Shown: positions 1 through 43,688 of the stretch, in pieces | Layout: the number at the start of each line of letters is the position of its first letter | Position numbering within the stretch: position 1 is the first letter of the stretch | Virus record (IMG/VR): IMGVR_UViG_3300020442_001756 | Coordinates: 1-43,688 of that record | DNA from: a virus | DNA: 43,688 nt | Direction: 5' to 3' (one strand) | Notes under the pieces: generated by a model | Database searches by the model: none | Told to the model about the DNA's origin: nothing | What the model saw: the letters and a program-made list of their open reading frames with translations, nothing else | Translations under genes and position numbers: made by a program

Positions 1-3000
1 ATGTAGAGCCAGGGTTGATAATCAACTCGTCTACAACGTCAGAAGTGACAGGATCTGTGTATGGTGCGATATATGTGATTTGACCAGCAATCTTAGACTT
101 AGCGGAGTAGATAAACTCATTAAGTCTCAAATCAAAGATACCAGTCTCAAATCTTGGAGTACCTGATGTTTTACTGACCACAATGCGGTCTGAGATGGTC
201 CCTTGGTCATCGATGTTAGTTTCTTCGATAATAGCGGTATCACCTTCAAGATTAGTGATAGATTCGCCAAATTCAAAGATTGTAGAGGTATTAACCAGAG
301 TTACGCTTCCAACAAACGCTGCAAACAACTCTCCTCTAACAACTTGCTCATTAAGGTTAAATGTGCCTCCAGTGAGGTTAATAACGTCAATATGAGCTAA
401 TCCAGAGTCAATAACGGTTGCAATGGTGTCAGAATCTTCACCTTGGATTTGTTGACCCAAAGTTGGGAAAATACCGAAGTCGTTACCGCCAAGAGAGTCA
501 TAAAGTGCAATTCTGTAGATAGGAGTTGGTGTAACACCCAAAGTCCTATAGTTAACCTTAGAAGGTGGTTTTGGAGGCTCAGCAAACACAAGATTGCCGC
601 CAACCACTTGATAAGACTCACCAGGCGCTTGAATCACACCATTAAGCGTAATCATCAACTGGTCTTCGCTAACAATGACTTGCTCGCCTTCTACAGTGAT
701 TGGGAATTGCTTATCAATACCATTAAAGCTACCAGAGATGTCATCCATCTTTTTAACGATAGATGTCAAGATTTCCTCAGAAGAAGTCAATCTTCTCTTT
801 CTGAAGAGCACTTCAGTGTTGTTATAGTCGGTATAAACGGGCTCGGCAGCACCGAATGATGTAATCTCGTTTACATTACTATAGTTGTTGATATTCACCT
901 GTTTGGTGAATTCTGTGCCAATACGACGACCAGAAATGTCTTTACCGCCAGTCAGCTCCAACTGACCAAACATGTTGAAACCAGCGGGGTGGTTATTCTC
1001 CAATACCTGAGTTTTCCACTCTGTAATTGGGATATTGGACTTAATAACGTATGAGAAGTTTTGGTAGAAGTAAGAGTCTTGAATCTTCTGGACAATCTCG
1101 GAAGGCTTACCAACATCGTCGATAAAACGACCAGGTGTCCTAGTTAGAGAGTCGATATTAAGCACACCACGTGCAATGCTCAAGTTGTCGATAAGACCAG
1201 ATGCTTTGGAGATTTGACCAGTTACTTTCTCGCCTCTCAACCAATTACCGTTATAATCAACAATCTTAAGAATCTTAGGACCAATCTGCCAACCAGTATT
1301 GGTAGAAACGATACCAGTTGCAGTTGCTGTCTCAGGACTGCTACCTTGATAAACTTCCTCACCCTCAAGGAATCTAGAAGTTTCAACCACTGCTTCAGCA
1401 CGACCACCAAAGACTTCAGTAAGCAATACCTGACGACCTTCACCAGTTGTCAAGAATGTAATGTAGTCACCAGCAAGTGCGTTTGCTTGAGTCAGTGCAA
1501 AACGAATTTGGTCAGATTCGAGTGAATTTGCTTCACCAGCAATAGCATAGTAAACCTGCCCTTCAACCAAAGTGGTCAAACCTGCACTACTTGGTTTTGG
1601 AAGGATACCTTCTGTGCTACCTACATTTTCTGCTCTAAACGTAACTGCAGCACCAGTTGTAATACCATGAGGGAAGTTAAACTGCAGATAGTTAAGGTCG
1701 AGGTTAACAACGTAGTTAAATTCTGATTTAAGAGTAACAGTAGGCTCAGATGAGTATCCAGCACCAGGATTCTTAATGATAATCTCATTAAGTCTGTTAT
1801 TCTTGATAATTGCTTCAGCAGTTGCTCCAGCACCGCCACCACCTTCAATGACAACAGCAGGAGTTGATGTATAACCAGAACCTGGGTCAATAATGGTAAT
1901 TTCGGAAAGAATCGAAGTATTGAAGAGTTGGAGGTTAACTGGGAAGGTAATCTCAGGTTTCAGAGTATAATCGTGTGAATAACCGAAACCAAACTCATTA
2001 TTCTTCAGTCTCTTAATCTTACCGATGTTTCTACCTGTCAAGAAGACAGATGCACCGCTACCTTCGCTAGGAATGATAACATTTACAGCACCACCAGAAC
2101 CTGCAAGGGTTGGTCCAAGAATACCAGGAATAGCATCAATATCAATGCTTGCAGTGGTATAACCTTTACCTGGGTCAGTAACTGTAGCATTAGTGATGGC
2201 ACCAGACCCAACTTCATCATCTAGGACAACTGTAATCGTTGCTTTACCACCTTCACCATCTCCATTGATGGGCACATCATAATAGACGCCAGCTGCATAC
2301 TCAGTACCTCCATCAACCACCACAATCTTCTCGATTTGACGGAAAGAGGCAATATCAGAAATAATTGGTAGTTTCTGGTAGAATCCACCAGGTGACACCA
2401 GTTTAATTGTATTAATAGGTCCAACTGCTCTTGTAGAAGTTGTAGAGTAGAAGGAATATGGATTATCAAACTCATCGTTGATAATTTCAGCAGATGACCT
2501 CTCAGGCTCCTTAAGAAGTGGGAATCTGAATTGGAAATCGGTCAGAATCTGAGAAACAGTAAACGTGCCTTGATATGGAGTCGTAATAACGTCAATAAAG
2601 GAGTTGGACCCAACAGGTGAGTCTGCTCCAGTCCTAGATGGGTCAAAGTAGTAAGAGATGTTAGTAACATCGCCCAATACGGAGAATTTGACGAAAGGTG
2701 CACTAGACCCTGCAGCATTAATACCAGGTGTGCCGACTCTTTCGATATTATTGAAAGAATACTCTAGTTTGTACTGATTATCCTGAGAGAAGGACAGATA
2801 GTATCCGAAGTTAGAGACATCAGACACATCAAAGACGTATTGGTGGTCTCTAGTAAATTCTAAGGTTGGGTGCTTAGCATAGATGTTGACATTCTGAATA
2901 CCATTGTTATTAAAGGCAGGGTCAGACACTGCAGTCGCTCTAATAGCGAATGTAAACTCTCTGCTACCAAATAGTTGGTCAATGAAGAAACTTCCGTTGA

Positions 3001-6000
3001 ATTGGTTTCCTTGGAATCCTTCAGCAAACAGAATATCGCCAACTTGGAAGTTATGAGCAGTATTAGATGTGCAATATACAAATTCAGTCCTTGCAGAAGC
3101 AGTCCTGAGAATATCTTTCTCTAGACGTGCTGTTACGCGAATTTTCTTAACTCCAGCAAAACCAGAAATCTCTACAGACTTCTCATCTTCCGCTAAAGTG
3201 ATATTATTGTCATTAAGTGAAACAACGTCGCCAGGAATGTATGTGCTGCCTGGTTGGATGTCAATAATCTCTACAGAGTAGTTTGCACCTTGTGCATAAG
3301 GCATCAAACGTGTCTTAGCACTAATTGCTTCAGAGGTTGCAATATGAGTCCAAGTAACGCCACCATCAGATGCATCACCAGTAGTATGGACAGGTGCAGT
3401 TTCTCCTGCAACGCCACCACCACCGACTGCAACTTCATATACATTCAAGCGATACCATACACGCTGACCGACAGCATAAAGCAGACCAGGTACCCACTCA
3501 GGCATATCAAGACCAATATACTGAGGTCTAGGATAAGGATGCTGAGTTAGGTCAACAGTAAACTTACCTGCATCGTCAATAAATGCCCAGTTGATAACAC
3601 CATCAGATACAACACCAACAGTATGAGTTGGAGAAATTGTGCCTGATGTGCCAGCACCCTGTGCTTCATAAATTCTCTTGCCGTTGTAAACACGGTCACC
3701 AGAGGCATATACAGTATTAGTTGCCCATGGTTTCTCTTCTTCAATAGTATCGAAGTATGTGCCTTCGATTTCATTGACATCATTAGCAGTTGTTCTGAAT
3801 CTATCGGTATTGTTGAAGTTACCATAGATTTTACCAACCCTATACTTATTACCAAAACCAGGATTCAGTAATGTGCCTTCAGGGACTTCAACGATGGTGC
3901 CGTATGCCTGAGTAACACCATTAGAGTTGAATTGCTGTAAGATGCTACCCTTAGTAAGTTTTACATCTTGGTTAAGAGTAAATTCAAGGACGTTATCAAT
4001 CTTCTGATAAAGTGCATCTCTCAGATAGAATTTCTTGACAACGTTAGCAGCAATCGTAAGTCTCTTACCTTGAGGTGATGGGACAGTAGATGTCTTAGTG
4101 CCATACTCATGCTTGTTAGCAGTTAGTGCATATGTACCAGGAGTTAACGTGGACGCGGTTTGTGACATGTCCAGAATCTGCAAACCACCAGGTCCAATCT
4201 CCCATGCACTAATAGCAGACTGATTAAGTGATGTCCATACTGTGCTGAGACTAATATCGGTAAACGCAACAGTCGTATACTTTGTATTACCTGTCATTGT
4301 GTAGGATGCACGCTTATCATGCAACCTATCAAACTTGATTAGAGCAACATCACTATCAGACATAGTGACAGGCACTTCTGCTGCTGGGACTTGGAAGGTT
4401 GCACTGTAAGGTGCCTTGTCATCTATAACAAGGTCATCCATATGACCAATAAAGCAGTTAGTGCTGCCAGGTGCAGTTTGAGGACCAGCAACTACAAGTG
4501 CATCAAGAGAGATGTCATTTGTGCTCTGATATTCAACAGCAAGGTTACCATTGAAGTAAACTTCATACTTATAAAGACCAAGTGACTCTTCACGTTTCTG
4601 GAAGAGGATGTGATTCCATGCTCCACCACCCATTGCAGTCCAATAGGTAGCAGCAGTGGAAGATGCAACTTGTGTATTGTTAAGATACACGATAAACTTC
4701 TGGTAACCAGGTGATGTAGTATCACCATCCAGAGAAATTCTTATAGGTTGACCACCAGCAATAGGTGCAACGTCAAATAGGACAGGCTCATGATTTGTGG
4801 CATGTGCTGTGCCATTCATAGCAAACCATGCTTGTGCAGACCACTCTTTAGTTGCCTTATTGAAGTTTGTTAGTGAAACAGGAGCAGGTGCTTGGAATTT
4901 AAGTGCACCACCACCAAACTTAGTGATTACAGCATCATGAGATACATCACTTTGTGAGAAGTATACCCATGTAGCAAGATTTTGCTTGGTTTCATCAACA
5001 GTGATGTCATTGCTGTCATTAAATCTAAAGGATGCAAGTTGGTCAGCAACTTGACGGTCAACTGCCAAGATGCAGTCACCAGAGTTGTCAACAGCATGAG
5101 ATTTTGCTCTGAAACCGACAGATGTAGTCTCGTCTACCTTAGTTTCAGCAATAACTGTGCCGTTATACTTGATATAAGAGATAATTGCATATCTGTTGTT
5201 TTCAGACTCGTCAACATCAGCAACCAAGGTGTAATTGCCAAACTCATCGACTGTAACACCTGCATGGTAGATATTTCTAAATTCTCCACCGATAGAGAAG
5301 GTCTTAGACCACTCCCAACCAGAATTAGCGGAAGATACTGCAAATTTGTTGACCTGAATCTTGTCATACTTCGCAGTAGCATTATTATAGACATTCCAGA
5401 TGAGGATAACATCGTTATAGTCGTCGATTAGGAATTGTGGGTCTCTGACGTATCCACCGATGGTTGGCATCTGGCGAATATAGTCAATTTCGAGGTTTGC
5501 ACCGTCATAGAAGAATACACCGAAGATTAAGTCATCATTTTGCTGGTTTACGCCAACAAAGAAGAATCTGTCGTCTGCAATCCACTCAATCTGATTCAAT
5601 TCTTCAGAATCGTCTTCAGATGCAATCTTTCTCTTCTCTACAAGGTTACCTTCGACATCACATTGGATAATCCAGATGTCGTTAGGGTCAGGAGAGTTAG
5701 AATCTGTATAACCACCAATATAAATGCGTTGTTCTTGGTCAAGAGTGATAGTCTTGATAAAGTCTCTTCTTGTGCTACCAGAGATACCAGCAATAGACTT
5801 CTGCCACTTCAGAATACCGTCTGGAGCGTTAGCATTATTGAATCCAGACTCATAAAGTCCAATCCATACATCTGGGTTGTAGACATCGTTGTCAGGATTT
5901 AATGTTTGGCCTGCAACATATATGAGGTCCTTTTCTGGAGCACTATTTACATAGATTTTAAGAAACTCTGCTCTCTTTTGATTGGCATTCTGAGGAATGA

Positions 6001-9000
6001 GATGTCTTTCCCAAACCAACTGTCCAAGGTCATCAAACTTAGCAAGGAAACCTGCCTCGTCAGCATCTGCTTCAATAATCTTACCGCAGATATATGTCTG
6101 ACGCTCATCGGTAGTCTTAATATCATTAACAACAATCGTGCCGTTTGACTCAAGATACTCAGTCAACCAATAACGAGTTTTCTTATATTGTTGTGGGTGT
6201 GAGATACGAATCTGGGGAGGATTGTCCACATCGTATCCATTACCAGAGTTGATAATATCAACAGTATTGACATTACCAGTATTCAGGAGATTAATTCTTA
6301 ATTGTGCATCCTGACCTTGTGCTGTAATCAACTCAAAGGTAGGAGGAATGTCAGAATTATAACCAACACCACTCTGCAGAATACCGATTGACTCGATACC
6401 AGCAACAACCTTAACTTTGAAGAGTTTGTTAGTGTTATCGATAACAGGACGAGAGTTAACGATTACTTCGTCTTGTTGACGCAACTCATGCTCGATATCA
6501 GTAGTAATAACACCATAAGGTCTGTCACCAATAATTTCTTTGGTGTATGCAGTAATCTTTTGACCCTTAACGGACTCAATAATTGCAGACGCACCAAATC
6601 CACCAGTGCCCTCATCATCAAAGAAGACAGTATCATTAACCTGATAAGATTCGCCTGGGTTTTCAATAACAAAACCATCAATTTGAGCATCCTCAAACTG
6701 AGTAGTTGTCTCAACTTCAATATCAACTCTAGATTCAGCAGATACTTTCGGGAAGTAATCATAGATTTGCAGAGTTGCCTCTTCAGACATCTCTAGGATT
6801 TCTTGCTGCTCATTAGCATCAATGATACCATCATTATTACTATCCTGAATCTCAAAGATAATAGGATAACCTTCAATTTCAGTTGTTAAGACATCTGCCT
6901 CTTGGTTAGGTTGTCTATCAACATCAATGTCAACATTGACATAGGGGTCTCTATATCTTACGACTCCAGATGGAATGTTTTCTTGGGTTGCATCTTGAGA
7001 GAAGTTCCAAGCATCGGGTAGAGAGTTAAACTGAGGTCCAAGGATATATGGGAATTCAGGAATACCAGTGTCTGATGCATCGATTGTGATGAAGTATGCA
7101 TAGGTGCCATCAGGATATTCAGGTGTTTTACAGAAACGACCGTTGTAGTTGTCTAAGTCACCAGATTGGAAGTCATAGAAGTAGTCAGCAACGAATGACC
7201 CAGCAGGATACTCAGAAAGCAGAGGACCGTCGATACGAGCAGGGTTAGGATTAGTAGCTTGGTCAAAGACAACATTTGTTTTGAGTTTATACGAAGTTCT
7301 AAGGCGACGGATACCGCTATTTTGGTCAGTTGGGTCAATATAAGCATATGGACCGTAAATTGGGTTACCGTCAAACGCCCAACCAATAATAGGAGAGTGT
7401 TTGAAGTTAGATTCTAACTCTTGGAATTGTTGAGTGACAGGATCTAAGAATACGTTGTCACCAACCACATAACGCAACTCTTTAGGGTCGGAAAGGTGAG
7501 CATATTCACCACCAAACTGGTTATTGTAACCAGTAAAGACATAACCTTTAGCAAAGTCGTATTTTTGCTCCAAGTCATACTGAAGGTTTTTATTCCACTT
7601 GAATACTTCAGGAGTAAAGGTTGCAAGTTGTCCAACCGACTCCAATCTAATAGTAGTATTACCTTGAGTGTAACCAATACCTTTATTAGTAATGGTAACT
7701 CCCAACACACGCCCTTTATCTTCACCAGTGGTGCCGATTGTTGCTTGTGCAATAGCACCGAAACCATCACCATTGATGATTACGTTAGGTGCTGTGGTAT
7801 ATCCACTACCAGAGTTAATAATAGCGATAGATACGATTCTACCGTTAATAACAATAGCTTGTGCAAGAGCACCTTCACCTGAGTTGACTCTTACTGTAGG
7901 TAGAGATGTATATCCAGTACCAAAGTTTGTGATATTAACGCTGGAGATAGGACCACGGACGTTTGCAGTTGCCTCAGCACCTGTGCCATTACCACCAGTA
8001 ATAGAAACTGAGGGTTGTGATGTAAATCCGCTACCTGGTTGCTCAACCAGAATTCTTGTAACTCTACCACCAGTAATAACTGCCTGTGCAGTAGCACCGC
8101 TACCGCCACCTCCAACAATAGAGACAAGAGGTGACTCAGTATAACCACTACCTTGGTTAGTAACAGTAAATCCAGTTAGACTACCATTAACAACCACTTC
8201 GGCCGCGGCACCAGTACCACCGCCACCTGTAATTTCTAGATTTGGTTTAGCACCAGCATCATATCCCTCACCAATGCTATCAACATCAATCTTAGTGAGA
8301 GGACCATATTGGACAAACTCAGCTGACTTATATGCCCAGATAGATACACCGTTAATCCAACTACCAATCGGAGTGTTAGCACCGATATCTTGTCTTTCTG
8401 AAATAGTTTGGACAACTCTAGGGAATCTGAGCAGTTTACGCTGGTTACCAGGAATCAGTGCCGACCCAGTGAAAGGACCAATCTTATAGTTGGGTAGACC
8501 AGAAGCAGCAACGTAAACGTAGCTATCATTAAAGAAGGAGTTTTGAATGTTAGTGGTGAATTCGCTAACAACCTTATTGATAGAAGTAACATTAGACTTA
8601 CCTCGGTTAAGGTCAACAGATAGAAGGATATTACCTTGAGGGATAATATCAGTCGGGACGTTGATTTGGTATGAGAAAGTAAAATCGTCAATACGAGAAG
8701 TTACAGTAAAGGTGCCGTTATACACAACGGGGTTTGCACCATATACAGTAACTTGGTCAGATACCAACAAACCATGTGGGTTGTTGCAAACAACTGTGGC
8801 AGTCTGGTTATTAACACCACCAGGTGTTACGCTATCAACCTGAATTAGTTTTTTAACGTTATACAACCAAGAAGACAGTCTTTCATCAAGAGAAGATGAC
8901 CCAAGGTTAGCAACCTTCAGTTTATCGCCCTTAATGTAGTAAGACCCAGTGTCATCTAGGACGGTAGTGCCCGCTTCAGCAATACCAAGGATTCTCAACT

Positions 9001-11695
9001 TACATTCTTGAGAAGTGCCACGGTTTGTATAAACAAAGATGTCAGACTGGACTATTGTGCCAGGATCCCAATCCTCTACAACACCATTCTTAGATCTGGT
9101 GCATTCAATAAACTGGTTGAGTGACTTTTCCTTATATTGTACTTGCTCTTGGTCATTAACTAGAATGGTGCCGTTTCTTTCAGGCCATCCAATCGTTGAG
9201 TCAACAGTAATAATCTGACCATCAGTAGTCAGTGGCTCAACTAGGGTAGTTTTATAAGGAATCTTGAAAGTACCAGCAAGTGTCTCTTCAGAGATTGCCA
9301 ATTCATAGATTGTGTCAGTACCTTCGATAATAGTAATGACGTTTTCAATCAGAGCATTCGCTTGCTTGATATTTTGGTCAACAGGGTCAGCAAACTGGAC
9401 AACTTGCTGGTCAATTAGATTATTAGCATCACCTTCAATCAATTCAGCACGAAGAATCGTGTCTACAACCCAAGTTGCCTTAGATGGACTGATAATTTCG
9501 TCTCTAGGATAGAATAGAGATACTTCTTCACCAAACAGAATCTTAAACAGATACTGTGTTGCCAACTCTGTGCCTTTTGAGGCATAGAAGTCGCTGATAT
9601 TCTTAATTACCTGAATTGGGTTGATTTTGCTGAAGTCAATATCAATCGTAGGGAGATATTGTCTTCTAAACTTATCAAATACCTCTTTGATGAATAAAGA
9701 GTCTAGGTTTTTGACCTGAGCACCAGCCATATGGTTGCTCTGGCGCAATGCTGCTTCACCAGCGTAGATTTCATTATGATAGTTGTCGTAAGCAACAGGA
9801 CCAGACACACCTCTAGAGCATCCGAGGAATGCAGAAGGAGAATATCCCTTACCAGACTCGATAACTTCAAAACCAGTTACTTCATCAAAACCAACATCGA
9901 GTGATGCTCTTGCTGCTTTAGGTTCTGCAATGAAGATTCTGGGTGGCTCAGTCTCAGAGTATCCTGTGCCGAAATCTGTGATGTTAATATCAGTGATTTC
10001 ACCGTTGAAGATGGTTGCAACTGCAGTTGCACCAGTACCACCGATGGGCACACCAAATGGGTCCTTTCTATCGTCAACAATATAGACAGAAGGTGCATCA
10101 GTATAACCACTACCACCAGTCAACATCTCAATGTTGGTCACAGACCCAGATGCAACAGTAACATCAAGCACCTGTGCACCAACGGGGTCAATAATTGCAA
10201 CTCTAGGTGCAGATGTATATCCCCTACCTCTGTTTGTAACTAGGATTTCATAAACTTGACCATCCTGATTAATTCTTGCTTGTGCTTGAGCATTGATGCC
10301 GTCTGCAGGAGCAGGGTCGATGTATACAATAGGAGGATTGGAATATCCAACACCCATTGTAAGCACTTCGATGCTATCGACATTAACTCTACCTTCACTA
10401 TCAATAGTGGGTTGACCAATAGTCGCTCCAGATGGATTCTTAAAGGTAATAGCAGGGATAAAATCGTATCCACTACCAGAGTCATCAATAGTAACGCTAT
10501 CAACAGTGCCAGTTACGTCATCAACTGTCAATGACACCTTTGCAGCGGTGCCGTTAGGATTAGAAGGAGCAGAGACAACAGGAATGGGTGGATTATATGA
10601 AGAATAACCCTGACCACCATCGATTAGGATAGCATCTTTAATACCACCAATTAGAGACCTAACAGTTGCACCTTCACCAGCAGTAGAGGTGATTGTAACC
10701 TTAGGGTTGAAGTCTAGGCGATATCCACTACCACCAGTCTTCGGAATAATTCTTGAAACTTCACCATTCGTGTCAACTGCAACAACAGCAGATGCACCGC
10801 TACCAAACTGAGGTGCGATATACTCTACAGAGCGAATGTGAATCTGGTCAGCAGCACCAATGGGGTTATTGAAAATAACTCTATCTTGGAAGACAGTATA
10901 ATCAATATAAGGTTGCTGCAGTCTACCATTCTTATTAATGATGAGACCACTCTCTGAAGTCGGCGTATACGCCTCCTGTGCGACCCTCAGAGGGTATTCT
11001 TTCGTGCCTTGCCACACAGTGTATGGTATGGCGTCCATTGTTTTAATTGTCTGGTCGGCATAACCAATCAGATAGGTAATCTGAGTAAACTCAGAGTCAT
11101 CCGCACCGCTTCTTTCTCTGGGTGCAGTAGTAAAGAGAATGTCATCACCAGCAACCGTATAATCGGTGCCAGGAATCAACATGTCATTGTAAGTAATGAC
11201 AATTAGGTGCTCAGCAGAAGGAGGAGCAACAGGAGTGCCTAAGAAGTTAAGGGGAAACATCACCCGACTTCCATCAAAGGATGAGAAGGGGTTTTCTAGT
11301 TGCTGTTTCTTTTTATTAAACTGAGGATAGGATACACCTGGTGTAATGATAGCATCAGGACCACGAGTCACAGACTCGTAGTAGATGACTTCATTATCAA
11401 TCATTATGGACCCGTTTTTCTCTACGAATCCATCAATGCTTTCAATTTCAATTTTATCATCGGTAATACCGATTTCACCTAGAAGTTCTGTACTAGACGC
11501 CAGAGTTTTCTGGTCGTAACTGTCAAGGTCCAGATACTCAAGTAGATTATTAAGGATGTCAAATGGACGACCTGTTTTCTCCTGTGATTTGTAATACTCA
11601 AACAGGAAATTAACGAGTTGACGATCTTCCAACCTGACAAATTCAGGAAGTTGGGATTCAACTCTATCTGATACGTTGATATTCTTGTTAGGCAT
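1..11695 (-). CDS. Giant mosaic virion structural protein (3' end beyond window)
   Basis: An open frame starts at ATG 11695, six bases after the gp6 stop, and stays open to the left edge, giving at least 3898 codons; the stop is outside the window. Residues 16-35 (LPEFVRLEDRQLVNFLFEYY) and about 698-725 (KGTELATQYLFKILFGEE) look like conserved modules of large T4-like cyanophage baseplate-associated proteins. Three blocks of a GSGYxxxPxVxI repeat lie near residues 320-590, 1140-1355 and 3150-3320. About residues 1432-1455 carry HSPIIGWAFDGNPIYGPY, a YHYH-domain signature. Residues 1850-2190 hold propeller-like strands (KTITLDQEQRIYIGGYTD). Residues 2240-2430 resemble a LamG/concanavalin jelly roll (GGGALKFQ, WNHILFQK, CFIGHMDDLVIDD). 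I infer a tail or baseplate protein with carbohydrate-binding potential. No Shine-Dalgarno site is obvious; translation may couple to gp6. Confidence 0.85.
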   Translation of the reverse strand, partial: MPNKNINVSDRVESQLPEFVRLEDRQLVNFLFEYYKSQEKTGRPFDILNNLLEYLDLDSYDQKTLASSTELLGEIGITDDKIEIESIDGFVEKNGSIMIDNEVIYYESVTRGPDAIITPGVSYPQFNKKKQQLENPFSSFDGSRVMFPLNFLGTPVAPPSAEHLIVITYNDMLIPGTDYTVAGDDILFTTAPRERSGADDSEFTQITYLIGYADQTIKTMDAIPYTVWQGTKEYPLRVAQEAYTPTSESGLIINKNGRLQQPYIDYTVFQDRVIFNNPIGAADQIHIRSVEYIAPQFGSGASAVVAVDTNGEVSRIIPKTGGSGYRLDFNPKVTITSTAGEGATVRSLIGGIKDAILIDGGQGYSSYNPPIPVVSAPSNPNGTAAKVSLTVDDVTGTVDSVTIDDSGSGYDFIPAITFKNPSGATIGQPTIDSEGRVNVDSIEVLTMGVGYSNPPIVYIDPAPADGINAQAQARINQDGQVYEILVTNRGRGYTSAPRVAIIDPVGAQVLDVTVASGSVTNIEMLTGGSGYTDAPSVYIVDDRKDPFGVPIGGTGATAVATIFNGEITDINITDFGTGYSETEPPRIFIAEPKAARASLDVGFDEVTGFEVIESGKGYSPSAFLGCSRGVSGPVAYDNYHNEIYAGEAALRQSNHMAGAQVKNLDSLFIKEVFDKFRRQYLPTIDIDFSKINPIQVIKNISDFYASKGTELATQYLFKILFGEEVSLFYPRDEIISPSKATWVVDTILRAELIEGDANNLIDQQVVQFADPVDQNIKQANALIENVITIIEGTDTIYELAISEETLAGTFKIPYKTTLVEPLTTDGQIITVDSTIGWPERNGTILVNDQEQVQYKEKSLNQFIECTRSKNGVVEDWDPGTIVQSDIFVYTNRGTSQECKLRILGIAEAGTTVLDDTGSYYIKGDKLKVANLGSSSLDERLSSWLYNVKKLIQVDSVTPGGVNNQTATVVCNNPHGLLVSDQVTVYGANPVVYNGTFTVTSRIDDFTFSYQINVPTDIIPQGNILLSVDLNRGKSNVTSINKVVSEFTTNIQNSFFNDSYVYVAASGLPNYKIGPFTGSALIPGNQRKLLRFPRVVQTISERQDIGANTPIGSWINGVSIWAYKSAEFVQYGPLTKIDVDSIGEGYDAGAKPNLEITGGGGTGAAAEVVVNGSLTGFTVTNQGSGYTESPLVSIVGGGGSGATAQAVITGGRVTRILVEQPGSGFTSQPSVSITGGNGTGAEATANVRGPISSVNITNFGTGYTSLPTVRVNSGEGALAQAIVINGRIVSIAIINSGSGYTTAPNVIINGDGFGAIAQATIGTTGEDKGRVLGVTITNKGIGYTQGNTTIRLESVGQLATFTPEVFKWNKNLQYDLEQKYDFAKGYVFTGYNNQFGGEYAHLSDPKELRYVVGDNVFLDPVTQQFQELESNFKHSPIIGWAFDGNPIYGPYAYIDPTDQNSGIRRLRTSYKLKTNVVFDQATNPNPARIDGPLLSEYPAGSFVADYFYDFQSGDLDNYNGRFCKTPEYPDGTYAYFITIDASDTGIPEFPYILGPQFNSLPDAWNFSQDATQENIPSGVVRYRDPYVNVDIDVDRQPNQEADVLTTEIEGYPIIFEIQDSNNDGIIDANEQQEILEMSEEATLQIYDYFPKVSAESRVDIEVETTTQFEDAQIDGFVIENPGESYQVNDTVFFDDEGTGGFGASAIIESVKGQKITAYTKEIIGDRPYGVITTDIEHELRQQDEVIVNSRPVIDNTNKLFKVKVVAGIESIGILQSGVGYNSDIPPTFELITAQGQDAQLRINLLNTGNVNTVDIINSGNGYDVDNPPQIRISHPQQYKKTRYWLTEYLESNGTIVVNDIKTTDERQTYICGKIIEADADEAGFLAKFDDLGQLVWERHLIPQNANQKRAEFLKIYVNSAPEKDLIYVAGQTLNPDNDVYNPDVWIGLYESGFNNANAPDGILKWQKSIAGISGSTRRDFIKTITLDQEQRIYIGGYTDSNSPDPNDIWIIQCDVEGNLVEKRKIASEDDSEELNQIEWIADDRFFFVGVNQQNDDLIFGVFFYDGANLEIDYIRQMPTIGGYVRDPQFLIDDYNDVILIWNVYNNATAKYDKIQVNKFAVSSANSGWEWSKTFSIGGEFRNIYHAGVTVDEFGNYTLVADVDESENNRYAIISYIKYNGTVIAETKVDETTSVGFRAKSHAVDNSGDCILAVDRQVADQLASFRFNDSNDITVDETKQNLATWVYFSQSDVSHDAVITKFGGGALKFQAPAPVSLTNFNKATKEWSAQAWFAMNGTAHATNHEPVLFDVAPIAGGQPIRISLDGDTTSPGYQKFIVYLNNTQVASSTAATYWTAMGGGAWNHILFQKREESLGLYKYEVYFNGNLAVEYQSTNDISLDALVVAGPQTAPGSTNCFIGHMDDLVIDDKAPYSATFQVPAAEVPVTMSDSDVALIKFDRLHDKRASYTMTGNTKYTTVAFTDISLSTVWTSLNQSAISAWEIGPGGLQILDMSQTASTLTPGTYALTANKHEYGTKTSTVPSPQGKRLTIAANVVKKFYLRDALYQKIDNVLEFTLNQDVKLTKGSILQQFNSNGVTQAYGTIVEVPEGTLLNPGFGNKYRVGKIYGNFNNTDRFRTTANDVNEIEGTYFDTIEEEKPWATNTVYASGDRVYNGKRIYEAQGAGTSGTISPTHTVGVVSDGVINWAFIDDAGKFTVDLTQHPYPRPQYIGLDMPEWVPGLLYAVGQRVWYRLNVYEVAVGGGGVAGETAPVHTTGDASDGGVTWTHIATSEAISAKTRLMPYAQGANYSVEIIDIQPGSTYIPGDVVSLNDNNITLAEDEKSVEISGFAGVKKIRVTARLEKDILRTASARTEFVYCTSNTAHNFQVGDILFAEGFQGNQFNGSFFIDQLFGSREFTFAIRATAVSDPAFNNNGIQNVNIYAKHPTLEFTRDHQYVFDVSDVSNFGYYLSFSQDNQYKLEYSFNNIERVGTPGINAAGSSAPFVKFSVLGDVTNISYYFDPSRTGADSPVGSNSFIDVITTPYQGTFTVSQILTDFQFRFPLLKEPERSSAEIINDEFDNPYSFYSTTSTRAVGPINTIKLVSPGGFYQKLPIISDIASFRQIEKIVVVDGGTEYAAGVYYDVPINGDGEGGKATITVVLDDEVGSGAITNATVTDPGKGYTTASIDIDAIPGILGPTLAGSGGAVNVIIPSEGSGASVFLTGRNIGKIKRLKNNEFGFGYSHDYTLKPEITFPVNLQLFNTSILSEITIIDPGSGYTSTPAVVIEGGGGAGATAEAIIKNNRLNEIIIKNPGAGYSSEPTVTLKSEFNYVVNLDLNYLQFNFPHGITTGAAVTFRAENVGSTEGILPKPSSAGLTTLVEGQVYYAIAGEANSLESDQIRFALTQANALAGDYITFLTTGEGRQVLLTEVFGGRAEAVVETSRFLEGEEVYQGSSPETATATGIVSTNTGWQIGPKILKIVDYNGNWLRGEKVTGQISKASGLIDNLSIARGVLNIDSLTRTPGRFIDDVGKPSEIVQKIQDSYFYQNFSYVIKSNIPITEWKTQVLENNHPAGFNMFGQLELTGGKDISGRRIGTEFTKQVNINNYSNVNEITSFGAAEPVYTDYNNTEVLFRKRRLTSSEEILTSIVKKMDDISGSFNGIDKQFPITVEGEQVIVSEDQLMITLNGVIQAPGESYQVVGGNLVFAEPPKPPSKVNYRTLGVTPTPIYRIALYDSLGGNDFGIFPTLGQQIQGEDSDTIATVIDSGLAHIDVINLTGGTFNLNEQVVRGELFAAFVGSVTLVNTSTIFEFGESITNLEGDTAIIEETNIDDQGTISDRIVVSKTSGTPRFETGIFDLRLNEFIYSAKSKIAGQITYIAPYTDPVTSDVVDELIINPGST
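7660..8270 (-). repeat. GSGY repeat block in giant structural gene
   Basis: About six imperfect protein repeats of 35 residues (ITNxGSGYTxxPxVxI-GGGGxGAxAxAxV-xGxV) lie at residues 1140-1355. Similar blocks are near 9910-10735 and 1730-2240, and two single copies occur in the 1281-residue protein. They probably form a repetitive beta fold of the tail. Confidence 0.7.
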
Positions 11696-11700
11696 TTATC

Positions 11701-13857
11701 TCAGAAACAGGAGGTATCTACTGGATACGTGAAGGTATCTGTCGGATAGTCAATGATATTTATCCCGCTTGTATCACCCAAGTTGTAACCCGAGAAGTTA
11801 TTCGGATCGAAGTTGGGCACAGGCACCTTGTTGATTGTATAGTCAATAGGATTGACCTTAGGATTAAAGATTGTTGGGTCAACACCAGGTGGAATCTCGA
11901 TACTACCGCCAAATGGCATCACAGAGATAGGAAGCTCTGGCTCACCACTCGGTGTTTGCTGAATAGCAAGAGGACCAACACAAACTTGTCCTGAACCGTA
12001 ATCAACTGTGCCTACAGTTGCGTTTAATATGACTTCTGACTCATCTCTGGTCGTTACAAGCATCAAATTACCTTTACCGTCGTCTCTGATGTTGACTGGG
12101 ACCAAAACTTGATTTTCTTCGTTAGAAGAAAAGACTGTATCGTTAGAAACTGCAGCACCACCGCCAGATGCAGTCAAATTGACCAAATCTTCAGTGTATC
12201 CTGTTGCATAGAATGTTCCTGACTTAACTGTAGAGAAACTGGGGTTACACTTACCACCAGTGCCGTCCCCATTTCCATTGCCATCTCCATTGCCCCCTGT
12301 CCCGTCTCCGTCGCCGTCTCCTCCATTGTCTCCATTCCCATCGGAGTTGCCTGAGTAGTCGTTGGGGTCGTAAATAGGGTTGCCGAAATCTAAACATTGG
12401 GTAAATACGTTGCCGAAAGTAAATTTATCTAAATTTTGACCCAATGCCATCTGGGTTACGTTACCAGAAATAGCAGTATCAGCATTATCGACCATTGCAC
12501 CGAATTTTGAAGTTTCTAAGCGACCACCAAAGCGGTTACTTTGACCTGCACGGTTAAAATCGTCAATAGATTGCAAAATCTTGGTCCCAAGTTGAGAACC
12601 AGTAAGATTTGTGTCGTTTCCGTTGTAGTAAGCGTAAGTTTTCGGAATCATATAGAAAGAAGTCGGGTCAATCACTTCTGGTTGAATAGAAGCAACCGTA
12701 TACTTCTTCAAATCGTTTTCAATCTTCTTTTTAGTAGATTCGTTTAGCTTATTTCCTGTTTTGGGTCTAACTGCAACATACACTTTACCATAAACAGGTG
12801 GCGTAAGCTTCTCACCGCCATATGCTGTAACAGATGCTGCCTGAGGATAGATTTCAGAAACGATATGCTCGTAGTCTGCCTCAGTTACTGCCCTATTTTG
12901 AGTAGCATACGACCTAGGTGCTCTAAACTTAATCTGTAGAGGCGTCTCAGCGACTTCCCCTTGCTGTGCCTTCTCACGAGTTGTAGTACTGATTGCTTGT
13001 GGTGGTAATACTCGACCATCAGAATCAACAACGTTGCCGACAAACGCAAAGTTGTCAGCCCCATTCGCTTCCACTCCAAATGTGGTAATATAGTCAATCT
13101 GGATATACTCCCCGTCAATTAATTGACGACCTAGGACACCATCACCGAAGATAATCTTATATCTGAAGTCATCTGTCTCCTCAAGATAGTAAACACGAGA
13201 GTTAGAATCGAGTGATGTTACGTTACCAGCGATATTATAGGTATCAGTCTCTTCAGATTGAGCATTTGGACTGATTTTAACTGTCAATAACTCAGTATCA
13301 ACGTTTTCAGCAGGGATGATATACTCTTGATTCTGTGTATAGTCAACAGTATAGTTGTAATTAAGCAAATTACCCTGATAAACTATCACTCCCATAAACA
13401 TTGCCTGCCCATTAGACTTATCTACGGGCACTTGGATGTCATTTAGCAGTGCAAAGGTGTAAGAATCGAGATTATTGTCGGCAACAAACACATCACCCTT
13501 CTTCAAGGTGACAAATTCTGGAAAAGTAACGCCATTTAGGGACACTGAGGTCTGCACAACCATGTCTAAACACGCTTTAGGTGCTTTTATAGACCTAGGA
13601 GTGTAATTTAACTGCTTTGCAATCTTAACAATGTTGTCACGGACAGTTGCAGTCTCCAAAAATGACTCATTTAACGCCATATTTGCGTTAAATGCAGTAT
13701 AATATGTGTTATAAGCTAGAATATCAATCAGATAGGACGCAGCACTACCCTCAAAATCGTAATCTGTAAACTCTTTTCGAGTCCTAAGATACGATCTGAT
13801 AGATTCTTTAATCTCAAAGAAGTCTAGAGACGTTAATTGTGAAGGTACTGCAGGCAT
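11701..13857 (-). CDS. 6: Baseplate wedge subunit gp6 (T4-like)
   Basis: This 718-residue protein matches T4 gp6, a Baseplate_J-type wedge subunit that forms the inner ring of the contractile-tail baseplate. The N-terminus (SLDFFEIKESIRSYLRTRKEF, then YLIDILAYNTYYTAFNANMALNE) is the typical wedge start, and AVTEADYEHIVSEIYP near residue 320 is the baseplate J signature region. It follows gp25 with a one-base gap, the usual gp25-gp6 order. From about residue 500 to 535 there is a low-complexity Asp/Gly/Asn linker, followed by a roughly 180-residue C-terminal extension rich in Pro and Asn, which seems unlike T4 gp6 (from memory, not aligned). The start ATG is the first in frame after the gp25 stop. 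Confidence 0.9.
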   Translation of the reverse strand: MPAVPSQLTSLDFFEIKESIRSYLRTRKEFTDYDFEGSAASYLIDILAYNTYYTAFNANMALNESFLETATVRDNIVKIAKQLNYTPRSIKAPKACLDMVVQTSVSLNGVTFPEFVTLKKGDVFVADNNLDSYTFALLNDIQVPVDKSNGQAMFMGVIVYQGNLLNYNYTVDYTQNQEYIIPAENVDTELLTVKISPNAQSEETDTYNIAGNVTSLDSNSRVYYLEETDDFRYKIIFGDGVLGRQLIDGEYIQIDYITTFGVEANGADNFAFVGNVVDSDGRVLPPQAISTTTREKAQQGEVAETPLQIKFRAPRSYATQNRAVTEADYEHIVSEIYPQAASVTAYGGEKLTPPVYGKVYVAVRPKTGNKLNESTKKKIENDLKKYTVASIQPEVIDPTSFYMIPKTYAYYNGNDTNLTGSQLGTKILQSIDDFNRAGQSNRFGGRLETSKFGAMVDNADTAISGNVTQMALGQNLDKFTFGNVFTQCLDFGNPIYDPNDYSGNSDGNGDNGGDGDGDGTGGNGDGNGNGDGTGGKCNPSFSTVKSGTFYATGYTEDLVNLTASGGGAAVSNDTVFSSNEENQVLVPVNIRDDGKGNLMLVTTRDESEVILNATVGTVDYGSGQVCVGPLAIQQTPSGEPELPISVMPFGGSIEIPPGVDPTIFNPKVNPIDYTINKVPVPNFDPNNFSGYNLGDTSGINIIDYPTDTFTYPVDTSCF
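12265..12370 (-). repeat. Low-complexity GD/GN-coding repeat within gp6
   Basis: Short imperfect repeats of GGNGATGGN-type codons encode an Asp/Gly/Asn-only stretch (GDGDGDGTGGNGDGNGNGDG). It separates the conserved gp6 core from its C-terminal extension. The tract could be a flexible spacer or bind calcium through its DxDxDG pattern; that is inference. The repeats are also likely sites of replication slippage. Confidence 0.75.
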
Positions 13858-13858
13858 T

Positions 13859-14269
13859 TTACGTACGCTCTAAGAGGAATTCGATTGTTTGGGTCAATTC
13901 TTGACCGACGATAGTGTATTCCATACTAATTTCGACCGCATTCAGGTCTTCGTCTTCTTCAACAGTAACCTCTTCCACTTCAATGCGAGGTTCTAGACGC
14001 TCCATTACGTTAAAAATTTCTGTGCGGATTGCATCTGCCGCAAATACATCCCACGGCTCAAAAAGAAGCGCCCTCACCCGAGATCCAATCTCAGGTTGAA
14101 AAGGTCGCTCTCCAAACATAGTTAAAATTAGATTTCTCACTGACTGAGAAATCGCTCTTTCATTTTTCACAGCACCAAAGTCCTTCGTTGAGGGATTCTC
14201 ATTGAAGGACATAGCGAGGTCTCGGAAACCACGACTTACATATTTTTCTGCTCTGAATTTGTACGGCAT
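13859..14269 (-). CDS. 25: Baseplate wedge subunit gp25 (T4-like)
   Basis: This 136-residue protein belongs to the GPW/gp25 family. It is a small wedge component that contacts gp6 and gp53 at the sheath-baseplate interface. The diagnostic segment is at residues 54-72 (ERPFQPEIGSRVRALLFEP), preceded by an N-terminal arm with AISQSVRNLILT. Its length is typical. ATG 14269 has TAAGGA about ten bases upstream. The first 34 bases overlap the small upstream gene, and gp6 starts one base after its stop. A GATAAATA late-promoter-like octamer lies about 30 bases upstream. Confidence 0.93.
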   Translation of the reverse strand: MPYKFRAEKYVSRGFRDLAMSFNENPSTKDFGAVKNERAISQSVRNLILTMFGERPFQPEIGSRVRALLFEPWDVFAADAIRTEIFNVMERLEPRIEVEEVTVEEDEDLNAVEISMEYTIVGQELTQTIEFLLERT

Positions 14270-14385
14270 GGAGATTTGTCCTTACGGACTCTATTGAGGT
14301 ATTTATCACTCTTTGGGTCGGTTATTAAAACCATACCTGACTTCATGAATTCTTTGGACTGGTCGGGAATAGGATTGACTGCCAT
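14236..14385 (-). CDS. Small hypothetical protein upstream of gp25
   Basis: A 49-residue basic protein (MAVNPIPDQSKEFMKSGMVL...), not recognised. I chose ATG 14385 over an in-frame start 39 bases upstream because GGAG sits eight bases before it and a CATAAATA late promoter lies just beyond. Its end overlaps gp25 by 34 bases, so it is probably co-transcribed and translationally coupled with the baseplate wedge genes. The Lys/Arg-rich C-terminus (KYLNRVRKDKSPCRTNSEQK) has no clear domain. Confidence 0.6.
   Translation of the reverse strand: MAVNPIPDQSKEFMKSGMVLITDPKSDKYLNRVRKDKSPCRTNSEQKNM
14300..14307 (-). promoter_or_regulatory. T4-type late promoter (GATAAATA)
   Basis: The minus strand reads GATAAATA about 30 bases upstream of the gp25 start. 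This fits NATAAATA, the cyanophage form of the T4 late promoter TATAAATA. It lies inside the preceding small gene, where it also encodes residues DKY, so it could be chance. Confidence 0.4.
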
Positions 14386-14405
14386 TTGAATACTCCGTCG
14401 TATTT

Positions 14406-14413
14406 TATTTATG
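14406..14413 (-). promoter_or_regulatory. T4-type late promoter (CATAAATA)
   Basis: The minus strand reads CATAAATA overlapping the stop codon of the 171-residue gene, about 20 bases before the 49-residue gene that opens the gp25-gp6 block. The position at a gene junction matches the octamers between the adhesin genes. Confidence 0.55.
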
Positions 14414-14924
14414 GGAATTTCCAATGATTATTAGGACGCTCCCACCAGAAGTGGAGGTCGTGCATGTCATTGTTATAATAGAGTGATACAAAGTCAGACT
14501 TAAATCTGCTTCTGATATTCTCACAGAGTGCTACTGTATAGTAATCGGTAGCACCTGACTCTTCCATGATATCTGTAATCCAAGTGTAGTTACCTCCTCT
14601 GATAACTCCTGCTTCAATCAGGACAAAGGAGTCCCACTCTTGTTGCCATTCTACAATACGTCTTGCAAAAACTTGAGCGTATTCTGTTTCACTCTCATCT
14701 GGGAATGGCACATTAACTGCTTCAATGTGATAAATCTCACCGTCCTGTGATAGACCGTGACTCAAGTGCTGAGCCACAACGCTAGAGTAATCAGGTGAGA
14801 CACATAGAAAACATGTTTTAGATGGACTGATGTCCAGATTGGACATCTGCATTTTGTAGGTCATCTCTTGTATCAGGGCAATCTCCTTGTCCTGTGAGAT
14901 AAACAATAGATTCTTCGGTTGCAT
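14409..14924 (-). CDS. Hypothetical protein of the baseplate region
   Basis: 171 residues, family not recognised. It has alternating beta and alpha segments: KTCFLCVSPDYSSVVAQHLSHGL, then FARRIVEWQQEWDSFVLIEAGVIRGGNYTWI, a pattern faintly like a phosphoribosyltransferase-type Rossmann fold, but no catalytic motif can be assigned. The C-terminus is rich in Trp, His and Asn. The ATG at 14924 overlaps the upstream gene by 107 bases, which is long for this genome; ATG 14861, 14852 or 14846 would reduce that. It sits between the spike/PAAR genes and gp25, which suggests a tail-assembly role. Confidence 0.65.
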   Translation of the reverse strand: MQPKNLLFISQDKEIALIQEMTYKMQMSNLDISPSKTCFLCVSPDYSSVVAQHLSHGLSQDGEIYHIEAVNVPFPDESETEYAQVFARRIVEWQQEWDSFVLIEAGVIRGGNYTWITDIMEESGATDYYTVALCENIRSRFKSDFVSLYYNNDMHDLHFWWERPNNHWKFP

Positions 14925-15066
14925 AACTAGGTGGATGAAAAGCGCAGTATTCGTTGAAGGTAATCTTCATCTCCTTATTAGTTAGGTTAGCATGTTTAGC
15001 TGCTGTTGGCAGATTCCATTTTGCTGACCAAAGATTTTCCATCGCTTCACGGGTCTCAGGTCTCAA
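14818..15066 (-). CDS. Small hypothetical protein with TTG start
   Basis: 82 residues starting MRPETREAMENLWSAKWNLPTAAKHANLTNKEMKITFNEYC. The LPTAAKHANLTNKEMK helix pair resembles a helix-turn-helix, so a nucleic-acid-binding or host-takeover role is possible but unproven. The TTG start at 15066 is supported by the TTGA overlap with the TGA stop of the upstream gene and by a GGGGG tract eight bases upstream. ATG 15042 is the alternative. Confidence 0.6.
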   Translation of the reverse strand: MRPETREAMENLWSAKWNLPTAAKHANLTNKEMKITFNEYCAFHPPSYATEESIVYLTGQGDCPDTRDDLQNADVQSGHQSI

Positions 15067-15212
15067 CGTCCTTGCCCCCTATATTTCTTCTTTGCACTGT
15101 TACGTGACGTTGCACTGTAACGGGTATTCTTAGAAGACCCTTGACGGGTGCTCTTGGGTTTACCGATAATGAAGGCTTGTCCAGAAATGCCTACTTTTGA
15201 TCTTGCTGCCAT
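15063..15212 (-). CDS. Small basic protein (49 aa)
   Basis: ATG 15212 to TGA 15063 encodes MAARSKVGISGQAFIIGKPK... ending RNSAKKKYRGQGR. It is strongly basic (many Lys, Arg and Ser) and has no membrane segment. I recall similar small basic proteins next to cyanophage baseplate genes, but no function is known to me. It may bind nucleic acid or act in assembly. The stop overlaps the TTG start of the next gene. Confidence 0.6.
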   Translation of the reverse strand: MAARSKVGISGQAFIIGKPKSTRQGSSKNTRYSATSRNSAKKKYRGQGR

Positions 15213-15231
15213 TTGTCGTATTCGAGGGACT

Positions 15232-15765
15232 TTATGATGCTAACACAGTTGGGTGCCCAAATGCAATAACCGAGGAGCATGGTAATGAAAATCCAGGAAA
15301 CCCGACACCCAAGGGGTCTAGGATTCTTGCGATAGGACGCTTACAGGCAAAGACAGTCAGAGAGGTCGCGTAGCAGACCCTGATGTGCCCTGTGCCGCCG
15401 TTGTCCTCGATAGTGAGGTTACTACATGGTATCGCGCTAGGAATAGCACACATACTCTTTCCGCAAGGACAGATGTGTATAACGATATTTGTGCATGTTG
15501 ATATATGGGGCGTAAAGGTATCCCCGAGCACCATGACGGGAATCCTATTAACTTGCACCATTGCTCTATCTAGCGTGATAGGAAAGGTAGGCACCAGAGG
15601 AGTAGGTGGCCACCAGCAGGTGAAGTTTTTAATAACAATGCTATATGGGATTGGTGGAGACCCACATGACTGCACAGAGTGGATAGTAGATGGCAAACAT
15701 AATCCATGACCACTATCAGGTAAACCATTAAGAGATGTTACAGGTTTTAGAAATCCAAATGCCAT
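15232..15765 (-). CDS. PAAR-type tail spike tip protein
   Basis: 177 residues rich in Pro, Gly, Cys and His, with PAAR-like spacing: PDSGHGLCLPSTIHSVQSCGSPP near the N-terminus, and NRIPVMVLGDTFTPHISTC around residues 73-92. PAAR proteins form a sharp metal-bound cone on the gp5-like needle and help pierce the host envelope. The many Cys and His residues fit the metal site. The ATG overlaps the TAA of the 1281-residue gene by one base (TAATG), so the two are probably translated together. Confidence 0.75.
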   Translation of the reverse strand: MAFGFLKPVTSLNGLPDSGHGLCLPSTIHSVQSCGSPPIPYSIVIKNFTCWWPPTPLVPTFPITLDRAMVQVNRIPVMVLGDTFTPHISTCTNIVIHICPCGKSMCAIPSAIPCSNLTIEDNGGTGHIRVCYATSLTVFACKRPIARILDPLGVGFPGFSLPCSSVIAFGHPTVLAS

Positions 15766-18700
15766 TACGTTACATCCTCATTAATTGTAGTGCCGACTTG
15801 ATATGGACGACCAACTATCAATTCCTCGCTACACTCGTCGAAGAATGGGTTACCAGTGTTACGCAATGCGCGACCTAGCGCAATTGTACTACCAGTCAAC
15901 CAGTTTCTTACTTTCATTCTACCATCATACGGACCCATCCGCATCAGAAGACTACCTCTGTCAATACGCTCAGGTTGAATTGCAATCGCGCAATCGTTAA
16001 CAAAGGTCAGCGCACACGCAATACCAAGTGAAGACCCGAATCCAAAGAAGCTGTATCCACCATATCCAGAGTAAGGTGGGCAACTATTACACCATGGATT
16101 AACCACACCATTGGGTCCTGTAATCTCCCACCATCTTTGTCCCGCTATTCCATTGCCATCACTATCATATCCACAATAAACATTCAGTGGACCATTGGAA
16201 TCAGCATAAGTATCCCAACATTCATGCTTAGGATAGTTATTACCACTAGGGCAGTCTACATCTAGGTAGTTGTAGGGGACAGCAGCGGACTGATTGTTAG
16301 TAGTTGTAGTCTCCCCTGTCTCAGGGTCTGTAGAGGATGTTGACCAGGTCCAGTATCCACTACCCGCCTGCACTCCGCCAGGACCAACGTTGTCGCCCAT
16401 CCACAGTTTCAACTGGTCAACTTCGCTCAATCCTGATGTTGTATTGTAGTCATATGTGTTTTCATCACCGCCAATAGGGATAAAGATAATCTCATCGTTG
16501 TTATTGGGGTCTCTATAACACCTACCTTCGACATCTCCATCGTGACAATCCCATACACGGGTGTCATTATTGCCCTGTCCAAGCGGTTTGACCTTTCTAG
16601 AGCGTGCCAATGCGGGTTTTCTGAGGTTTCTGAGGAATCTCATGAAGTCATCACCTTGACTTCCCGTGGTTTTACCCTTAATTTCTATCGAAACACTGAA
16701 AGTTGCCTCACTTTCATCGCTTGCGCAGTACTTATACGGCAACCAACCGAAGGCTTTGTCATTATTGTTGAGTAATTTCTCACCTTTACGCGCTTTTTTG
16801 GTCACATTAGGCAAGTCTTCACCAATTCCCGACGCATCTAGGTAAGGACACGGCATATCAAACCACCTAGAGATGTTATAAAGCTTAGGTTGACCCGTAG
16901 TAATGCAGTTTTCCTTACCAAATGCACCGTAAACGTGCGAAATGTTACTGTTAAACTGGTCAACTTGCGCTACAGCACCATATGCATACGGCATTGCATT
17001 CTTACTAAACTGCGCAATACCCTCATTTGCTTGTGTAACGATGGAAAACTCGTCATCACCAGGCATTGCAGCGGAGATATTCGCTTCTGCGTCAATGTTT
17101 ATACACTGTGTAGGCAGATTGAAGCAGTGTTTTGTAGTATCTTCCTTACTTTCCTCTGCAATACGGATATAAGAGTCGGGAATTGCGACTTCTAGACCCT
17201 GAGTAATGACACCAAAACTCTGATTTGTGAAATTTTGGTTAGTTCCGTCGTCTTGGTCTTGCAAATTTTCGATACCAGTGTTGAGAAATGCGCTTGCCAT
17301 CTCAATTCCCATCTCTTCAAACTGCAAATCCTTCTTACCGATGTCCTTTCTACCCTTACCAAAGGCATTATTGGCGTTATCAATCGCTGGAGACTTGAAT
17401 TCAAAGTACTCTGGGTCTGCAACCATGACCTGTGGAGCGTCAGATTGGTTATATCCTGAGCCAGGGTCAACAATTCTTACGCTTTGGATGGCACCTTGCT
17501 TACTTAACTGGGTAATTTCTACCTCTGCTTCGCGGTAAACCTGCAAATCTCTGTTTTTAGACTCACCTTTTTTCTTCTTATGCTTAATATCGAAGAATCC
17601 GTAGTTGTTTTCTACGTGTGCCATCATACTATCTGACTGGTCAGGTGTAGGAATTGCCTCTTTCCAGTCTGGATTCTGCTTAATCTGGTGTTTCTTGACG
17701 TGTTTAGACGTATCATTAGCGGAAAAGTCCTCCAAGACACGCGGATTAATCACTTTAATGATGGGGTCTTTATATCCCGACCCGCCATTAACGATATCAA
17801 TGCGCGATACTTCCCCTTTTTTGTTAATCTTTGCCTGTAAAACCGCTTGGTCTAGTGTACGATGGGGGATAAGAGAGCGTGGGTCTATCTCTACCTTGTA
17901 AAAACTGATACGTTTTGCGAATTCATACACACCACAGAAGGCAGCTTTGTTAGGAATGCCCCTTCCAGCAAGCACGATTGCCTGTGCACCCGTCTCAGAA
18001 GTGATACTTCCACCATAAGTGAAGTCATTTCCCTTACCAACTAGCTCAAGAAGACCGCACTTCAGCTCATCACCGAAGTAATACGCTGCATTAATGTCCC
18101 AACCGTTAAGTGCTTGACCCTTTTCAAAGCGTGTGCCGTCATTGTTAGTGTATCTGAATAGGATTCTCTGCGATTTTGTATCAATTTCATAGAAGCAAGC
18201 GTTAGCATCCTCAACTCCATCGTTAATCTTAATACGAGTCTCACTGGTTTGCCATGCACTTTCCTTAATCTCATAGAAATGAGAGTGGTAAGACAGGTTA
18301 GGAGTGCAAGTAGGGTCGCCATTCTCGTCTGTGCCGTTAGGACAGCAAGGCACATCATTCAATGTATACTGACAAGAGAAGATAGGACCATTCCAAGGAT
18401 AGGTCGTATCATACAGATAGTATAGAAACTGAGTATCATAGCAGTCTTCAAACCCAAGATACCTTGGCACTGATGCTTTTACAGCAGCACTCAGTCCATA
18501 AAACCATTCAAAGTTGGCATCGGAGTTTGTAATCGAAACACCATCCGTGCCATTACCCCATCCTGCAACACCAGGTGTGCCAGGATTAGGACCATTGAAT
18601 AGACCATAGGTAGTTGGGTCAAATTGTCTATAACTCTCATATGAGTAGTTTCTGCTGTTAGCAGCATATCTACCACTACCAAAGTTACCATCGTCATATG

Positions 18701-19610
18701 CATACCAGTCAGACCTGTCTATACATTGTCCAGTAGGTCCGACAATACTACCATCAATATAACTCTCAACAGGTGCCTGTGGTGATGCCTTAGTAAAGAC
18801 ATACCCTAGGATGCCCTGATACACAAGCATACCATTACCACCCTTACCAGAGATAGGTCCACCAGAGATGTTTACTTCATCCTGAGGTCTAATGGTATAC
18901 AAATCATCAACCTCATCTCCACTATCTGCATTACCCTTTCTATAGCGGTAGTGATACAGTGGCACAATGGGGTCATCACTATTGCTACCCTCTTGATAGT
19001 TCTGTGCGGCACTCTCCGTCTCAAAGATATAGCAGAGGGTCTTAATGAATTCATATTGGTTTCTACCTGTCCCCACACTACTATTACTACCAGTGGGTGT
19101 GTTATTACCGACTGTCAGTTGGGTATTATCAGGCCAATAGGAATAATACTTCTTAAGGGGTACACTACCGTCCACTGACCTGTGCATTCCGAAGAAGACA
19201 GGCACACCCTTACGTGGCTCTTTATTATATCCGTCAATTACATATTCCCAATCTTCATTCTCACTACCAGTATCTTCCTTCTGCAACTCAGGCTCGTTAC
19301 TGTAGGAGTGGTCTTCCTTATTGGGACGATAAAATCTATAGATTGCAGCACGGACCTTATCACATGTCCCTGCAGCACAAGTTACTTCTCTTTCCTGACC
19401 AAGGTAATGCACCACGTCAGTGCCAAGCGGTCTACTACCTGGTCCTTGACCATCAAACGTGATGACATAATCTGACCCTGTACCAGGGTCAGGATACTTA
19501 CTATGGGAGCGATACTTACCAGATGACGGTCTCTTGAAGGGTTTGTCATACATCGCCCCACTAATGGGGTTTGGGAAACTTCGACCTGTTTCCTCGATAA
19601 ACGCCGCCAT
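15765..19610 (-). CDS. Large virion structural protein (1281 aa)
   Basis: A 1281-residue protein rich in Gly, Asn, Tyr, Asp and Ser; I cannot place it in a named family with certainty. Near residues 607 and 713 are GGSGYKDPIIKV and PGSGYNQSDAPQV, the same GSGY repeat type found in the giant protein at the left edge, so the two may share a fold. The middle is helical and charged (KHVKKHQIKQNP, KKKGESKNRDLQ) and the last 250 residues are rich in Tyr, Trp and Cys. It lies immediately before the PAAR protein and the baseplate genes, so a baseplate hub or tail-tip role is likely. No transmembrane segment or signal peptide is apparent. Confidence 0.8.
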   Translation of the reverse strand: MAAFIEETGRSFPNPISGAMYDKPFKRPSSGKYRSHSKYPDPGTGSDYVITFDGQGPGSRPLGTDVVHYLGQEREVTCAAGTCDKVRAAIYRFYRPNKEDHSYSNEPELQKEDTGSENEDWEYVIDGYNKEPRKGVPVFFGMHRSVDGSVPLKKYYSYWPDNTQLTVGNNTPTGSNSSVGTGRNQYEFIKTLCYIFETESAAQNYQEGSNSDDPIVPLYHYRYRKGNADSGDEVDDLYTIRPQDEVNISGGPISGKGGNGMLVYQGILGYVFTKASPQAPVESYIDGSIVGPTGQCIDRSDWYAYDDGNFGSGRYAANSRNYSYESYRQFDPTTYGLFNGPNPGTPGVAGWGNGTDGVSITNSDANFEWFYGLSAAVKASVPRYLGFEDCYDTQFLYYLYDTTYPWNGPIFSCQYTLNDVPCCPNGTDENGDPTCTPNLSYHSHFYEIKESAWQTSETRIKINDGVEDANACFYEIDTKSQRILFRYTNNDGTRFEKGQALNGWDINAAYYFGDELKCGLLELVGKGNDFTYGGSITSETGAQAIVLAGRGIPNKAAFCGVYEFAKRISFYKVEIDPRSLIPHRTLDQAVLQAKINKKGEVSRIDIVNGGSGYKDPIIKVINPRVLEDFSANDTSKHVKKHQIKQNPDWKEAIPTPDQSDSMMAHVENNYGFFDIKHKKKKGESKNRDLQVYREAEVEITQLSKQGAIQSVRIVDPGSGYNQSDAPQVMVADPEYFEFKSPAIDNANNAFGKGRKDIGKKDLQFEEMGIEMASAFLNTGIENLQDQDDGTNQNFTNQSFGVITQGLEVAIPDSYIRIAEESKEDTTKHCFNLPTQCINIDAEANISAAMPGDDEFSIVTQANEGIAQFSKNAMPYAYGAVAQVDQFNSNISHVYGAFGKENCITTGQPKLYNISRWFDMPCPYLDASGIGEDLPNVTKKARKGEKLLNNNDKAFGWLPYKYCASDESEATFSVSIEIKGKTTGSQGDDFMRFLRNLRKPALARSRKVKPLGQGNNDTRVWDCHDGDVEGRCYRDPNNNDEIIFIPIGGDENTYDYNTTSGLSEVDQLKLWMGDNVGPGGVQAGSGYWTWSTSSTDPETGETTTTNNQSAAVPYNYLDVDCPSGNNYPKHECWDTYADSNGPLNVYCGYDSDGNGIAGQRWWEITGPNGVVNPWCNSCPPYSGYGGYSFFGFGSSLGIACALTFVNDCAIAIQPERIDRGSLLMRMGPYDGRMKVRNWLTGSTIALGRALRNTGNPFFDECSEELIVGRPYQVGTTINEDVT

Positions 19611-19615
19611 TACAA

Positions 19616-19867
19616 TTACTTTAACTTCTCAACCCTATTTAGTCGGTCATAGAGATCGTCAAACAATTCCTTGAGATTGCTATACTCATCATTACCAGGA
19701 ATCTTATACTTCACCATGTCAGCGCCTGGTGGAGGCATCTTACCAACAGCAACCTCTAGGTAGGTAATACGCTGCGCTAGATTCTTTAATCCTTCACTGA
19801 GTTGCTGGAGAGACCATGCAACCATTTCGGATTCACTCTTAAATTCAGGGACGCCGTTTTTTTCCAT
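19616..19867 (-). CDS. Small coiled-coil protein, possible tail component
   Basis: 83 residues (MEKNGVPEFKSESEMVAWSL...) predicted to be mostly helical, with two heptad-like segments (LQQLSEGLKNLAQRITYLEVAVGKM and LKELFDDLYDRLNRVEKL) separated by a Pro-rich turn. It ends five bases before the 1281-residue structural gene. An upstream GTG at 19882, directly after the previous stop, would add five residues; I prefer ATG 19867, but the ribosome site is weak either way. A chaperone or trimerisation role is inferred only. Confidence 0.6.
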   Translation of the reverse strand: MEKNGVPEFKSESEMVAWSLQQLSEGLKNLAQRITYLEVAVGKMPPPGADMVKYKIPGNDEYSNLKELFDDLYDRLNRVEKLK

Positions 19868-19882
19868 CGCGATTTTTTTCAC

Positions 19883-20044
19883 CTATTCATTAATTTGATG
19901 TAAGACAATACTTCCGTCTGTCTCTTCTTCCCATTCTAACATGGTGCCCACATCCCAACCAGTCTCATCAAGCATCTCGTCAGGGAGTGTGATAAAGCAC
20001 TCCCCATGCTCATCTACCTCTACTTCTAGGATGTATCTCTTCAT
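19883..20044 (-). CDS. AbrB/MazE-like small protein
   Basis: ATG 20044 to TAG 19883 encodes 53 residues: MKRYILEVEVDEHGECFITL, then LPDEMLDETGWDVGTMLEW. The pattern beta strand, LPxExLxExGWxxGxxLEW, beta strand matches the swapped-hairpin AbrB/SpoVT fold of transition regulators and MazE antitoxins. Small acidic single-domain forms occur in T4-like phages. DNA binding is uncertain because the protein is very acidic. It sits between the NlpC gene and the coiled-coil gene. Confidence 0.65.
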   Translation of the reverse strand: MKRYILEVEVDEHGECFITLPDEMLDETGWDVGTMLEWEEETDGSIVLHQINE

Positions 20045-20065
20045 ACCTTTTCAGTCTCTTATGCC

Positions 20066-20545
20066 TTATATAGCATCACTGCGAATTGCACCTACACATG
20101 CCGTCTGATAGATGTGATATGCTGGGTCAAATAAATCATCAATTTCTGACAAACCATTGTAGGGGTGATGAAGCATAAATCCATTGCCAAGATAAACTCC
20201 ACCATGATTAGGTGCTCTACCCTTCGGTGCCGAATAACCTCCACCCAACGGTGTGACGTATAGTCTAAACAACAGGACATCATCTTGCTCCATCTCTGAG
20301 AAGTCTACATCCCCTCCCCATTCCTTCTTGTATATCCAATATGCTTTTTCTTCCTCAATCGCTTCCTTCGTGAAAGCGTATATCTTACGTGCGTTGAAGT
20401 CTGCTAACTCTCTCCCATACTCTTCTCGATAATACTTGCGTATAATCTCATAACATCCAAACAATCTATTGCCTGTCCATTTGTGCCCTAGGAGGTGCTT
20501 GTAACGCTCTCTAAGGGCGATGAGAGTCTTTTCGCGTTGATTCAT
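20066..20545 (-). CDS. NlpC/P60-family cell-wall peptidase (lambda K-like)
   Basis: 159 residues with the layout of the tail-associated NlpC/P60 peptidases related to lambda gpK. A helix begins at candidate nucleophile C31 (FGCYEIIRKYYREEYGRELADF), followed by a DDVLLFR strand and a histidine segment NHGGVYLGNGFMLHH with H114 and H126/H127. These enzymes cleave peptidoglycan stem peptides during genome entry. The residue before C31 is Gly rather than the usual Asp. It overlaps the upstream small gene by 35 bases. Confidence 0.8.
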   Translation of the reverse strand: MNQREKTLIALRERYKHLLGHKWTGNRLFGCYEIIRKYYREEYGRELADFNARKIYAFTKEAIEEEKAYWIYKKEWGGDVDFSEMEQDDVLLFRLYVTPLGGGYSAPKGRAPNHGGVYLGNGFMLHHPYNGLSEIDDLFDPAYHIYQTACVGAIRSDAI

Positions 20546-20693
20546 GTCTGATTAGATGTAATAGGAGTATCCTGAGGGATTCTGCGAGACTTATCGCGAT
20601 GTAACTTATTTGGTCCCACCAGTTTGTCTCAACCTTGGGAGGCGTTTTTATATCTGGGAAATTTTTTTCTGTAGGGGGGACCCGAAGTTTCAT
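20511..20693 (-). CDS. Small hypothetical protein, possible membrane-associated
   Basis: 60 residues: a Pro/charged N-terminal part (MKLRVPPTEKNFPDIKTPPK) followed by an aromatic and aliphatic helix (WWDQISYIAISLAESLRILLLHL) that could span or lie on a membrane, and a basic tail. It overlaps the peptidase gene and is the first open frame after the hairpin that ends the small-gene operon. Similarity to known holins is not evident. The start has no clear Shine-Dalgarno site. Confidence 0.45.
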   Translation of the reverse strand: MKLRVPPTEKNFPDIKTPPKVETNWWDQISYIAISLAESLRILLLHLIRHESTRKDSHRP

Positions 20694-20765
20694 TGTAATA
20701 ATATAGCGAGGTCGCTGTGATACTTTTGTAGGTTAGGGAAGTATACGTTTTTAATATACAACAAC

Positions 20766-20787
20766 GGGGCAATGGAATCACTGCCCC
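20766..20787 (-). terminator. Stem-loop after small-gene operon (weak terminator)
   Basis: The minus strand has GGGGCA...TGCCCC arms, extendable to nine pairs with one G-T wobble and a four-base loop, 10 bases after the stop of the 55-residue gene. The following GTTGTTGT is only partly U-rich, so termination would be weak. Confidence 0.45.
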
Positions 20788-20797
20788 AAACTGTTAA

Positions 20798-20965
20798 CTA
20801 TACCCCACAATACTGTCGTGCATCGTTGAGTGCTTGCTGCTGTGATTTGAATGGTCCATTCTTACTACAATCGGGATAATCGAATGCCCAAAAGTATTTG
20901 CGACTCTTCTCCCATAGTTTGATATTAACAGGGGGAACTGTGTTGAGAGTGGTGGATTGTGTCAT
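20798..20965 (-). CDS. Small hypothetical protein (55 aa)
   Basis: ATG 20965 to TAG 20798 encodes MTQSTTLNTVPPVNIKLWEK... with a C-terminal KSQQQALNDARQYCGV. The ATG overlaps the upstream TGA (ATGA), a coupling signature. The SRKYFWAFDYPDC segment is aromatic. No family recognised. It is the last gene of the three-gene operon driven by the consensus promoter at 21303-21331. Confidence 0.6.
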   Translation of the reverse strand: MTQSTTLNTVPPVNIKLWEKSRKYFWAFDYPDCSKNGPFKSQQQALNDARQYCGV

Positions 20966-21087
20966 TTGAGTGTGTCGTTAATGGTGTCATCGTAATTCTC
21001 AATATGTCGCTCTTCATCTTCTACCAATAGACTGTCAATCCAGTCTTCATTCAATACATCCGTGGTGGTGTATTCGTAGTTATTCAT
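20962..21087 (-). CDS. Very small acidic protein (41 aa)
   Basis: ATG 21087 gives MNNYEYTTTDVLNEDWIDSL..., strongly acidic (many Asp and Glu). An upstream in-frame ATG at 21156 lies inside the preceding gene, so the shorter form is chosen; its ATG overlaps the previous TAA by eight bases and its TGA overlaps the next ATG. Small acidic phage proteins often bind host proteins or mimic DNA, but that is speculation here. Confidence 0.55.
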   Translation of the reverse strand: MNNYEYTTTDVLNEDWIDSLLVEDEERHIENYDDTINDTLK

Positions 21088-21259
21088 TGTAATCGGGTTG
21101 GGTGTAGTCTGTGTTGCGTGGTTGTCTATCTGTGGAAAACTCTTGTGAGTATTCATCTGAATAGACCTTGGATTTACTGCCGTTAAATTGTCTCTTTTCT
21201 CTGATAGATTTGGGTCTCCTGGAATTGTGCAAATCGTTGCGCTTGTAGGTCCTTCCCAT
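21080..21259 (-). CDS. Small basic protein (59 aa)
   Basis: ATG 21259 to TAA 21080 encodes MGRTYKRNDLHNSRRPKSIR... with a polar Asp/Gln/Thr C-terminus. The N-terminal half is strongly basic, probably a disordered nucleic-acid-binding tail. It is the first gene after a near-perfect sigma70 promoter, so it is probably expressed early by the host polymerase. Family not recognised. Confidence 0.65.
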   Translation of the reverse strand: MGRTYKRNDLHNSRRPKSIREKRQFNGSKSKVYSDEYSQEFSTDRQPRNTDYTQPDYNE

Positions 21260-21302
21260 TGTTAGTGATTACCGCAATGTGCTCCTGATTAACTACTCTC
21301 TA

Positions 21303-21331
21303 ATTGTAATGGATTTGGATGATTATGTCAA
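21303..21331 (-). promoter_or_regulatory. Early promoter TTGACA-17-TACAAT
   Basis: On the minus strand a perfect -35 TTGACA (21331-21326) and -10 TACAAT (21308-21303) are 17 bases apart, about 45 bases before the 59-residue gene. About 30 bases upstream of the -35 (21366-21380) is TGTCAACATATGACA, an inverted repeat that could be an operator. Confidence 0.75.
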
Positions 21332-21469
21332 TGGTCTTGTGATGGTTGTGTGAGTGTCCTGTCATATGTTGACAAAAAAATGTCGTTGTGCTACGCTCTA
21401 AGGTAACAATAACTCCGTCGATATAATTCTCGGAAGTATATTTATTTAACCATTTTATTTATCCACAGA

Positions 21470-21775
21470 TTATACGGAAACTGTGGAAAACTCTTCTCTT
21501 AATGCTCTCTCTGCATCCTCTACAGATTGATTCAAACTTGCTTGCCATTTTGCTTCGCGGATGTCAAAAACGATGTCCCTGACTCTCTCCCTATCTAATG
21601 AATCACCATCGCCCCAAGTGATGTTTTCATCCTGCGCACATTTGTCCAATAGGGTTAAAGTAGCAAGTGCTAATTCTTCTCTAGTTAAATCTAGTATTGG
21701 ATAGAGCACATCTTCGTGACTAGGTAAGTAGAATGATTCACAATAGTCAAGGAATTGAGAGAAGTTTGAAATCAT
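21470..21775 (-). CDS. Hypothetical early protein (101 aa)
   Basis: 101 residues, acidic and mostly helical (LTREELALATLTLLDKCAQDE, ERVRDIVFDIREAKWQASLN, VEDAERALREEFS). Not recognised. It follows promoter 21799-21804 with a short leader CAACACCAAAGAAAC and no Shine-Dalgarno site. The 210 bases downstream of its stop hold no gene, only the promoter and inverted repeat described above and A/T-rich sequence. Confidence 0.65.
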   Translation of the reverse strand: MISNFSQFLDYCESFYLPSHEDVLYPILDLTREELALATLTLLDKCAQDENITWGDGDSLDRERVRDIVFDIREAKWQASLNQSVEDAERALREEFSTVSV

Positions 21776-21798
21776 GTTTCTTTGGTGTTGTTACTATT

Positions 21799-21804
21799 AT
21801 TATA
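21799..21804 (-). promoter_or_regulatory. Early promoter -10 (TATAATAATAGTAAC)
   Basis: A perfect -10 TATAAT is followed by AATAGTAACAAC, shared with the promoters at 24107 and 30125. The -35 region is poor. A GTGGCAC element lies further upstream (21836-21842) than at the sister sites. It drives the 101-residue gene. Confidence 0.6.
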
Positions 21805-21854
21805 AAGGCAATTAGGGGCAAAGTGAAGTTAATGTGTGCCACTAATTAAATTGG

Positions 21855-22022
21855 TTAGAAATCATCTACTGTAAGATTGTTGACTGCATCAAATACTTTA
21901 TCAGTCATAGAATCAAATGTATCTGTGTCAAATCTATCACTCCTGTATTTGTCAACTTTGGGATGTGATAGTAGTTGAGTTAATGATTGATGCTCTTCGA
22001 TTGTTAGATTAATTAGGGGCAT
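21855..22022 (-). CDS. Small hypothetical protein (55 aa)
   Basis: ATG 22022 gives MPLINLTIEEHQSLTQLLSH..., 55 residues of probable helix-turn-helix-like arrangement, ending in an acidic tail (DAVNNLTVDDF). A TTG at 22091 would lengthen it by 23 residues but would overlap the upstream gene by 31 bases. Family not recognised. Confidence 0.5.
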   Translation of the reverse strand: MPLINLTIEEHQSLTQLLSHPKVDKYRSDRFDTDTFDSMTDKVFDAVNNLTVDDF

Positions 22023-22060
22023 GAGATTAGATGAGAATTGTTTACAGTGTGGTGAGGTGA

Positions 22061-22507
22061 TTATCTCATGTAGAGATGACCACCTGCCCAATCTACGTTT
22101 TTAGCGTTATGGACATATTCACGTTGTTTGATAATTCTCATGTCAAATCTTACGTGCTTAGCAGGTTTTGCCCAACCTGCTGGTTTGTAGATTTGTCCAG
22201 TTTTCTTATCGATGAAAGCAACAACTGACTGGTCTTTATATTCACCTGCTTCGTTTCTTGCTTCCTGTTGAATAATCTTGAAATACTTCTTACCTTCGTT
22301 TGCTCTAAATCTCATCAACTTTGCGCTACCGTTAGCGATTGCTTCAAGTTGCTCATTTGCATATCTTGATGAATCACTACGTGCCGCCATTCTTTGCATT
22401 GAATCGATGTGATACATTTTGTAGTTTTGTGTTAATGCTTCACAATACTTTTCTGTCCATGTTGGGACTAATGCTTCGATTGTTGGATTTGAGATTGTTT
22501 GAGTCAT
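22061..22507 (-). CDS. Conserved hypothetical protein (148 aa)
   Basis: 148 residues. The second half has SVVAFIDKKTGQIYKPAGW, AKHVRFDMRIIKQREYV and DWAGGHLY, a pattern I associate with a widespread uncharacterised protein of marine T4-like phages. The N-terminal half is helical and charged. It starts at ATG 22507 behind the promoter at 22536, with AAAGG about ten bases upstream. No catalytic residues can be assigned. Confidence 0.7.
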   Translation of the reverse strand: MTQTISNPTIEALVPTWTEKYCEALTQNYKMYHIDSMQRMAARSDSSRYANEQLEAIANGSAKLMRFRANEGKKYFKIIQQEARNEAGEYKDQSVVAFIDKKTGQIYKPAGWAKPAKHVRFDMRIIKQREYVHNAKNVDWAGGHLYMR

Positions 22508-22535
22508 GTGAAATACCTTTGTTTCTTATACACTT

Positions 22536-22559
22536 ATTATAGTGTAAAAAAGGTGCCAC
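22536..22559 (-). promoter_or_regulatory. Early promoter with GTGGCAC element and inverted repeat
   Basis: TATAAT (22541-22536) is preceded by GTGGCACC with 18 bases from the G to the -10. The -10 is the centre of an inverted repeat TACACT-ATAATA-AGTGTA, which could be a repressor site or a 5' hairpin. It drives the 148-residue gene. Confidence 0.6.
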
Positions 22560-22564
22560 GGTAG

Positions 22565-22774
22565 TTAGTCTGTGCCACTAATCTCACTGTCACATACAAC
22601 ATCATAACACATGCCTTCAGCAATAAAATAGTCGCATAGTTGTTGATATTGACGTAGGTCTTCATTTAGTCCTGTATCAATCAAGAACTGTGCCATTTCA
22701 ATTTGTGAGTCAGGTGGAAGAATGCCTTCGTCATATGCATTCATGAGTTGCGCGTATTGTTGCGGGAGATTCAT
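22565..22774 (-). CDS. Conserved small hypothetical protein (69 aa)
   Basis: 69 residues: MNLPQQYAQLMNAYDEGILP, then IEMAQFLIDTGLNEDLRQYQQLCDYFIAEGMCY. The layout (MN...Y-E-G-L, F-LIDTGL, LIAEG) resembles a small helical family common in caudoviruses of unknown function. The start overlaps the oxygenase stop by four bases (ATGA). Confidence 0.65.
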   Translation of the reverse strand: MNLPQQYAQLMNAYDEGILPPDSQIEMAQFLIDTGLNEDLRQYQQLCDYFIAEGMCYDVVCDSEISGTD

Positions 22775-23397
22775 TTTGAAATAGTGATGTTTGCGGTTAG
22801 GGTGATACGCTCAGGATTTGGGTTTGAGTCGTAACCGTGAGTTAGATTTGCAGGATAGATGATAACATCACCTTCTTGCATGTTGAATGTTGCTTCAGTC
22901 AAATTGAATGCTGTTACATCAGTCGATTCAATTTGTAGGATGGGATAATGATTTGATGCTACATTTTTTCGCCACTTGATGAATGCATGTTTCTCGGGGT
23001 CATAGTTAATCAAATAGGTGAGACTATAGACACAATTTGAATGCTCGTGTGGGGCATAAATTGCTCCTTCACCATGCAATTCAAGATAACTCTCATTGAT
23101 AACTAAGTTTGGTTTGTAGTTGAATGCGTGTGCATTATGCTTAGTGATTGCAAGATTGAGAGCATCTTCAATGTGTGGCAAGTCAGTCAACAATTTGTTA
23201 GTTGGTCCAACTTGTTTCACATTATGCGAAATTGCTTCGCGTCCATGTGTGGGTAGTAAATTCTCATCACCCATCCATGTTAGGATGGACTTCTTTACCT
23301 CTTCGTGATTTGGTAGAGTGTATTTAGTGATGGGAATGGGGAAAAATCCATAAGTTTCGCTTTGGATTGCATCCTCTAAATTATCACTTAGATTCAT
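22771..23397 (-). CDS. 2OG-Fe(II) oxygenase-like protein (early region)
   Basis: 208 residues with the fold pattern of the phage putative 2OG-Fe(II) oxygenases (2OG-FeII_Oxy_5 type): N-terminal FFPIPITKY, a metal segment APHEHSNCVYSLTYL with H117 and H119, then GDVIIYPANLTHGYD with H187 and a likely 2OG-binding R197 (PERITLTANI). The usual HxD carboxylate is not seen; the site reads HxH. ATG 23397 is preferred to GTG 23430; it overlaps the upstream gene by 14 bases. Unlike the other oxygenases it lies in the early-type region among tiny genes. Confidence 0.75.
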   Translation of the reverse strand: MNLSDNLEDAIQSETYGFFPIPITKYTLPNHEEVKKSILTWMGDENLLPTHGREAISHNVKQVGPTNKLLTDLPHIEDALNLAITKHNAHAFNYKPNLVINESYLELHGEGAIYAPHEHSNCVYSLTYLINYDPEKHAFIKWRKNVASNHYPILQIESTDVTAFNLTEATFNMQEGDVIIYPANLTHGYDSNPNPERITLTANITISK

Positions 23398-23545
23398 CGT
23401 AATTGCACATTGGGAATGGGATTGACTCACTATCTATGCTCATAATCATATCATAGAATGCTTCGGGAATCAAATCACCTCTAACATTATACCTGATAAC
23501 ACCATCGGCATCAGGTTGTTTTCTTGGTCTATTTTCATTAAGCAT
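23384..23545 (-). CDS. Small hypothetical protein (53 aa)
   Basis: ATG 23545 gives MLNENRPRKQPDADGVIRYN..., ending FPMCNYDESK. It overlaps the upstream stop by eight bases and the oxygenase start by 14, so it is probably co-translated with both. Longer in-frame starts would lie inside the upstream gene. Function unknown. Confidence 0.5.
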   Translation of the reverse strand: MLNENRPRKQPDADGVIRYNVRGDLIPEAFYDMIMSIDSESIPFPMCNYDESK

Positions 23546-23723
23546 TTGCATTCTCCCATGTATCGTAAAACATATCCCATGCTTGATTTTCATGCACGAA
23601 AGATGAAATTCCTGACTGATCGGCAACCCAATCATATGCCATATCAATATCGGCATTTGTATCAAGGACGAATGATTGAAGTCCTTGGATTGCATTTAGA
23701 AATGCTTCGTTTGTGTGAATCAT
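23538..23723 (-). CDS. Small acidic hypothetical protein (61 aa)
   Basis: ATG 23723 gives MIHTNEAFLNAIQGLQSFVL... and an acidic aromatic C-terminus (ENQAWDMFYDTWENANA). A TTGCCCCTTATTGC-type upstream sequence resembles that before the 101-residue gene, so a weak promoter may lie at about 23735-23755. No Shine-Dalgarno site. Function unknown. Confidence 0.5.
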   Translation of the reverse strand: MIHTNEAFLNAIQGLQSFVLDTNADIDMAYDWVADQSGISSFVHENQAWDMFYDTWENANA

Positions 23724-23758
23724 GATGAAAGAGTAATAAAAAGAGCAATAAGGGGCAA

Positions 23759-24076
23759 TTAAGCGATAACCATACCGCTCACAAATGGGTGGGTAACACC
23801 ATTGCGACCTGAGAGAAACCACTCCCAATTCTTTTGAAATACACCACAAGAGTATGCGAATTCATAACAAATTGCATTCAAACGTGATTTAGTGGTGTTG
23901 CTCTGCCAACCACCATCAAAGAGTTGAATCACATCATCATTGATTGTTGCGATGTGATTGCCGTGAAGATAAACACGTGCTTCATTGTTATCATCGATAA
24001 CAACTGAAGTATTGCTTCCGCTCCAGTTACGACGGTTGCGGATTGCTTGATTCATTTGGGTTTCAATCTTGCGCAT
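23759..24076 (-). CDS. Hypothetical early protein (105 aa)
   Basis: 105 residues: a basic N-terminal helix (MRKIETQMNQAIRNRRNWSG), a beta-rich core with DNNEARVYLHGNHIATI and VIQLFDGGW, then RLNAICYEFAYSCGVFQKNWEWFL. It could be a small nucleic-acid-binding protein, but no family is recognised. The start must be ATG 24076, because an upstream in-frame start would place the promoter at 24107 inside the gene. Confidence 0.6.
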   Translation of the reverse strand: MRKIETQMNQAIRNRRNWSGSNTSVVIDDNNEARVYLHGNHIATINDDVIQLFDGGWQSNTTKSRLNAICYEFAYSCGVFQKNWEWFLSGRNGVTHPFVSGMVIA

Positions 24077-24106
24077 GTTTCTGAGGTGTGTTTGTTTGAT
24101 ACTCTT

Positions 24107-24129
24107 ATTATAGGGGAAAAATGCGCCAC
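24107..24129 (-). promoter_or_regulatory. Early promoter with GTGGCGC element
   Basis: TATAATAAGAGTATCAAAC follows GTGGCGC with 17 bases from the element to the -10. This is nearly the same core as the promoter at 30125. The -35 hexamer GCACAC is poor, so recognition may use the GTGGCGC element. It overlaps the helicase terminator. Confidence 0.6.
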
Positions 24130-24140
24130 GTGTGCGCATT
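24117..24140 (-). terminator. Rho-independent terminator after helicase gene
   Basis: The minus strand forms a perfect seven-pair stem AATGCGC/GCGCATT with a seven-base loop containing CACGTG, then a run of five T. It lies about 30 bases after the helicase stop. Its descending arm is also the GTGGCGC element of the next promoter. Confidence 0.65.
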
Positions 24141-24169
24141 GGTGACACTTTGTGCACTGGCACACGCGG

Positions 24170-25417
24170 TCATGACACTAGCGCAGTCGCTGGGATACCT
24201 TTGATGAAGATTTCATCAACTATTCTTTGCAGTCTTTTAACAATGGCGGCACCATGATTTGAATGGACAGGCACAGTAACGTAACCAGTGGGTTTGTGAT
24301 ACAAACTAAGAGCGCCAGCAGTAATGCTACCGCTCGCAATTCCTTGGGAATCGCGTTTATCAAGTCGGATAACACGTCCGATAGTTTGCGCCATTTCGAC
24401 GACGTTAAGATTTCGCAGCAAAATCGTGTGAGTGAGACCAGGCACATTGATGCCTTCTGACAAGATGCTGTAATGAAAGACCACAAACTTTTTAGTTTCG
24501 TCTTTACCCCACGCGGTGAGAGTTTCAAAGAATTTTTCACGATTAACTTTTGTTTTGTTGACATATGCACCAAATTTAGAGGTGACGTGTAACACATCAT
24601 ATCCACGCTCTGCCAACTCACTGAGCATGTCAGTGTGTCCGAGGATGTTAGATAGGACGCGAGAAGATGGGACAGCAACTAACACCTTAGCAGCATCAGT
24701 TTCGTCGAGATTGTCGATAATATCCTGCACTGTGTTACTGTGCACAATGTGAGGATTCTTCTTATCAACAGTGTGATTTGTGGTGAATGGGACAATAGTA
24801 GGCGGGATGATGCTACCATTGTTAATTAACTCGGGTGCAGGGACTGACTCAAGAGTCGGACCAAATACCACACGGTTATTCATACCACGGTCATGCTTAT
24901 TGCTGACTCTAGGTGTAGCAGTGAAGAAATACTTACGGTCGCTGATAATAGACATAGCAGCAACTGGACTAAAGAATGACTTCGTGCAACTGTTGTGTGC
25001 TTCATCAAAATAGATTGTATTAATGGGAATACCACTATCAACAACTTTGTGAAGTGAATGATATGTGGTGAAGATAATCACACTCTCTGCAGCAGCGCGG
25101 ACGGTGTTAGCAAATAGAGTGATTTTATCAATCTTAGTGGATGAAAAATGATGTGTTTCACCACTGTGCACATGCATAACATGTGTCCATGTATTCGATA
25201 CTTGTTGCATAAACTCTTCGCAAAGTTGATTAGCAAGTAGAATACGAGGGGCAACAACTACGATGGTTTGTGATGTTGAGTTGTTGAGTTGACGTAGACA
25301 ATCTTGAATCATGATGAAAGTTTTGCCACCACCAGTGGGGACAATAACCTGACCATGAGATTGCTCCGTCATTGAGTCAAGTGCTCTTTTTTGGTGGGGA
25401 CGGAGATTGATTGCCAT
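24170..25417 (-). CDS. SF2 DEAH-type DNA/RNA helicase
   Basis: 415 residues with complete SF2 motifs: Walker A PTGGGKT (27-33), DEAH (138-141), TATP (166-169) and QTIGRVIRLDK (344-354, motif VI). An N-terminal Q-like LRPHQKRAL element sits at residues 5-13. This is the layout of UvsW/RadD-type translocases that act in phage recombination and replication. I chose ATG 25417 rather than GTG 25546 because a strong terminator (25449-25470) lies between them. The leader is A/T-rich with no Shine-Dalgarno site. Compared with T4 UvsW it lacks the N-terminal accessory domain. Confidence 0.85.
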   Translation of the reverse strand: MAINLRPHQKRALDSMTEQSHGQVIVPTGGGKTFIMIQDCLRQLNNSTSQTIVVVAPRILLANQLCEEFMQQVSNTWTHVMHVHSGETHHFSSTKIDKITLFANTVRAAAESVIIFTTYHSLHKVVDSGIPINTIYFDEAHNSCTKSFFSPVAAMSIISDRKYFFTATPRVSNKHDRGMNNRVVFGPTLESVPAPELINNGSIIPPTIVPFTTNHTVDKKNPHIVHSNTVQDIIDNLDETDAAKVLVAVPSSRVLSNILGHTDMLSELAERGYDVLHVTSKFGAYVNKTKVNREKFFETLTAWGKDETKKFVVFHYSILSEGINVPGLTHTILLRNLNVVEMAQTIGRVIRLDKRDSQGIASGSITAGALSLYHKPTGYVTVPVHSNHGAAIVKRLQRIVDEIFIKGIPATALVS

Positions 25418-25448
25418 AGGTGTGATGTCGATATTATTAATATACACG

Positions 25449-25470
25449 AAAAAACACCCCTGTGGGGTGC
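25449..25470 (-). terminator. Rho-independent terminator before helicase gene
   Basis: The minus strand has CACCCC-ACA-GGGGTG (six pairs, three-base loop) directly followed by TTTTTT. It ends the tiny-gene operon 25547-27168 and isolates the helicase gene. A GTGGCACACAAG element precedes the stem. Confidence 0.8.
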
Positions 25471-25546
25471 TTGTGTGCCACTTTCCTAGGTGGTTGCTCA
25501 CCGTCTGGCGGTTGTGGTCTGTGTGGATTTGGTAGACTGATTTCAC

Positions 25547-25705
25547 TCATTGACACATAGCATCAAATTTAGATTGTGCAACTTTTGCCGCACATTCTTC
25601 AATTTCTTCTTTACTGAAAAGTAAATGGTGATTCTTAGCATATGAATTAGCAAGTGCTTCTTCATATAAATTTTCTAAGATTTCTGTGTTTCCTGAGTGT
25701 GACAT
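25547..25705 (-). CDS. Small hypothetical protein (52 aa)
   Basis: ATG 25705 to TGA 25547 encodes MSHSGNTEILENLYEEALAN..., a helical acidic/polar peptide ending DAMCQ. It follows the 41-residue membrane protein by two bases and is the last gene before the terminator at 25449-25470. Function unknown. Confidence 0.6.
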   Translation of the reverse strand: MSHSGNTEILENLYEEALANSYAKNHHLLFSKEEIEECAAKVAQSKFDAMCQ

Positions 25706-25707
25706 AA

Positions 25708-25833
25708 TTAACGATTTAATGGTGAATTGTAATGTTGTTTGAATACAGTTACTAGAATGATTGCAGTTGATACCACTCCAATAAATCCGAGGACGGTAAC
25801 AGCATCGCCAGTGAAGTTGAATGTGTCAATCAT
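25708..25833 (-). CDS. Single-span membrane microprotein (41 aa)
   Basis: MIDTFNFTGDAVTVLGFIGV... has one clear hydrophobic span (VTVLGFIGVVSTAIILVTVF) and a short basic C-terminal tail, so it probably sits in the inner membrane. It overlaps the upstream stop (ATGA). Possible roles include membrane modification or superinfection exclusion; none is demonstrated. Confidence 0.65.
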   Translation of the reverse strand: MIDTFNFTGDAVTVLGFIGVVSTAIILVTVFKQHYNSPLNR

Positions 25834-25991
25834 AATTCAGTGAGTTTACCAAACAAGGTGTCAAAAATTGCTTCTTCAATGTGTGGTGGCACATCGTCAG
25901 CAATAGAGTTTACAATATCCCATAAGAGGAGAGATTCTTCTGTAGTCAATGATACTAACTTGTCATTGTCTTCGTTGTGTAGAATGCTCAT
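25830..25991 (-). CDS. Small acidic hypothetical protein (53 aa)
   Basis: MSILHNEDNDKLVSLTTEES... continuing LLLWDIVNSIADDVPPHIEEAI, an acidic helical protein. ATG 25991 overlaps the upstream TGA (ATGA) and its TGA overlaps the next ATG, so this is a tightly coupled chain. Function unknown. Confidence 0.6.
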   Translation of the reverse strand: MSILHNEDNDKLVSLTTEESLLLWDIVNSIADDVPPHIEEAIFDTLFGKLTEL

Positions 25992-26134
25992 CGGTCGAAA
26001 GGATTCTGTTTGTAGTATTCAACAATTTCATCATACAACTCTTTTCTCTTTTTTGGTGCATCAGTAGACGGTTTGTCAACTGGTTTGACATCCTTACCTT
26101 CTGATTCTGAATTGTAGTAATCGAAATTGTCCAT
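25988..26134 (-). CDS. Small charged hypothetical protein (48 aa)
   Basis: MDNFDYYNSESEGKDVKPVD... then DAPKKRKELYDEIVEYYKQNPFDR: a disordered acidic N-terminus followed by a charged amphipathic helix. It starts one base after the stop of the 24-residue membrane peptide. Function unknown. Confidence 0.55.
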   Translation of the reverse strand: MDNFDYYNSESEGKDVKPVDKPSTDAPKKRKELYDEIVEYYKQNPFDR

Positions 26135-26135
26135 G

Positions 26136-26210
26136 TTAGTTGTGTGGATTGTAGAAACGTAGGATTAAATAGATGATGAATAATATCACCAACAATGTAA
26201 TTATAATCAT
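26136..26210 (-). CDS. 24-residue membrane micropeptide
   Basis: ATG 26210 overlaps the preceding TAA (TAATG) and encodes MIIITLLVILFIIYLILRFY followed by NPHN. Nearly the entire peptide is one hydrophobic helix with a positive C-terminal end. It fills the space between two coupled genes with no gap, which argues that it is real. It is below the usual gene-calling limit. Confidence 0.5.
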   Translation of the reverse strand: MIIITLLVILFIIYLILRFYNPHN

Positions 26211-26335
26211 TAGAATGTCAATAAAGGTGGGTCATAATCTTCATAAATGAAGTCATGTAATTTGTGTTGTTTGTCATTACCTACATCAGTGATAGTTACT
26301 TCACTTCGTAGTTGCTCAGCATTGAGTTGTAACAA
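26210..26335 (-). CDS. Small hypothetical protein with TTG start (41 aa)
   Basis: TTG 26335 starts one base after the upstream TAA and encodes 41 residues beginning LLQLNAEQLRSEVTITDVGN and ending EDYDPPLLTF. There is no in-frame ATG, so the call depends on the TTG start and on the gap-free fit between neighbours. Function unknown. Confidence 0.4.
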   Translation of the reverse strand: MLQLNAEQLRSEVTITDVGNDKQHKLHDFIYEDYDPPLLTF

Positions 26336-26336
26336 C

Positions 26337-26606
26337 TTAATTAACAATTCCGAGTAAGTCATCTTCATGCCATTGTTGTGTTAATTGGTCAAATGCATCA
26401 TCTTCAAAATAGTCATCGATGTTTGAATCTTCGATGTCAATAGCATCACGCATTTCACAAAATTTGTTAAACTTCCTTTTAAGTTTATCAATTCTCTGAG
26501 ATAGGTATGCTAAACGGTCGTTGATTTGGTCTCTGTCAAATCCATCAACTGTAGTGACTTGACAAGGTGCACCATCAATAATTCTCATTGATTGTTGTGT
26601 TTTCAT
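26337..26606 (-). CDS. Hypothetical coiled-coil protein (89 aa)
   Basis: ATG 26606 gives 89 residues: MKTQQSMRIIDGAPCQVTTV, a coiled-coil segment (QINDRLAYLSQRIDKLKRKF) and a very acidic C-terminus (DIEDSNIDDYFEDDAFDQL). An ATG at 26636 would add ten residues but overlap the upstream gene. The acidic half could mimic DNA or bind a host protein; that is inference. Confidence 0.6.
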   Translation of the reverse strand: MKTQQSMRIIDGAPCQVTTVDGFDRDQINDRLAYLSQRIDKLKRKFNKFCEMRDAIDIEDSNIDDYFEDDAFDQLTQQWHEDDLLGIVN

Positions 26607-26607
26607 G

Positions 26608-26799
26608 TTAAGCAAGGTCATTTTGGTTACATACATCCCATGCTGAGATAAATCCGTTTAACCACTTCACTTGAATATCAGTTAAATATGGTTTAACTGT
26701 ATTTTCATAAAGGGCATCGTCTGCTGACATTAATTCTAGATTGTTACGTGAGCACCAATCTGCATATACATCAGTGAGGAAATCGATTGAATCTGGCAT
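26608..26799 (-). CDS. Small hypothetical protein (63 aa)
   Basis: MPDSIDFLTDVYADWCSRNN... then TVKPYLTDIQVKWLNGFISAWD, a compact helical protein. It starts 15 bases after the stop of the 117-residue gene and is followed at one base by the coiled-coil gene. Family not recognised. Confidence 0.6.
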   Translation of the reverse strand: MPDSIDFLTDVYADWCSRNNLELMSADDALYENTVKPYLTDIQVKWLNGFISAWDVCNQNDLA

Positions 26800-26814
26800 G
26801 ATAGTAAAAGAGAA

Positions 26815-27168
26815 TTAACAAGCGCAAGCAAGTGCACTATTGAATAATTGTGCATCCGTGTTGAATGCAGTTACCTGATAATCATAATTAAACACACGTG
26901 AGTCAACTTCAGACTGGACATCCTTCTTATTGATGTAACGCATAGACTGAGATTGTCCCATGAATGTAACAACTTTGAGCACGAGGCGATTGTGAATCTC
27001 ACCAGTAGCAAACTTGACTGGATAGAAGTCAACAACCATGTTTCCGTTTTTTGCTGTGAGTTGCATGAAATCAGGGGCGAATGGGTGTGTGGAAGAGATT
27101 CGGATTAAAGAGCATTTTCCTCTGGGGTCGCTCACTCTTGCCTTCCACTCTTTTAATATACATGACAT
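26815..27168 (-). CDS. Hypothetical protein (117 aa)
   Basis: 117 residues, mainly beta: CSLIRISSTHPFAPDFMQLT, NMVVDFYPVKFATGEIHNRLVLKVVTFMG, ending in a Cys-containing Ala tail (ALACAC). No family recognised. It begins the tiny-gene operon. The 33 bases before it hold TTGACA and GTGGCACACAATGCCCCC, a probable promoter with a poor -10. Confidence 0.6.
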   Translation of the reverse strand: MSCILKEWKARVSDPRGKCSLIRISSTHPFAPDFMQLTAKNGNMVVDFYPVKFATGEIHNRLVLKVVTFMGQSQSMRYINKKDVQSEVDSRVFNYDYQVTAFNTDAQLFNSALACAC

Positions 27169-27201
27169 TTAAGGCATATGGGGGCATTGTGTGCCACTTT
27201 G

Positions 27202-27690
27202 TCAACTGGTTGGATATACTCCTCCTAGACTCACCCTCCACCCATCAATGGGTGCACATCCTCGGTGATATATGTTTGATTGAAATATCACCATCCTACC
27301 TAGTTTCCAGTCTACAGTATCACCATTTTTGAATTCTGTTGCTCCACTGTTACCATGTCCCATGTAAATGATTGACATATAATTATCACTATCTGCATCA
27401 GTGTGATATATGCCATGTTGCTCAGGTAGTTGAGCATTAAGCAGCAAACGATGGCAATGACCTAAACTATTGGGTAGGATATCATTAAACACACAATTAT
27501 TGAAATGGTCCACAAATGACCACGGTTTAATATCAATAAATTGATTATTCTCCATTAACATACTACCAAAGAATCGTGCTTTACTGAAATCACCATAAGG
27601 TGAGTTGTTATACCTAACAGGCATAAACTCCAATTCATTTGATACTTGTTTCACCATCCAGTCAGGAAAATAGTTATCAATAACTCTCAT
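27202..27690 (-). CDS. 2OG-Fe(II) oxygenase (HxD...H), paralogue B
   Basis: 162 residues with a canonical facial triad: H96-T-D98 (IYHTDADSDNYMSIIYM), H142 (YHRGCAP) and R152 for 2-oxoglutarate. The core resembles small prolyl-hydroxylase-like phage oxygenases. ATG 27690 overlaps the upstream TGA (ATGA), supporting this start over one four codons upstream. It is a tandem paralogue of the next upstream gene: both share VIDxYF, GHGNSG and YHRG/IHRG motifs. Substrate unknown. Confidence 0.82.
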   Translation of the reverse strand: MRVIDNYFPDWMVKQVSNELEFMPVRYNNSPYGDFSKARFFGSMLMENNQFIDIKPWSFVDHFNNCVFNDILPNSLGHCHRLLLNAQLPEQHGIYHTDADSDNYMSIIYMGHGNSGATEFKNGDTVDWKLGRMVIFQSNIYHRGCAPIDGWRVSLGGVYPTS

Positions 27691-28196
27691 GAGAATACAC
27701 ATCCTAAACTAACTCTATATCCACTGTTAGGTGCATCACCTCGATGGATTTTATTAGAGTCAAACATAACAATTCTACCCTCTTTGAATGGTATTTCTTC
27801 ATCACCTACCCACGTGGATCCACTGTTACCATGTGCCATATAAATGACTGTTATCTTCTCATTTGGTGCATCGTGGTCAGTGTGGTCCACTCCCTTCAAT
27901 CCACTGACCTGACCATTAACTAGAATACGGTCACATTGTGATACTTTATCTTTTAATATGTCATTGATGATGCTACCACGTAGCAAGTGATTAAACCATG
28001 AGTTTAACTCTTGGGGCACTTTCCATGTTTCATGCTCCATAATAATAGTGCCAAAGAATCTACTACCCTCTTTATATGTTGCTTTCGATGAGTTACTAAA
28101 CGTCACTGGATAGTGCTCATAATATCCACTCACCGCGTCAACTATCCACGGTTTGAAGTATCCATCGATGACAGTATAATTATTACTCGGTAGCAC
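27687..28196 (-). CDS. 2OG-Fe(II) oxygenase (HxD...H), paralogue A
   Basis: 169 residues from GTG 28196. Metal ligands are H105-T-D107 (GVDHTDHDAPNEKITVIYM) and H151 (IHRGDAP), with R161 as the likely 2OG-binding residue. The N-terminal YTVIDGYFKPWIVD lines up with MRVIDNYFPDWMVK of paralogue B, which argues for a start near here. ATG 28265, preceded by AGGA, would add 23 residues inside the upstream gene and remains possible. A pair from tandem duplication. Confidence 0.8.
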   Translation of the reverse strand: MLPSNNYTVIDGYFKPWIVDAVSGYYEHYPVTFSNSSKATYKEGSRFFGTIIMEHETWKVPQELNSWFNHLLRGSIINDILKDKVSQCDRILVNGQVSGLKGVDHTDHDAPNEKITVIYMAHGNSGSTWVGDEEIPFKEGRIVMFDSNKIHRGDAPNSGYRVSLGCVFS

Positions 28197-28401
28197 TATC
28201 TGATTGAGAATCGATAAGTTTCCTTCTTGCCAATCTTTGCATGTTTCGTGCTTTGTGCAATTCATCGCGTAATTCCTTTGCAGCATTTATTCTCTCAATA
28301 ATACTATCATTGAGGTCATCACCTAAAATCCTATTATTATATTCTTGTAACTTAGCAAGCATTTCTCTTGCCTTTAATTCAGCATCGTCCGCCTGACTCA
28401 T
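28183..28401 (-). CDS. Small coiled-coil protein (72 aa)
   Basis: ATG 28401 gives MSQADDAELKAREMLAKLQE..., a long charged helix (IIERINAAKELRDELHKARNMQRLARRKL). The start is fixed by GAGGT seven bases upstream and an ATGA overlap with the preceding stop. Probably oligomeric. Function unknown. Confidence 0.6.
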   Translation of the reverse strand: MSQADDAELKAREMLAKLQEYNNRILGDDLNDSIIERINAAKELRDELHKARNMQRLARRKLIDSQSDSATE

Positions 28402-28604
28402 TGTGTTACCTCTGTATACTCCCAGTTGGCATCTTCGGGCACATCTACCCAAAACCAAAAATCTGGATTGTCAATAGCACTTAGAAACCATCTATCAGCA
28501 CGTTTGTGCTCAATGTAAACAAGTGCCTTACTATTTAAGTAATTAGCATATGTTTCTCTTGCTTTATCACTCTTCGGTGATACCTTCGCTTTGTTTCTTA
28601 GCAT
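28398..28604 (-). CDS. Small hypothetical protein (68 aa)
   Basis: 68 residues: a basic N-terminus (MLRNKAKVSPKSDKARETYA) and an aromatic acidic C-terminal part (ADRWFLSAIDNPDFWFWVDVPEDANWEY). It overlaps the methyltransferase end by seven bases and so is probably translated with it. It could serve the methyltransferase/nuclease pair, but nothing in the sequence shows this. Confidence 0.55.
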   Translation of the reverse strand: MLRNKAKVSPKSDKARETYANYLNSKALVYIEHKRADRWFLSAIDNPDFWFWVDVPEDANWEYTEVTQ

Positions 28605-29434
28605 AATCGTGTCAGTAGATTGTCTTGATATGGTTTGATACGCTCAATGCACATTTGATGATATGTTTCATCAATCTCAAAACCAATAAAGTTTCTCTTC
28701 TCTTCTAGGCATATTTGAGCAGTTGTGCCACTACCCATGAATGGGTCAATAATTAAATCATCAGGATTAGACCATGTAATAACATGACCACGTGCCAATT
28801 CTTCGGGCATTGTTGCAGGATGTTTGTAAGATGATTTAGATGATTGTCCAAATCCACCACTATTTACAATGCGCCAGATATTAGTCCGAGCACCATATTC
28901 ACGTGTTGCTTTACTCTTCTTACCTGCATCTTCAAGTGTGCCATCCTTCTTACGTGCCTTAGCATTGCCCCATGATGAGATGCCTGCCCACTTATTCTTT
29001 TTATCCATAATGATATTCACTGTCTTAGGTTTACCCTTGGACAATATAAAACAATACTCAAATGCTTGAGAGTATCTCACACTGTGTGGACCACTTGCAA
29101 ATGAGATACCAGTCTTTTCATATATCATTGTGTCATGTAGTCTTAAACCACACTCATCCATAAAATATAATGCTTGTCGAAAACTACTGCCAGTCTCACC
29201 ACCTTTGACAGTAGCATCGCCCACATTCCACATAATAACACCACCCTGCTTCAATACACGAGTGAGTGCCTTTGCTACTTGTTTGAATACATCGAAATCC
29301 CATTTACTTGAATCATTATATGTCCTAAGGTCATCATATGGTGGTGAGGTCACACATAGGTCAACACTCTCTGCATCCATAGTATTCATACCATCGATGC
29401 AATTCATTAAATGAGTGGTATTAATATCGAGCAT
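28598..29434 (-). CDS. Beta-class DNA methyltransferase (N4-cytosine or N6-adenine)
   Basis: 278 residues of the N6_N4_Mtase family. Catalytic motif IV TSPPY is at 29-33 and SAM-binding motif I DPFMGSGTT at 230-238, the beta-class order (IV before I). Serine in SPPY is commonest in N4-cytosine enzymes but also occurs in adenine enzymes. The residues 150-210 insert, rich in Lys and Ser, is the likely target-recognition region. I chose ATG 29434 because the longer GTG start at 29470 would lie within the promoter 29461-29490. It lies downstream of a putative nuclease. Confidence 0.88.
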   Translation of the reverse strand: MLDINTTHLMNCIDGMNTMDAESVDLCVTSPPYDDLRTYNDSSKWDFDVFKQVAKALTRVLKQGGVIMWNVGDATVKGGETGSSFRQALYFMDECGLRLHDTMIYEKTGISFASGPHSVRYSQAFEYCFILSKGKPKTVNIIMDKKNKWAGISSWGNAKARKKDGTLEDAGKKSKATREYGARTNIWRIVNSGGFGQSSKSSYKHPATMPEELARGHVITWSNPDDLIIDPFMGSGTTAQICLEEKRNFIGFEIDETYHQMCIERIKPYQDNLLTRLC

Positions 29435-29460
29435 TAAGCAGCAAAAAAGGGCACGTAGTA

Positions 29461-29490
29461 ATGATACCACATGCCCACATGTCTTGTCAA
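29461..29490 (-). promoter_or_regulatory. Promoter TTGACA-18-TATCAT for methyltransferase
   Basis: The minus strand has a perfect -35 TTGACA (29490-29485) and -10 TATCAT (29466-29461) with an 18-base spacer containing CATGTGGGCATGTGG, a direct repeat of CATGTGG. The start point would be about 20 bases before ATG 29434. Confidence 0.7.
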
Positions 29491-29495
29491 TAGTA

Positions 29496-30098
29496 TTATC
29501 CGAGCAACACTGAAGTTGGTAGTGGTAGGAAGTGAAGTTTCTTAGTTGCTTCCTTCACAATACCATACTGAAGTAGGATGCACTTGTCTTCACCCTTCAT
29601 CAATTCTAGTGTGCTGAAACTATCCTTACGTCCATTGCTTGATTTCCATACATTAGAATCACATAGGTCAGTATCAATAACAACCATGCCAAAGTTATCA
29701 ATCTGATTGTCGTTGAATGTATATTTAATTGTCCATACGATGTTAGTCTTTGCACCACCAAAGTGTGATGTCTTATTACCTGTTGCAAATGATGATTTAG
29801 ACTCACCACCCATCAACTTAAACTCAACAGGTGTGCCTAGAATAATATAATCGTAACCTGCAACCTCTTCACGTCTAGAGTTTTCAAGACCCAACTCTTT
29901 AATGCCTGTTTCAATTACATCGTTGACAATATACTGAAACAACTTAGTGAAGTCAGCAGTATTAAGTTGATTCTTTTGATGTTGTAGAGTCTTGCCACTG
30001 TATGTGCGGTAGTCTTCTTTGATGTAGCGATTGACTTCCTTAACAGTGTAACGAGTGAGTGATTCGAGTGCTTCAGTGACTGTTGTAATGTTGCTCAT
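29496..30098 (-). CDS. Putative PD-(D/E)XK nuclease (restriction-like)
   Basis: 200 residues. A segment at 82-95 (YDYIILGTPVEFKL) gives D83...E92-x-K94, the spacing of the PD-(D/E)XK nuclease core as in PvuII-type enzymes. A GGAKTNIVWTIKYTF strand and a VVIDTDL strand follow, consistent with the alpha-beta-beta-beta-alpha core. The N-terminal 80 residues are helical. It has its own promoter (30125-30153) and is followed by the SPPY methyltransferase, the arrangement of a type II restriction-modification locus. No homologue is known to me, so the nuclease call is a motif-level inference. Confidence 0.5.
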   Translation of the reverse strand: MSNITTVTEALESLTRYTVKEVNRYIKEDYRTYSGKTLQHQKNQLNTADFTKLFQYIVNDVIETGIKELGLENSRREEVAGYDYIILGTPVEFKLMGGESKSSFATGNKTSHFGGAKTNIVWTIKYTFNDNQIDNFGMVVIDTDLCDSNVWKSSNGRKDSFSTLELMKGEDKCILLQYGIVKEATKKLHFLPLPTSVLLG

Positions 30099-30124
30099 GA
30101 TGTTTCTTTGTTGTTGATACTATT

Positions 30125-30153
30125 ATTATACACGTATTTTGCGCCACGGTCAA
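30125..30153 (-). promoter_or_regulatory. Early promoter TTGACC-17-TATAAT with GTGGCGC
   Basis: TTGACC (30153-30148), a GTGGCGC element starting the 17-base spacer, and TATAATAATAGTATCAAC. The leader ACAACAAAGAAACATC leads to ATG 30098 with no Shine-Dalgarno site. It drives the putative nuclease gene. Confidence 0.75.
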
Positions 30154-30167
30154 CGGTGTGTGACAGA

Positions 30168-30497
30168 TTATCTATCGTCCACATGTGGCAGCATCTCATT
30201 TCCAGGATGACAGTTGACTTCACCATGATAATTTCTTTTATCATAAAAGTGTGTGTCTTCAATCTCTAAATCATCCCACATATGTGGATAGACACATAGA
30301 CAACACTTATTCATTGGTTGTCTACTACCTTCGGGATTAGGTTTAGTTGATACACATAGTGTGATATACTCATCACTAATAAATTCAATCGTGCCTGTCA
30401 TTTCACCATACTTTGCAGGCATTCCCACTTCAAGGGATTTGAGGATGTTTTTAATTTCTTTTGGCACTGATTCAGATAAGAATAATGGTGTTGTCAT
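30168..30497 (-). CDS. Conserved hypothetical protein (109 aa)
   Basis: 109 residues. A beta-rich core (GEMTGTIEFISDEYITLCVS, then NKCCLCVYPHMWDDLEI) and a C-terminal KRNYHGEVNCHPGNE. I associate this pattern with an uncharacterised protein frequent in cyanomyoviruses. Cys-Cys-x-Cys and His residues could bind metal. It overlaps the upstream oxygenase by four bases (ATGA). Function unknown. Confidence 0.65.
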   Translation of the reverse strand: MTTPLFLSESVPKEIKNILKSLEVGMPAKYGEMTGTIEFISDEYITLCVSTKPNPEGSRQPMNKCCLCVYPHMWDDLEIEDTHFYDKRNYHGEVNCHPGNEMLPHVDDR

Positions 30498-31111
30498 AAT
30501 CGTAAGTTATCGATATCATTCCCAAATACTCCTTTAATAAAATAATTAAATGCCACTGAGTATCGTGGTAGATTTGTATTACACTTACTCACACTGTGCG
30601 GTAGATGTGATGGAAATAATATAACCATGCCCTCTTCGGGTTGAATACTTACCTCTCTCATATTATAGATGTTTGATTCACTTAAATCAGGATTAACAGT
30701 CTGAGTGATGTAAGTAGGTGACATTGCAGGCACATTAAATCTAAACTCTCCTGATTCGGGTGGTGTCTTAATGTATAGACATCCACTAAACATAGAGTTA
30801 ACGTGTGAGTGCTGAGCAGCAGAATCTCCCTCGCGATGGTAGTTGACCCACGAGGATTGATGTTGAATATAATGCCTTTGTCTAGCAATTCCGAGCACAT
30901 CGTGGACATATCTGTCCATCTCATTGTCAACTATCGCCATAGTTTCAGGCGATGATGTTAACCATTGAGTGTCAAGTGACATACTTCCATTATTAATATA
31001 TTCACTCTCTATGTGCTCAACATCGGTGTTGCTAACGTCACTAATAATAGTTTCAGTCAACTCCACCATGTTAATATAAACAGGTTGAGAAAACAAAGGC
31101 AAAACTTCCAT
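30494..31111 (-). CDS. 2OG-Fe(II) oxygenase-like protein (HxH type)
   Basis: 205 residues of the 2OG-FeII_Oxy_5 pattern: N-terminal LPLFSQPVY, AAQHSHVNSMFSGCLYI with H101-S-H103, then GMVILFPSHLPHSV with H172 and R183 (LPRYSVAFNYF). The first metal segment reads HxH rather than HxD. Substrate unknown. The stop is shared with the next start (ATGA). It lies at the downstream end of the six-gene oxygenase run. Confidence 0.78.
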   Translation of the reverse strand: MEVLPLFSQPVYINMVELTETIISDVSNTDVEHIESEYINNGSMSLDTQWLTSSPETMAIVDNEMDRYVHDVLGIARQRHYIQHQSSWVNYHREGDSAAQHSHVNSMFSGCLYIKTPPESGEFRFNVPAMSPTYITQTVNPDLSESNIYNMREVSIQPEEGMVILFPSHLPHSVSKCNTNLPRYSVAFNYFIKGVFGNDIDNLRL

Positions 31112-31113
31112 AT

Positions 31114-31275
31114 CTATCGCAAATTAAGTTTGTCAGCAATGTCGTGAATGAGAGTTTTTTGCCCTTCGGTTAAGTCACCATGCTTATTATAATTTTCCTT
31201 TTGATAAAGGAAGATCGCTCTTCTTACTAAGTTTTTCTCCTCGCGATTGAGAAGTGCAGACTTGAGTGAGTACAT
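31114..31275 (-). CDS. Small basic helical protein (53 aa)
   Basis: MYSLKSALLNREEKNLVRRA..., ending LIHDIADKLNLR. A GGAGG ribosome site eight bases before ATG 31275 fixes the start; the longer frame from 31338 would overlap the upstream oxygenase. It lies between two oxygenase genes with gaps of 28 and 2 bases. Function unknown. Confidence 0.6.
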   Translation of the reverse strand: MYSLKSALLNREEKNLVRRAIFLYQKENYNKHGDLTEGQKTLIHDIADKLNLR

Positions 31276-31303
31276 TGGTTGGTCCTCCGTGGAAGCGCCA
31301 CTA

Positions 31304-32029
31304 CTATTTAACAATATCGTGCCTCCGAGGTTTGTCAAGGGTCTTCATAATGTTTTTAACTGTTACGGGGTCGAATCCTGCTACACCCGTGTTTTGGATA
31401 GGTGGGACGTTATTAATCTCATGCTCTGTGAATAATGACTGTCTCACATCAGGGTCCATGTATTTGTATGCAAGGATATACCTATTATACATGAATTTTG
31501 GTGTGGGTGTGCGTCCTGTGTGGGGAATACGACCATCAAATATCACCACTCTGCCAGGTCTTGGTGCTACTAGGTGCACTGCGTCTAGATTGTGGTCAAA
31601 GAATACTGTTTCACCACCCCACTCTGGATGCCACACATCATTAAGATATACTAATACAGTTTTGTTGGATTCAACATGATGTGGTGAGTCAACATGAATA
31701 CCAGGTGAATTGCCATGTCTCAATACATTTACATATGATGAGTATAAATGGGCACGAGGGGGCATATTTGGGCAAACTGCTTCCAAATATGTGAGCACAT
31801 CTAAGTATAGACTGTTATCACTACCATCAATGCCTGCATTCTGAAAGAATGTTGGGTCATCAACAGGTGTAAAGTTATAGAATTGATGAGTCCAATACAT
31901 GCCACCCAAATCTACATTAGGTTGGTCAGGTGTTGGTGGTGCATCAGTCCTACTAAACTGATATGGTAGACACACAAATTCCTGAAACAATTCAGGTTTC
32001 ATTAGACGTGTATCAAAAACTTCTATCAT
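31304..32029 (-). CDS. 2OG-Fe(II) oxygenase (HxD...H, prolyl-4-hydroxylase-like)
   Basis: 241 residues with a clear double-stranded beta helix: GIHVDSPHH with H112 and D114, VYLNDVWHPEWGGETVFFD, then PGRVVIFDGRIPHTGR with H170 and R183. This is the P4Hc-type arrangement, typical of hydroxylases acting on protein Pro/Asn/Lys or small amino acids. It overlaps the preceding gene by 17 bases. Its C-terminal 50 residues extend beyond the core. Substrate unknown. Confidence 0.85.
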   Translation of the reverse strand: MIEVFDTRLMKPELFQEFVCLPYQFSRTDAPPTPDQPNVDLGGMYWTHQFYNFTPVDDPTFFQNAGIDGSDNSLYLDVLTYLEAVCPNMPPRAHLYSSYVNVLRHGNSPGIHVDSPHHVESNKTVLVYLNDVWHPEWGGETVFFDHNLDAVHLVAPRPGRVVIFDGRIPHTGRTPTPKFMYNRYILAYKYMDPDVRQSLFTEHEINNVPPIQNTGVAGFDPVTVKNIMKTLDKPRRHDIVK

Positions 32030-32633
32030 TAATCCAATTACCCATGACGTTTAGTGACATAACATATCTATTCTCTATTGATTTACTCTTTTCAGTTTTA
32101 TGTGTCAACCAACCTGGAAAGAATAAAACATCATTAGTCTCTACCTGAATAGGGACATAATCCATTTCTTTATCCCAATAGTAATAGTCTAGAGGTTCTC
32201 CCTTCTTATATGATAGTAGGGGATTTTGCACCAATAGTCTACCACTATTTTCAGGCACTTGCAAGTATGCCGCCACTGCCACAGTCACACCTTGATGGTG
32301 ATGTGATTGTGTGAATGCGTGCTCTGGATGTATATTAATCCATGAATCTGCTAGGTATTTCTCCATGGGTTTACAATTCCATGTTGCCCACACCTCTTCA
32401 ATCTTAGGATACATCCACTCTAAGAATGGTTTTAACTCATCCCATGAGTGTGGTGGGTGTTGTTGATTCATCACCACTGTGGTAACACCACCACTCTCAG
32501 GTGTGCTCAGATTTTCATTATTAATCTTATCCTCTGCCATTTTAAGATACTCATCCACCTTCCATTTGAATGAGTCAAACTTAAAATCATACTTGTCTTT
32601 GAATATAATAGGAAATGGATTAACTGAGCGCAC
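32013..32633 (-). CDS. 2OG-Fe(II) oxygenase-like protein (HHH type)
   Basis: 206 residues from GTG 32633, chosen because AGAGG lies eight bases upstream and because SVNPFPIIF then forms the usual family N-terminus. The first metal segment is QSHHHQGVTVAVAAYL (H111-H113), followed by VLFFPGWLTHKT with H178 and R189. The HxD carboxylate is missing. It overlaps the cupin gene upstream by 14 bases. Confidence 0.75.
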   Translation of the reverse strand: MRSVNPFPIIFKDKYDFKFDSFKWKVDEYLKMAEDKINNENLSTPESGGVTTVVMNQQHPPHSWDELKPFLEWMYPKIEEVWATWNCKPMEKYLADSWINIHPEHAFTQSHHHQGVTVAVAAYLQVPENSGRLLVQNPLLSYKKGEPLDYYYWDKEMDYVPIQVETNDVLFFPGWLTHKTEKSKSIENRYVMSLNVMGNWINDRSF

Positions 32634-33300
32634 GGTTAAACCTCTCTTCACCTTTACAGTGCTCTACATACATTCTGGCAATCATGGGCACACTGAGTGA
32701 TAACCTCTTGCCTTTTGGTTTAGCACAATGATACTGACGTGCAGGGATGTATAACATATCACCTGGTTTTAGCATCACATTAATTGCAACATCCAAATGC
32801 TCTTCATTACTAATCAATAGATTAGTTGTTTGTGGCACCATGTATGATGCTCTATTTTTATATACTGTCCACTCTGTCTCTCCCTCAACTTGAATAATAA
32901 AATTCATTGCAAGGTCTTCGTGTATATTAAATGACCCATGTCCCTTAATACCACAATATACATGCATTGCTGCATGTATTGCTGGAAACTGTCTTTCAAT
33001 CTCGTCTAGTATTTTCTGCTTGCCATCCATGTGCTCAAAATTATTAATGATGAGACCACATCCATCATTAAATGCATCAAAGCAGTCAGTCTTAGATTTA
33101 TGCCTTGGTCCCCATACAAATTGATATTCAGGCACGGGCACCTTCTGTCCATCCCGTAGAAATTCTAGGTCATAAAATTGTGGGTTATTCAGACAATACT
33201 CAACCTCTGCCCACGTTACATATTGCTCTGGGTTTTCAATAGCACCTTCAAAGTGCTGTGGTTTATCATCAAGTACCCAGTTTTTCTCTAAGAACATCAT
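32620..33300 (-). CDS. JmjC/Cupin_4-like oxygenase
   Basis: 226 residues resembling the JmjC-type ribosomal oxygenase family: FNIHEDLAMNFIIQVEG with H127 and E128/D129, then EWTVYKN, LKPGDMLYIPARQYHCA with H191, and RLSLSVPM. Such enzymes hydroxylate Arg or His in ribosomal proteins or act on other proteins. It is shorter than cellular members (which are about 370-400 residues), lacking the C-terminal dimerisation and winged-helix parts. Overlaps with both neighbours (32 and 14 bases) indicate operon coupling. Confidence 0.78.
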   Translation of the reverse strand: MMFLEKNWVLDDKPQHFEGAIENPEQYVTWAEVEYCLNNPQFYDLEFLRDGQKVPVPEYQFVWGPRHKSKTDCFDAFNDGCGLIINNFEHMDGKQKILDEIERQFPAIHAAMHVYCGIKGHGSFNIHEDLAMNFIIQVEGETEWTVYKNRASYMVPQTTNLLISNEEHLDVAINVMLKPGDMLYIPARQYHCAKPKGKRLSLSVPMIARMYVEHCKGEERFNRALS

Positions 33301-33910
33301 GATTAGCAGTGAAATTAAGATTAAGTATCACACGAAATGGGTCACGTGTAGGATTACTAGATGCATGGAATTGATGACCATCAAATACAAATAGTTTATT
33401 TGCTTCAGGTGTTACTCTGTGACACTCTGTGTATTTTTGAGTTTTTGCAAGTCCCCATCTGTCATCGACTGTGCCATAGTTAGGGTCATCGTATTCATTA
33501 AAGAATACAGTATCGCCTGAGCAGTCATGAAGATAGAATAATGCGGCGTAGTGGTCGTCTTCATGGTCAGTGTGTGGTAGGTTTGGAATATCCTTACCAT
33601 TATTTAACTGCAATGCCAATCTAATACGAAAGAATTGGATGTCACCCAACTCATCACATATATTATCTAGCAGTGGTTTGAATAATGGTAGAAAATGAGA
33701 TTCTACACCATCACCATCTAATAGTAAATGAGTAAAACCGACCGTCCTTTTCTCATTTCTAATACCCATTGCTTTATCTACTGCATCAACAGGATATGAT
33801 ATATCTTCAGACAAGAAAAACCACGGGAAACCAGTTTGTCCCGTGGTCAAGTTATACAGTCTAGAGAGATAGTTTTGTCCTATTAGGTTGGTTAGTTGGG
33901 TATATCTCAT
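33269..33910 (-). CDS. 2OG-Fe(II) oxygenase (HxD...H)
   Basis: 213 residues with a complete triad H113-T-D115 (NLPHTDHEDDHYAALFYL), H182 (FDGHQFHASSNPT) and R193 (PFRVILNLNF). The layout is common in cyanophage oxygenases annotated as prolyl-hydroxylase-like. It overlaps the upstream oxygenase by 50 bases, the longest overlap in the run, so the real start may be further in. Substrate unknown. Confidence 0.83.
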   Translation of the reverse strand: MRYTQLTNLIGQNYLSRLYNLTTGQTGFPWFFLSEDISYPVDAVDKAMGIRNEKRTVGFTHLLLDGDGVESHFLPLFKPLLDNICDELGDIQFFRIRLALQLNNGKDIPNLPHTDHEDDHYAALFYLHDCSGDTVFFNEYDDPNYGTVDDRWGLAKTQKYTECHRVTPEANKLFVFDGHQFHASSNPTRDPFRVILNLNFTANHDVLREKLGT

Positions 33911-34526
33911 GATAATAATTACTAAATGCTGTTACATTAAATGATATAGAGATTCTATCACCATCAGATGCACTCTGATTCACACGGTGTGGTAGATGTG
34001 CAGGGAATATAATCAGTTTATCTTCCTCTGGATACATATCATATTCATCAGCAATAACTTCATTCCATCTATCAAAGTTATCACTACATCCCCAAAACTC
34101 ACGTAAGTGTTGCTCTTTAGGGTCACGTTGAAATGTAATATCACCACTACAACAATTAGGTAGTGAGAGATAATATACACCAGACAATACAGCACCAGGA
34201 TGTGTATGGATTACATTATAATCACCACGCTTGTTGATATTAATCCACAAGTTAGTCATCCTTAATGTATACTCTTGAAACCCCATGTCATCAGCAGCAC
34301 CATAACACCATCGCATGATAATATCATACAGTGGTTTGAATGCATTTTGTTTGAGCACTTCGGGTCTAAAGTCCCATGATTGCCACCCACCTAGATTAGA
34401 TGATTTCCTACCGTCTGGGTCTTCTGCCTTAACATGATGGCAAAATTCAATCATCTTATCTCTATCAGTCACCCCACAGTTGTCAATGGTCCAGACAGGT
34501 GTGGGAAACAAATCCTTTCGCTTCAT
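33861..34526 (-). CDS. 2OG-Fe(II) oxygenase-like protein (HxH/HPG type)
   Basis: 221 residues of the 2OG-FeII_Oxy_5 pattern: LFPTPVWTI, YNVIHTHPGAVLSGVYYLSLP with H107 and H109, then KLIIFPAHLPHRV with H180 and R191 (DRISISFNV). The position of the acidic ligand is occupied by His or Gly. It starts with an ATGA overlap with the 128-residue gene. First of the run of oxygenases downstream of the halogenases. Confidence 0.8.
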   Translation of the reverse strand: MKRKDLFPTPVWTIDNCGVTDRDKMIEFCHHVKAEDPDGRKSSNLGGWQSWDFRPEVLKQNAFKPLYDIIMRWCYGAADDMGFQEYTLRMTNLWININKRGDYNVIHTHPGAVLSGVYYLSLPNCCSGDITFQRDPKEQHLREFWGCSDNFDRWNEVIADEYDMYPEEDKLIIFPAHLPHRVNQSASDGDRISISFNVTAFSNYYHEIYPTNQPNRTKLSL

Positions 34527-34909
34527 TCCTCATCAAATACGAATTCTCTGTCAGTTACATTAGGGTCAACATGCTTTTTATACAGTGCAAGTGCTTCGAT
34601 TGCTCCTGATAGTTTGTTGAGTTGGTCTTTCTTCTGCTGCAATTCTTCTAGACTAATCTTAGTGATAGTAGAGGTATAATGCATGTTGTCAAGTGCTTCA
34701 CTCAACTTCTTATACTCTTCTAGAGTATCATGATGTTGCTGCAGGAAATTCATGACCAGTTGGTCAAAGGAAATGAGTCCTTCAATAGGACTGGCATTTT
34801 CAATCTTTTCTGCCTCTGTAGGCACATTGGCACGCTCTACCAAATTAACTTCAGTAACAGTTTGACCAGGACCTGCACCTACGCCAGGATTTTCAACGAT
34901 TTCAGACAT
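34523..34909 (-). CDS. Coiled-coil hypothetical protein (128 aa)
   Basis: 128 residues: a Gly/Pro/Glu-rich flexible N-terminus (ENPGVGAGPGQTVTEV), then two long helices (LVMNFLQQHHDTLEEYKKLS and KISLEELQQKKDQLNKLSGA) and an acidic end. Probably oligomeric. It abuts the 282-residue gene and overlaps the first oxygenase. It could be a scaffold or partner for the enzymes, but that is inference. Confidence 0.6.
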   Translation of the reverse strand: MSEIVENPGVGAGPGQTVTEVNLVERANVPTEAEKIENASPIEGLISFDQLVMNFLQQHHDTLEEYKKLSEALDNMHYTSTITKISLEELQQKKDQLNKLSGAIEALALYKKHVDPNVTDREFVFDEE

Positions 34910-35758
34910 TTAATTAAACCTCTCGATGTTTTTATTTAGTTTGAGAATTTCCTCTTGAGTTTTAATTCTCTCAGATAATGTAGTCGTCTCAGTAAAATTC
35001 TTACGACGATTATACTCCATGATTGCATTGTTATCAAGGTCATGTTGATTTGCATTCTCAATCACAACTTCAATATCTTTGCTCCGTAAGTAATCACGGT
35101 GGACTGGTATCCACTGGACCAGTGGTGTGCCTGCCTTCACAAGATATGCACCCTCTTCTAACTTCTGCCAAAAGAGTTGCACATTAATCTCATAAGAATA
35201 TGATGGGTCAACAATACCATTTGGCACTGTGAATCTATCTTCATCCCAATATGCAATGGGTTGTTGAATGAATACAATATCCTTATGTGCCTGCACACGC
35301 CATGGCAATTCCAGTTTGATTGTGTAATCAAGTACTGGTTTACTTTGGTCCATCAAATGACGCATACCCTCAGTCTGCTCAGGGATGTGTGCCTTAATAT
35401 ATCTATTACCATAGAATACAGTATTAGCACACCACTCAAAGTTAACACCCTCACCATCCATGTTGATAATAAAATCAGCAGGTGCTGGAATAATATAACC
35501 AGAGTCCATGATAGCATGTAATGCTGGGCAAGTTACGGCATGATTCCATAACTCTGGGACTGATTCATCAGGACGCATTGTCCTCTTCCATAGATTTTGT
35601 GCACGTAACCATGGACATCTACGCTCTTCAACTCTCTGCTGTTTGAGTGCATCAGTCCTCCACTTCCTGTGTAGTTTACGTGCAGGAAATATGGGATGTA
35701 GTTGTGCAACTCCCTCATCAAGAGCAGCAAAGCGGATCCACTTCTTTCGCTTAAACAT
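34910..35758 (-). CDS. Unrecognised protein linked to halogenases (282 aa)
   Basis: 282 residues from ATG 35758: a basic N-terminus with Arg-rich helices (KLHRKWRTDALKQQRVEERR), then beta-rich segments including CPALHAIMDSGYIIPAPADF and EGAYLVKAGTPLVQWIPVHR, and a charged helical C-terminus. The core pattern resembles DUF6065-type proteins, a weak resemblance I cannot confirm. No catalytic motif is evident. The start overlaps the halogenase stop by eight bases; an alternative ATG at 35782 is inside the halogenase. It could supply a substrate carrier or reductase function, both unproven. Confidence 0.6.
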   Translation of the reverse strand: MFKRKKWIRFAALDEGVAQLHPIFPARKLHRKWRTDALKQQRVEERRCPWLRAQNLWKRTMRPDESVPELWNHAVTCPALHAIMDSGYIIPAPADFIINMDGEGVNFEWCANTVFYGNRYIKAHIPEQTEGMRHLMDQSKPVLDYTIKLELPWRVQAHKDIVFIQQPIAYWDEDRFTVPNGIVDPSYSYEINVQLFWQKLEEGAYLVKAGTPLVQWIPVHRDYLRSKDIEVVIENANQHDLDNNAIMEYNRRKNFTETTTLSERIKTQEEILKLNKNIERFN

Positions 35759-37349
35759 AGATATTCTTTTTAAGATACTCATAGTGTGTTAGTTGTCTTT
35801 CAGTCCACTCTTCAATACCAACACGGTCACGTTGATATTCATCATGCATGTCACTGACATTGTAGTCACCTTGATGGAATCCTGCTTCTTTCTTTTCATT
35901 AAATGCTGATGGACCAAAGGGTCGATACCCTAAACCAGCAGCAATGTAGATGGTGCCAGCATTCTCATCATGTAGTTTAGCGAATGTATTTTCTGCACTC
36001 TGCATCAAATCCAAAGCACCAGACAACTCCTCACATGTAGGAATTGCTTTGTCGTCTACCATCTTACCATAAGAAATAGATTCTGTCACGTCTCTCCAGT
36101 ATTGATTGTCCTCACGTGATGACAGTGTGTAGTGCAAACTGACGAAGTTTGCCATCGCTTCAATCATATTATTACACTGTCTGTTGAATGAATCTCTATC
36201 AAACTGTGTGGTGATATTATTACGACGCTCCAACACATCCACGAGATACAATACATTCTCATGTGTAGTCATGAGACCAGTTGATTCTAGTGGTTCTACA
36301 AATCCATATGATAGACCAATACCAACTACATTCTTAACCCATGCTTCTTTGTGCTTTCCATGTTTGATATTAATCTTCTTCATTTCAGCATTCTCTGCAC
36401 ATTTCGGGCAAAAACGGGCACTTAGATACTTTCTAAATTCTACCTCTGCCTCACACTCATTGATATAGTCAGAGGAATATACATATCCCGTGCCAATTCT
36501 ATTCCACAACGGGATATTCCACACCCATCCATAATCCATTGCCACACAATCTGTGTATGGCTCCATCTCGTTTTCAATATCTCTGTATTCAATCTTAGTT
36601 GCTAGTGCTGTGTCATTGAATAGTTTATGTTTGAATGGAACAAACTCACTACCCATATGCTGCTCAAGTAACAGTGACTTAAAACCTGTGCAGTCAATGT
36701 ATAAGTCAGTAGTGATAACTCCACCTTCAGTAGTCATGATGGACTCAATATATCCATCAGGTTTTTTAATTACATTCTCAATGTTTGCTTTAATATGCAC
36801 CACACCATTAGGTATACAATGGTGGTCACGTAGATATTGTCCAAACAATTCAGCATCAAAATGATATGACACATCTAGCATAGGATTCCAGTCAGTGCCA
36901 GGAATACTATCAGCATACTTAGTCTTTTCTGCCAACCACGTGGACTTATTACTGAAGCGAGCAAACTCTTCAGGTGGATATAAATCAGGATACTTGAGTG
37001 CTAACTCATAGAATCTGATAGGGTTGTCACAGTATGTGTCATTGATATTAAAATTACCAAAGGGATAATGGAATCTCTCACCTTTACCCTCTCTAAAATT
37101 CTTAAATGCAATCGATGTCTTATAAGTTGCGTTGCAATAAGGCATCCACTCTGCATCTTTATTGTGTAGACCTAGACGAATTAAAAACCTATTGAAGTGT
37201 CCGAGTGTAGACTCACCAACACCAACAGGTTTAACATCAGGACTCTCAATGAGAGCAATCTCCATATCTGGGAAACAATGTGACAACATTGCTGCTGTCA
37301 TCCATCCACTACTACCACCACCTACAATACATACTGATTCAATTTTCAT
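35751..37349 (-). CDS. Flavin-dependent tryptophan-type halogenase, copy 2
   Basis: 532 residues with family hallmarks: FAD-binding GGGSSGWM (10-17), VGVGEST (42-48), candidate catalytic Lys77 (ATYKTSIAF, equivalent to PrnA Lys79), the WxWxIP signature GWVWNIP (274-280) and the active-site GFVEPLESTG with Glu355 (PrnA Glu346). A CPKC pair at 314-317 is not a family feature I know. ATG 37349 is chosen because AGAGGA lies upstream; ATG 37373 lies within the previous gene. The enzyme would use FADH2 from a host reductase and a halide to halogenate an aromatic substrate. The related cyanophage halogenase VirX1 (Syn10) is known to iodinate. Confidence 0.9.
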   Translation of the reverse strand: MKIESVCIVGGGSSGWMTAAMLSHCFPDMEIALIESPDVKPVGVGESTLGHFNRFLIRLGLHNKDAEWMPYCNATYKTSIAFKNFREGKGERFHYPFGNFNINDTYCDNPIRFYELALKYPDLYPPEEFARFSNKSTWLAEKTKYADSIPGTDWNPMLDVSYHFDAELFGQYLRDHHCIPNGVVHIKANIENVIKKPDGYIESIMTTEGGVITTDLYIDCTGFKSLLLEQHMGSEFVPFKHKLFNDTALATKIEYRDIENEMEPYTDCVAMDYGWVWNIPLWNRIGTGYVYSSDYINECEAEVEFRKYLSARFCPKCAENAEMKKINIKHGKHKEAWVKNVVGIGLSYGFVEPLESTGLMTTHENVLYLVDVLERRNNITTQFDRDSFNRQCNNMIEAMANFVSLHYTLSSREDNQYWRDVTESISYGKMVDDKAIPTCEELSGALDLMQSAENTFAKLHDENAGTIYIAAGLGYRPFGPSAFNEKKEAGFHQGDYNVSDMHDEYQRDRVGIEEWTERQLTHYEYLKKNIYV

Positions 37350-38775
37350 AGATGGTCCTCTTATAATACTCATATGGTGATGGTAAACTATCTAGGTCCC
37401 ATTCAGGTATCTCTAGATTGTTAGCAGGGGCATCATCGGGCACACCTCCATGGAATTCTATCTCATTCATAGACACATTGTCAAATGGATTCCACCCATG
37501 TCCTGCCATCACTGCCAGTAGACCATCCAACTGACCGAATGTAATACCATCAATAAATGACGATGATGGTGACATAAACAGTCGCTGACATCTTTCAAGT
37601 AATCCAATCTTAGGATATCTAATGTTACTTACTGCTCTCCAATATGGTGAGTCATTACGTTGTGTCAATGAATAGTGCAGTGCAACAAATGATGAGAATG
37701 TGTCAAATGCATCACCTGCCTCACTATTAAATGTGTCTCTCATATACTGAGTGATATGACTTCTATTACCCATTGCTTTAATAAAAAACAATAGGAATGT
37801 ATGCACTGACAATAGACCATTAGATTCTAATGGCTCAATAAAACCAGAGGATAATCCAATAGATACTACCTTACCATTCCATATCTCTTTCTTACGTCCT
37901 GTCTTATATTCTACCAGTCTGAATCCTTCCATGTCTGTCTTCAGATGCGTTGCAAATTCATGCAATGCTTCTTTCTCAGTCTGATATTTACTGGAGAAAT
38001 TATATCCTGTGCCAACTCTACCCCACGTAGGTACACGCCACACCCATCCAGATGATAGTGCTGTGCAGTCAGTAACAGGCACCATTTCATTCTCAATGTG
38101 CACAGTATATTGCTTACGTGTTACCCATGCCCTGTCATTTGGTAGATAGTCACTGTAATCAATCCACTCACTATCATTAAGCATTGACTTAAATCCTGTG
38201 CAGTCAAAGAATAAGTCATACTCCTCATTTAATATACTCTTATCAACTGTCTCTTGGATATGCTCAACACCCCGTGGTATTGCATAGTTATCCCGTAACC
38301 AATTAGCAAACTTAACTGCATCAAAATGGAATCCAGTATGTTTGTCTAACGGGAAATGCTCATCATTTACGGGTATCTTATTAGCATCAGCACATGCTGC
38401 ACCCAAATAATAATCCTTGGCAAACTTATCGTTGCTCCAATTATATTTCTTGGCATTAAAAAACCACGTGTCAGGTGTTGCAAACCCTCTAGGCAATCCA
38501 AAAGGATATTGCCATGGTGTGTCACCTTGTTTGTGGAAGTTATGAAATCTTACTGATAGTTTGTATGTGGCATCACATGCTGCCATCCACTCTTCATCTT
38601 TTAATCCAAGGAAATATAACCACTGTCTAAAAAACTGTGTTGTTGATTCTCCTACACCCACAGTGGGAATGTTAGGACTCTCAAACAGAGTTACTTTCCA
38701 ATCAGGATATGCCTTAATCAAAGTAGAGGCGGTCATCCATCCAGCGGTGCCACCTCCTACAATACAAATTTTCAT
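37339..38775 (-). CDS. Flavin-dependent tryptophan-type halogenase, copy 1
   Basis: 478 residues: GGGTAGWM (7-14), VGVGEST (39-45), candidate Lys72 (ATYKLSVRF), GWVWRVP (243-249; Val instead of the usual Ile), and GFIEPLESNG with Glu317. All core residues are therefore present. It is 54 residues shorter than copy 2, and the two differ strongly in the substrate region, so they are probably old paralogues with different substrates. Its 3' end overlaps copy 2 by 11 bases and contains that gene's ribosome site. No Shine-Dalgarno site is clear at its own start. Halide and substrate are unknown. Confidence 0.9.
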   Translation of the reverse strand: MKICIVGGGTAGWMTASTLIKAYPDWKVTLFESPNIPTVGVGESTTQFFRQWLYFLGLKDEEWMAACDATYKLSVRFHNFHKQGDTPWQYPFGLPRGFATPDTWFFNAKKYNWSNDKFAKDYYLGAACADANKIPVNDEHFPLDKHTGFHFDAVKFANWLRDNYAIPRGVEHIQETVDKSILNEEYDLFFDCTGFKSMLNDSEWIDYSDYLPNDRAWVTRKQYTVHIENEMVPVTDCTALSSGWVWRVPTWGRVGTGYNFSSKYQTEKEALHEFATHLKTDMEGFRLVEYKTGRKKEIWNGKVVSIGLSSGFIEPLESNGLLSVHTFLLFFIKAMGNRSHITQYMRDTFNSEAGDAFDTFSSFVALHYSLTQRNDSPYWRAVSNIRYPKIGLLERCQRLFMSPSSSFIDGITFGQLDGLLAVMAGHGWNPFDNVSMNEIEFHGGVPDDAPANNLEIPEWDLDSLPSPYEYYKRTIYEN

Positions 38776-38790
38776 AATAAAGTTAATACT

Positions 38791-39219
38791 TTAAGTTGGG
38801 GGTACCCAGTTATCCACCCAAGGATCCCATGCTTTACGTCCTACTAACTGGACTTTTTTGGGGTCCTCTACGAATTCAGGGATAGAGGTCGGTGCAGTTG
38901 TTGATGCTTTAACGTTAGCAACATGGTCTTTCCATGTAGTTGTGCCGTTAAGTTGGTCTCTATACATCATGTCAAGTTGGTCACCCAAGGGACCATATGC
39001 CAATGCACGAGTGACAACTGCAGGGACGCGAGCATCTTCAGTGTCAGAGTGATGCACCACGACACCATTAATCATAACATGCTCATACGTGGCATCGTTG
39101 GGCACTTCGCACCATTTCAGGTCAGCGTCAGCACCTTCATAGACTTCAAATTTGTCTGCTTCATCAACGATATCAGACAACTGTCCAGTATTTGCATTTA
39201 CAAGAGCCCATTTAGCCAT
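38791..39219 (-). CDS. Tail-fibre-assembly-like protein (142 aa)
   Basis: 142 residues. MAKWALVNANTGQLSDIVDE opens with a beta hairpin; the second half has YGPLGDQLDMMYRDQLNGTTTWKDHVANVKAS, a segment I associate with tail-fibre chaperone-like proteins in marine phages. It sits between the adhesins and the halogenases. AAGGAG eleven bases before the ATG and a late promoter (39244) precede it. The assembly role is inferred from family and position. Confidence 0.65.
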   Translation of the reverse strand: MAKWALVNANTGQLSDIVDEADKFEVYEGADADLKWCEVPNDATYEHVMINGVVVHHSDTEDARVPAVVTRALAYGPLGDQLDMMYRDQLNGTTTWKDHVANVKASTTAPTSIPEFVEDPKKVQLVGRKAWDPWVDNWVPPT

Positions 39220-39243
39220 GATTCTTTAATCTCCTTACAGTGT

Positions 39244-39251
39244 TATTTATT
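39244..39251 (-). promoter_or_regulatory. T4-type late promoter (AATAAATA)
   Basis: AATAAATA overlaps the TAA of adhesin copy 3 and lies about 25 bases before the 142-residue gene. The start of the halogenase island transcript may also depend on it. Confidence 0.6.
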
Positions 39252-40053
39252 AACCATAGTATTCATAAACTATGACGACGCCTTCTCGACCTCTAGCGCC
39301 ACGGTTACCCTCACGAGCTCCGTTTCCACCTGCTCCCCACGCTGCGTGAGATTGGTGTCTGTGTGCATAATTTCTTTGGACGTGAGACGATGGTTGTCCA
39401 CCTCCCATATATGACATACCAGTCGAGTGGTTGCCATAAGTATGATAACTTCCATGACCGTTACCACCACCGCCATAGACGTTGAGGTTACCACCACTTC
39501 CATTACCACCGATACCACCTGCGTGCTGTTGCCTACAGTTAGCACCATATCCACCAGATGCTGAGCAATAACCACCGAATGAAGAAGTGTTTCCACTACC
39601 ACCACATCCTGAGTAGTTAGTACCACCGCCTGGATTTCCTACTGTAACACTTTGACTGGTTACGTTAGTTACATCAATAACTCTTTGTGATGTACCACCA
39701 GCACCACCAGATTCAGCGAAACCACTTCCACCTCCTCCTGCACCAGTTACACTAACTTCAATAGTTTTTACATCGCTAGGTCTATTCCATGTGCCATTGC
39801 TGGTCCACACCTGCATTGACCTAAATCCACTGGTAGCAGATAAGTTTGCCCATGACATACTACTGCCATTGGTTGTCAAAAAGTTACCACTGGAAAGCGA
39901 GGGGACATTATAGTTAGACGAGCCAGAGATATTGCCGTTGATGTTAATGTTGTTAACTTTCAACGTGCCAAGTGCCGTGATGCTACCACTGGAAAGATCG
40001 AATCCAGAAATACCAGCAAGGTCTCTAACGTTACCAACTTTTAAGACAGACAT
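39250..40053 (-). CDS. Glycine-rich tail adhesin, copy 3
   Basis: 267 residues. An N-terminal attachment part (1-70) is followed by WTSNGTWNRPS and a glycine-rich body (about 105-250) with GGGGSGF, NPGGGTNYSGCGG, GGIGGNGSGG and GGGGNGHGSY. The body probably forms a polyglycine-II-type layered fold as in the S16 gp38 adhesin, displaying variable loops. The end is AHRHQSHAAWGAGGNG then VVIVYEYYG. The late promoter 40073 and AGAGGG ribosome site precede it. It is close to copies 1 and 2 in the body and diverged in the N-terminus. Confidence 0.85.
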   Translation of the reverse strand: MSVLKVGNVRDLAGISGFDLSSGSITALGTLKVNNININGNISGSSNYNVPSLSSGNFLTTNGSSMSWANLSATSGFRSMQVWTSNGTWNRPSDVKTIEVSVTGAGGGGSGFAESGGAGGTSQRVIDVTNVTSQSVTVGNPGGGTNYSGCGGSGNTSSFGGYCSASGGYGANCRQQHAGGIGGNGSGGNLNVYGGGGNGHGSYHTYGNHSTGMSYMGGGQPSSHVQRNYAHRHQSHAAWGAGGNGAREGNRGARGREGVVIVYEYYG

Positions 40054-40072
40054 TAGTTGTTTCCCTCTGCGT

Positions 40073-40080
40073 TATTTATC
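40073..40080 (-). promoter_or_regulatory. T4-type late promoter (GATAAATA)
   Basis: GATAAATA overlaps the TGA of adhesin copy 2, about 20 bases before adhesin copy 3. It repeats the arrangement at 40906 and 39244. Confidence 0.6.
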
Positions 40081-40888
40081 AACCGTAAAACTCTCTTACG
40101 ACGACGACGCCTTCACGTCCTCTAGCACCACGGTTGCCGTGCTGAGCACCATTACCACCAGCACCCCATGCACAATGGGACTGATGTCGATGGGCATAAT
40201 TGGACTGACCATGAGATGATGGTTGAGTACCACCATAGTAACTACCACCAGCAGTGTGATTACCATATGAATAGTGAGACCCGTGACCATTGCCACCGCC
40301 CCCGTATACATTCAGCGATCCTCCAGACCCATTGCCTCCAATACCGCCTGCGTGCTGTTGTCTGCAGTTAGCGCCGTATCCACCAGACGCCGAACAATAT
40401 CCACCGAAGGACGAAGTATTGCCACCGCCACCACAACCAGAGTAATTTGTGCCGCCACCAGGGTTACCAACTGTGACACCAACACTGGAGACGTTAGTAA
40501 CATCGACGACTCTTTCGGATGTGCCACCTGCACCTCCTGATTCTTGGAATCCACTTCCACCTCCACCACCTCCAGTAACAGTAACTAGAATAGATTTAAC
40601 ACCGCTAGGTCTAGACCAAGTGCCATTAGAAGTCCACACTTGCATACTTCTAATACCAGTCGATGCTGATACTTCTGCCCATTGCAACCCACTACCAGTA
40701 GATTGCAGGAATTTACCTGAGTTACCAGTTTGAGGTGGAATTACATAGTTGGACTGACCTTGAATCTGTCCATTAATGACTAAGTTTCCAACGGTGAGTG
40801 TGCCAATCGTAGAGATACCACCACCAGACAGGGAGAATCCATACTGGTCGGTTAAATCTCGGATTGAAGCAACTTTTAGCTTAGACAT
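40079..40888 (-). CDS. Glycine-rich tail adhesin, copy 2
   Basis: 269 residues with the same layout as copies 1 and 3: N-terminal attachment part, GGGGGGSGF start of the body, SGCGG, YCSASGGYGANCRQQ, and a C-terminal AHRHQSHCAWGAGGNGAQHG ending VVREFYG. Differences from the sisters cluster in the GNHTAGGSYYGGTQPSSHGQ loop (residues 210-230) and the last 25 residues, which are the likely receptor-contact tips. Cys in AHRHQSHCAW is unique to this copy. No Shine-Dalgarno site is evident. Confidence 0.85.
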   Translation of the reverse strand: MSKLKVASIRDLTDQYGFSLSGGGISTIGTLTVGNLVINGQIQGQSNYVIPPQTGNSGKFLQSTGSGLQWAEVSASTGIRSMQVWTSNGTWSRPSGVKSILVTVTGGGGGGSGFQESGGAGGTSERVVDVTNVSSVGVTVGNPGGGTNYSGCGGGGNTSSFGGYCSASGGYGANCRQQHAGGIGGNGSGGSLNVYGGGGNGHGSHYSYGNHTAGGSYYGGTQPSSHGQSNYAHRHQSHCAWGAGGNGAQHGNRGARGREGVVVVREFYG

Positions 40889-40905
40889 AGCAGTAAGATT
40901 TTAAG

Positions 40906-40913
40906 TATTTATC
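40906..40913 (-). promoter_or_regulatory. T4-type late promoter (GATAAATA)
   Basis: GATAAATA overlaps the TAA of adhesin copy 1, about 20 bases before adhesin copy 2. Confidence 0.6.
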
Positions 40914-41718
40914 CGTAGTATTCGTAGACAACGACCACACCTTCACGACCTCGTGCACCTCTGTTACCTTCTCTAGCACCGTTACCACCAGCACCCCATG
41001 CAGCATGAGATTGGTGTCTGTGTGCATAGTTACGCTGCACGTGTGAAGCAGGTTGACCGCCACCGTAGAAAGATTGTCCACAACTATGGTTACCATACGA
41101 GTGATAAGAGCCGTGTCCATTACCTCCACCACCGTAGATATTTAGAGACCCGCCAGACCCATTGCCACCAATGCCTCCAGCATGTTGTTGTCTGCAATTA
41201 GCACCATATCCACCAGATGCTGAGCAATAACTGCCAAAACTTGATGTATTACCTGTGCCACCACATCCTGAATAGTTACTACCACCACCAGGATTACCAA
41301 CTGTGACACCAACGCTAGAAACGTTTGTCACATTAATCTGTCTCCTAGATGTGCCACCAGCACCTCCAGACTCACAGAATCCACTTCCCCCGCCACCAGC
41401 TCCTGTAACTGTAACCATGATAGTCCTGACACCAGATGGTCTATTCCATGTGCCATTACCAGTCCAGACCTGCATTGAGCGAATGCCTGCCGAGATATTT
41501 ACGTCTCCCCATGATAATGAGGACCCATTATTTGTTAAAAATCTTCCGCTGTTACCAGATGGATTTGGAATAATAAATCCAGAGGATCCAGAGATAGTGC
41601 CATCGATAACGATGTCAGTCACAGTCAGGTTGCCATTACAAGTAACACCACTAGAGGAGAAGGTGAAACCCCCAGCATTTTGTAGATCTTTAAGAGCTCC
41701 CAGTTTTAACTGTGCCAT
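40909..41718 (-). CDS. Glycine-rich tail adhesin, copy 1
   Basis: 269 residues. Attachment part 1-75, then VWTGNGTWNRPS (84-95) and the glycine-rich body: GAGGGGSGFCESGGAGG (106-122), SGCGG (C152), YCS (C165), NCRQQHAGG (C175), and HRHQSH (233-238). Conserved Cys and HxH residues could bind metal or form disulfides at the tip. The N-terminal 70 residues differ from copies 2 and 3, which suggests different attachment points or module exchange. AGGA and a CATAAATA late promoter precede the ATG. Confidence 0.85.
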   Translation of the reverse strand: MAQLKLGALKDLQNAGGFTFSSSGVTCNGNLTVTDIVIDGTISGSSGFIIPNPSGNSGRFLTNNGSSLSWGDVNISAGIRSMQVWTGNGTWNRPSGVRTIMVTVTGAGGGGSGFCESGGAGGTSRRQINVTNVSSVGVTVGNPGGGSNYSGCGGTGNTSSFGSYCSASGGYGANCRQQHAGGIGGNGSGGSLNIYGGGGNGHGSYHSYGNHSCGQSFYGGGQPASHVQRNYAHRHQSHAAWGAGGNGAREGNRGARGREGVVVVYEYYG

Positions 41719-41724
41719 TGTTTA

Positions 41725-42042
41725 CTATCCTACTGATTTATTTATGAAGTGTGGATAACAGAGTTTGTAGAAACTCCCACCCTTATTTAGTGAATTCAAA
41801 TGAATGTCATGCCACAGCATTTCCAACATATCTGCAACTGCAGGTGCTGGTGGAGTCTTATGCTTTTCAGCAATTTCATTTTCTTTTCTTATTTGCTCGC
41901 ACATTGCTTCCCACTGTGCACGTGGGGGTGCAGATGCATCATTATCTGGAAAAATAATTTCATCACCATCTTTGATAATGAAATTAACATCAGGTCGCAG
42001 TCTTGAGATAGCGTCTGCTTTCTCAGTATCAGTGAAATTCAT
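41725..42042 (-). CDS. XkdW/tail-assembly-chaperone-like protein (105 aa)
   Basis: 105 residues: LRPDVNFIIKDGDEIIFPDN followed by SAPPRAQWEAMCEQIRKENEIAEKHKT, a beta hairpin plus helix layout like XkdW-type proteins, then a C-terminal LEMLWHDIHLNSLNKGGSFY. It overlaps the fibre gene by four bases (ATGA), as tail-fibre chaperones often do. A folding-helper role for the fibre is inferred. Confidence 0.6.
   Translation of the reverse strand: MNFTDTEKADAISRLRPDVNFIIKDGDEIIFPDNDASAPPRAQWEAMCEQIRKENEIAEKHKTPPAPAVADMLEMLWHDIHLNSLNKGGSFYKLCYPHFINKSVG
41739..41746 (-). promoter_or_regulatory. T4-type late promoter (CATAAATA)
   Basis: CATAAATA lies in the last codons of the 105-residue gene, about 25 bases before adhesin copy 1. 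Confidence 0.55.
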
Positions 42043-42938
42043 CCTCTAACTTCCATTGCAATAAGTGAGCTGATTGACCTCATATCATTACTATCTCTAT
42101 CATTAATGTAGAGGTCTCTTGTGCCACCACTCCATGATGCAGATGCACCAACGGAATATGTGGTAGGATTCTGGGTATTAGGCATGTCCATATACTGTAT
42201 AAAACAGTTAAACATATCTCCACCAGTATCCCTATTATGATAGGTAGTAGCAACACTACCGCTACTAACGTTAGTGTTACCAGATAGTCCATTGGTAATT
42301 ATACCATTGTTTCTTAAGAAACCAAATGATGTAACGTGTCTAGCATTACTGTTAATCATTGCCATCAACAGAATCTTAGAGTTGGTGTGTGATGGTTGGA
42401 TAGTTACTTCCAAGTCAGGAATAGGAGTCAAGTTGTTGTTTCTAAGTAAGTATCTACTAGCAGGAGTTTGCGAGTATCTAACTTGCATCACTTGACCTTC
42501 ACCAATGTCGTTATCCTCACCACCAAGTAAGAACCACGATGCACCATTCTCAATAGTCACAGTCCTACCATTCTGAATGGTAACAGGACCAGCAGTGAAA
42601 CCATTGGTAAACTCTGCGCCACCATTCGCAGAGGGACCAACAGTCAAATCTTGCTCAATTTGTGGACCATTTGTCCTAATGATTGATTCTTCACCAACTG
42701 ACGGACCACCGCCACCTACATCATCCCAACCTGGCACACCTTGGGCAGCATCTTGCAGATATATCTGCGCCATATCTTCGGTAGTATTGTACACCAACGT
42801 GCCATATGCAGGTGTACCCAACGCATTAATTTGAGACTGATTTAAGCTAGGAAGATTGATTTGCTCGGTTACTTGGAGAGCTTCCATAATTGCTCTCGTT
42901 GTTGCATCAATCTGGTTTCCTATAATCTTGGTGGACAT
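42039..42938 (-). CDS. Tail fibre-like structural protein (299 aa)
   Basis: 299 residues. The N-terminus (MSTKIIGNQIDATTRAIMEA) is a baseplate or fibre attachment type. A shaft-like part has LTVGPSANGGAEFTNGFTAG. The C-terminal 150 residues look like a jelly-roll receptor domain (SHTNSKILLMAMINSN ... SSLIAMEV), which I have seen in cyanophage fibres. AAGGGG eight bases before ATG 42938 supports the start. A weak CTAAATAG lies just upstream. It is followed by its chaperone-like partner with an ATGA overlap. Confidence 0.7.
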   Translation of the reverse strand: MSTKIIGNQIDATTRAIMEALQVTEQINLPSLNQSQINALGTPAYGTLVYNTTEDMAQIYLQDAAQGVPGWDDVGGGGPSVGEESIIRTNGPQIEQDLTVGPSANGGAEFTNGFTAGPVTIQNGRTVTIENGASWFLLGGEDNDIGEGQVMQVRYSQTPASRYLLRNNNLTPIPDLEVTIQPSHTNSKILLMAMINSNARHVTSFGFLRNNGIITNGLSGNTNVSSGSVATTYHNRDTGGDMFNCFIQYMDMPNTQNPTTYSVGASASWSGGTRDLYINDRDSNDMRSISSLIAMEVRG

Positions 42939-42966
42939 TAGGATTCCCCTTTGTGACTATTTAGAA

Positions 42967-43688
42967 TTAAATTACCAATTCACGAATCTGAATGTTATCA
43001 CCAGTCTGCGGTGTTGTGCCGACTGAGAAGTCAACAGCATTTGCAGTAACAGTGTAATCAGTGCCAGGTCTCTGGCAGACACCATTCAGGAATACCAAAA
43101 CGGAAAATGCAGTGTGACCAGGTGAGATAGCAAACGATGTAGTGCTACCATTACCTGAATACATCACCCCATTATTACCATTGTTTACACCAGTTGCTAG
43201 TGAATACTTATCAGAGCAACCATACTTACCAGATACATCAATGTCACCAGTAACTGCAACGTTACCTGTAATTCTAAATCTATTGTTTGCATCAGGTGCC
43301 TCACCAATACCATAATGTGTTTCACCACCGAATCTATTGGATGTGATAGGTGTAGTATCACTCAATCCAAACTTATACCATGTGCCTGACTCATAAATCC
43401 AACCCAAGAAATGACCTGGTGTCCAGTCAATGTTATAGCACATATCCCCGTCATTGAATGCAGCACCACCGTCAACTACGGGCAATCCTTGAGCATTTTC
43501 TTCTGCAAGGAATGTATTTCTTAGCACCGTGCCATCGTCGTTAGACAATGTAAGGTTAAGAGTCTGCAGTGTATCCTGTGATGTTACTTTCTTCTGGAAG
43601 GTAACAGGACCTGAGAATACAGATTCCAACTGGTTAGATGCACCACCAATAACAGTCAGTTTATCAGTCAGCACCAACTCAGAGAATG
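42967..43688 (-). CDS. Tail structural protein, C-terminal part (5' end outside window)
   Basis: The frame is open through the right edge (FSELVLTDKLTVIGGASNQL), so at least 240 codons are the 3' end of a longer gene; a TTG at 43677 is only a default start. FSGPVTFQKKVTS is the repeat typical of long cyanophage virion proteins. The middle GDMCYNIDWTPGHFLGWIYE and a C-terminal beta domain (TSFAISPGHTAFSVLVFLNG, then TGDNIQIRELVI) resemble fibre-tip domains. It ends 28 bases before the 299-residue fibre gene. Confidence 0.75.
   Translation of the reverse strand, partial: FSELVLTDKLTVIGGASNQLESVFSGPVTFQKKVTSQDTLQTLNLTLSNDDGTVLRNTFLAEENAQGLPVVDGGAAFNDGDMCYNIDWTPGHFLGWIYESGTWYKFGLSDTTPITSNRFGGETHYGIGEAPDANNRFRITGNVAVTGDIDVSGKYGCSDKYSLATGVNNGNNGVMYSGNGSTTSFAISPGHTAFSVLVFLNGVCQRPGTDYTVTANAVDFSVGTTPQTGDNIQIRELVI

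Follow-up and report, generated by a model that had tools for sequence, protein, structure and literature searches.

Introduction

Halogenases and oxygenases of the families treated here have been described repeatedly from cyanophages. Sullivan 2010 (PMC3037559) reported prnA and 2OG-Fe(II) oxygenase auxiliary genes from T4-like cyanophages and tabulated genomes with two prnA genes; in its accessible text, however, the genes are itemised singly, and neither a linkage to adhesins nor a common substrate is proposed. The solved viral flavin-dependent halogenase (FDH) closest to one encoded in the present locus is VirX1 of cyanophage Syn10. According to the available text of its reports, VirX1 lacks a helical lid, accepts bulky aromatics and prefers iodide over bromide over chloride (PMC7948982; PMC8407142), and the missing lid is the element that encloses Trp in Thal (PMC7948982). 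The VirX1 literature, as far as that text extends, presents the enzyme on its own as a biocatalyst, lists no natural pathway for it and does not mention the second halogenase, the oxygenase block or the adhesin link, whereas the Syn10 locus itself contains a tandem FDH pair, an adhesin, phrog_1787, phrog_7084 and JmjC homologues in the order found here. In S-CREM1, a single halogenase of the type named FDH-B below lies behind an adhesin and phrog_1787 and is followed by phrog_7084, a coiled-coil gene and nine annotated oxygenase/JmjC genes; the authors of that genome (PMC9964418) assigned prnA a role in protection against antibiotics and saw in the 2OG genes a means of reprogramming host metabolism. 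A cellular parallel is provided by proteobacterial TonB receptor–halogenase–SapC–Cupin_8 clusters, in which at least one FDH and a cupin/JmjC-fold enzyme sit beside a large surface ligand-binding protein. In these clusters, an outer-membrane receptor replaces the tail adhesin, and SapC replaces phrog_7084 and the coiled-coil protein.

In the present study, we analyzed a 43,688-nt stretch of viral DNA (the window), which is part of the genome of a T4-like cyanophage, a marine cyanobacterial virus. A sequence-only reading had pointed to an island of two halogenases and eight oxygenases behind tail adhesins.

Results

Gene Organization of the Window

The enzyme run lies behind three Gly-rich tail-tip adhesins, and all genes of the module are on the minus strand. 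Besides two halogenases (FDH-A and FDH-B), the module encodes eight proteins with an Fe(II)-oxygenase fold, one with a dUTPase fold and one coiled-coil protein. Most of the genes overlap; from FDH-A through oxygenase 6, the overlaps span 4–50 nt where neighbors overlap. All eight oxygenases of the proposed island were found. The first six follow the predicted pattern, five overlapping genes, a short ORF and then one more, as verified by coordinates and family matches, and the two further downstream are present at 27687–28286 and 27202–27702. Oxygenases 6 and 7 are separated by genes for a DNA methyltransferase and a putative nuclease (28598–30098), so the eight do not form a single uninterrupted run. 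A ninth, weak PF13759 match at 22771–23430 lies outside the module.

Halogenases and Accessory Proteins

FDH-A (37339–38775, minus strand, 478 aa) and FDH-B (35751–37373, minus strand, 540 aa) were both complete, as the sequence-only reading had stated, and both retained GxGxxG, WxWxxP, the TYK lysine and EPLES. The individual motifs were GGGTAG, WVWRVP (with V for I relative to WxWxIP) and TYK in FDH-A and GGGSSG, WVWNIP and TYK in FDH-B. Both proteins scored far above the PF04820 cut-off (E 6e-90 and 6e-105, respectively), and on the basis of these motifs they are predicted PF04820 flavin-dependent halogenases. FDH-A formed its own clade in the tree. FDH-B clustered with the VirX1-type sequence of syn9 (gp42), with which it also shares synteny, and its closest solved structure was VirX1 (6QGM, E 8e-147). 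The lidless, open pocket and the iodide preference are features established for VirX1 itself.

Between the adhesins and FDH-A lies a 142-aa protein (38791–39219, minus strand) that matched phrog_1787, carries a YGxxGEQLDMLYKD motif and had no match in Pfam; it may be tail-chaperone-like. The protein previously listed as unrecognised, with 282 residues, is indeed present at 34910–35782 (minus strand), but it measures 290 aa from the first ATG and matches phrog_7084. Its AlphaFold model (pLDDT 76) suggested a dUTPase-like barrel: Foldseek returned dUTPases with a best E of 1e-3 and a target-normalised TM of up to 0.62, and a motif-3-like GIVDPSY is kept. The small coiled-coil protein was located at 34523–34909 (minus strand), as expected, and a homologue occurred in all 57 adhesin contigs with at least 5 kb of downstream sequence. 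A short ORF of 53 or 74 aa lies at 31114–31338 (minus strand).

Oxygenases

Each of the eight oxygenases, all on the minus strand, contained a plausible metal triad and an Arg. An HxD/E...H triad with a distal Arg was found in oxygenases 2 (33269–33910, 2OG-Fe(II), phrog_274, HTD...H...R), 5 (31304–32029, 2OG-FeII_Oxy_3, E 1e-10, HVD...H...R), 7 (27687–28286, phrog_274, HTD...H...R, set apart from the main run) and 8 (27202–27702, phrog_274, HTD...H...R). The three PF13759 members carried HTH, HHH or HSH instead of HxD as the first dyad, and their family match was clear: oxygenase 1 (33861–34526, HTH...H...R, E 2e-20, with solved relatives 3bvc and 2rg4), oxygenase 4 (32013–32651, HHH...H...R) and oxygenase 6 (30494–31111, HSH...H...R, E 3e-22, with TIGR02466 also above its cut-off). 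Oxygenase 3 (32620–33300) is JmjC-type; it carried a JmjC_2 domain (PF08007, E 4e-18, 65.7 bits against a cut-off of 22) with an HxD...H-type site (HED...H), and its nearest solved relatives were the protein side-chain hydroxylases NO66/MINA. The full-length NO66/MINA/YcfD layout with C-terminal dimerisation and winged-helix parts was absent from this protein, which has 226 aa compared with 442–489 aa and aligns over about 100 residues; we therefore did not assign it to the ribosomal-oxygenase JmjC family. Database deposits list the module genes individually, either as auxiliary metabolic genes or under the wrong label "DNA endonuclease V". The DNA-repair reading that this label invites was rejected for the phrog_274 genes because their products show the HxD...H...R triad and weak similarity to PF13640.

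Tail-Tip Adhesins and Promoter Placement

The adhesin group begins with a tail-fibre-related phrog_7459 protein (42039–42938, minus strand, E 7e-108), which is conserved upstream of the adhesins. It is followed on the same strand by adhesin 3 (40909–41718, PF21722 and phrog_863), adhesin 2 (40079–40888, PHROG match) and adhesin 1 (39250–40053, PF21722 E 4e-9 and a PHROG match). The Gly-rich domain PF21722 and the position just behind the tail fibre identify these proteins as Gly-rich tail-tip adhesins. A sequence comparison with the PDB gave no match to any solved phage adhesin, T-even gp38-like proteins included, and the AlphaFold model was unusable (pLDDT 52). In the FDH-linked adhesins, represented in syn9 by gp38/gp39, the Gly-rich part showed high contents of His (5.6%) and Tyr (5.0%) and contained little Lys. 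The His and Tyr enrichment holds for the adhesin type of the window and was dropped as a universal signature, since the Gly-rich proteins of more distant FDH loci were poor in Tyr, Trp and His.

The late-promoter core ATAAATA, known from S-PM2 and Syn9, was found on the minus strand before adhesin 3 (41739–41745), adhesin 2 (40906–40912), adhesin 1 (40073–40079) and the 142-aa gene (39244–39250); the number of matches in the window was not above chance, and it is their placement that is informative. The last of these, the final one ahead of the enzyme run, recurred at the matching position in syn9, S-CREM1, Sf-FP1 and several contigs. The motif was absent between 21462 and 39244, hence from the whole enzyme run, and the T4 late motif TATAAATA did not occur in the window. 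A strong terminator-like hairpin followed by T6 was detected at 29449–29476 (minus strand). The motifs before the adhesins and the 142-aa gene, with none within the enzyme run, point to probable joint expression of the adhesins and the enzymes at a late stage.

Conservation and Linkage across Phages

A tblastn search with the adhesin matched 14 of 50,697 phage records, and an FDH was located 1–3 kb away in all 14. Among viral contigs retrieved through the adhesin N-terminus alone and having at least 3 kb downstream, every one carried an FDH (62/62), and this set spans 22 clusters at 70% FDH-B identity. In a distant FDH clade with the opposite orientation, the FDH/oxygenase block converges on t-A-A-A (loci L035, L068, L079 and L086), and adhesins and halogenases remain neighbors. 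Beyond the close kin of the window, a Gly-rich ORF was also often near an FDH, and at a locus of the Sf-CH11 type (L071) there was one on both sides. Considering all FDH loci with at least 5 kb flanks, a Gly-rich ORF was nearby in 31 of 41, a share inflated by the choice of loci by similarity to the window; the control contigs, taken around terminase, gave 13% of positions. No adhesin was found within the stretch examined around the FDHs of S-H35, S-MbCM6, P-SSM2 and S-PM2, and the phage-like module occurred in none of 80 bacterial loci.

Of the 92 2OG oxygenase genes carried by eight cultured cyanophages, 42 lay within 10 kb downstream of an FDH, compared with 4.9 expected. A strict dependence of the oxygenase block on the halogenase was nevertheless dropped: FDH-less phages have similar oxygenase numbers, and S-SM1 keeps the block behind a Gly-rich adhesin without an FDH. 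The idea that the island is unique to the window was also discarded, since eight or more cultured phages from different lineages share its gene order. The gene set is already present in the deposited genomes of Syn9, Syn10, P-TIM40, S-RIM44, P-RSM6 and S-CREM1. Nowhere in the literature searched are the genes described as one module. These results indicated a strong linkage among halogenase, oxygenases and adhesins, and the identical order in many phages shows that the arrangement is not due to chance. Co-occurrence in relatives was a test on which the sequence-only reading had said it could fail, and it withstood that test.

Discussion

The presence of a halogenase beside the adhesin in every relative that has this adhesin and enough readable sequence suggests that the phage may chemically decorate its own tail tip. 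We consider a late tailoring cassette that would halogenate and hydroxylate the tail-tip adhesins the best explanation, with about an even chance of being correct. The three adhesins would be made late, each from its own late-promoter motif, and the final late promoter in this series would drive co-transcription of the 142-aa chaperone-like protein, both halogenases, the dUTPase-fold and coiled-coil proteins and the first six oxygenases. During adhesin folding, one or both halogenases, with a presumed open pocket of the VirX1 type, could add bromine or iodine to exposed aromatics (Tyr, Trp and possibly His), while the JmjC/2OG enzymes could hydroxylate other side chains of the Gly-rich loops; the modifications may alter receptor binding or tip stability. 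This proposal draws on the lidless VirX1, a relative of FDH-B that takes bulky aromatics, and on the JmjC relatives that hydroxylate protein side chains. Among the targets suggested previously, tail fibres or adhesins are best supported, with targets in the envelope or among small aromatic molecules less so.

The adhesin linkage would also fit enzymes that act late in infection on the receptor or envelope of the host and so spare released or superinfecting phages from trapping; the way a receptor is recognised would then have to match the way it is changed. In S-SSM7, the genes surrounding an FDH include carbamoyltransferase and heptose genes, and proteobacterial FDHs adjoin TonB-dependent outer-membrane receptors with SapC and Cupin_8. 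However, halogenases require electron-rich aromatics, which polysaccharide lacks, transferase, transport and export genes were not recognised in the module, and the small chaperone-like gene beside the FDH would point to fibre assembly; we regard host-surface modification as unlikely. A host-range hot spot, in which adhesin loci recombine often and the enzymes are passengers retained for unrelated reasons, appears similarly improbable. Regions downstream of fibres do vary among cyanophages, and both the S-SM1 block and the oxygenase numbers of FDH-less phages agree with it, but retention in one order in 62 of 62 contigs, together with a distant inverted arrangement that keeps the same neighbors, is hard to explain for passengers.

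Less probable still is an auxiliary metabolic role, in which the FDH halogenates free tryptophan for antibiotic-like protection and the oxygenases lower 2-oxoglutarate or repair DNA. It has been advanced in published proposals on NtcA/2OG (in the accessible part of PMC3037559), antibiotic protection (PMC2984593; PMC9964418) and DNA repair (as cited in the available text of PMC9146016). Against it, promoter placement suggests late expression alongside structural genes, the linkage is to an adhesin type, the Trp-enclosing lid of Thal is missing from VirX1 in the text available (PMC7948982), and lowering one metabolite would not need eight divergent oxygenases. The combination of FDH and oxygenases also resembles natural-product tailoring, and short ORFs occur within the run (31114–31338), as might be expected of a cluster making a small halogenated, hydroxylated molecule or short peptide that acts on the host or competitors; scaffold-making, peptide-cyclising and export genes were not recognised in the module, though, and we likewise consider this very unlikely.

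The broader form of the adhesin-tailoring reading is a widespread class of marine phages whose late cassette halogenates (with Br or I) and multiply hydroxylates their own receptor-binding adhesins, the adhesin being the natural substrate of VirX1. We advance it tentatively, at somewhat less than an even chance. Virion post-translational chemistry of this halogenated and hydroxylated adhesin type was not described in the literature searched. Until now, the substrate of VirX1-type viral halogenases and the reason for the many cyanophage oxygenases have been explained through host metabolism. The strict link of halogenase and oxygenase block to an adhesin type offers a concrete answer, testable in cultured Syn9, Syn10, P-TIM40 and S-CREM1. 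If true, many database labels would need correcting, and both virion chemistry and host-range control would gain a new layer.

Gene order and annotation of the module

The 43.7-kb window, an IMG/VR virus record, contained T4-like baseplate genes (gp6- and gp25-like), and it resembled cyanophage tail-fibre genes at the nucleotide level, which assigns it to the cyanomyoviruses. On the minus strand, a tail-fibre-related protein was followed by three Gly-rich adhesins, a 142-aa protein (phrog_1787) and two flavin-dependent halogenases, FDH-A and FDH-B, the latter of the type of VirX1 from cyanophage Syn10. Behind FDH-B came a 290-aa protein (phrog_7084) with a dUTPase-like core and a coiled-coil protein. 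Next were five oxygenases with overlapping genes, a sixth separated from them by a short ORF, and, beyond a small ORF and a DNA methyltransferase with its partner gene, two more oxygenases. Both halogenases carried the flavin, tryptophan-motif and lysine signatures. The metal triad and the Arg were present in all eight oxygenases, with HxH as the first dyad in three. A ninth, weak oxygenase match (PF13759) was observed at 22771-23430, an NlpC/P60 protein at 20066-20545, and at 2-11695 a single ORF that runs off the contig end and encodes 3898 aa or more.

The PHROG-based label "DNA endonuclease V" on several window oxygenases was without sequence support. The same label on 2OG-oxygenase-fold proteins in RefSeq cyanophage records (e.g., NC_028663.1, NC_008296.2 and NC_047734.1) is a PHROG-derived misannotation, and "minor coat protein" and "ferrochelatase" are probably likewise labels on proteins of this fold. 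The N6/N4 DNA methyltransferase and its partner (phrog_11812; 28598-30098, minus strand), the latter PD-(D/E)XK-like as judged by eye, were also retained beside the module in several contigs as well as in P-TIM40 and syn9; a phage restriction-modification or genome-marking pair is possible.

The cyanophage late motif is NATAAATA (PMC2984593). In the window, all three adhesin genes and the 142-aa gene had it 18-25 nt upstream, and none was detected from 39244 to 21462. Most relatives examined likewise had the motif ahead of the adhesins or the 142-aa gene. The motif placement and the overlapping genes suggest that transcription of the enzyme genes would run on from the last promoter of the adhesin group, which would make their expression late.

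Linkage of adhesin and halogenase

The sequence-only reading had suggested coordinated modification of a common target by the halogenases and oxygenases. Synteny of the two groups was conserved in eight cultured phages (P-TIM40, syn9, S-RIM44, P-RSM6, S-WAM1, S-CREM1, Sf-FP1 and S-SZBM1). The shared order began with the adhesin and the 142-aa gene and continued with a halogenase or a pair of them, optionally the 290-aa gene and the coiled-coil gene, and oxygenases including the JmjC protein (PF08007). The module's genome position differed among these phages, and it lay beside neck genes in S-RIM44 and Sf-FP1. With the adhesin as query, all 14 matched records had a halogenase 1-3 kb away; they represent about seven lineages, and related records are not independent. 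Since only about 54 cyanophage records had any halogenase, against about 440 (counted by name) with a related portal, this linkage is not background. Halogenases also adjoined the 142-aa protein in 20 of 24 records and the 290-aa protein in 14 of 17.

In the halogenase tree, the FDH-A and FDH-B clades were accompanied by a distant clade (loci L035, L068, L079 and L086), in which the enzyme block was opposite in orientation and faced the adhesins. Elsewhere, a different Gly-rich protein preceded the oxygenase-halogenase group (L048, L072, L075, L085 and the Sf-CH11-like L071, among others), flanking it on both sides in L071. A Gly-rich ORF lay within 6 kb of 31 of 41 halogenase loci versus 13% of positions in terminase contigs, an upper view because the loci were picked by similarity to the window; two of the four terminase control contigs with a Gly-rich ORF also had a halogenase.

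The reciprocal test was free of this bias, with 79 uncultured contigs picked by the adhesin N-terminus alone. Of these, 62 extended 3 kb or more downstream of the adhesin, and every one had a halogenase: B alone in 31, A+B in 27, B+B in two and A alone in two. The 62 grouped into 30 clusters at 90% FDH-B identity and into 22 at 70%. The VirX1 type is thus the near-constant adhesin partner, and FDH-A is optional. Contigs with enough sequence had the coiled-coil gene (57/57), the 290-aa gene (51/57), JmjC (37/51) and 4-7 oxygenase-fold genes each.

VirX1 is an established biocatalyst, and the module components, even the locus, are already public in deposited genomes. In the literature searched, which lacked most subscription papers, nothing was found that describes the module, its link to the adhesin or the halogenation of virions, so absence is not proven.

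Other settings and putative substrate

In the eight cultured genomes, 42 of 92 phrog_81/phrog_274 oxygenase genes lay within 10 kb after a halogenase (4.9 expected). Oxygenase totals were comparable in phages without a halogenase, and halogenase-free S-SM1 had an oxygenase-type block directly behind a Gly-rich adhesin (locus L342, 10842-18750). Oxygenase blocks may thus follow Gly-rich adhesins more generally, and the halogenase would be tied to a single adhesin family. In S-SSM7, a divergent halogenase amid NodU-like carbamoyltransferases, heptose and sugar genes (locus L097, 4072-13600) suggests another role for phage halogenases. At several proteobacterial loci, related halogenases adjoined TonB-dependent receptors with SapC, Cupin_8 and DUF6445 genes; as in the phage module, a halogenase stands beside a large surface ligand-binding protein, a parallel that may serve as a lead. 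Bacterial genomes (L265-L341) had up to five halogenase genes in a run.

In two studies, VirX1 is described as having no counterpart of the tryptophan-enclosing lid of Thal and as accepting large aromatics, with I>Br>Cl (PMC7948982, PMC8407142); these traits would suit a protein-bound substrate. The window's JmjC protein was nearest to enzymes hydroxylating protein side chains, without their full architecture, and the Gly-rich part of the window-type adhesin was high in His and Tyr. Collectively, the VirX1 traits, the JmjC relatives and the His/Tyr-rich adhesin indirectly favour a putative modification of the tail tip, in which a late tailoring cassette would act on the virion's own adhesins.

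Follow-up and report, generated by a model that had tools for sequence, protein, structure and literature searches.

The tandem flavin-dependent halogenase genes of this cyanobacterial virus, here called A and B, belong to an inherited cassette that accompanies a particular kind of Gly-rich tail-tip protein, as revealed by gene linkage across phages and by a swap of the cassette between isolates. This context suggests that the two enzymes chemically finish the tail tip with which the virus grips its host. The enzymes are already known, and their tip-linked neighbourhood is the main new point; no locking of halogenases to tail tips was found in the literature searched. The window, meaning the whole stretch of DNA analysed (43,688 nucleotides, IMG/VR record IMGVR_UViG_3300020442_001756), carries the following features:

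42039..42938 (-): gp35-like fibre-block protein, phrog_7459, with weak tail-fibre matches
40909..41718 (-): Gly-rich tail-tip protein 1, phrog_863 ('tail fiber assembly'), PF21722
40079..40888 (-): Gly-rich tail-tip protein 2
39250..40053 (-): Gly-rich tail-tip protein 3
38791..39219 (-): small phrog_1787 protein, 142 aa, immediately upstream of the halogenase pair
37339..38775 (-): halogenase A, 478 aa, A-clade flavin-dependent halogenase; Lys72, Glu317, GWVWRVP
35751..37349 (-): halogenase B, VirX1 orthologue, 532 aa when counted from the homologous Met; Lys77, Glu355, GWVWNIP
34910..35782 (-): phrog_7084 protein, 290 aa, immediately downstream of B, with a fold predicted to resemble dUTPase
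34523..34909 (-): 128-aa protein, its gene separating phrog_7084 from the oxygenases
33861..34526 (-): 2OG-Fe(II) oxygenase, PF13759, phrog_81
33269..33910 (-): 2OG-Fe(II) oxygenase-like protein, phrog_274 (labelled 'DNA endonuclease V'), with an HTD...H...R motif and PF13640 below cut-off
32620..33300 (-): JmjC_2 oxygenase, PF08007
32013..32651 (-): 2OG-Fe(II) oxygenase, PF13759
31304..32029 (-): 2OG-Fe(II) oxygenase, PF13640, phrog_274
30494..31111 (-): 2OG-Fe(II) oxygenase, PF13759

The block is unidirectional, with overlapping genes and the tips first; the last 11 nt of gene A are also the start of gene B. The nearest solved relatives of the JmjC_2 protein are the protein histidyl-hydroxylases NO66 and MINA. 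Judging from its position, the phrog_1787 protein is probably tail-fibre-associated and perhaps chaperone-like, and no solved-structure relative of it was found. For the tail-tip protein, such searches returned chance low-complexity matches only. Tyr149 and Phe161 are invariant in the tail-tip proteins (147/147 rows), which for Tyr149 may have structural reasons. The phrog_7084 protein was rejected as a dUTPase enzyme, the likeness being one of fold only (Z 9.8 over 125 residues, rmsd 4.2).

Both halogenases match the PF04820 profile (A, 302.7 bits, 6e-90; B, 352.2 bits, 6e-105; curated cut-off 21) and phrog_2928, whereas NCBIfam gave no match near its cut-off and PADLOC none for the halogenases or the phrog_7084 protein. 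The GxGxxG FAD motif, VGVGEST and WxWxxP are present in both. In flavin-dependent halogenases, the FAD motif, the Lys, the Glu and the WxWxxP residues have recognized roles, some of which are covered in PMC8407142. In A, Lys72 lies in ATYK and Glu317 in EPLES. The B reading frame has a possible earlier start at ATG 37373, with the homologous Met eight codons later at 37349; we placed the start at 37349 because all eight other aligned B-type proteins begin there. Numbered in this way, the catalytic residues of B are Lys77 and Glu355 (Lys85 and Glu363 from ATG 37373). The initial annotation, made from the DNA letters, had read the FAD motif and VGVGEST in both copies, these same Lys and Glu positions and the GWVWRVP and GWVWNIP variants, all of which were borne out. 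Its statement that the copies differ by 54 residues is right for length (532 versus 478) but not for sequence, since A and B are only 38% identical (202/533), and it made no mention of the tail-tip and 2OG genes on either side. The best PDB match of each protein is VirX1 (6qgm; Syn10 CPUG_00131), the homologue that had been proposed.

Phylogenetic analysis placed the two genes in separate groups. The tree comprised 126 rows (some chosen and others drawn at random from 185 representatives, plus bacterial rows), and the Syn10 gene encoding VirX1 was collapsed into the syn9 row at 92% identity. A belongs to a distinct clade of 18 rows (SH-aLRT 98), outside the VirX1 clade, and B to a 61-row clade (SH-aLRT 97) that includes the syn9 gene. 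Given the PF04820 E-values and the support for both clades, the assignment of A and B is not due to chance. In Syn10, VirX1 is encoded by the second gene of a corresponding pair; as judged from the alignments and tree, B is the orthologue of VirX1 and A of the neighbouring Syn10 gene, and the A/B split is older than the sampled cyanophage genera. The two lineages co-diverge (Mantel r 0.887, 45 pairs). In a survey of A-type reading frames, one that scored as A but fell outside the A clade (L026) and four that ended at contig ends were excluded; an intact B lies downstream of 45 of the remaining 48, the B frame is broken in L040, and neither L011 nor L044 has a B. Tandem B-B pairs occur in P-RSM6/L182 and L124/L131.

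The linkage to tail-tip genes extends well beyond the window. P-TIM40, syn9, Syn10 and S-RIM44 share one block order: Gly-rich tips, phrog_1787, halogenase A, B, phrog_7084 and oxygenases. S-CREM1, Sf-FP1 and Sf-FR1 have versions with a single halogenase, and in the versions of P-RSM6, S-WAM1 and S-SZBM1 no phrog_7084 gene was detected. A tblastn search with the tip detected 14 phage records (9 phages), every one with a halogenase within ~3 kb. Viral contigs contained 55 distinct tip loci, three too short to evaluate, and the halogenase lies downstream in 52/52 of the others; phrog_1787 is upstream of the halogenase in 48/48 tip loci counted. S-RIM44 isolates KX349293 and KX349297 are 93-96% identical in the flanking DNA, whereas tips, halogenases and oxygenases have been exchanged as one block. 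By a Gly-rich threshold of our own choice, and among rows that share ancestry, 24/26 A, 57/66 B and 34/58 N-type halogenases (relatives in other phages) have a Gly-rich neighbour in the -5/+3 kb interval, compared with 4/22 other phage and 9/95 bacterial halogenases. Several N-type genes are preceded by a Gly-rich gene of another family (phrog_2295), in some cases with a 2OG gene in between.

These data, together with the NO66/MINA-like JmjC protein, the open active site of VirX1, the missing free-tryptophan box described below and the invariant Tyr149 and Phe161, favour the tail tip as substrate, and the operon context makes the phage's own tip a candidate. We propose that modification would be post-translational, during late infection. 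Drawing on host-supplied reduced flavin, on oxygen and on bromide or iodide from seawater, the enzymes would halogenate surface-exposed aromatic residues (Tyr or Trp) of the tail-tip adhesin. The neighbouring 2OG and JmjC oxygenases would hydroxylate other residues, so that both enzyme sets together mature the receptor-binding surface. B may be the core enzyme and A an accessory that co-diverges with it, the two acting either at separate residues or one after the other. The idea of two substrates or two steps, first suggested from the tandem arrangement, is plausible, and the clade-specific signatures beside the catalytic Glu fit it (EPLESNG in A; EPLESTG or EPLEATG in B). We put the explanation as a whole, a VirX1-kind pair within a tip cassette that matures the tip post-translationally, at about an even chance. 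Somewhat below that stands the general version, in which cyanophages use a flavin halogenase or a pair of them, together with several 2OG/JmjC oxygenases, to decorate a Gly-rich receptor-binding tip to yield a halogenated, hydroxylated adhesin, and alternative tips bring their own enzymes and are exchanged with them as a unit.

Several observations count against modification of the tip. The linkage does not single out the tip, because the gp35-like gene, which failed as a discriminating control, is nearly as tightly linked: 38 of its loci have a halogenase and six are too short, a count that leaves out S-RIM50 (L388), where the 10 kb downstream of the gp35-like gene lack a halogenase. S-RIM50 is the one full-length exception; phrog_1787 is absent there too, and its tip match is weak. 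In addition, the halogenase relatives of S-B64 and S-MbCM6 are encoded at a distance from tail-tip genes, and 24/58 N-type halogenases have no Gly-rich neighbour. Further counter-evidence comes from a solitary A-type gene and from the in vitro activity of VirX1, both of which also favour an alternative role in small-molecule chemistry. Here the enzymes would convert free indoles, phenols or a host metabolite into an antimicrobial, signalling or detoxified compound, and the tail neighbourhood would be storage for accessory genes. The solitary gene, in a T7-like phage contig (L011), is 73% identical to window A and adjoins RNA polymerase. PF04820 is named for tryptophan halogenases, and free-tryptophan halogenases of the PrnA/RebH type carry a C-terminal substrate box, YY-x5-E-x3-FW. 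A strict regex for this box matched 0/51 A-type and 0/133 B-type proteins; with 2/117 bacterial ORFs positive, it catches the strict form only and has limited power. VirX1 iodinates many small aromatics in vitro (PMC8407142), antibiotic protection has been proposed as speculation (PMC2984593), and halogenase, 2OG and carbamoyltransferase genes of S-SSM6a were read as secondary metabolism (PMC7824862). However, the S-SSM6a/S-SSM7 enzyme is only distantly related (28-29% identity), the scan of window proteins recognized no further biosynthetic gene, A and B lack the strict free-tryptophan box, and strict co-inheritance with the tip and the block swap are unexpected for a free-standing metabolic gene. 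We consider a small-molecule role unlikely, but the most serious alternative.

Less probable again is that the enzymes sit in a hypervariable host-recognition region, alter the host surface or block superinfection, and are inherited with fibres since both set host range. Such a region exists in cyanophages and pelagimyophages, where glycosyltransferases are thought to alter host surfaces (PMC7029224), and the S-RIM44 block lies inside it, just before gp13/gp14. Against this, the block is unidirectional with overlapping genes, tips first and protein-hydroxylase-like enzymes alongside, and no glycosyltransferase was recognized in it.

The adjacency to a small tail-linked protein and to the tips would also suit non-catalytic, FAD-binding assembly factors for fibres, a very improbable reading in view of the conservation of catalytic residues. 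EPLE and YK are each kept in 50/51 distinct A-type proteins; among distinct B-type proteins, EPLE is kept in 133/133 and YK in 128/133. Median dN/dS is 0.150 for A and 0.154 for B (35 close pairs each), and both genes are under purifying selection. The confident AlphaFold model of A (pLDDT 94.3) has a halogenase fold; over 467 residues it matches VirX1 with Z 43.9 and rmsd 1.9 A, and it also matches AbeH (Z 46.1) and PrnA (Z 43.9). VirX1, a close relative, is active in vitro (PMC8407142). By sequence, tree and, for A, the model, the anciently diverged A and B both look like competent halogenases of the flavin-dependent VirX1 kind, in agreement with the earlier view that both are probably active. 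No flavin reductase partner was recognized among the window proteins scanned, a subset of ORFs. A recent duplication with no effect beyond higher gene dosage, suggested by the adjacent, co-oriented copies and by the tandem B-B pairs elsewhere, is rejected on the 38% identity, the separate clades and the co-divergence.

If the proposed tip maturation holds, the native substrate of VirX1 would be the tail tip. What is known of VirX1 is its broad use as an iodinating biocatalyst (PMC8407142), and no native substrate was found in the portions of the literature examined; maturation of tail tips by its family would offer a testable one and a reason for the open active site. It would also give a role to some of the 2OG oxygenases that abound in cyanophages and have been assigned to nitrogen metabolism or DNA repair (PMC3037559, PMC2984593), and chemical halogenation would help decide host recognition in the ocean.

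Among known systems, VirX1 resembles B most closely (493 bits, 48% identity), sharing its clade, its place in the pair, the catalytic Lys and Glu and GWVWNIP, whereas A belongs to a separate clade and is 32-37% identical to VirX1 in structural alignments. The iodide preference, the trimer and the large, open active site that accepts bulky substrates are reported features of VirX1 (PMC8407142). The Syn9 tandem prnA pair is already on record (1593|1524 in Table 3 of PMC3037559; 'x2' in PMC2984593) and has the same A-B order beside tips and oxygenases, but the relevant parts of both papers count two tryptophan halogenases and leave the tail-tip block unmentioned. In the S-SSM6a/S-SSM7 cluster (PMC7824862), a cyanophage halogenase likewise adjoins 2OG oxygenases; unlike the window, it is accompanied by carbamoyltransferases and sugar genes, with no tips within 8 kb. 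PrnA, RebH, PyrH and AbeH share with A and B the fold (best chains Z 43-46, A model), the FAD motif, Lys, Glu and WxWxxP. The PrnA/RebH type differs in its free-tryptophan box, and sequence alignments of A and B with PrnA end at PrnA residue 410-426.

The window holds two intact halogenase genes, A and B, conserved together over a long time, within a mobile cassette of tip proteins and enzymes.

37339-38775, minus strand: halogenase A, 478 aa, PF04820 match far above the cut-off
35751-37373 as an open reading frame, minus strand: halogenase B, PF04820 match far above the cut-off
upstream of A: three Gly-rich proteins (phrog_863 'tail fiber assembly', PF21722)
upstream of A: phrog_1787 protein
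34910-35782, downstream of B: phrog_7084 protein
downstream of B: 128-aa protein
downstream of B: six consecutive 2OG/JmjC oxygenase-like genes

A and B are new members of a known halogenase family. All eight other B-type proteins aligned begin at the codon equal to B's ninth, so B likely starts at 37349, which would give a 532-aa protein whose gene overlaps A by 11 nt. This overlap recurs in the annotations of P-TIM40, syn9, Syn10 and S-RIM44, in that of P-RSM6 between two B-type copies, and in 23 of 45 listed A-B pairs even with the longest reading frame taken. Counted from 37349, the residues named in the initial annotation (Lys 72/77, Glu 317/355) are exact; its difference of 54 residues holds for length but not for sequence, as A and B share 38% identity across 533 columns.

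A tree of 126 rows (quick search, SH-aLRT support) placed A-type and B-type proteins in clades of 18 and 61 rows (support 98 and 97), and a third set from other phages was named N. A and B co-diverged (Mantel r 0.887 over 45 distinct pairs; 0 of 2000 shuffles as high), with median dN/dS among close pairs of 0.150 for A and 0.154 for B (35 comparisons each). Once contig L026 and four genes truncated at contig ends are left out, an intact B follows 45 of 48 distinct A-type genes; one has a frame-broken B downstream and two have none. The 55 distinct tip loci carried A+B (24), B only (21), B+B (2), A only (1) or no halogenase above 300 bits (7); at a lower score limit only three, all short contigs, were without one. 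Since B is frequently single at tip loci and A mostly paired with B, gene content points to B as the core enzyme and A as an accessory. B-B tandem pairs occur in P-RSM6 (L005, 10410-13566) and contigs L182, L124 and L131, at two or more separate tree positions, indicating expansion beside tips more than once.

Near the catalytic Glu, most A proteins read EPLESNG and B proteins EPLESTG or EPLEATG; such clade-specific surroundings would be compatible with two substrates or two sites. EPLES is absent from 16 of 133 distinct B proteins, and in a B sub-clade of P-RSM6, S-WAM1 and S-SZBM1 it is replaced by EPLEA, which might alter halide handling.

The tip-locked cassette with two diverged halogenase copies is the point deserving attention. 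Searched by tblastn, tips matched 14 of 50,697 phage records (nine phages once duplicates were removed), all 14 with a halogenase within ~3 kb; for scale, a terminase with 60% or more identity to that of S-RIM44 occurs in 475 records. A halogenase adjoined phrog_1787 in 18 of 19 records, the exception (MEP301) being a 34-residue local match, and was linked to phrog_7084 in 14 of 17; the three exceptions were 26-27% identical, and the one inspected had no halogenase within 6 kb. Among viral contigs, queried with the tip N-terminus and not the halogenase, the best 80 of 294 matches gave 55 distinct loci: 52 with a halogenase downstream, three too short and none without. A parallel scan with the gp35-like fibre-block protein (best 80 of 190 matches) gave 44 distinct loci, 38 with a halogenase and six too short. 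Outside these 44, S-RIM50 has the gp35-like protein without halogenase or phrog_1787, and its tip match is weak. As the gp35-like protein is linked as well, the linkage is that of the whole fibre block and not of the tip alone.

Named phages carry blocks of this kind at two genomic positions, after the baseplate lysozyme in P-TIM40 and before gp13 in S-RIM44. Two isolates of the species S-RIM44 show a natural cassette swap: nearer flanks have 95.6% and 94.8% DNA identity, big fibres are 51-58% identical at the protein level, and in KX349297 three other genes replace the tips, phrog_1787, both halogenases, phrog_7084 and the oxygenase run. These three showed no match to their counterparts in the pairs compared; one is 2OG-like by eye.

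Annotation, position and the precedent of S16-type gp38 suggest a receptor-binding tip role for the Gly-rich proteins; no relative of solved structure was found for the tip protein. A dUTPase-like fold is predicted with high confidence for the phrog_7084 protein (pLDDT 92.1, VIA-align Z 9.8); trimeric assembly is shared by dUTPases and tail fibres, and is reported for VirX1, the iodinating halogenase of cyanophage Syn10. The PHROG 274 members at 33269-33910, 31304-32029, 27687-28286 and 27202-27702 carry 2OG-oxygenase motifs, one above the PF13640 cut-off; their family label 'DNA endonuclease V', which recurs in annotated cyanophages, appears to be mistaken. Downstream of the oxygenase run lie a SWI2/SNF2-like helicase, weakly matching PbeA/HamB defence models, and an N6/N4 DNA methyltransferase (24170-25546 and 28598-29470). 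A single open frame (2-11695), 3898 aa or longer, runs off the left end and adjoins baseplate wedge genes.

By our own test for a Gly-rich neighbour (22% Gly within any one 150-aa stretch, on the same strand, between -5 and +3 kb), whose counts are descriptive because rows share ancestry, one was present for 24/26 A, 57/66 B, 34/58 N, 4/22 distant phage and 9/95 bacterial halogenases (2, 14, 13, 9 and 22 further rows unevaluable). In eight N-type loci (L101, L086, L052, L081, L099, L080, L176, L173) the upstream Gly-rich protein matches phrog_2295, which matches the window tips weakly; none of the neighbours tested in L109, L085, L066, L092 and L103 was a Gly-rich tip. Phage Sf-CH11 (L007, 9761-15923) shows a third form of the cassette at the position ahead of gp13, where an N-type halogenase and 2OG genes stand with further fibre-like genes (GspG-, LamG-annotated) and window-type tips are absent. 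These are also absent around an A-related halogenase in contig L044 (2488-3984), close to psbA and to genes for a DNA methyltransferase and a 2OG oxygenase. A halogenase nested in the phage clades (L186, 4992-6581), on a contig binned as a Deltaproteobacteria/Myxococcota MAG, is perhaps phage sequence or a transfer.

We infer that the halogenases modify the tail tip. Three observations favour a protein substrate: the linkage, the open active site of VirX1 described in excerpts of PMC8407142, and a JmjC neighbour that comes closest to the NO66/MINA histidyl-hydroxylases (E 6e-6). Candidate modification positions in the tips are Tyr149 and Phe161, neither of which varies among the 147 tips aligned, and Tyr164, present in 125/147. 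Counting against a tip substrate are relatives not linked to tips and an A-type gene alone in L011, a T7-like, cyanopodovirus-like contig (RNA polymerase, terminase and, by eye, a transaldolase-like reading frame). This gene (5950-7371), 73% identical to A, lies directly before the T7-like RNA polymerase gene, and no tip match was found anywhere in the 11 kb; A is able to travel without B or tips.

A C-terminal regular expression, which we take to represent the PrnA/RebH free-tryptophan box, matched 0/51 A, 0/133 B and 0/72 N proteins; as it was also missing from 115/117 bacterial reading frames, A, B and N are only marked as not strict PrnA/RebH-type. An AlphaFold2 model of A, built on 51 aligned protein rows from the window and viral contigs, reached pLDDT 94.3. 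VirX1 topped its Foldseek list and, by VIA-align (AbeH Z 46.1, PrnA Z 43.9, VirX1 Z 43.9), had the lowest rmsd among the listed rows (1.9 A over 467 residues).

In the literature searched, seen as excerpts (PMC3037559, PMC2984593, PMC10452541, PMC7824862, PMC9964418, PMC9146016, PMC8407142, PMC6224464, PMC7029224, PMC5628999), these halogenases are treated, where function is discussed, as antibiotic or metabolite genes, and 2OG oxygenases are mostly assigned to nitrogen metabolism or DNA repair, with protein modification in general also named for the latter enzymes (PMC9964418). No proposal of a halogenase-tail fibre link was found in these excerpts, the primary VirX1 and Syn9 papers lying outside their scope. 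The VirX1 structure sequence (PDB 6qgm) equals Syn10 CPUG_00131 except for the first residue, and CPUG_00131 is the second gene of the Syn10 halogenase pair. Window B is the VirX1 orthologue (493 bits; tree) and window A that of the first gene. The characterised enzyme therefore came from one half of the same natural pair.
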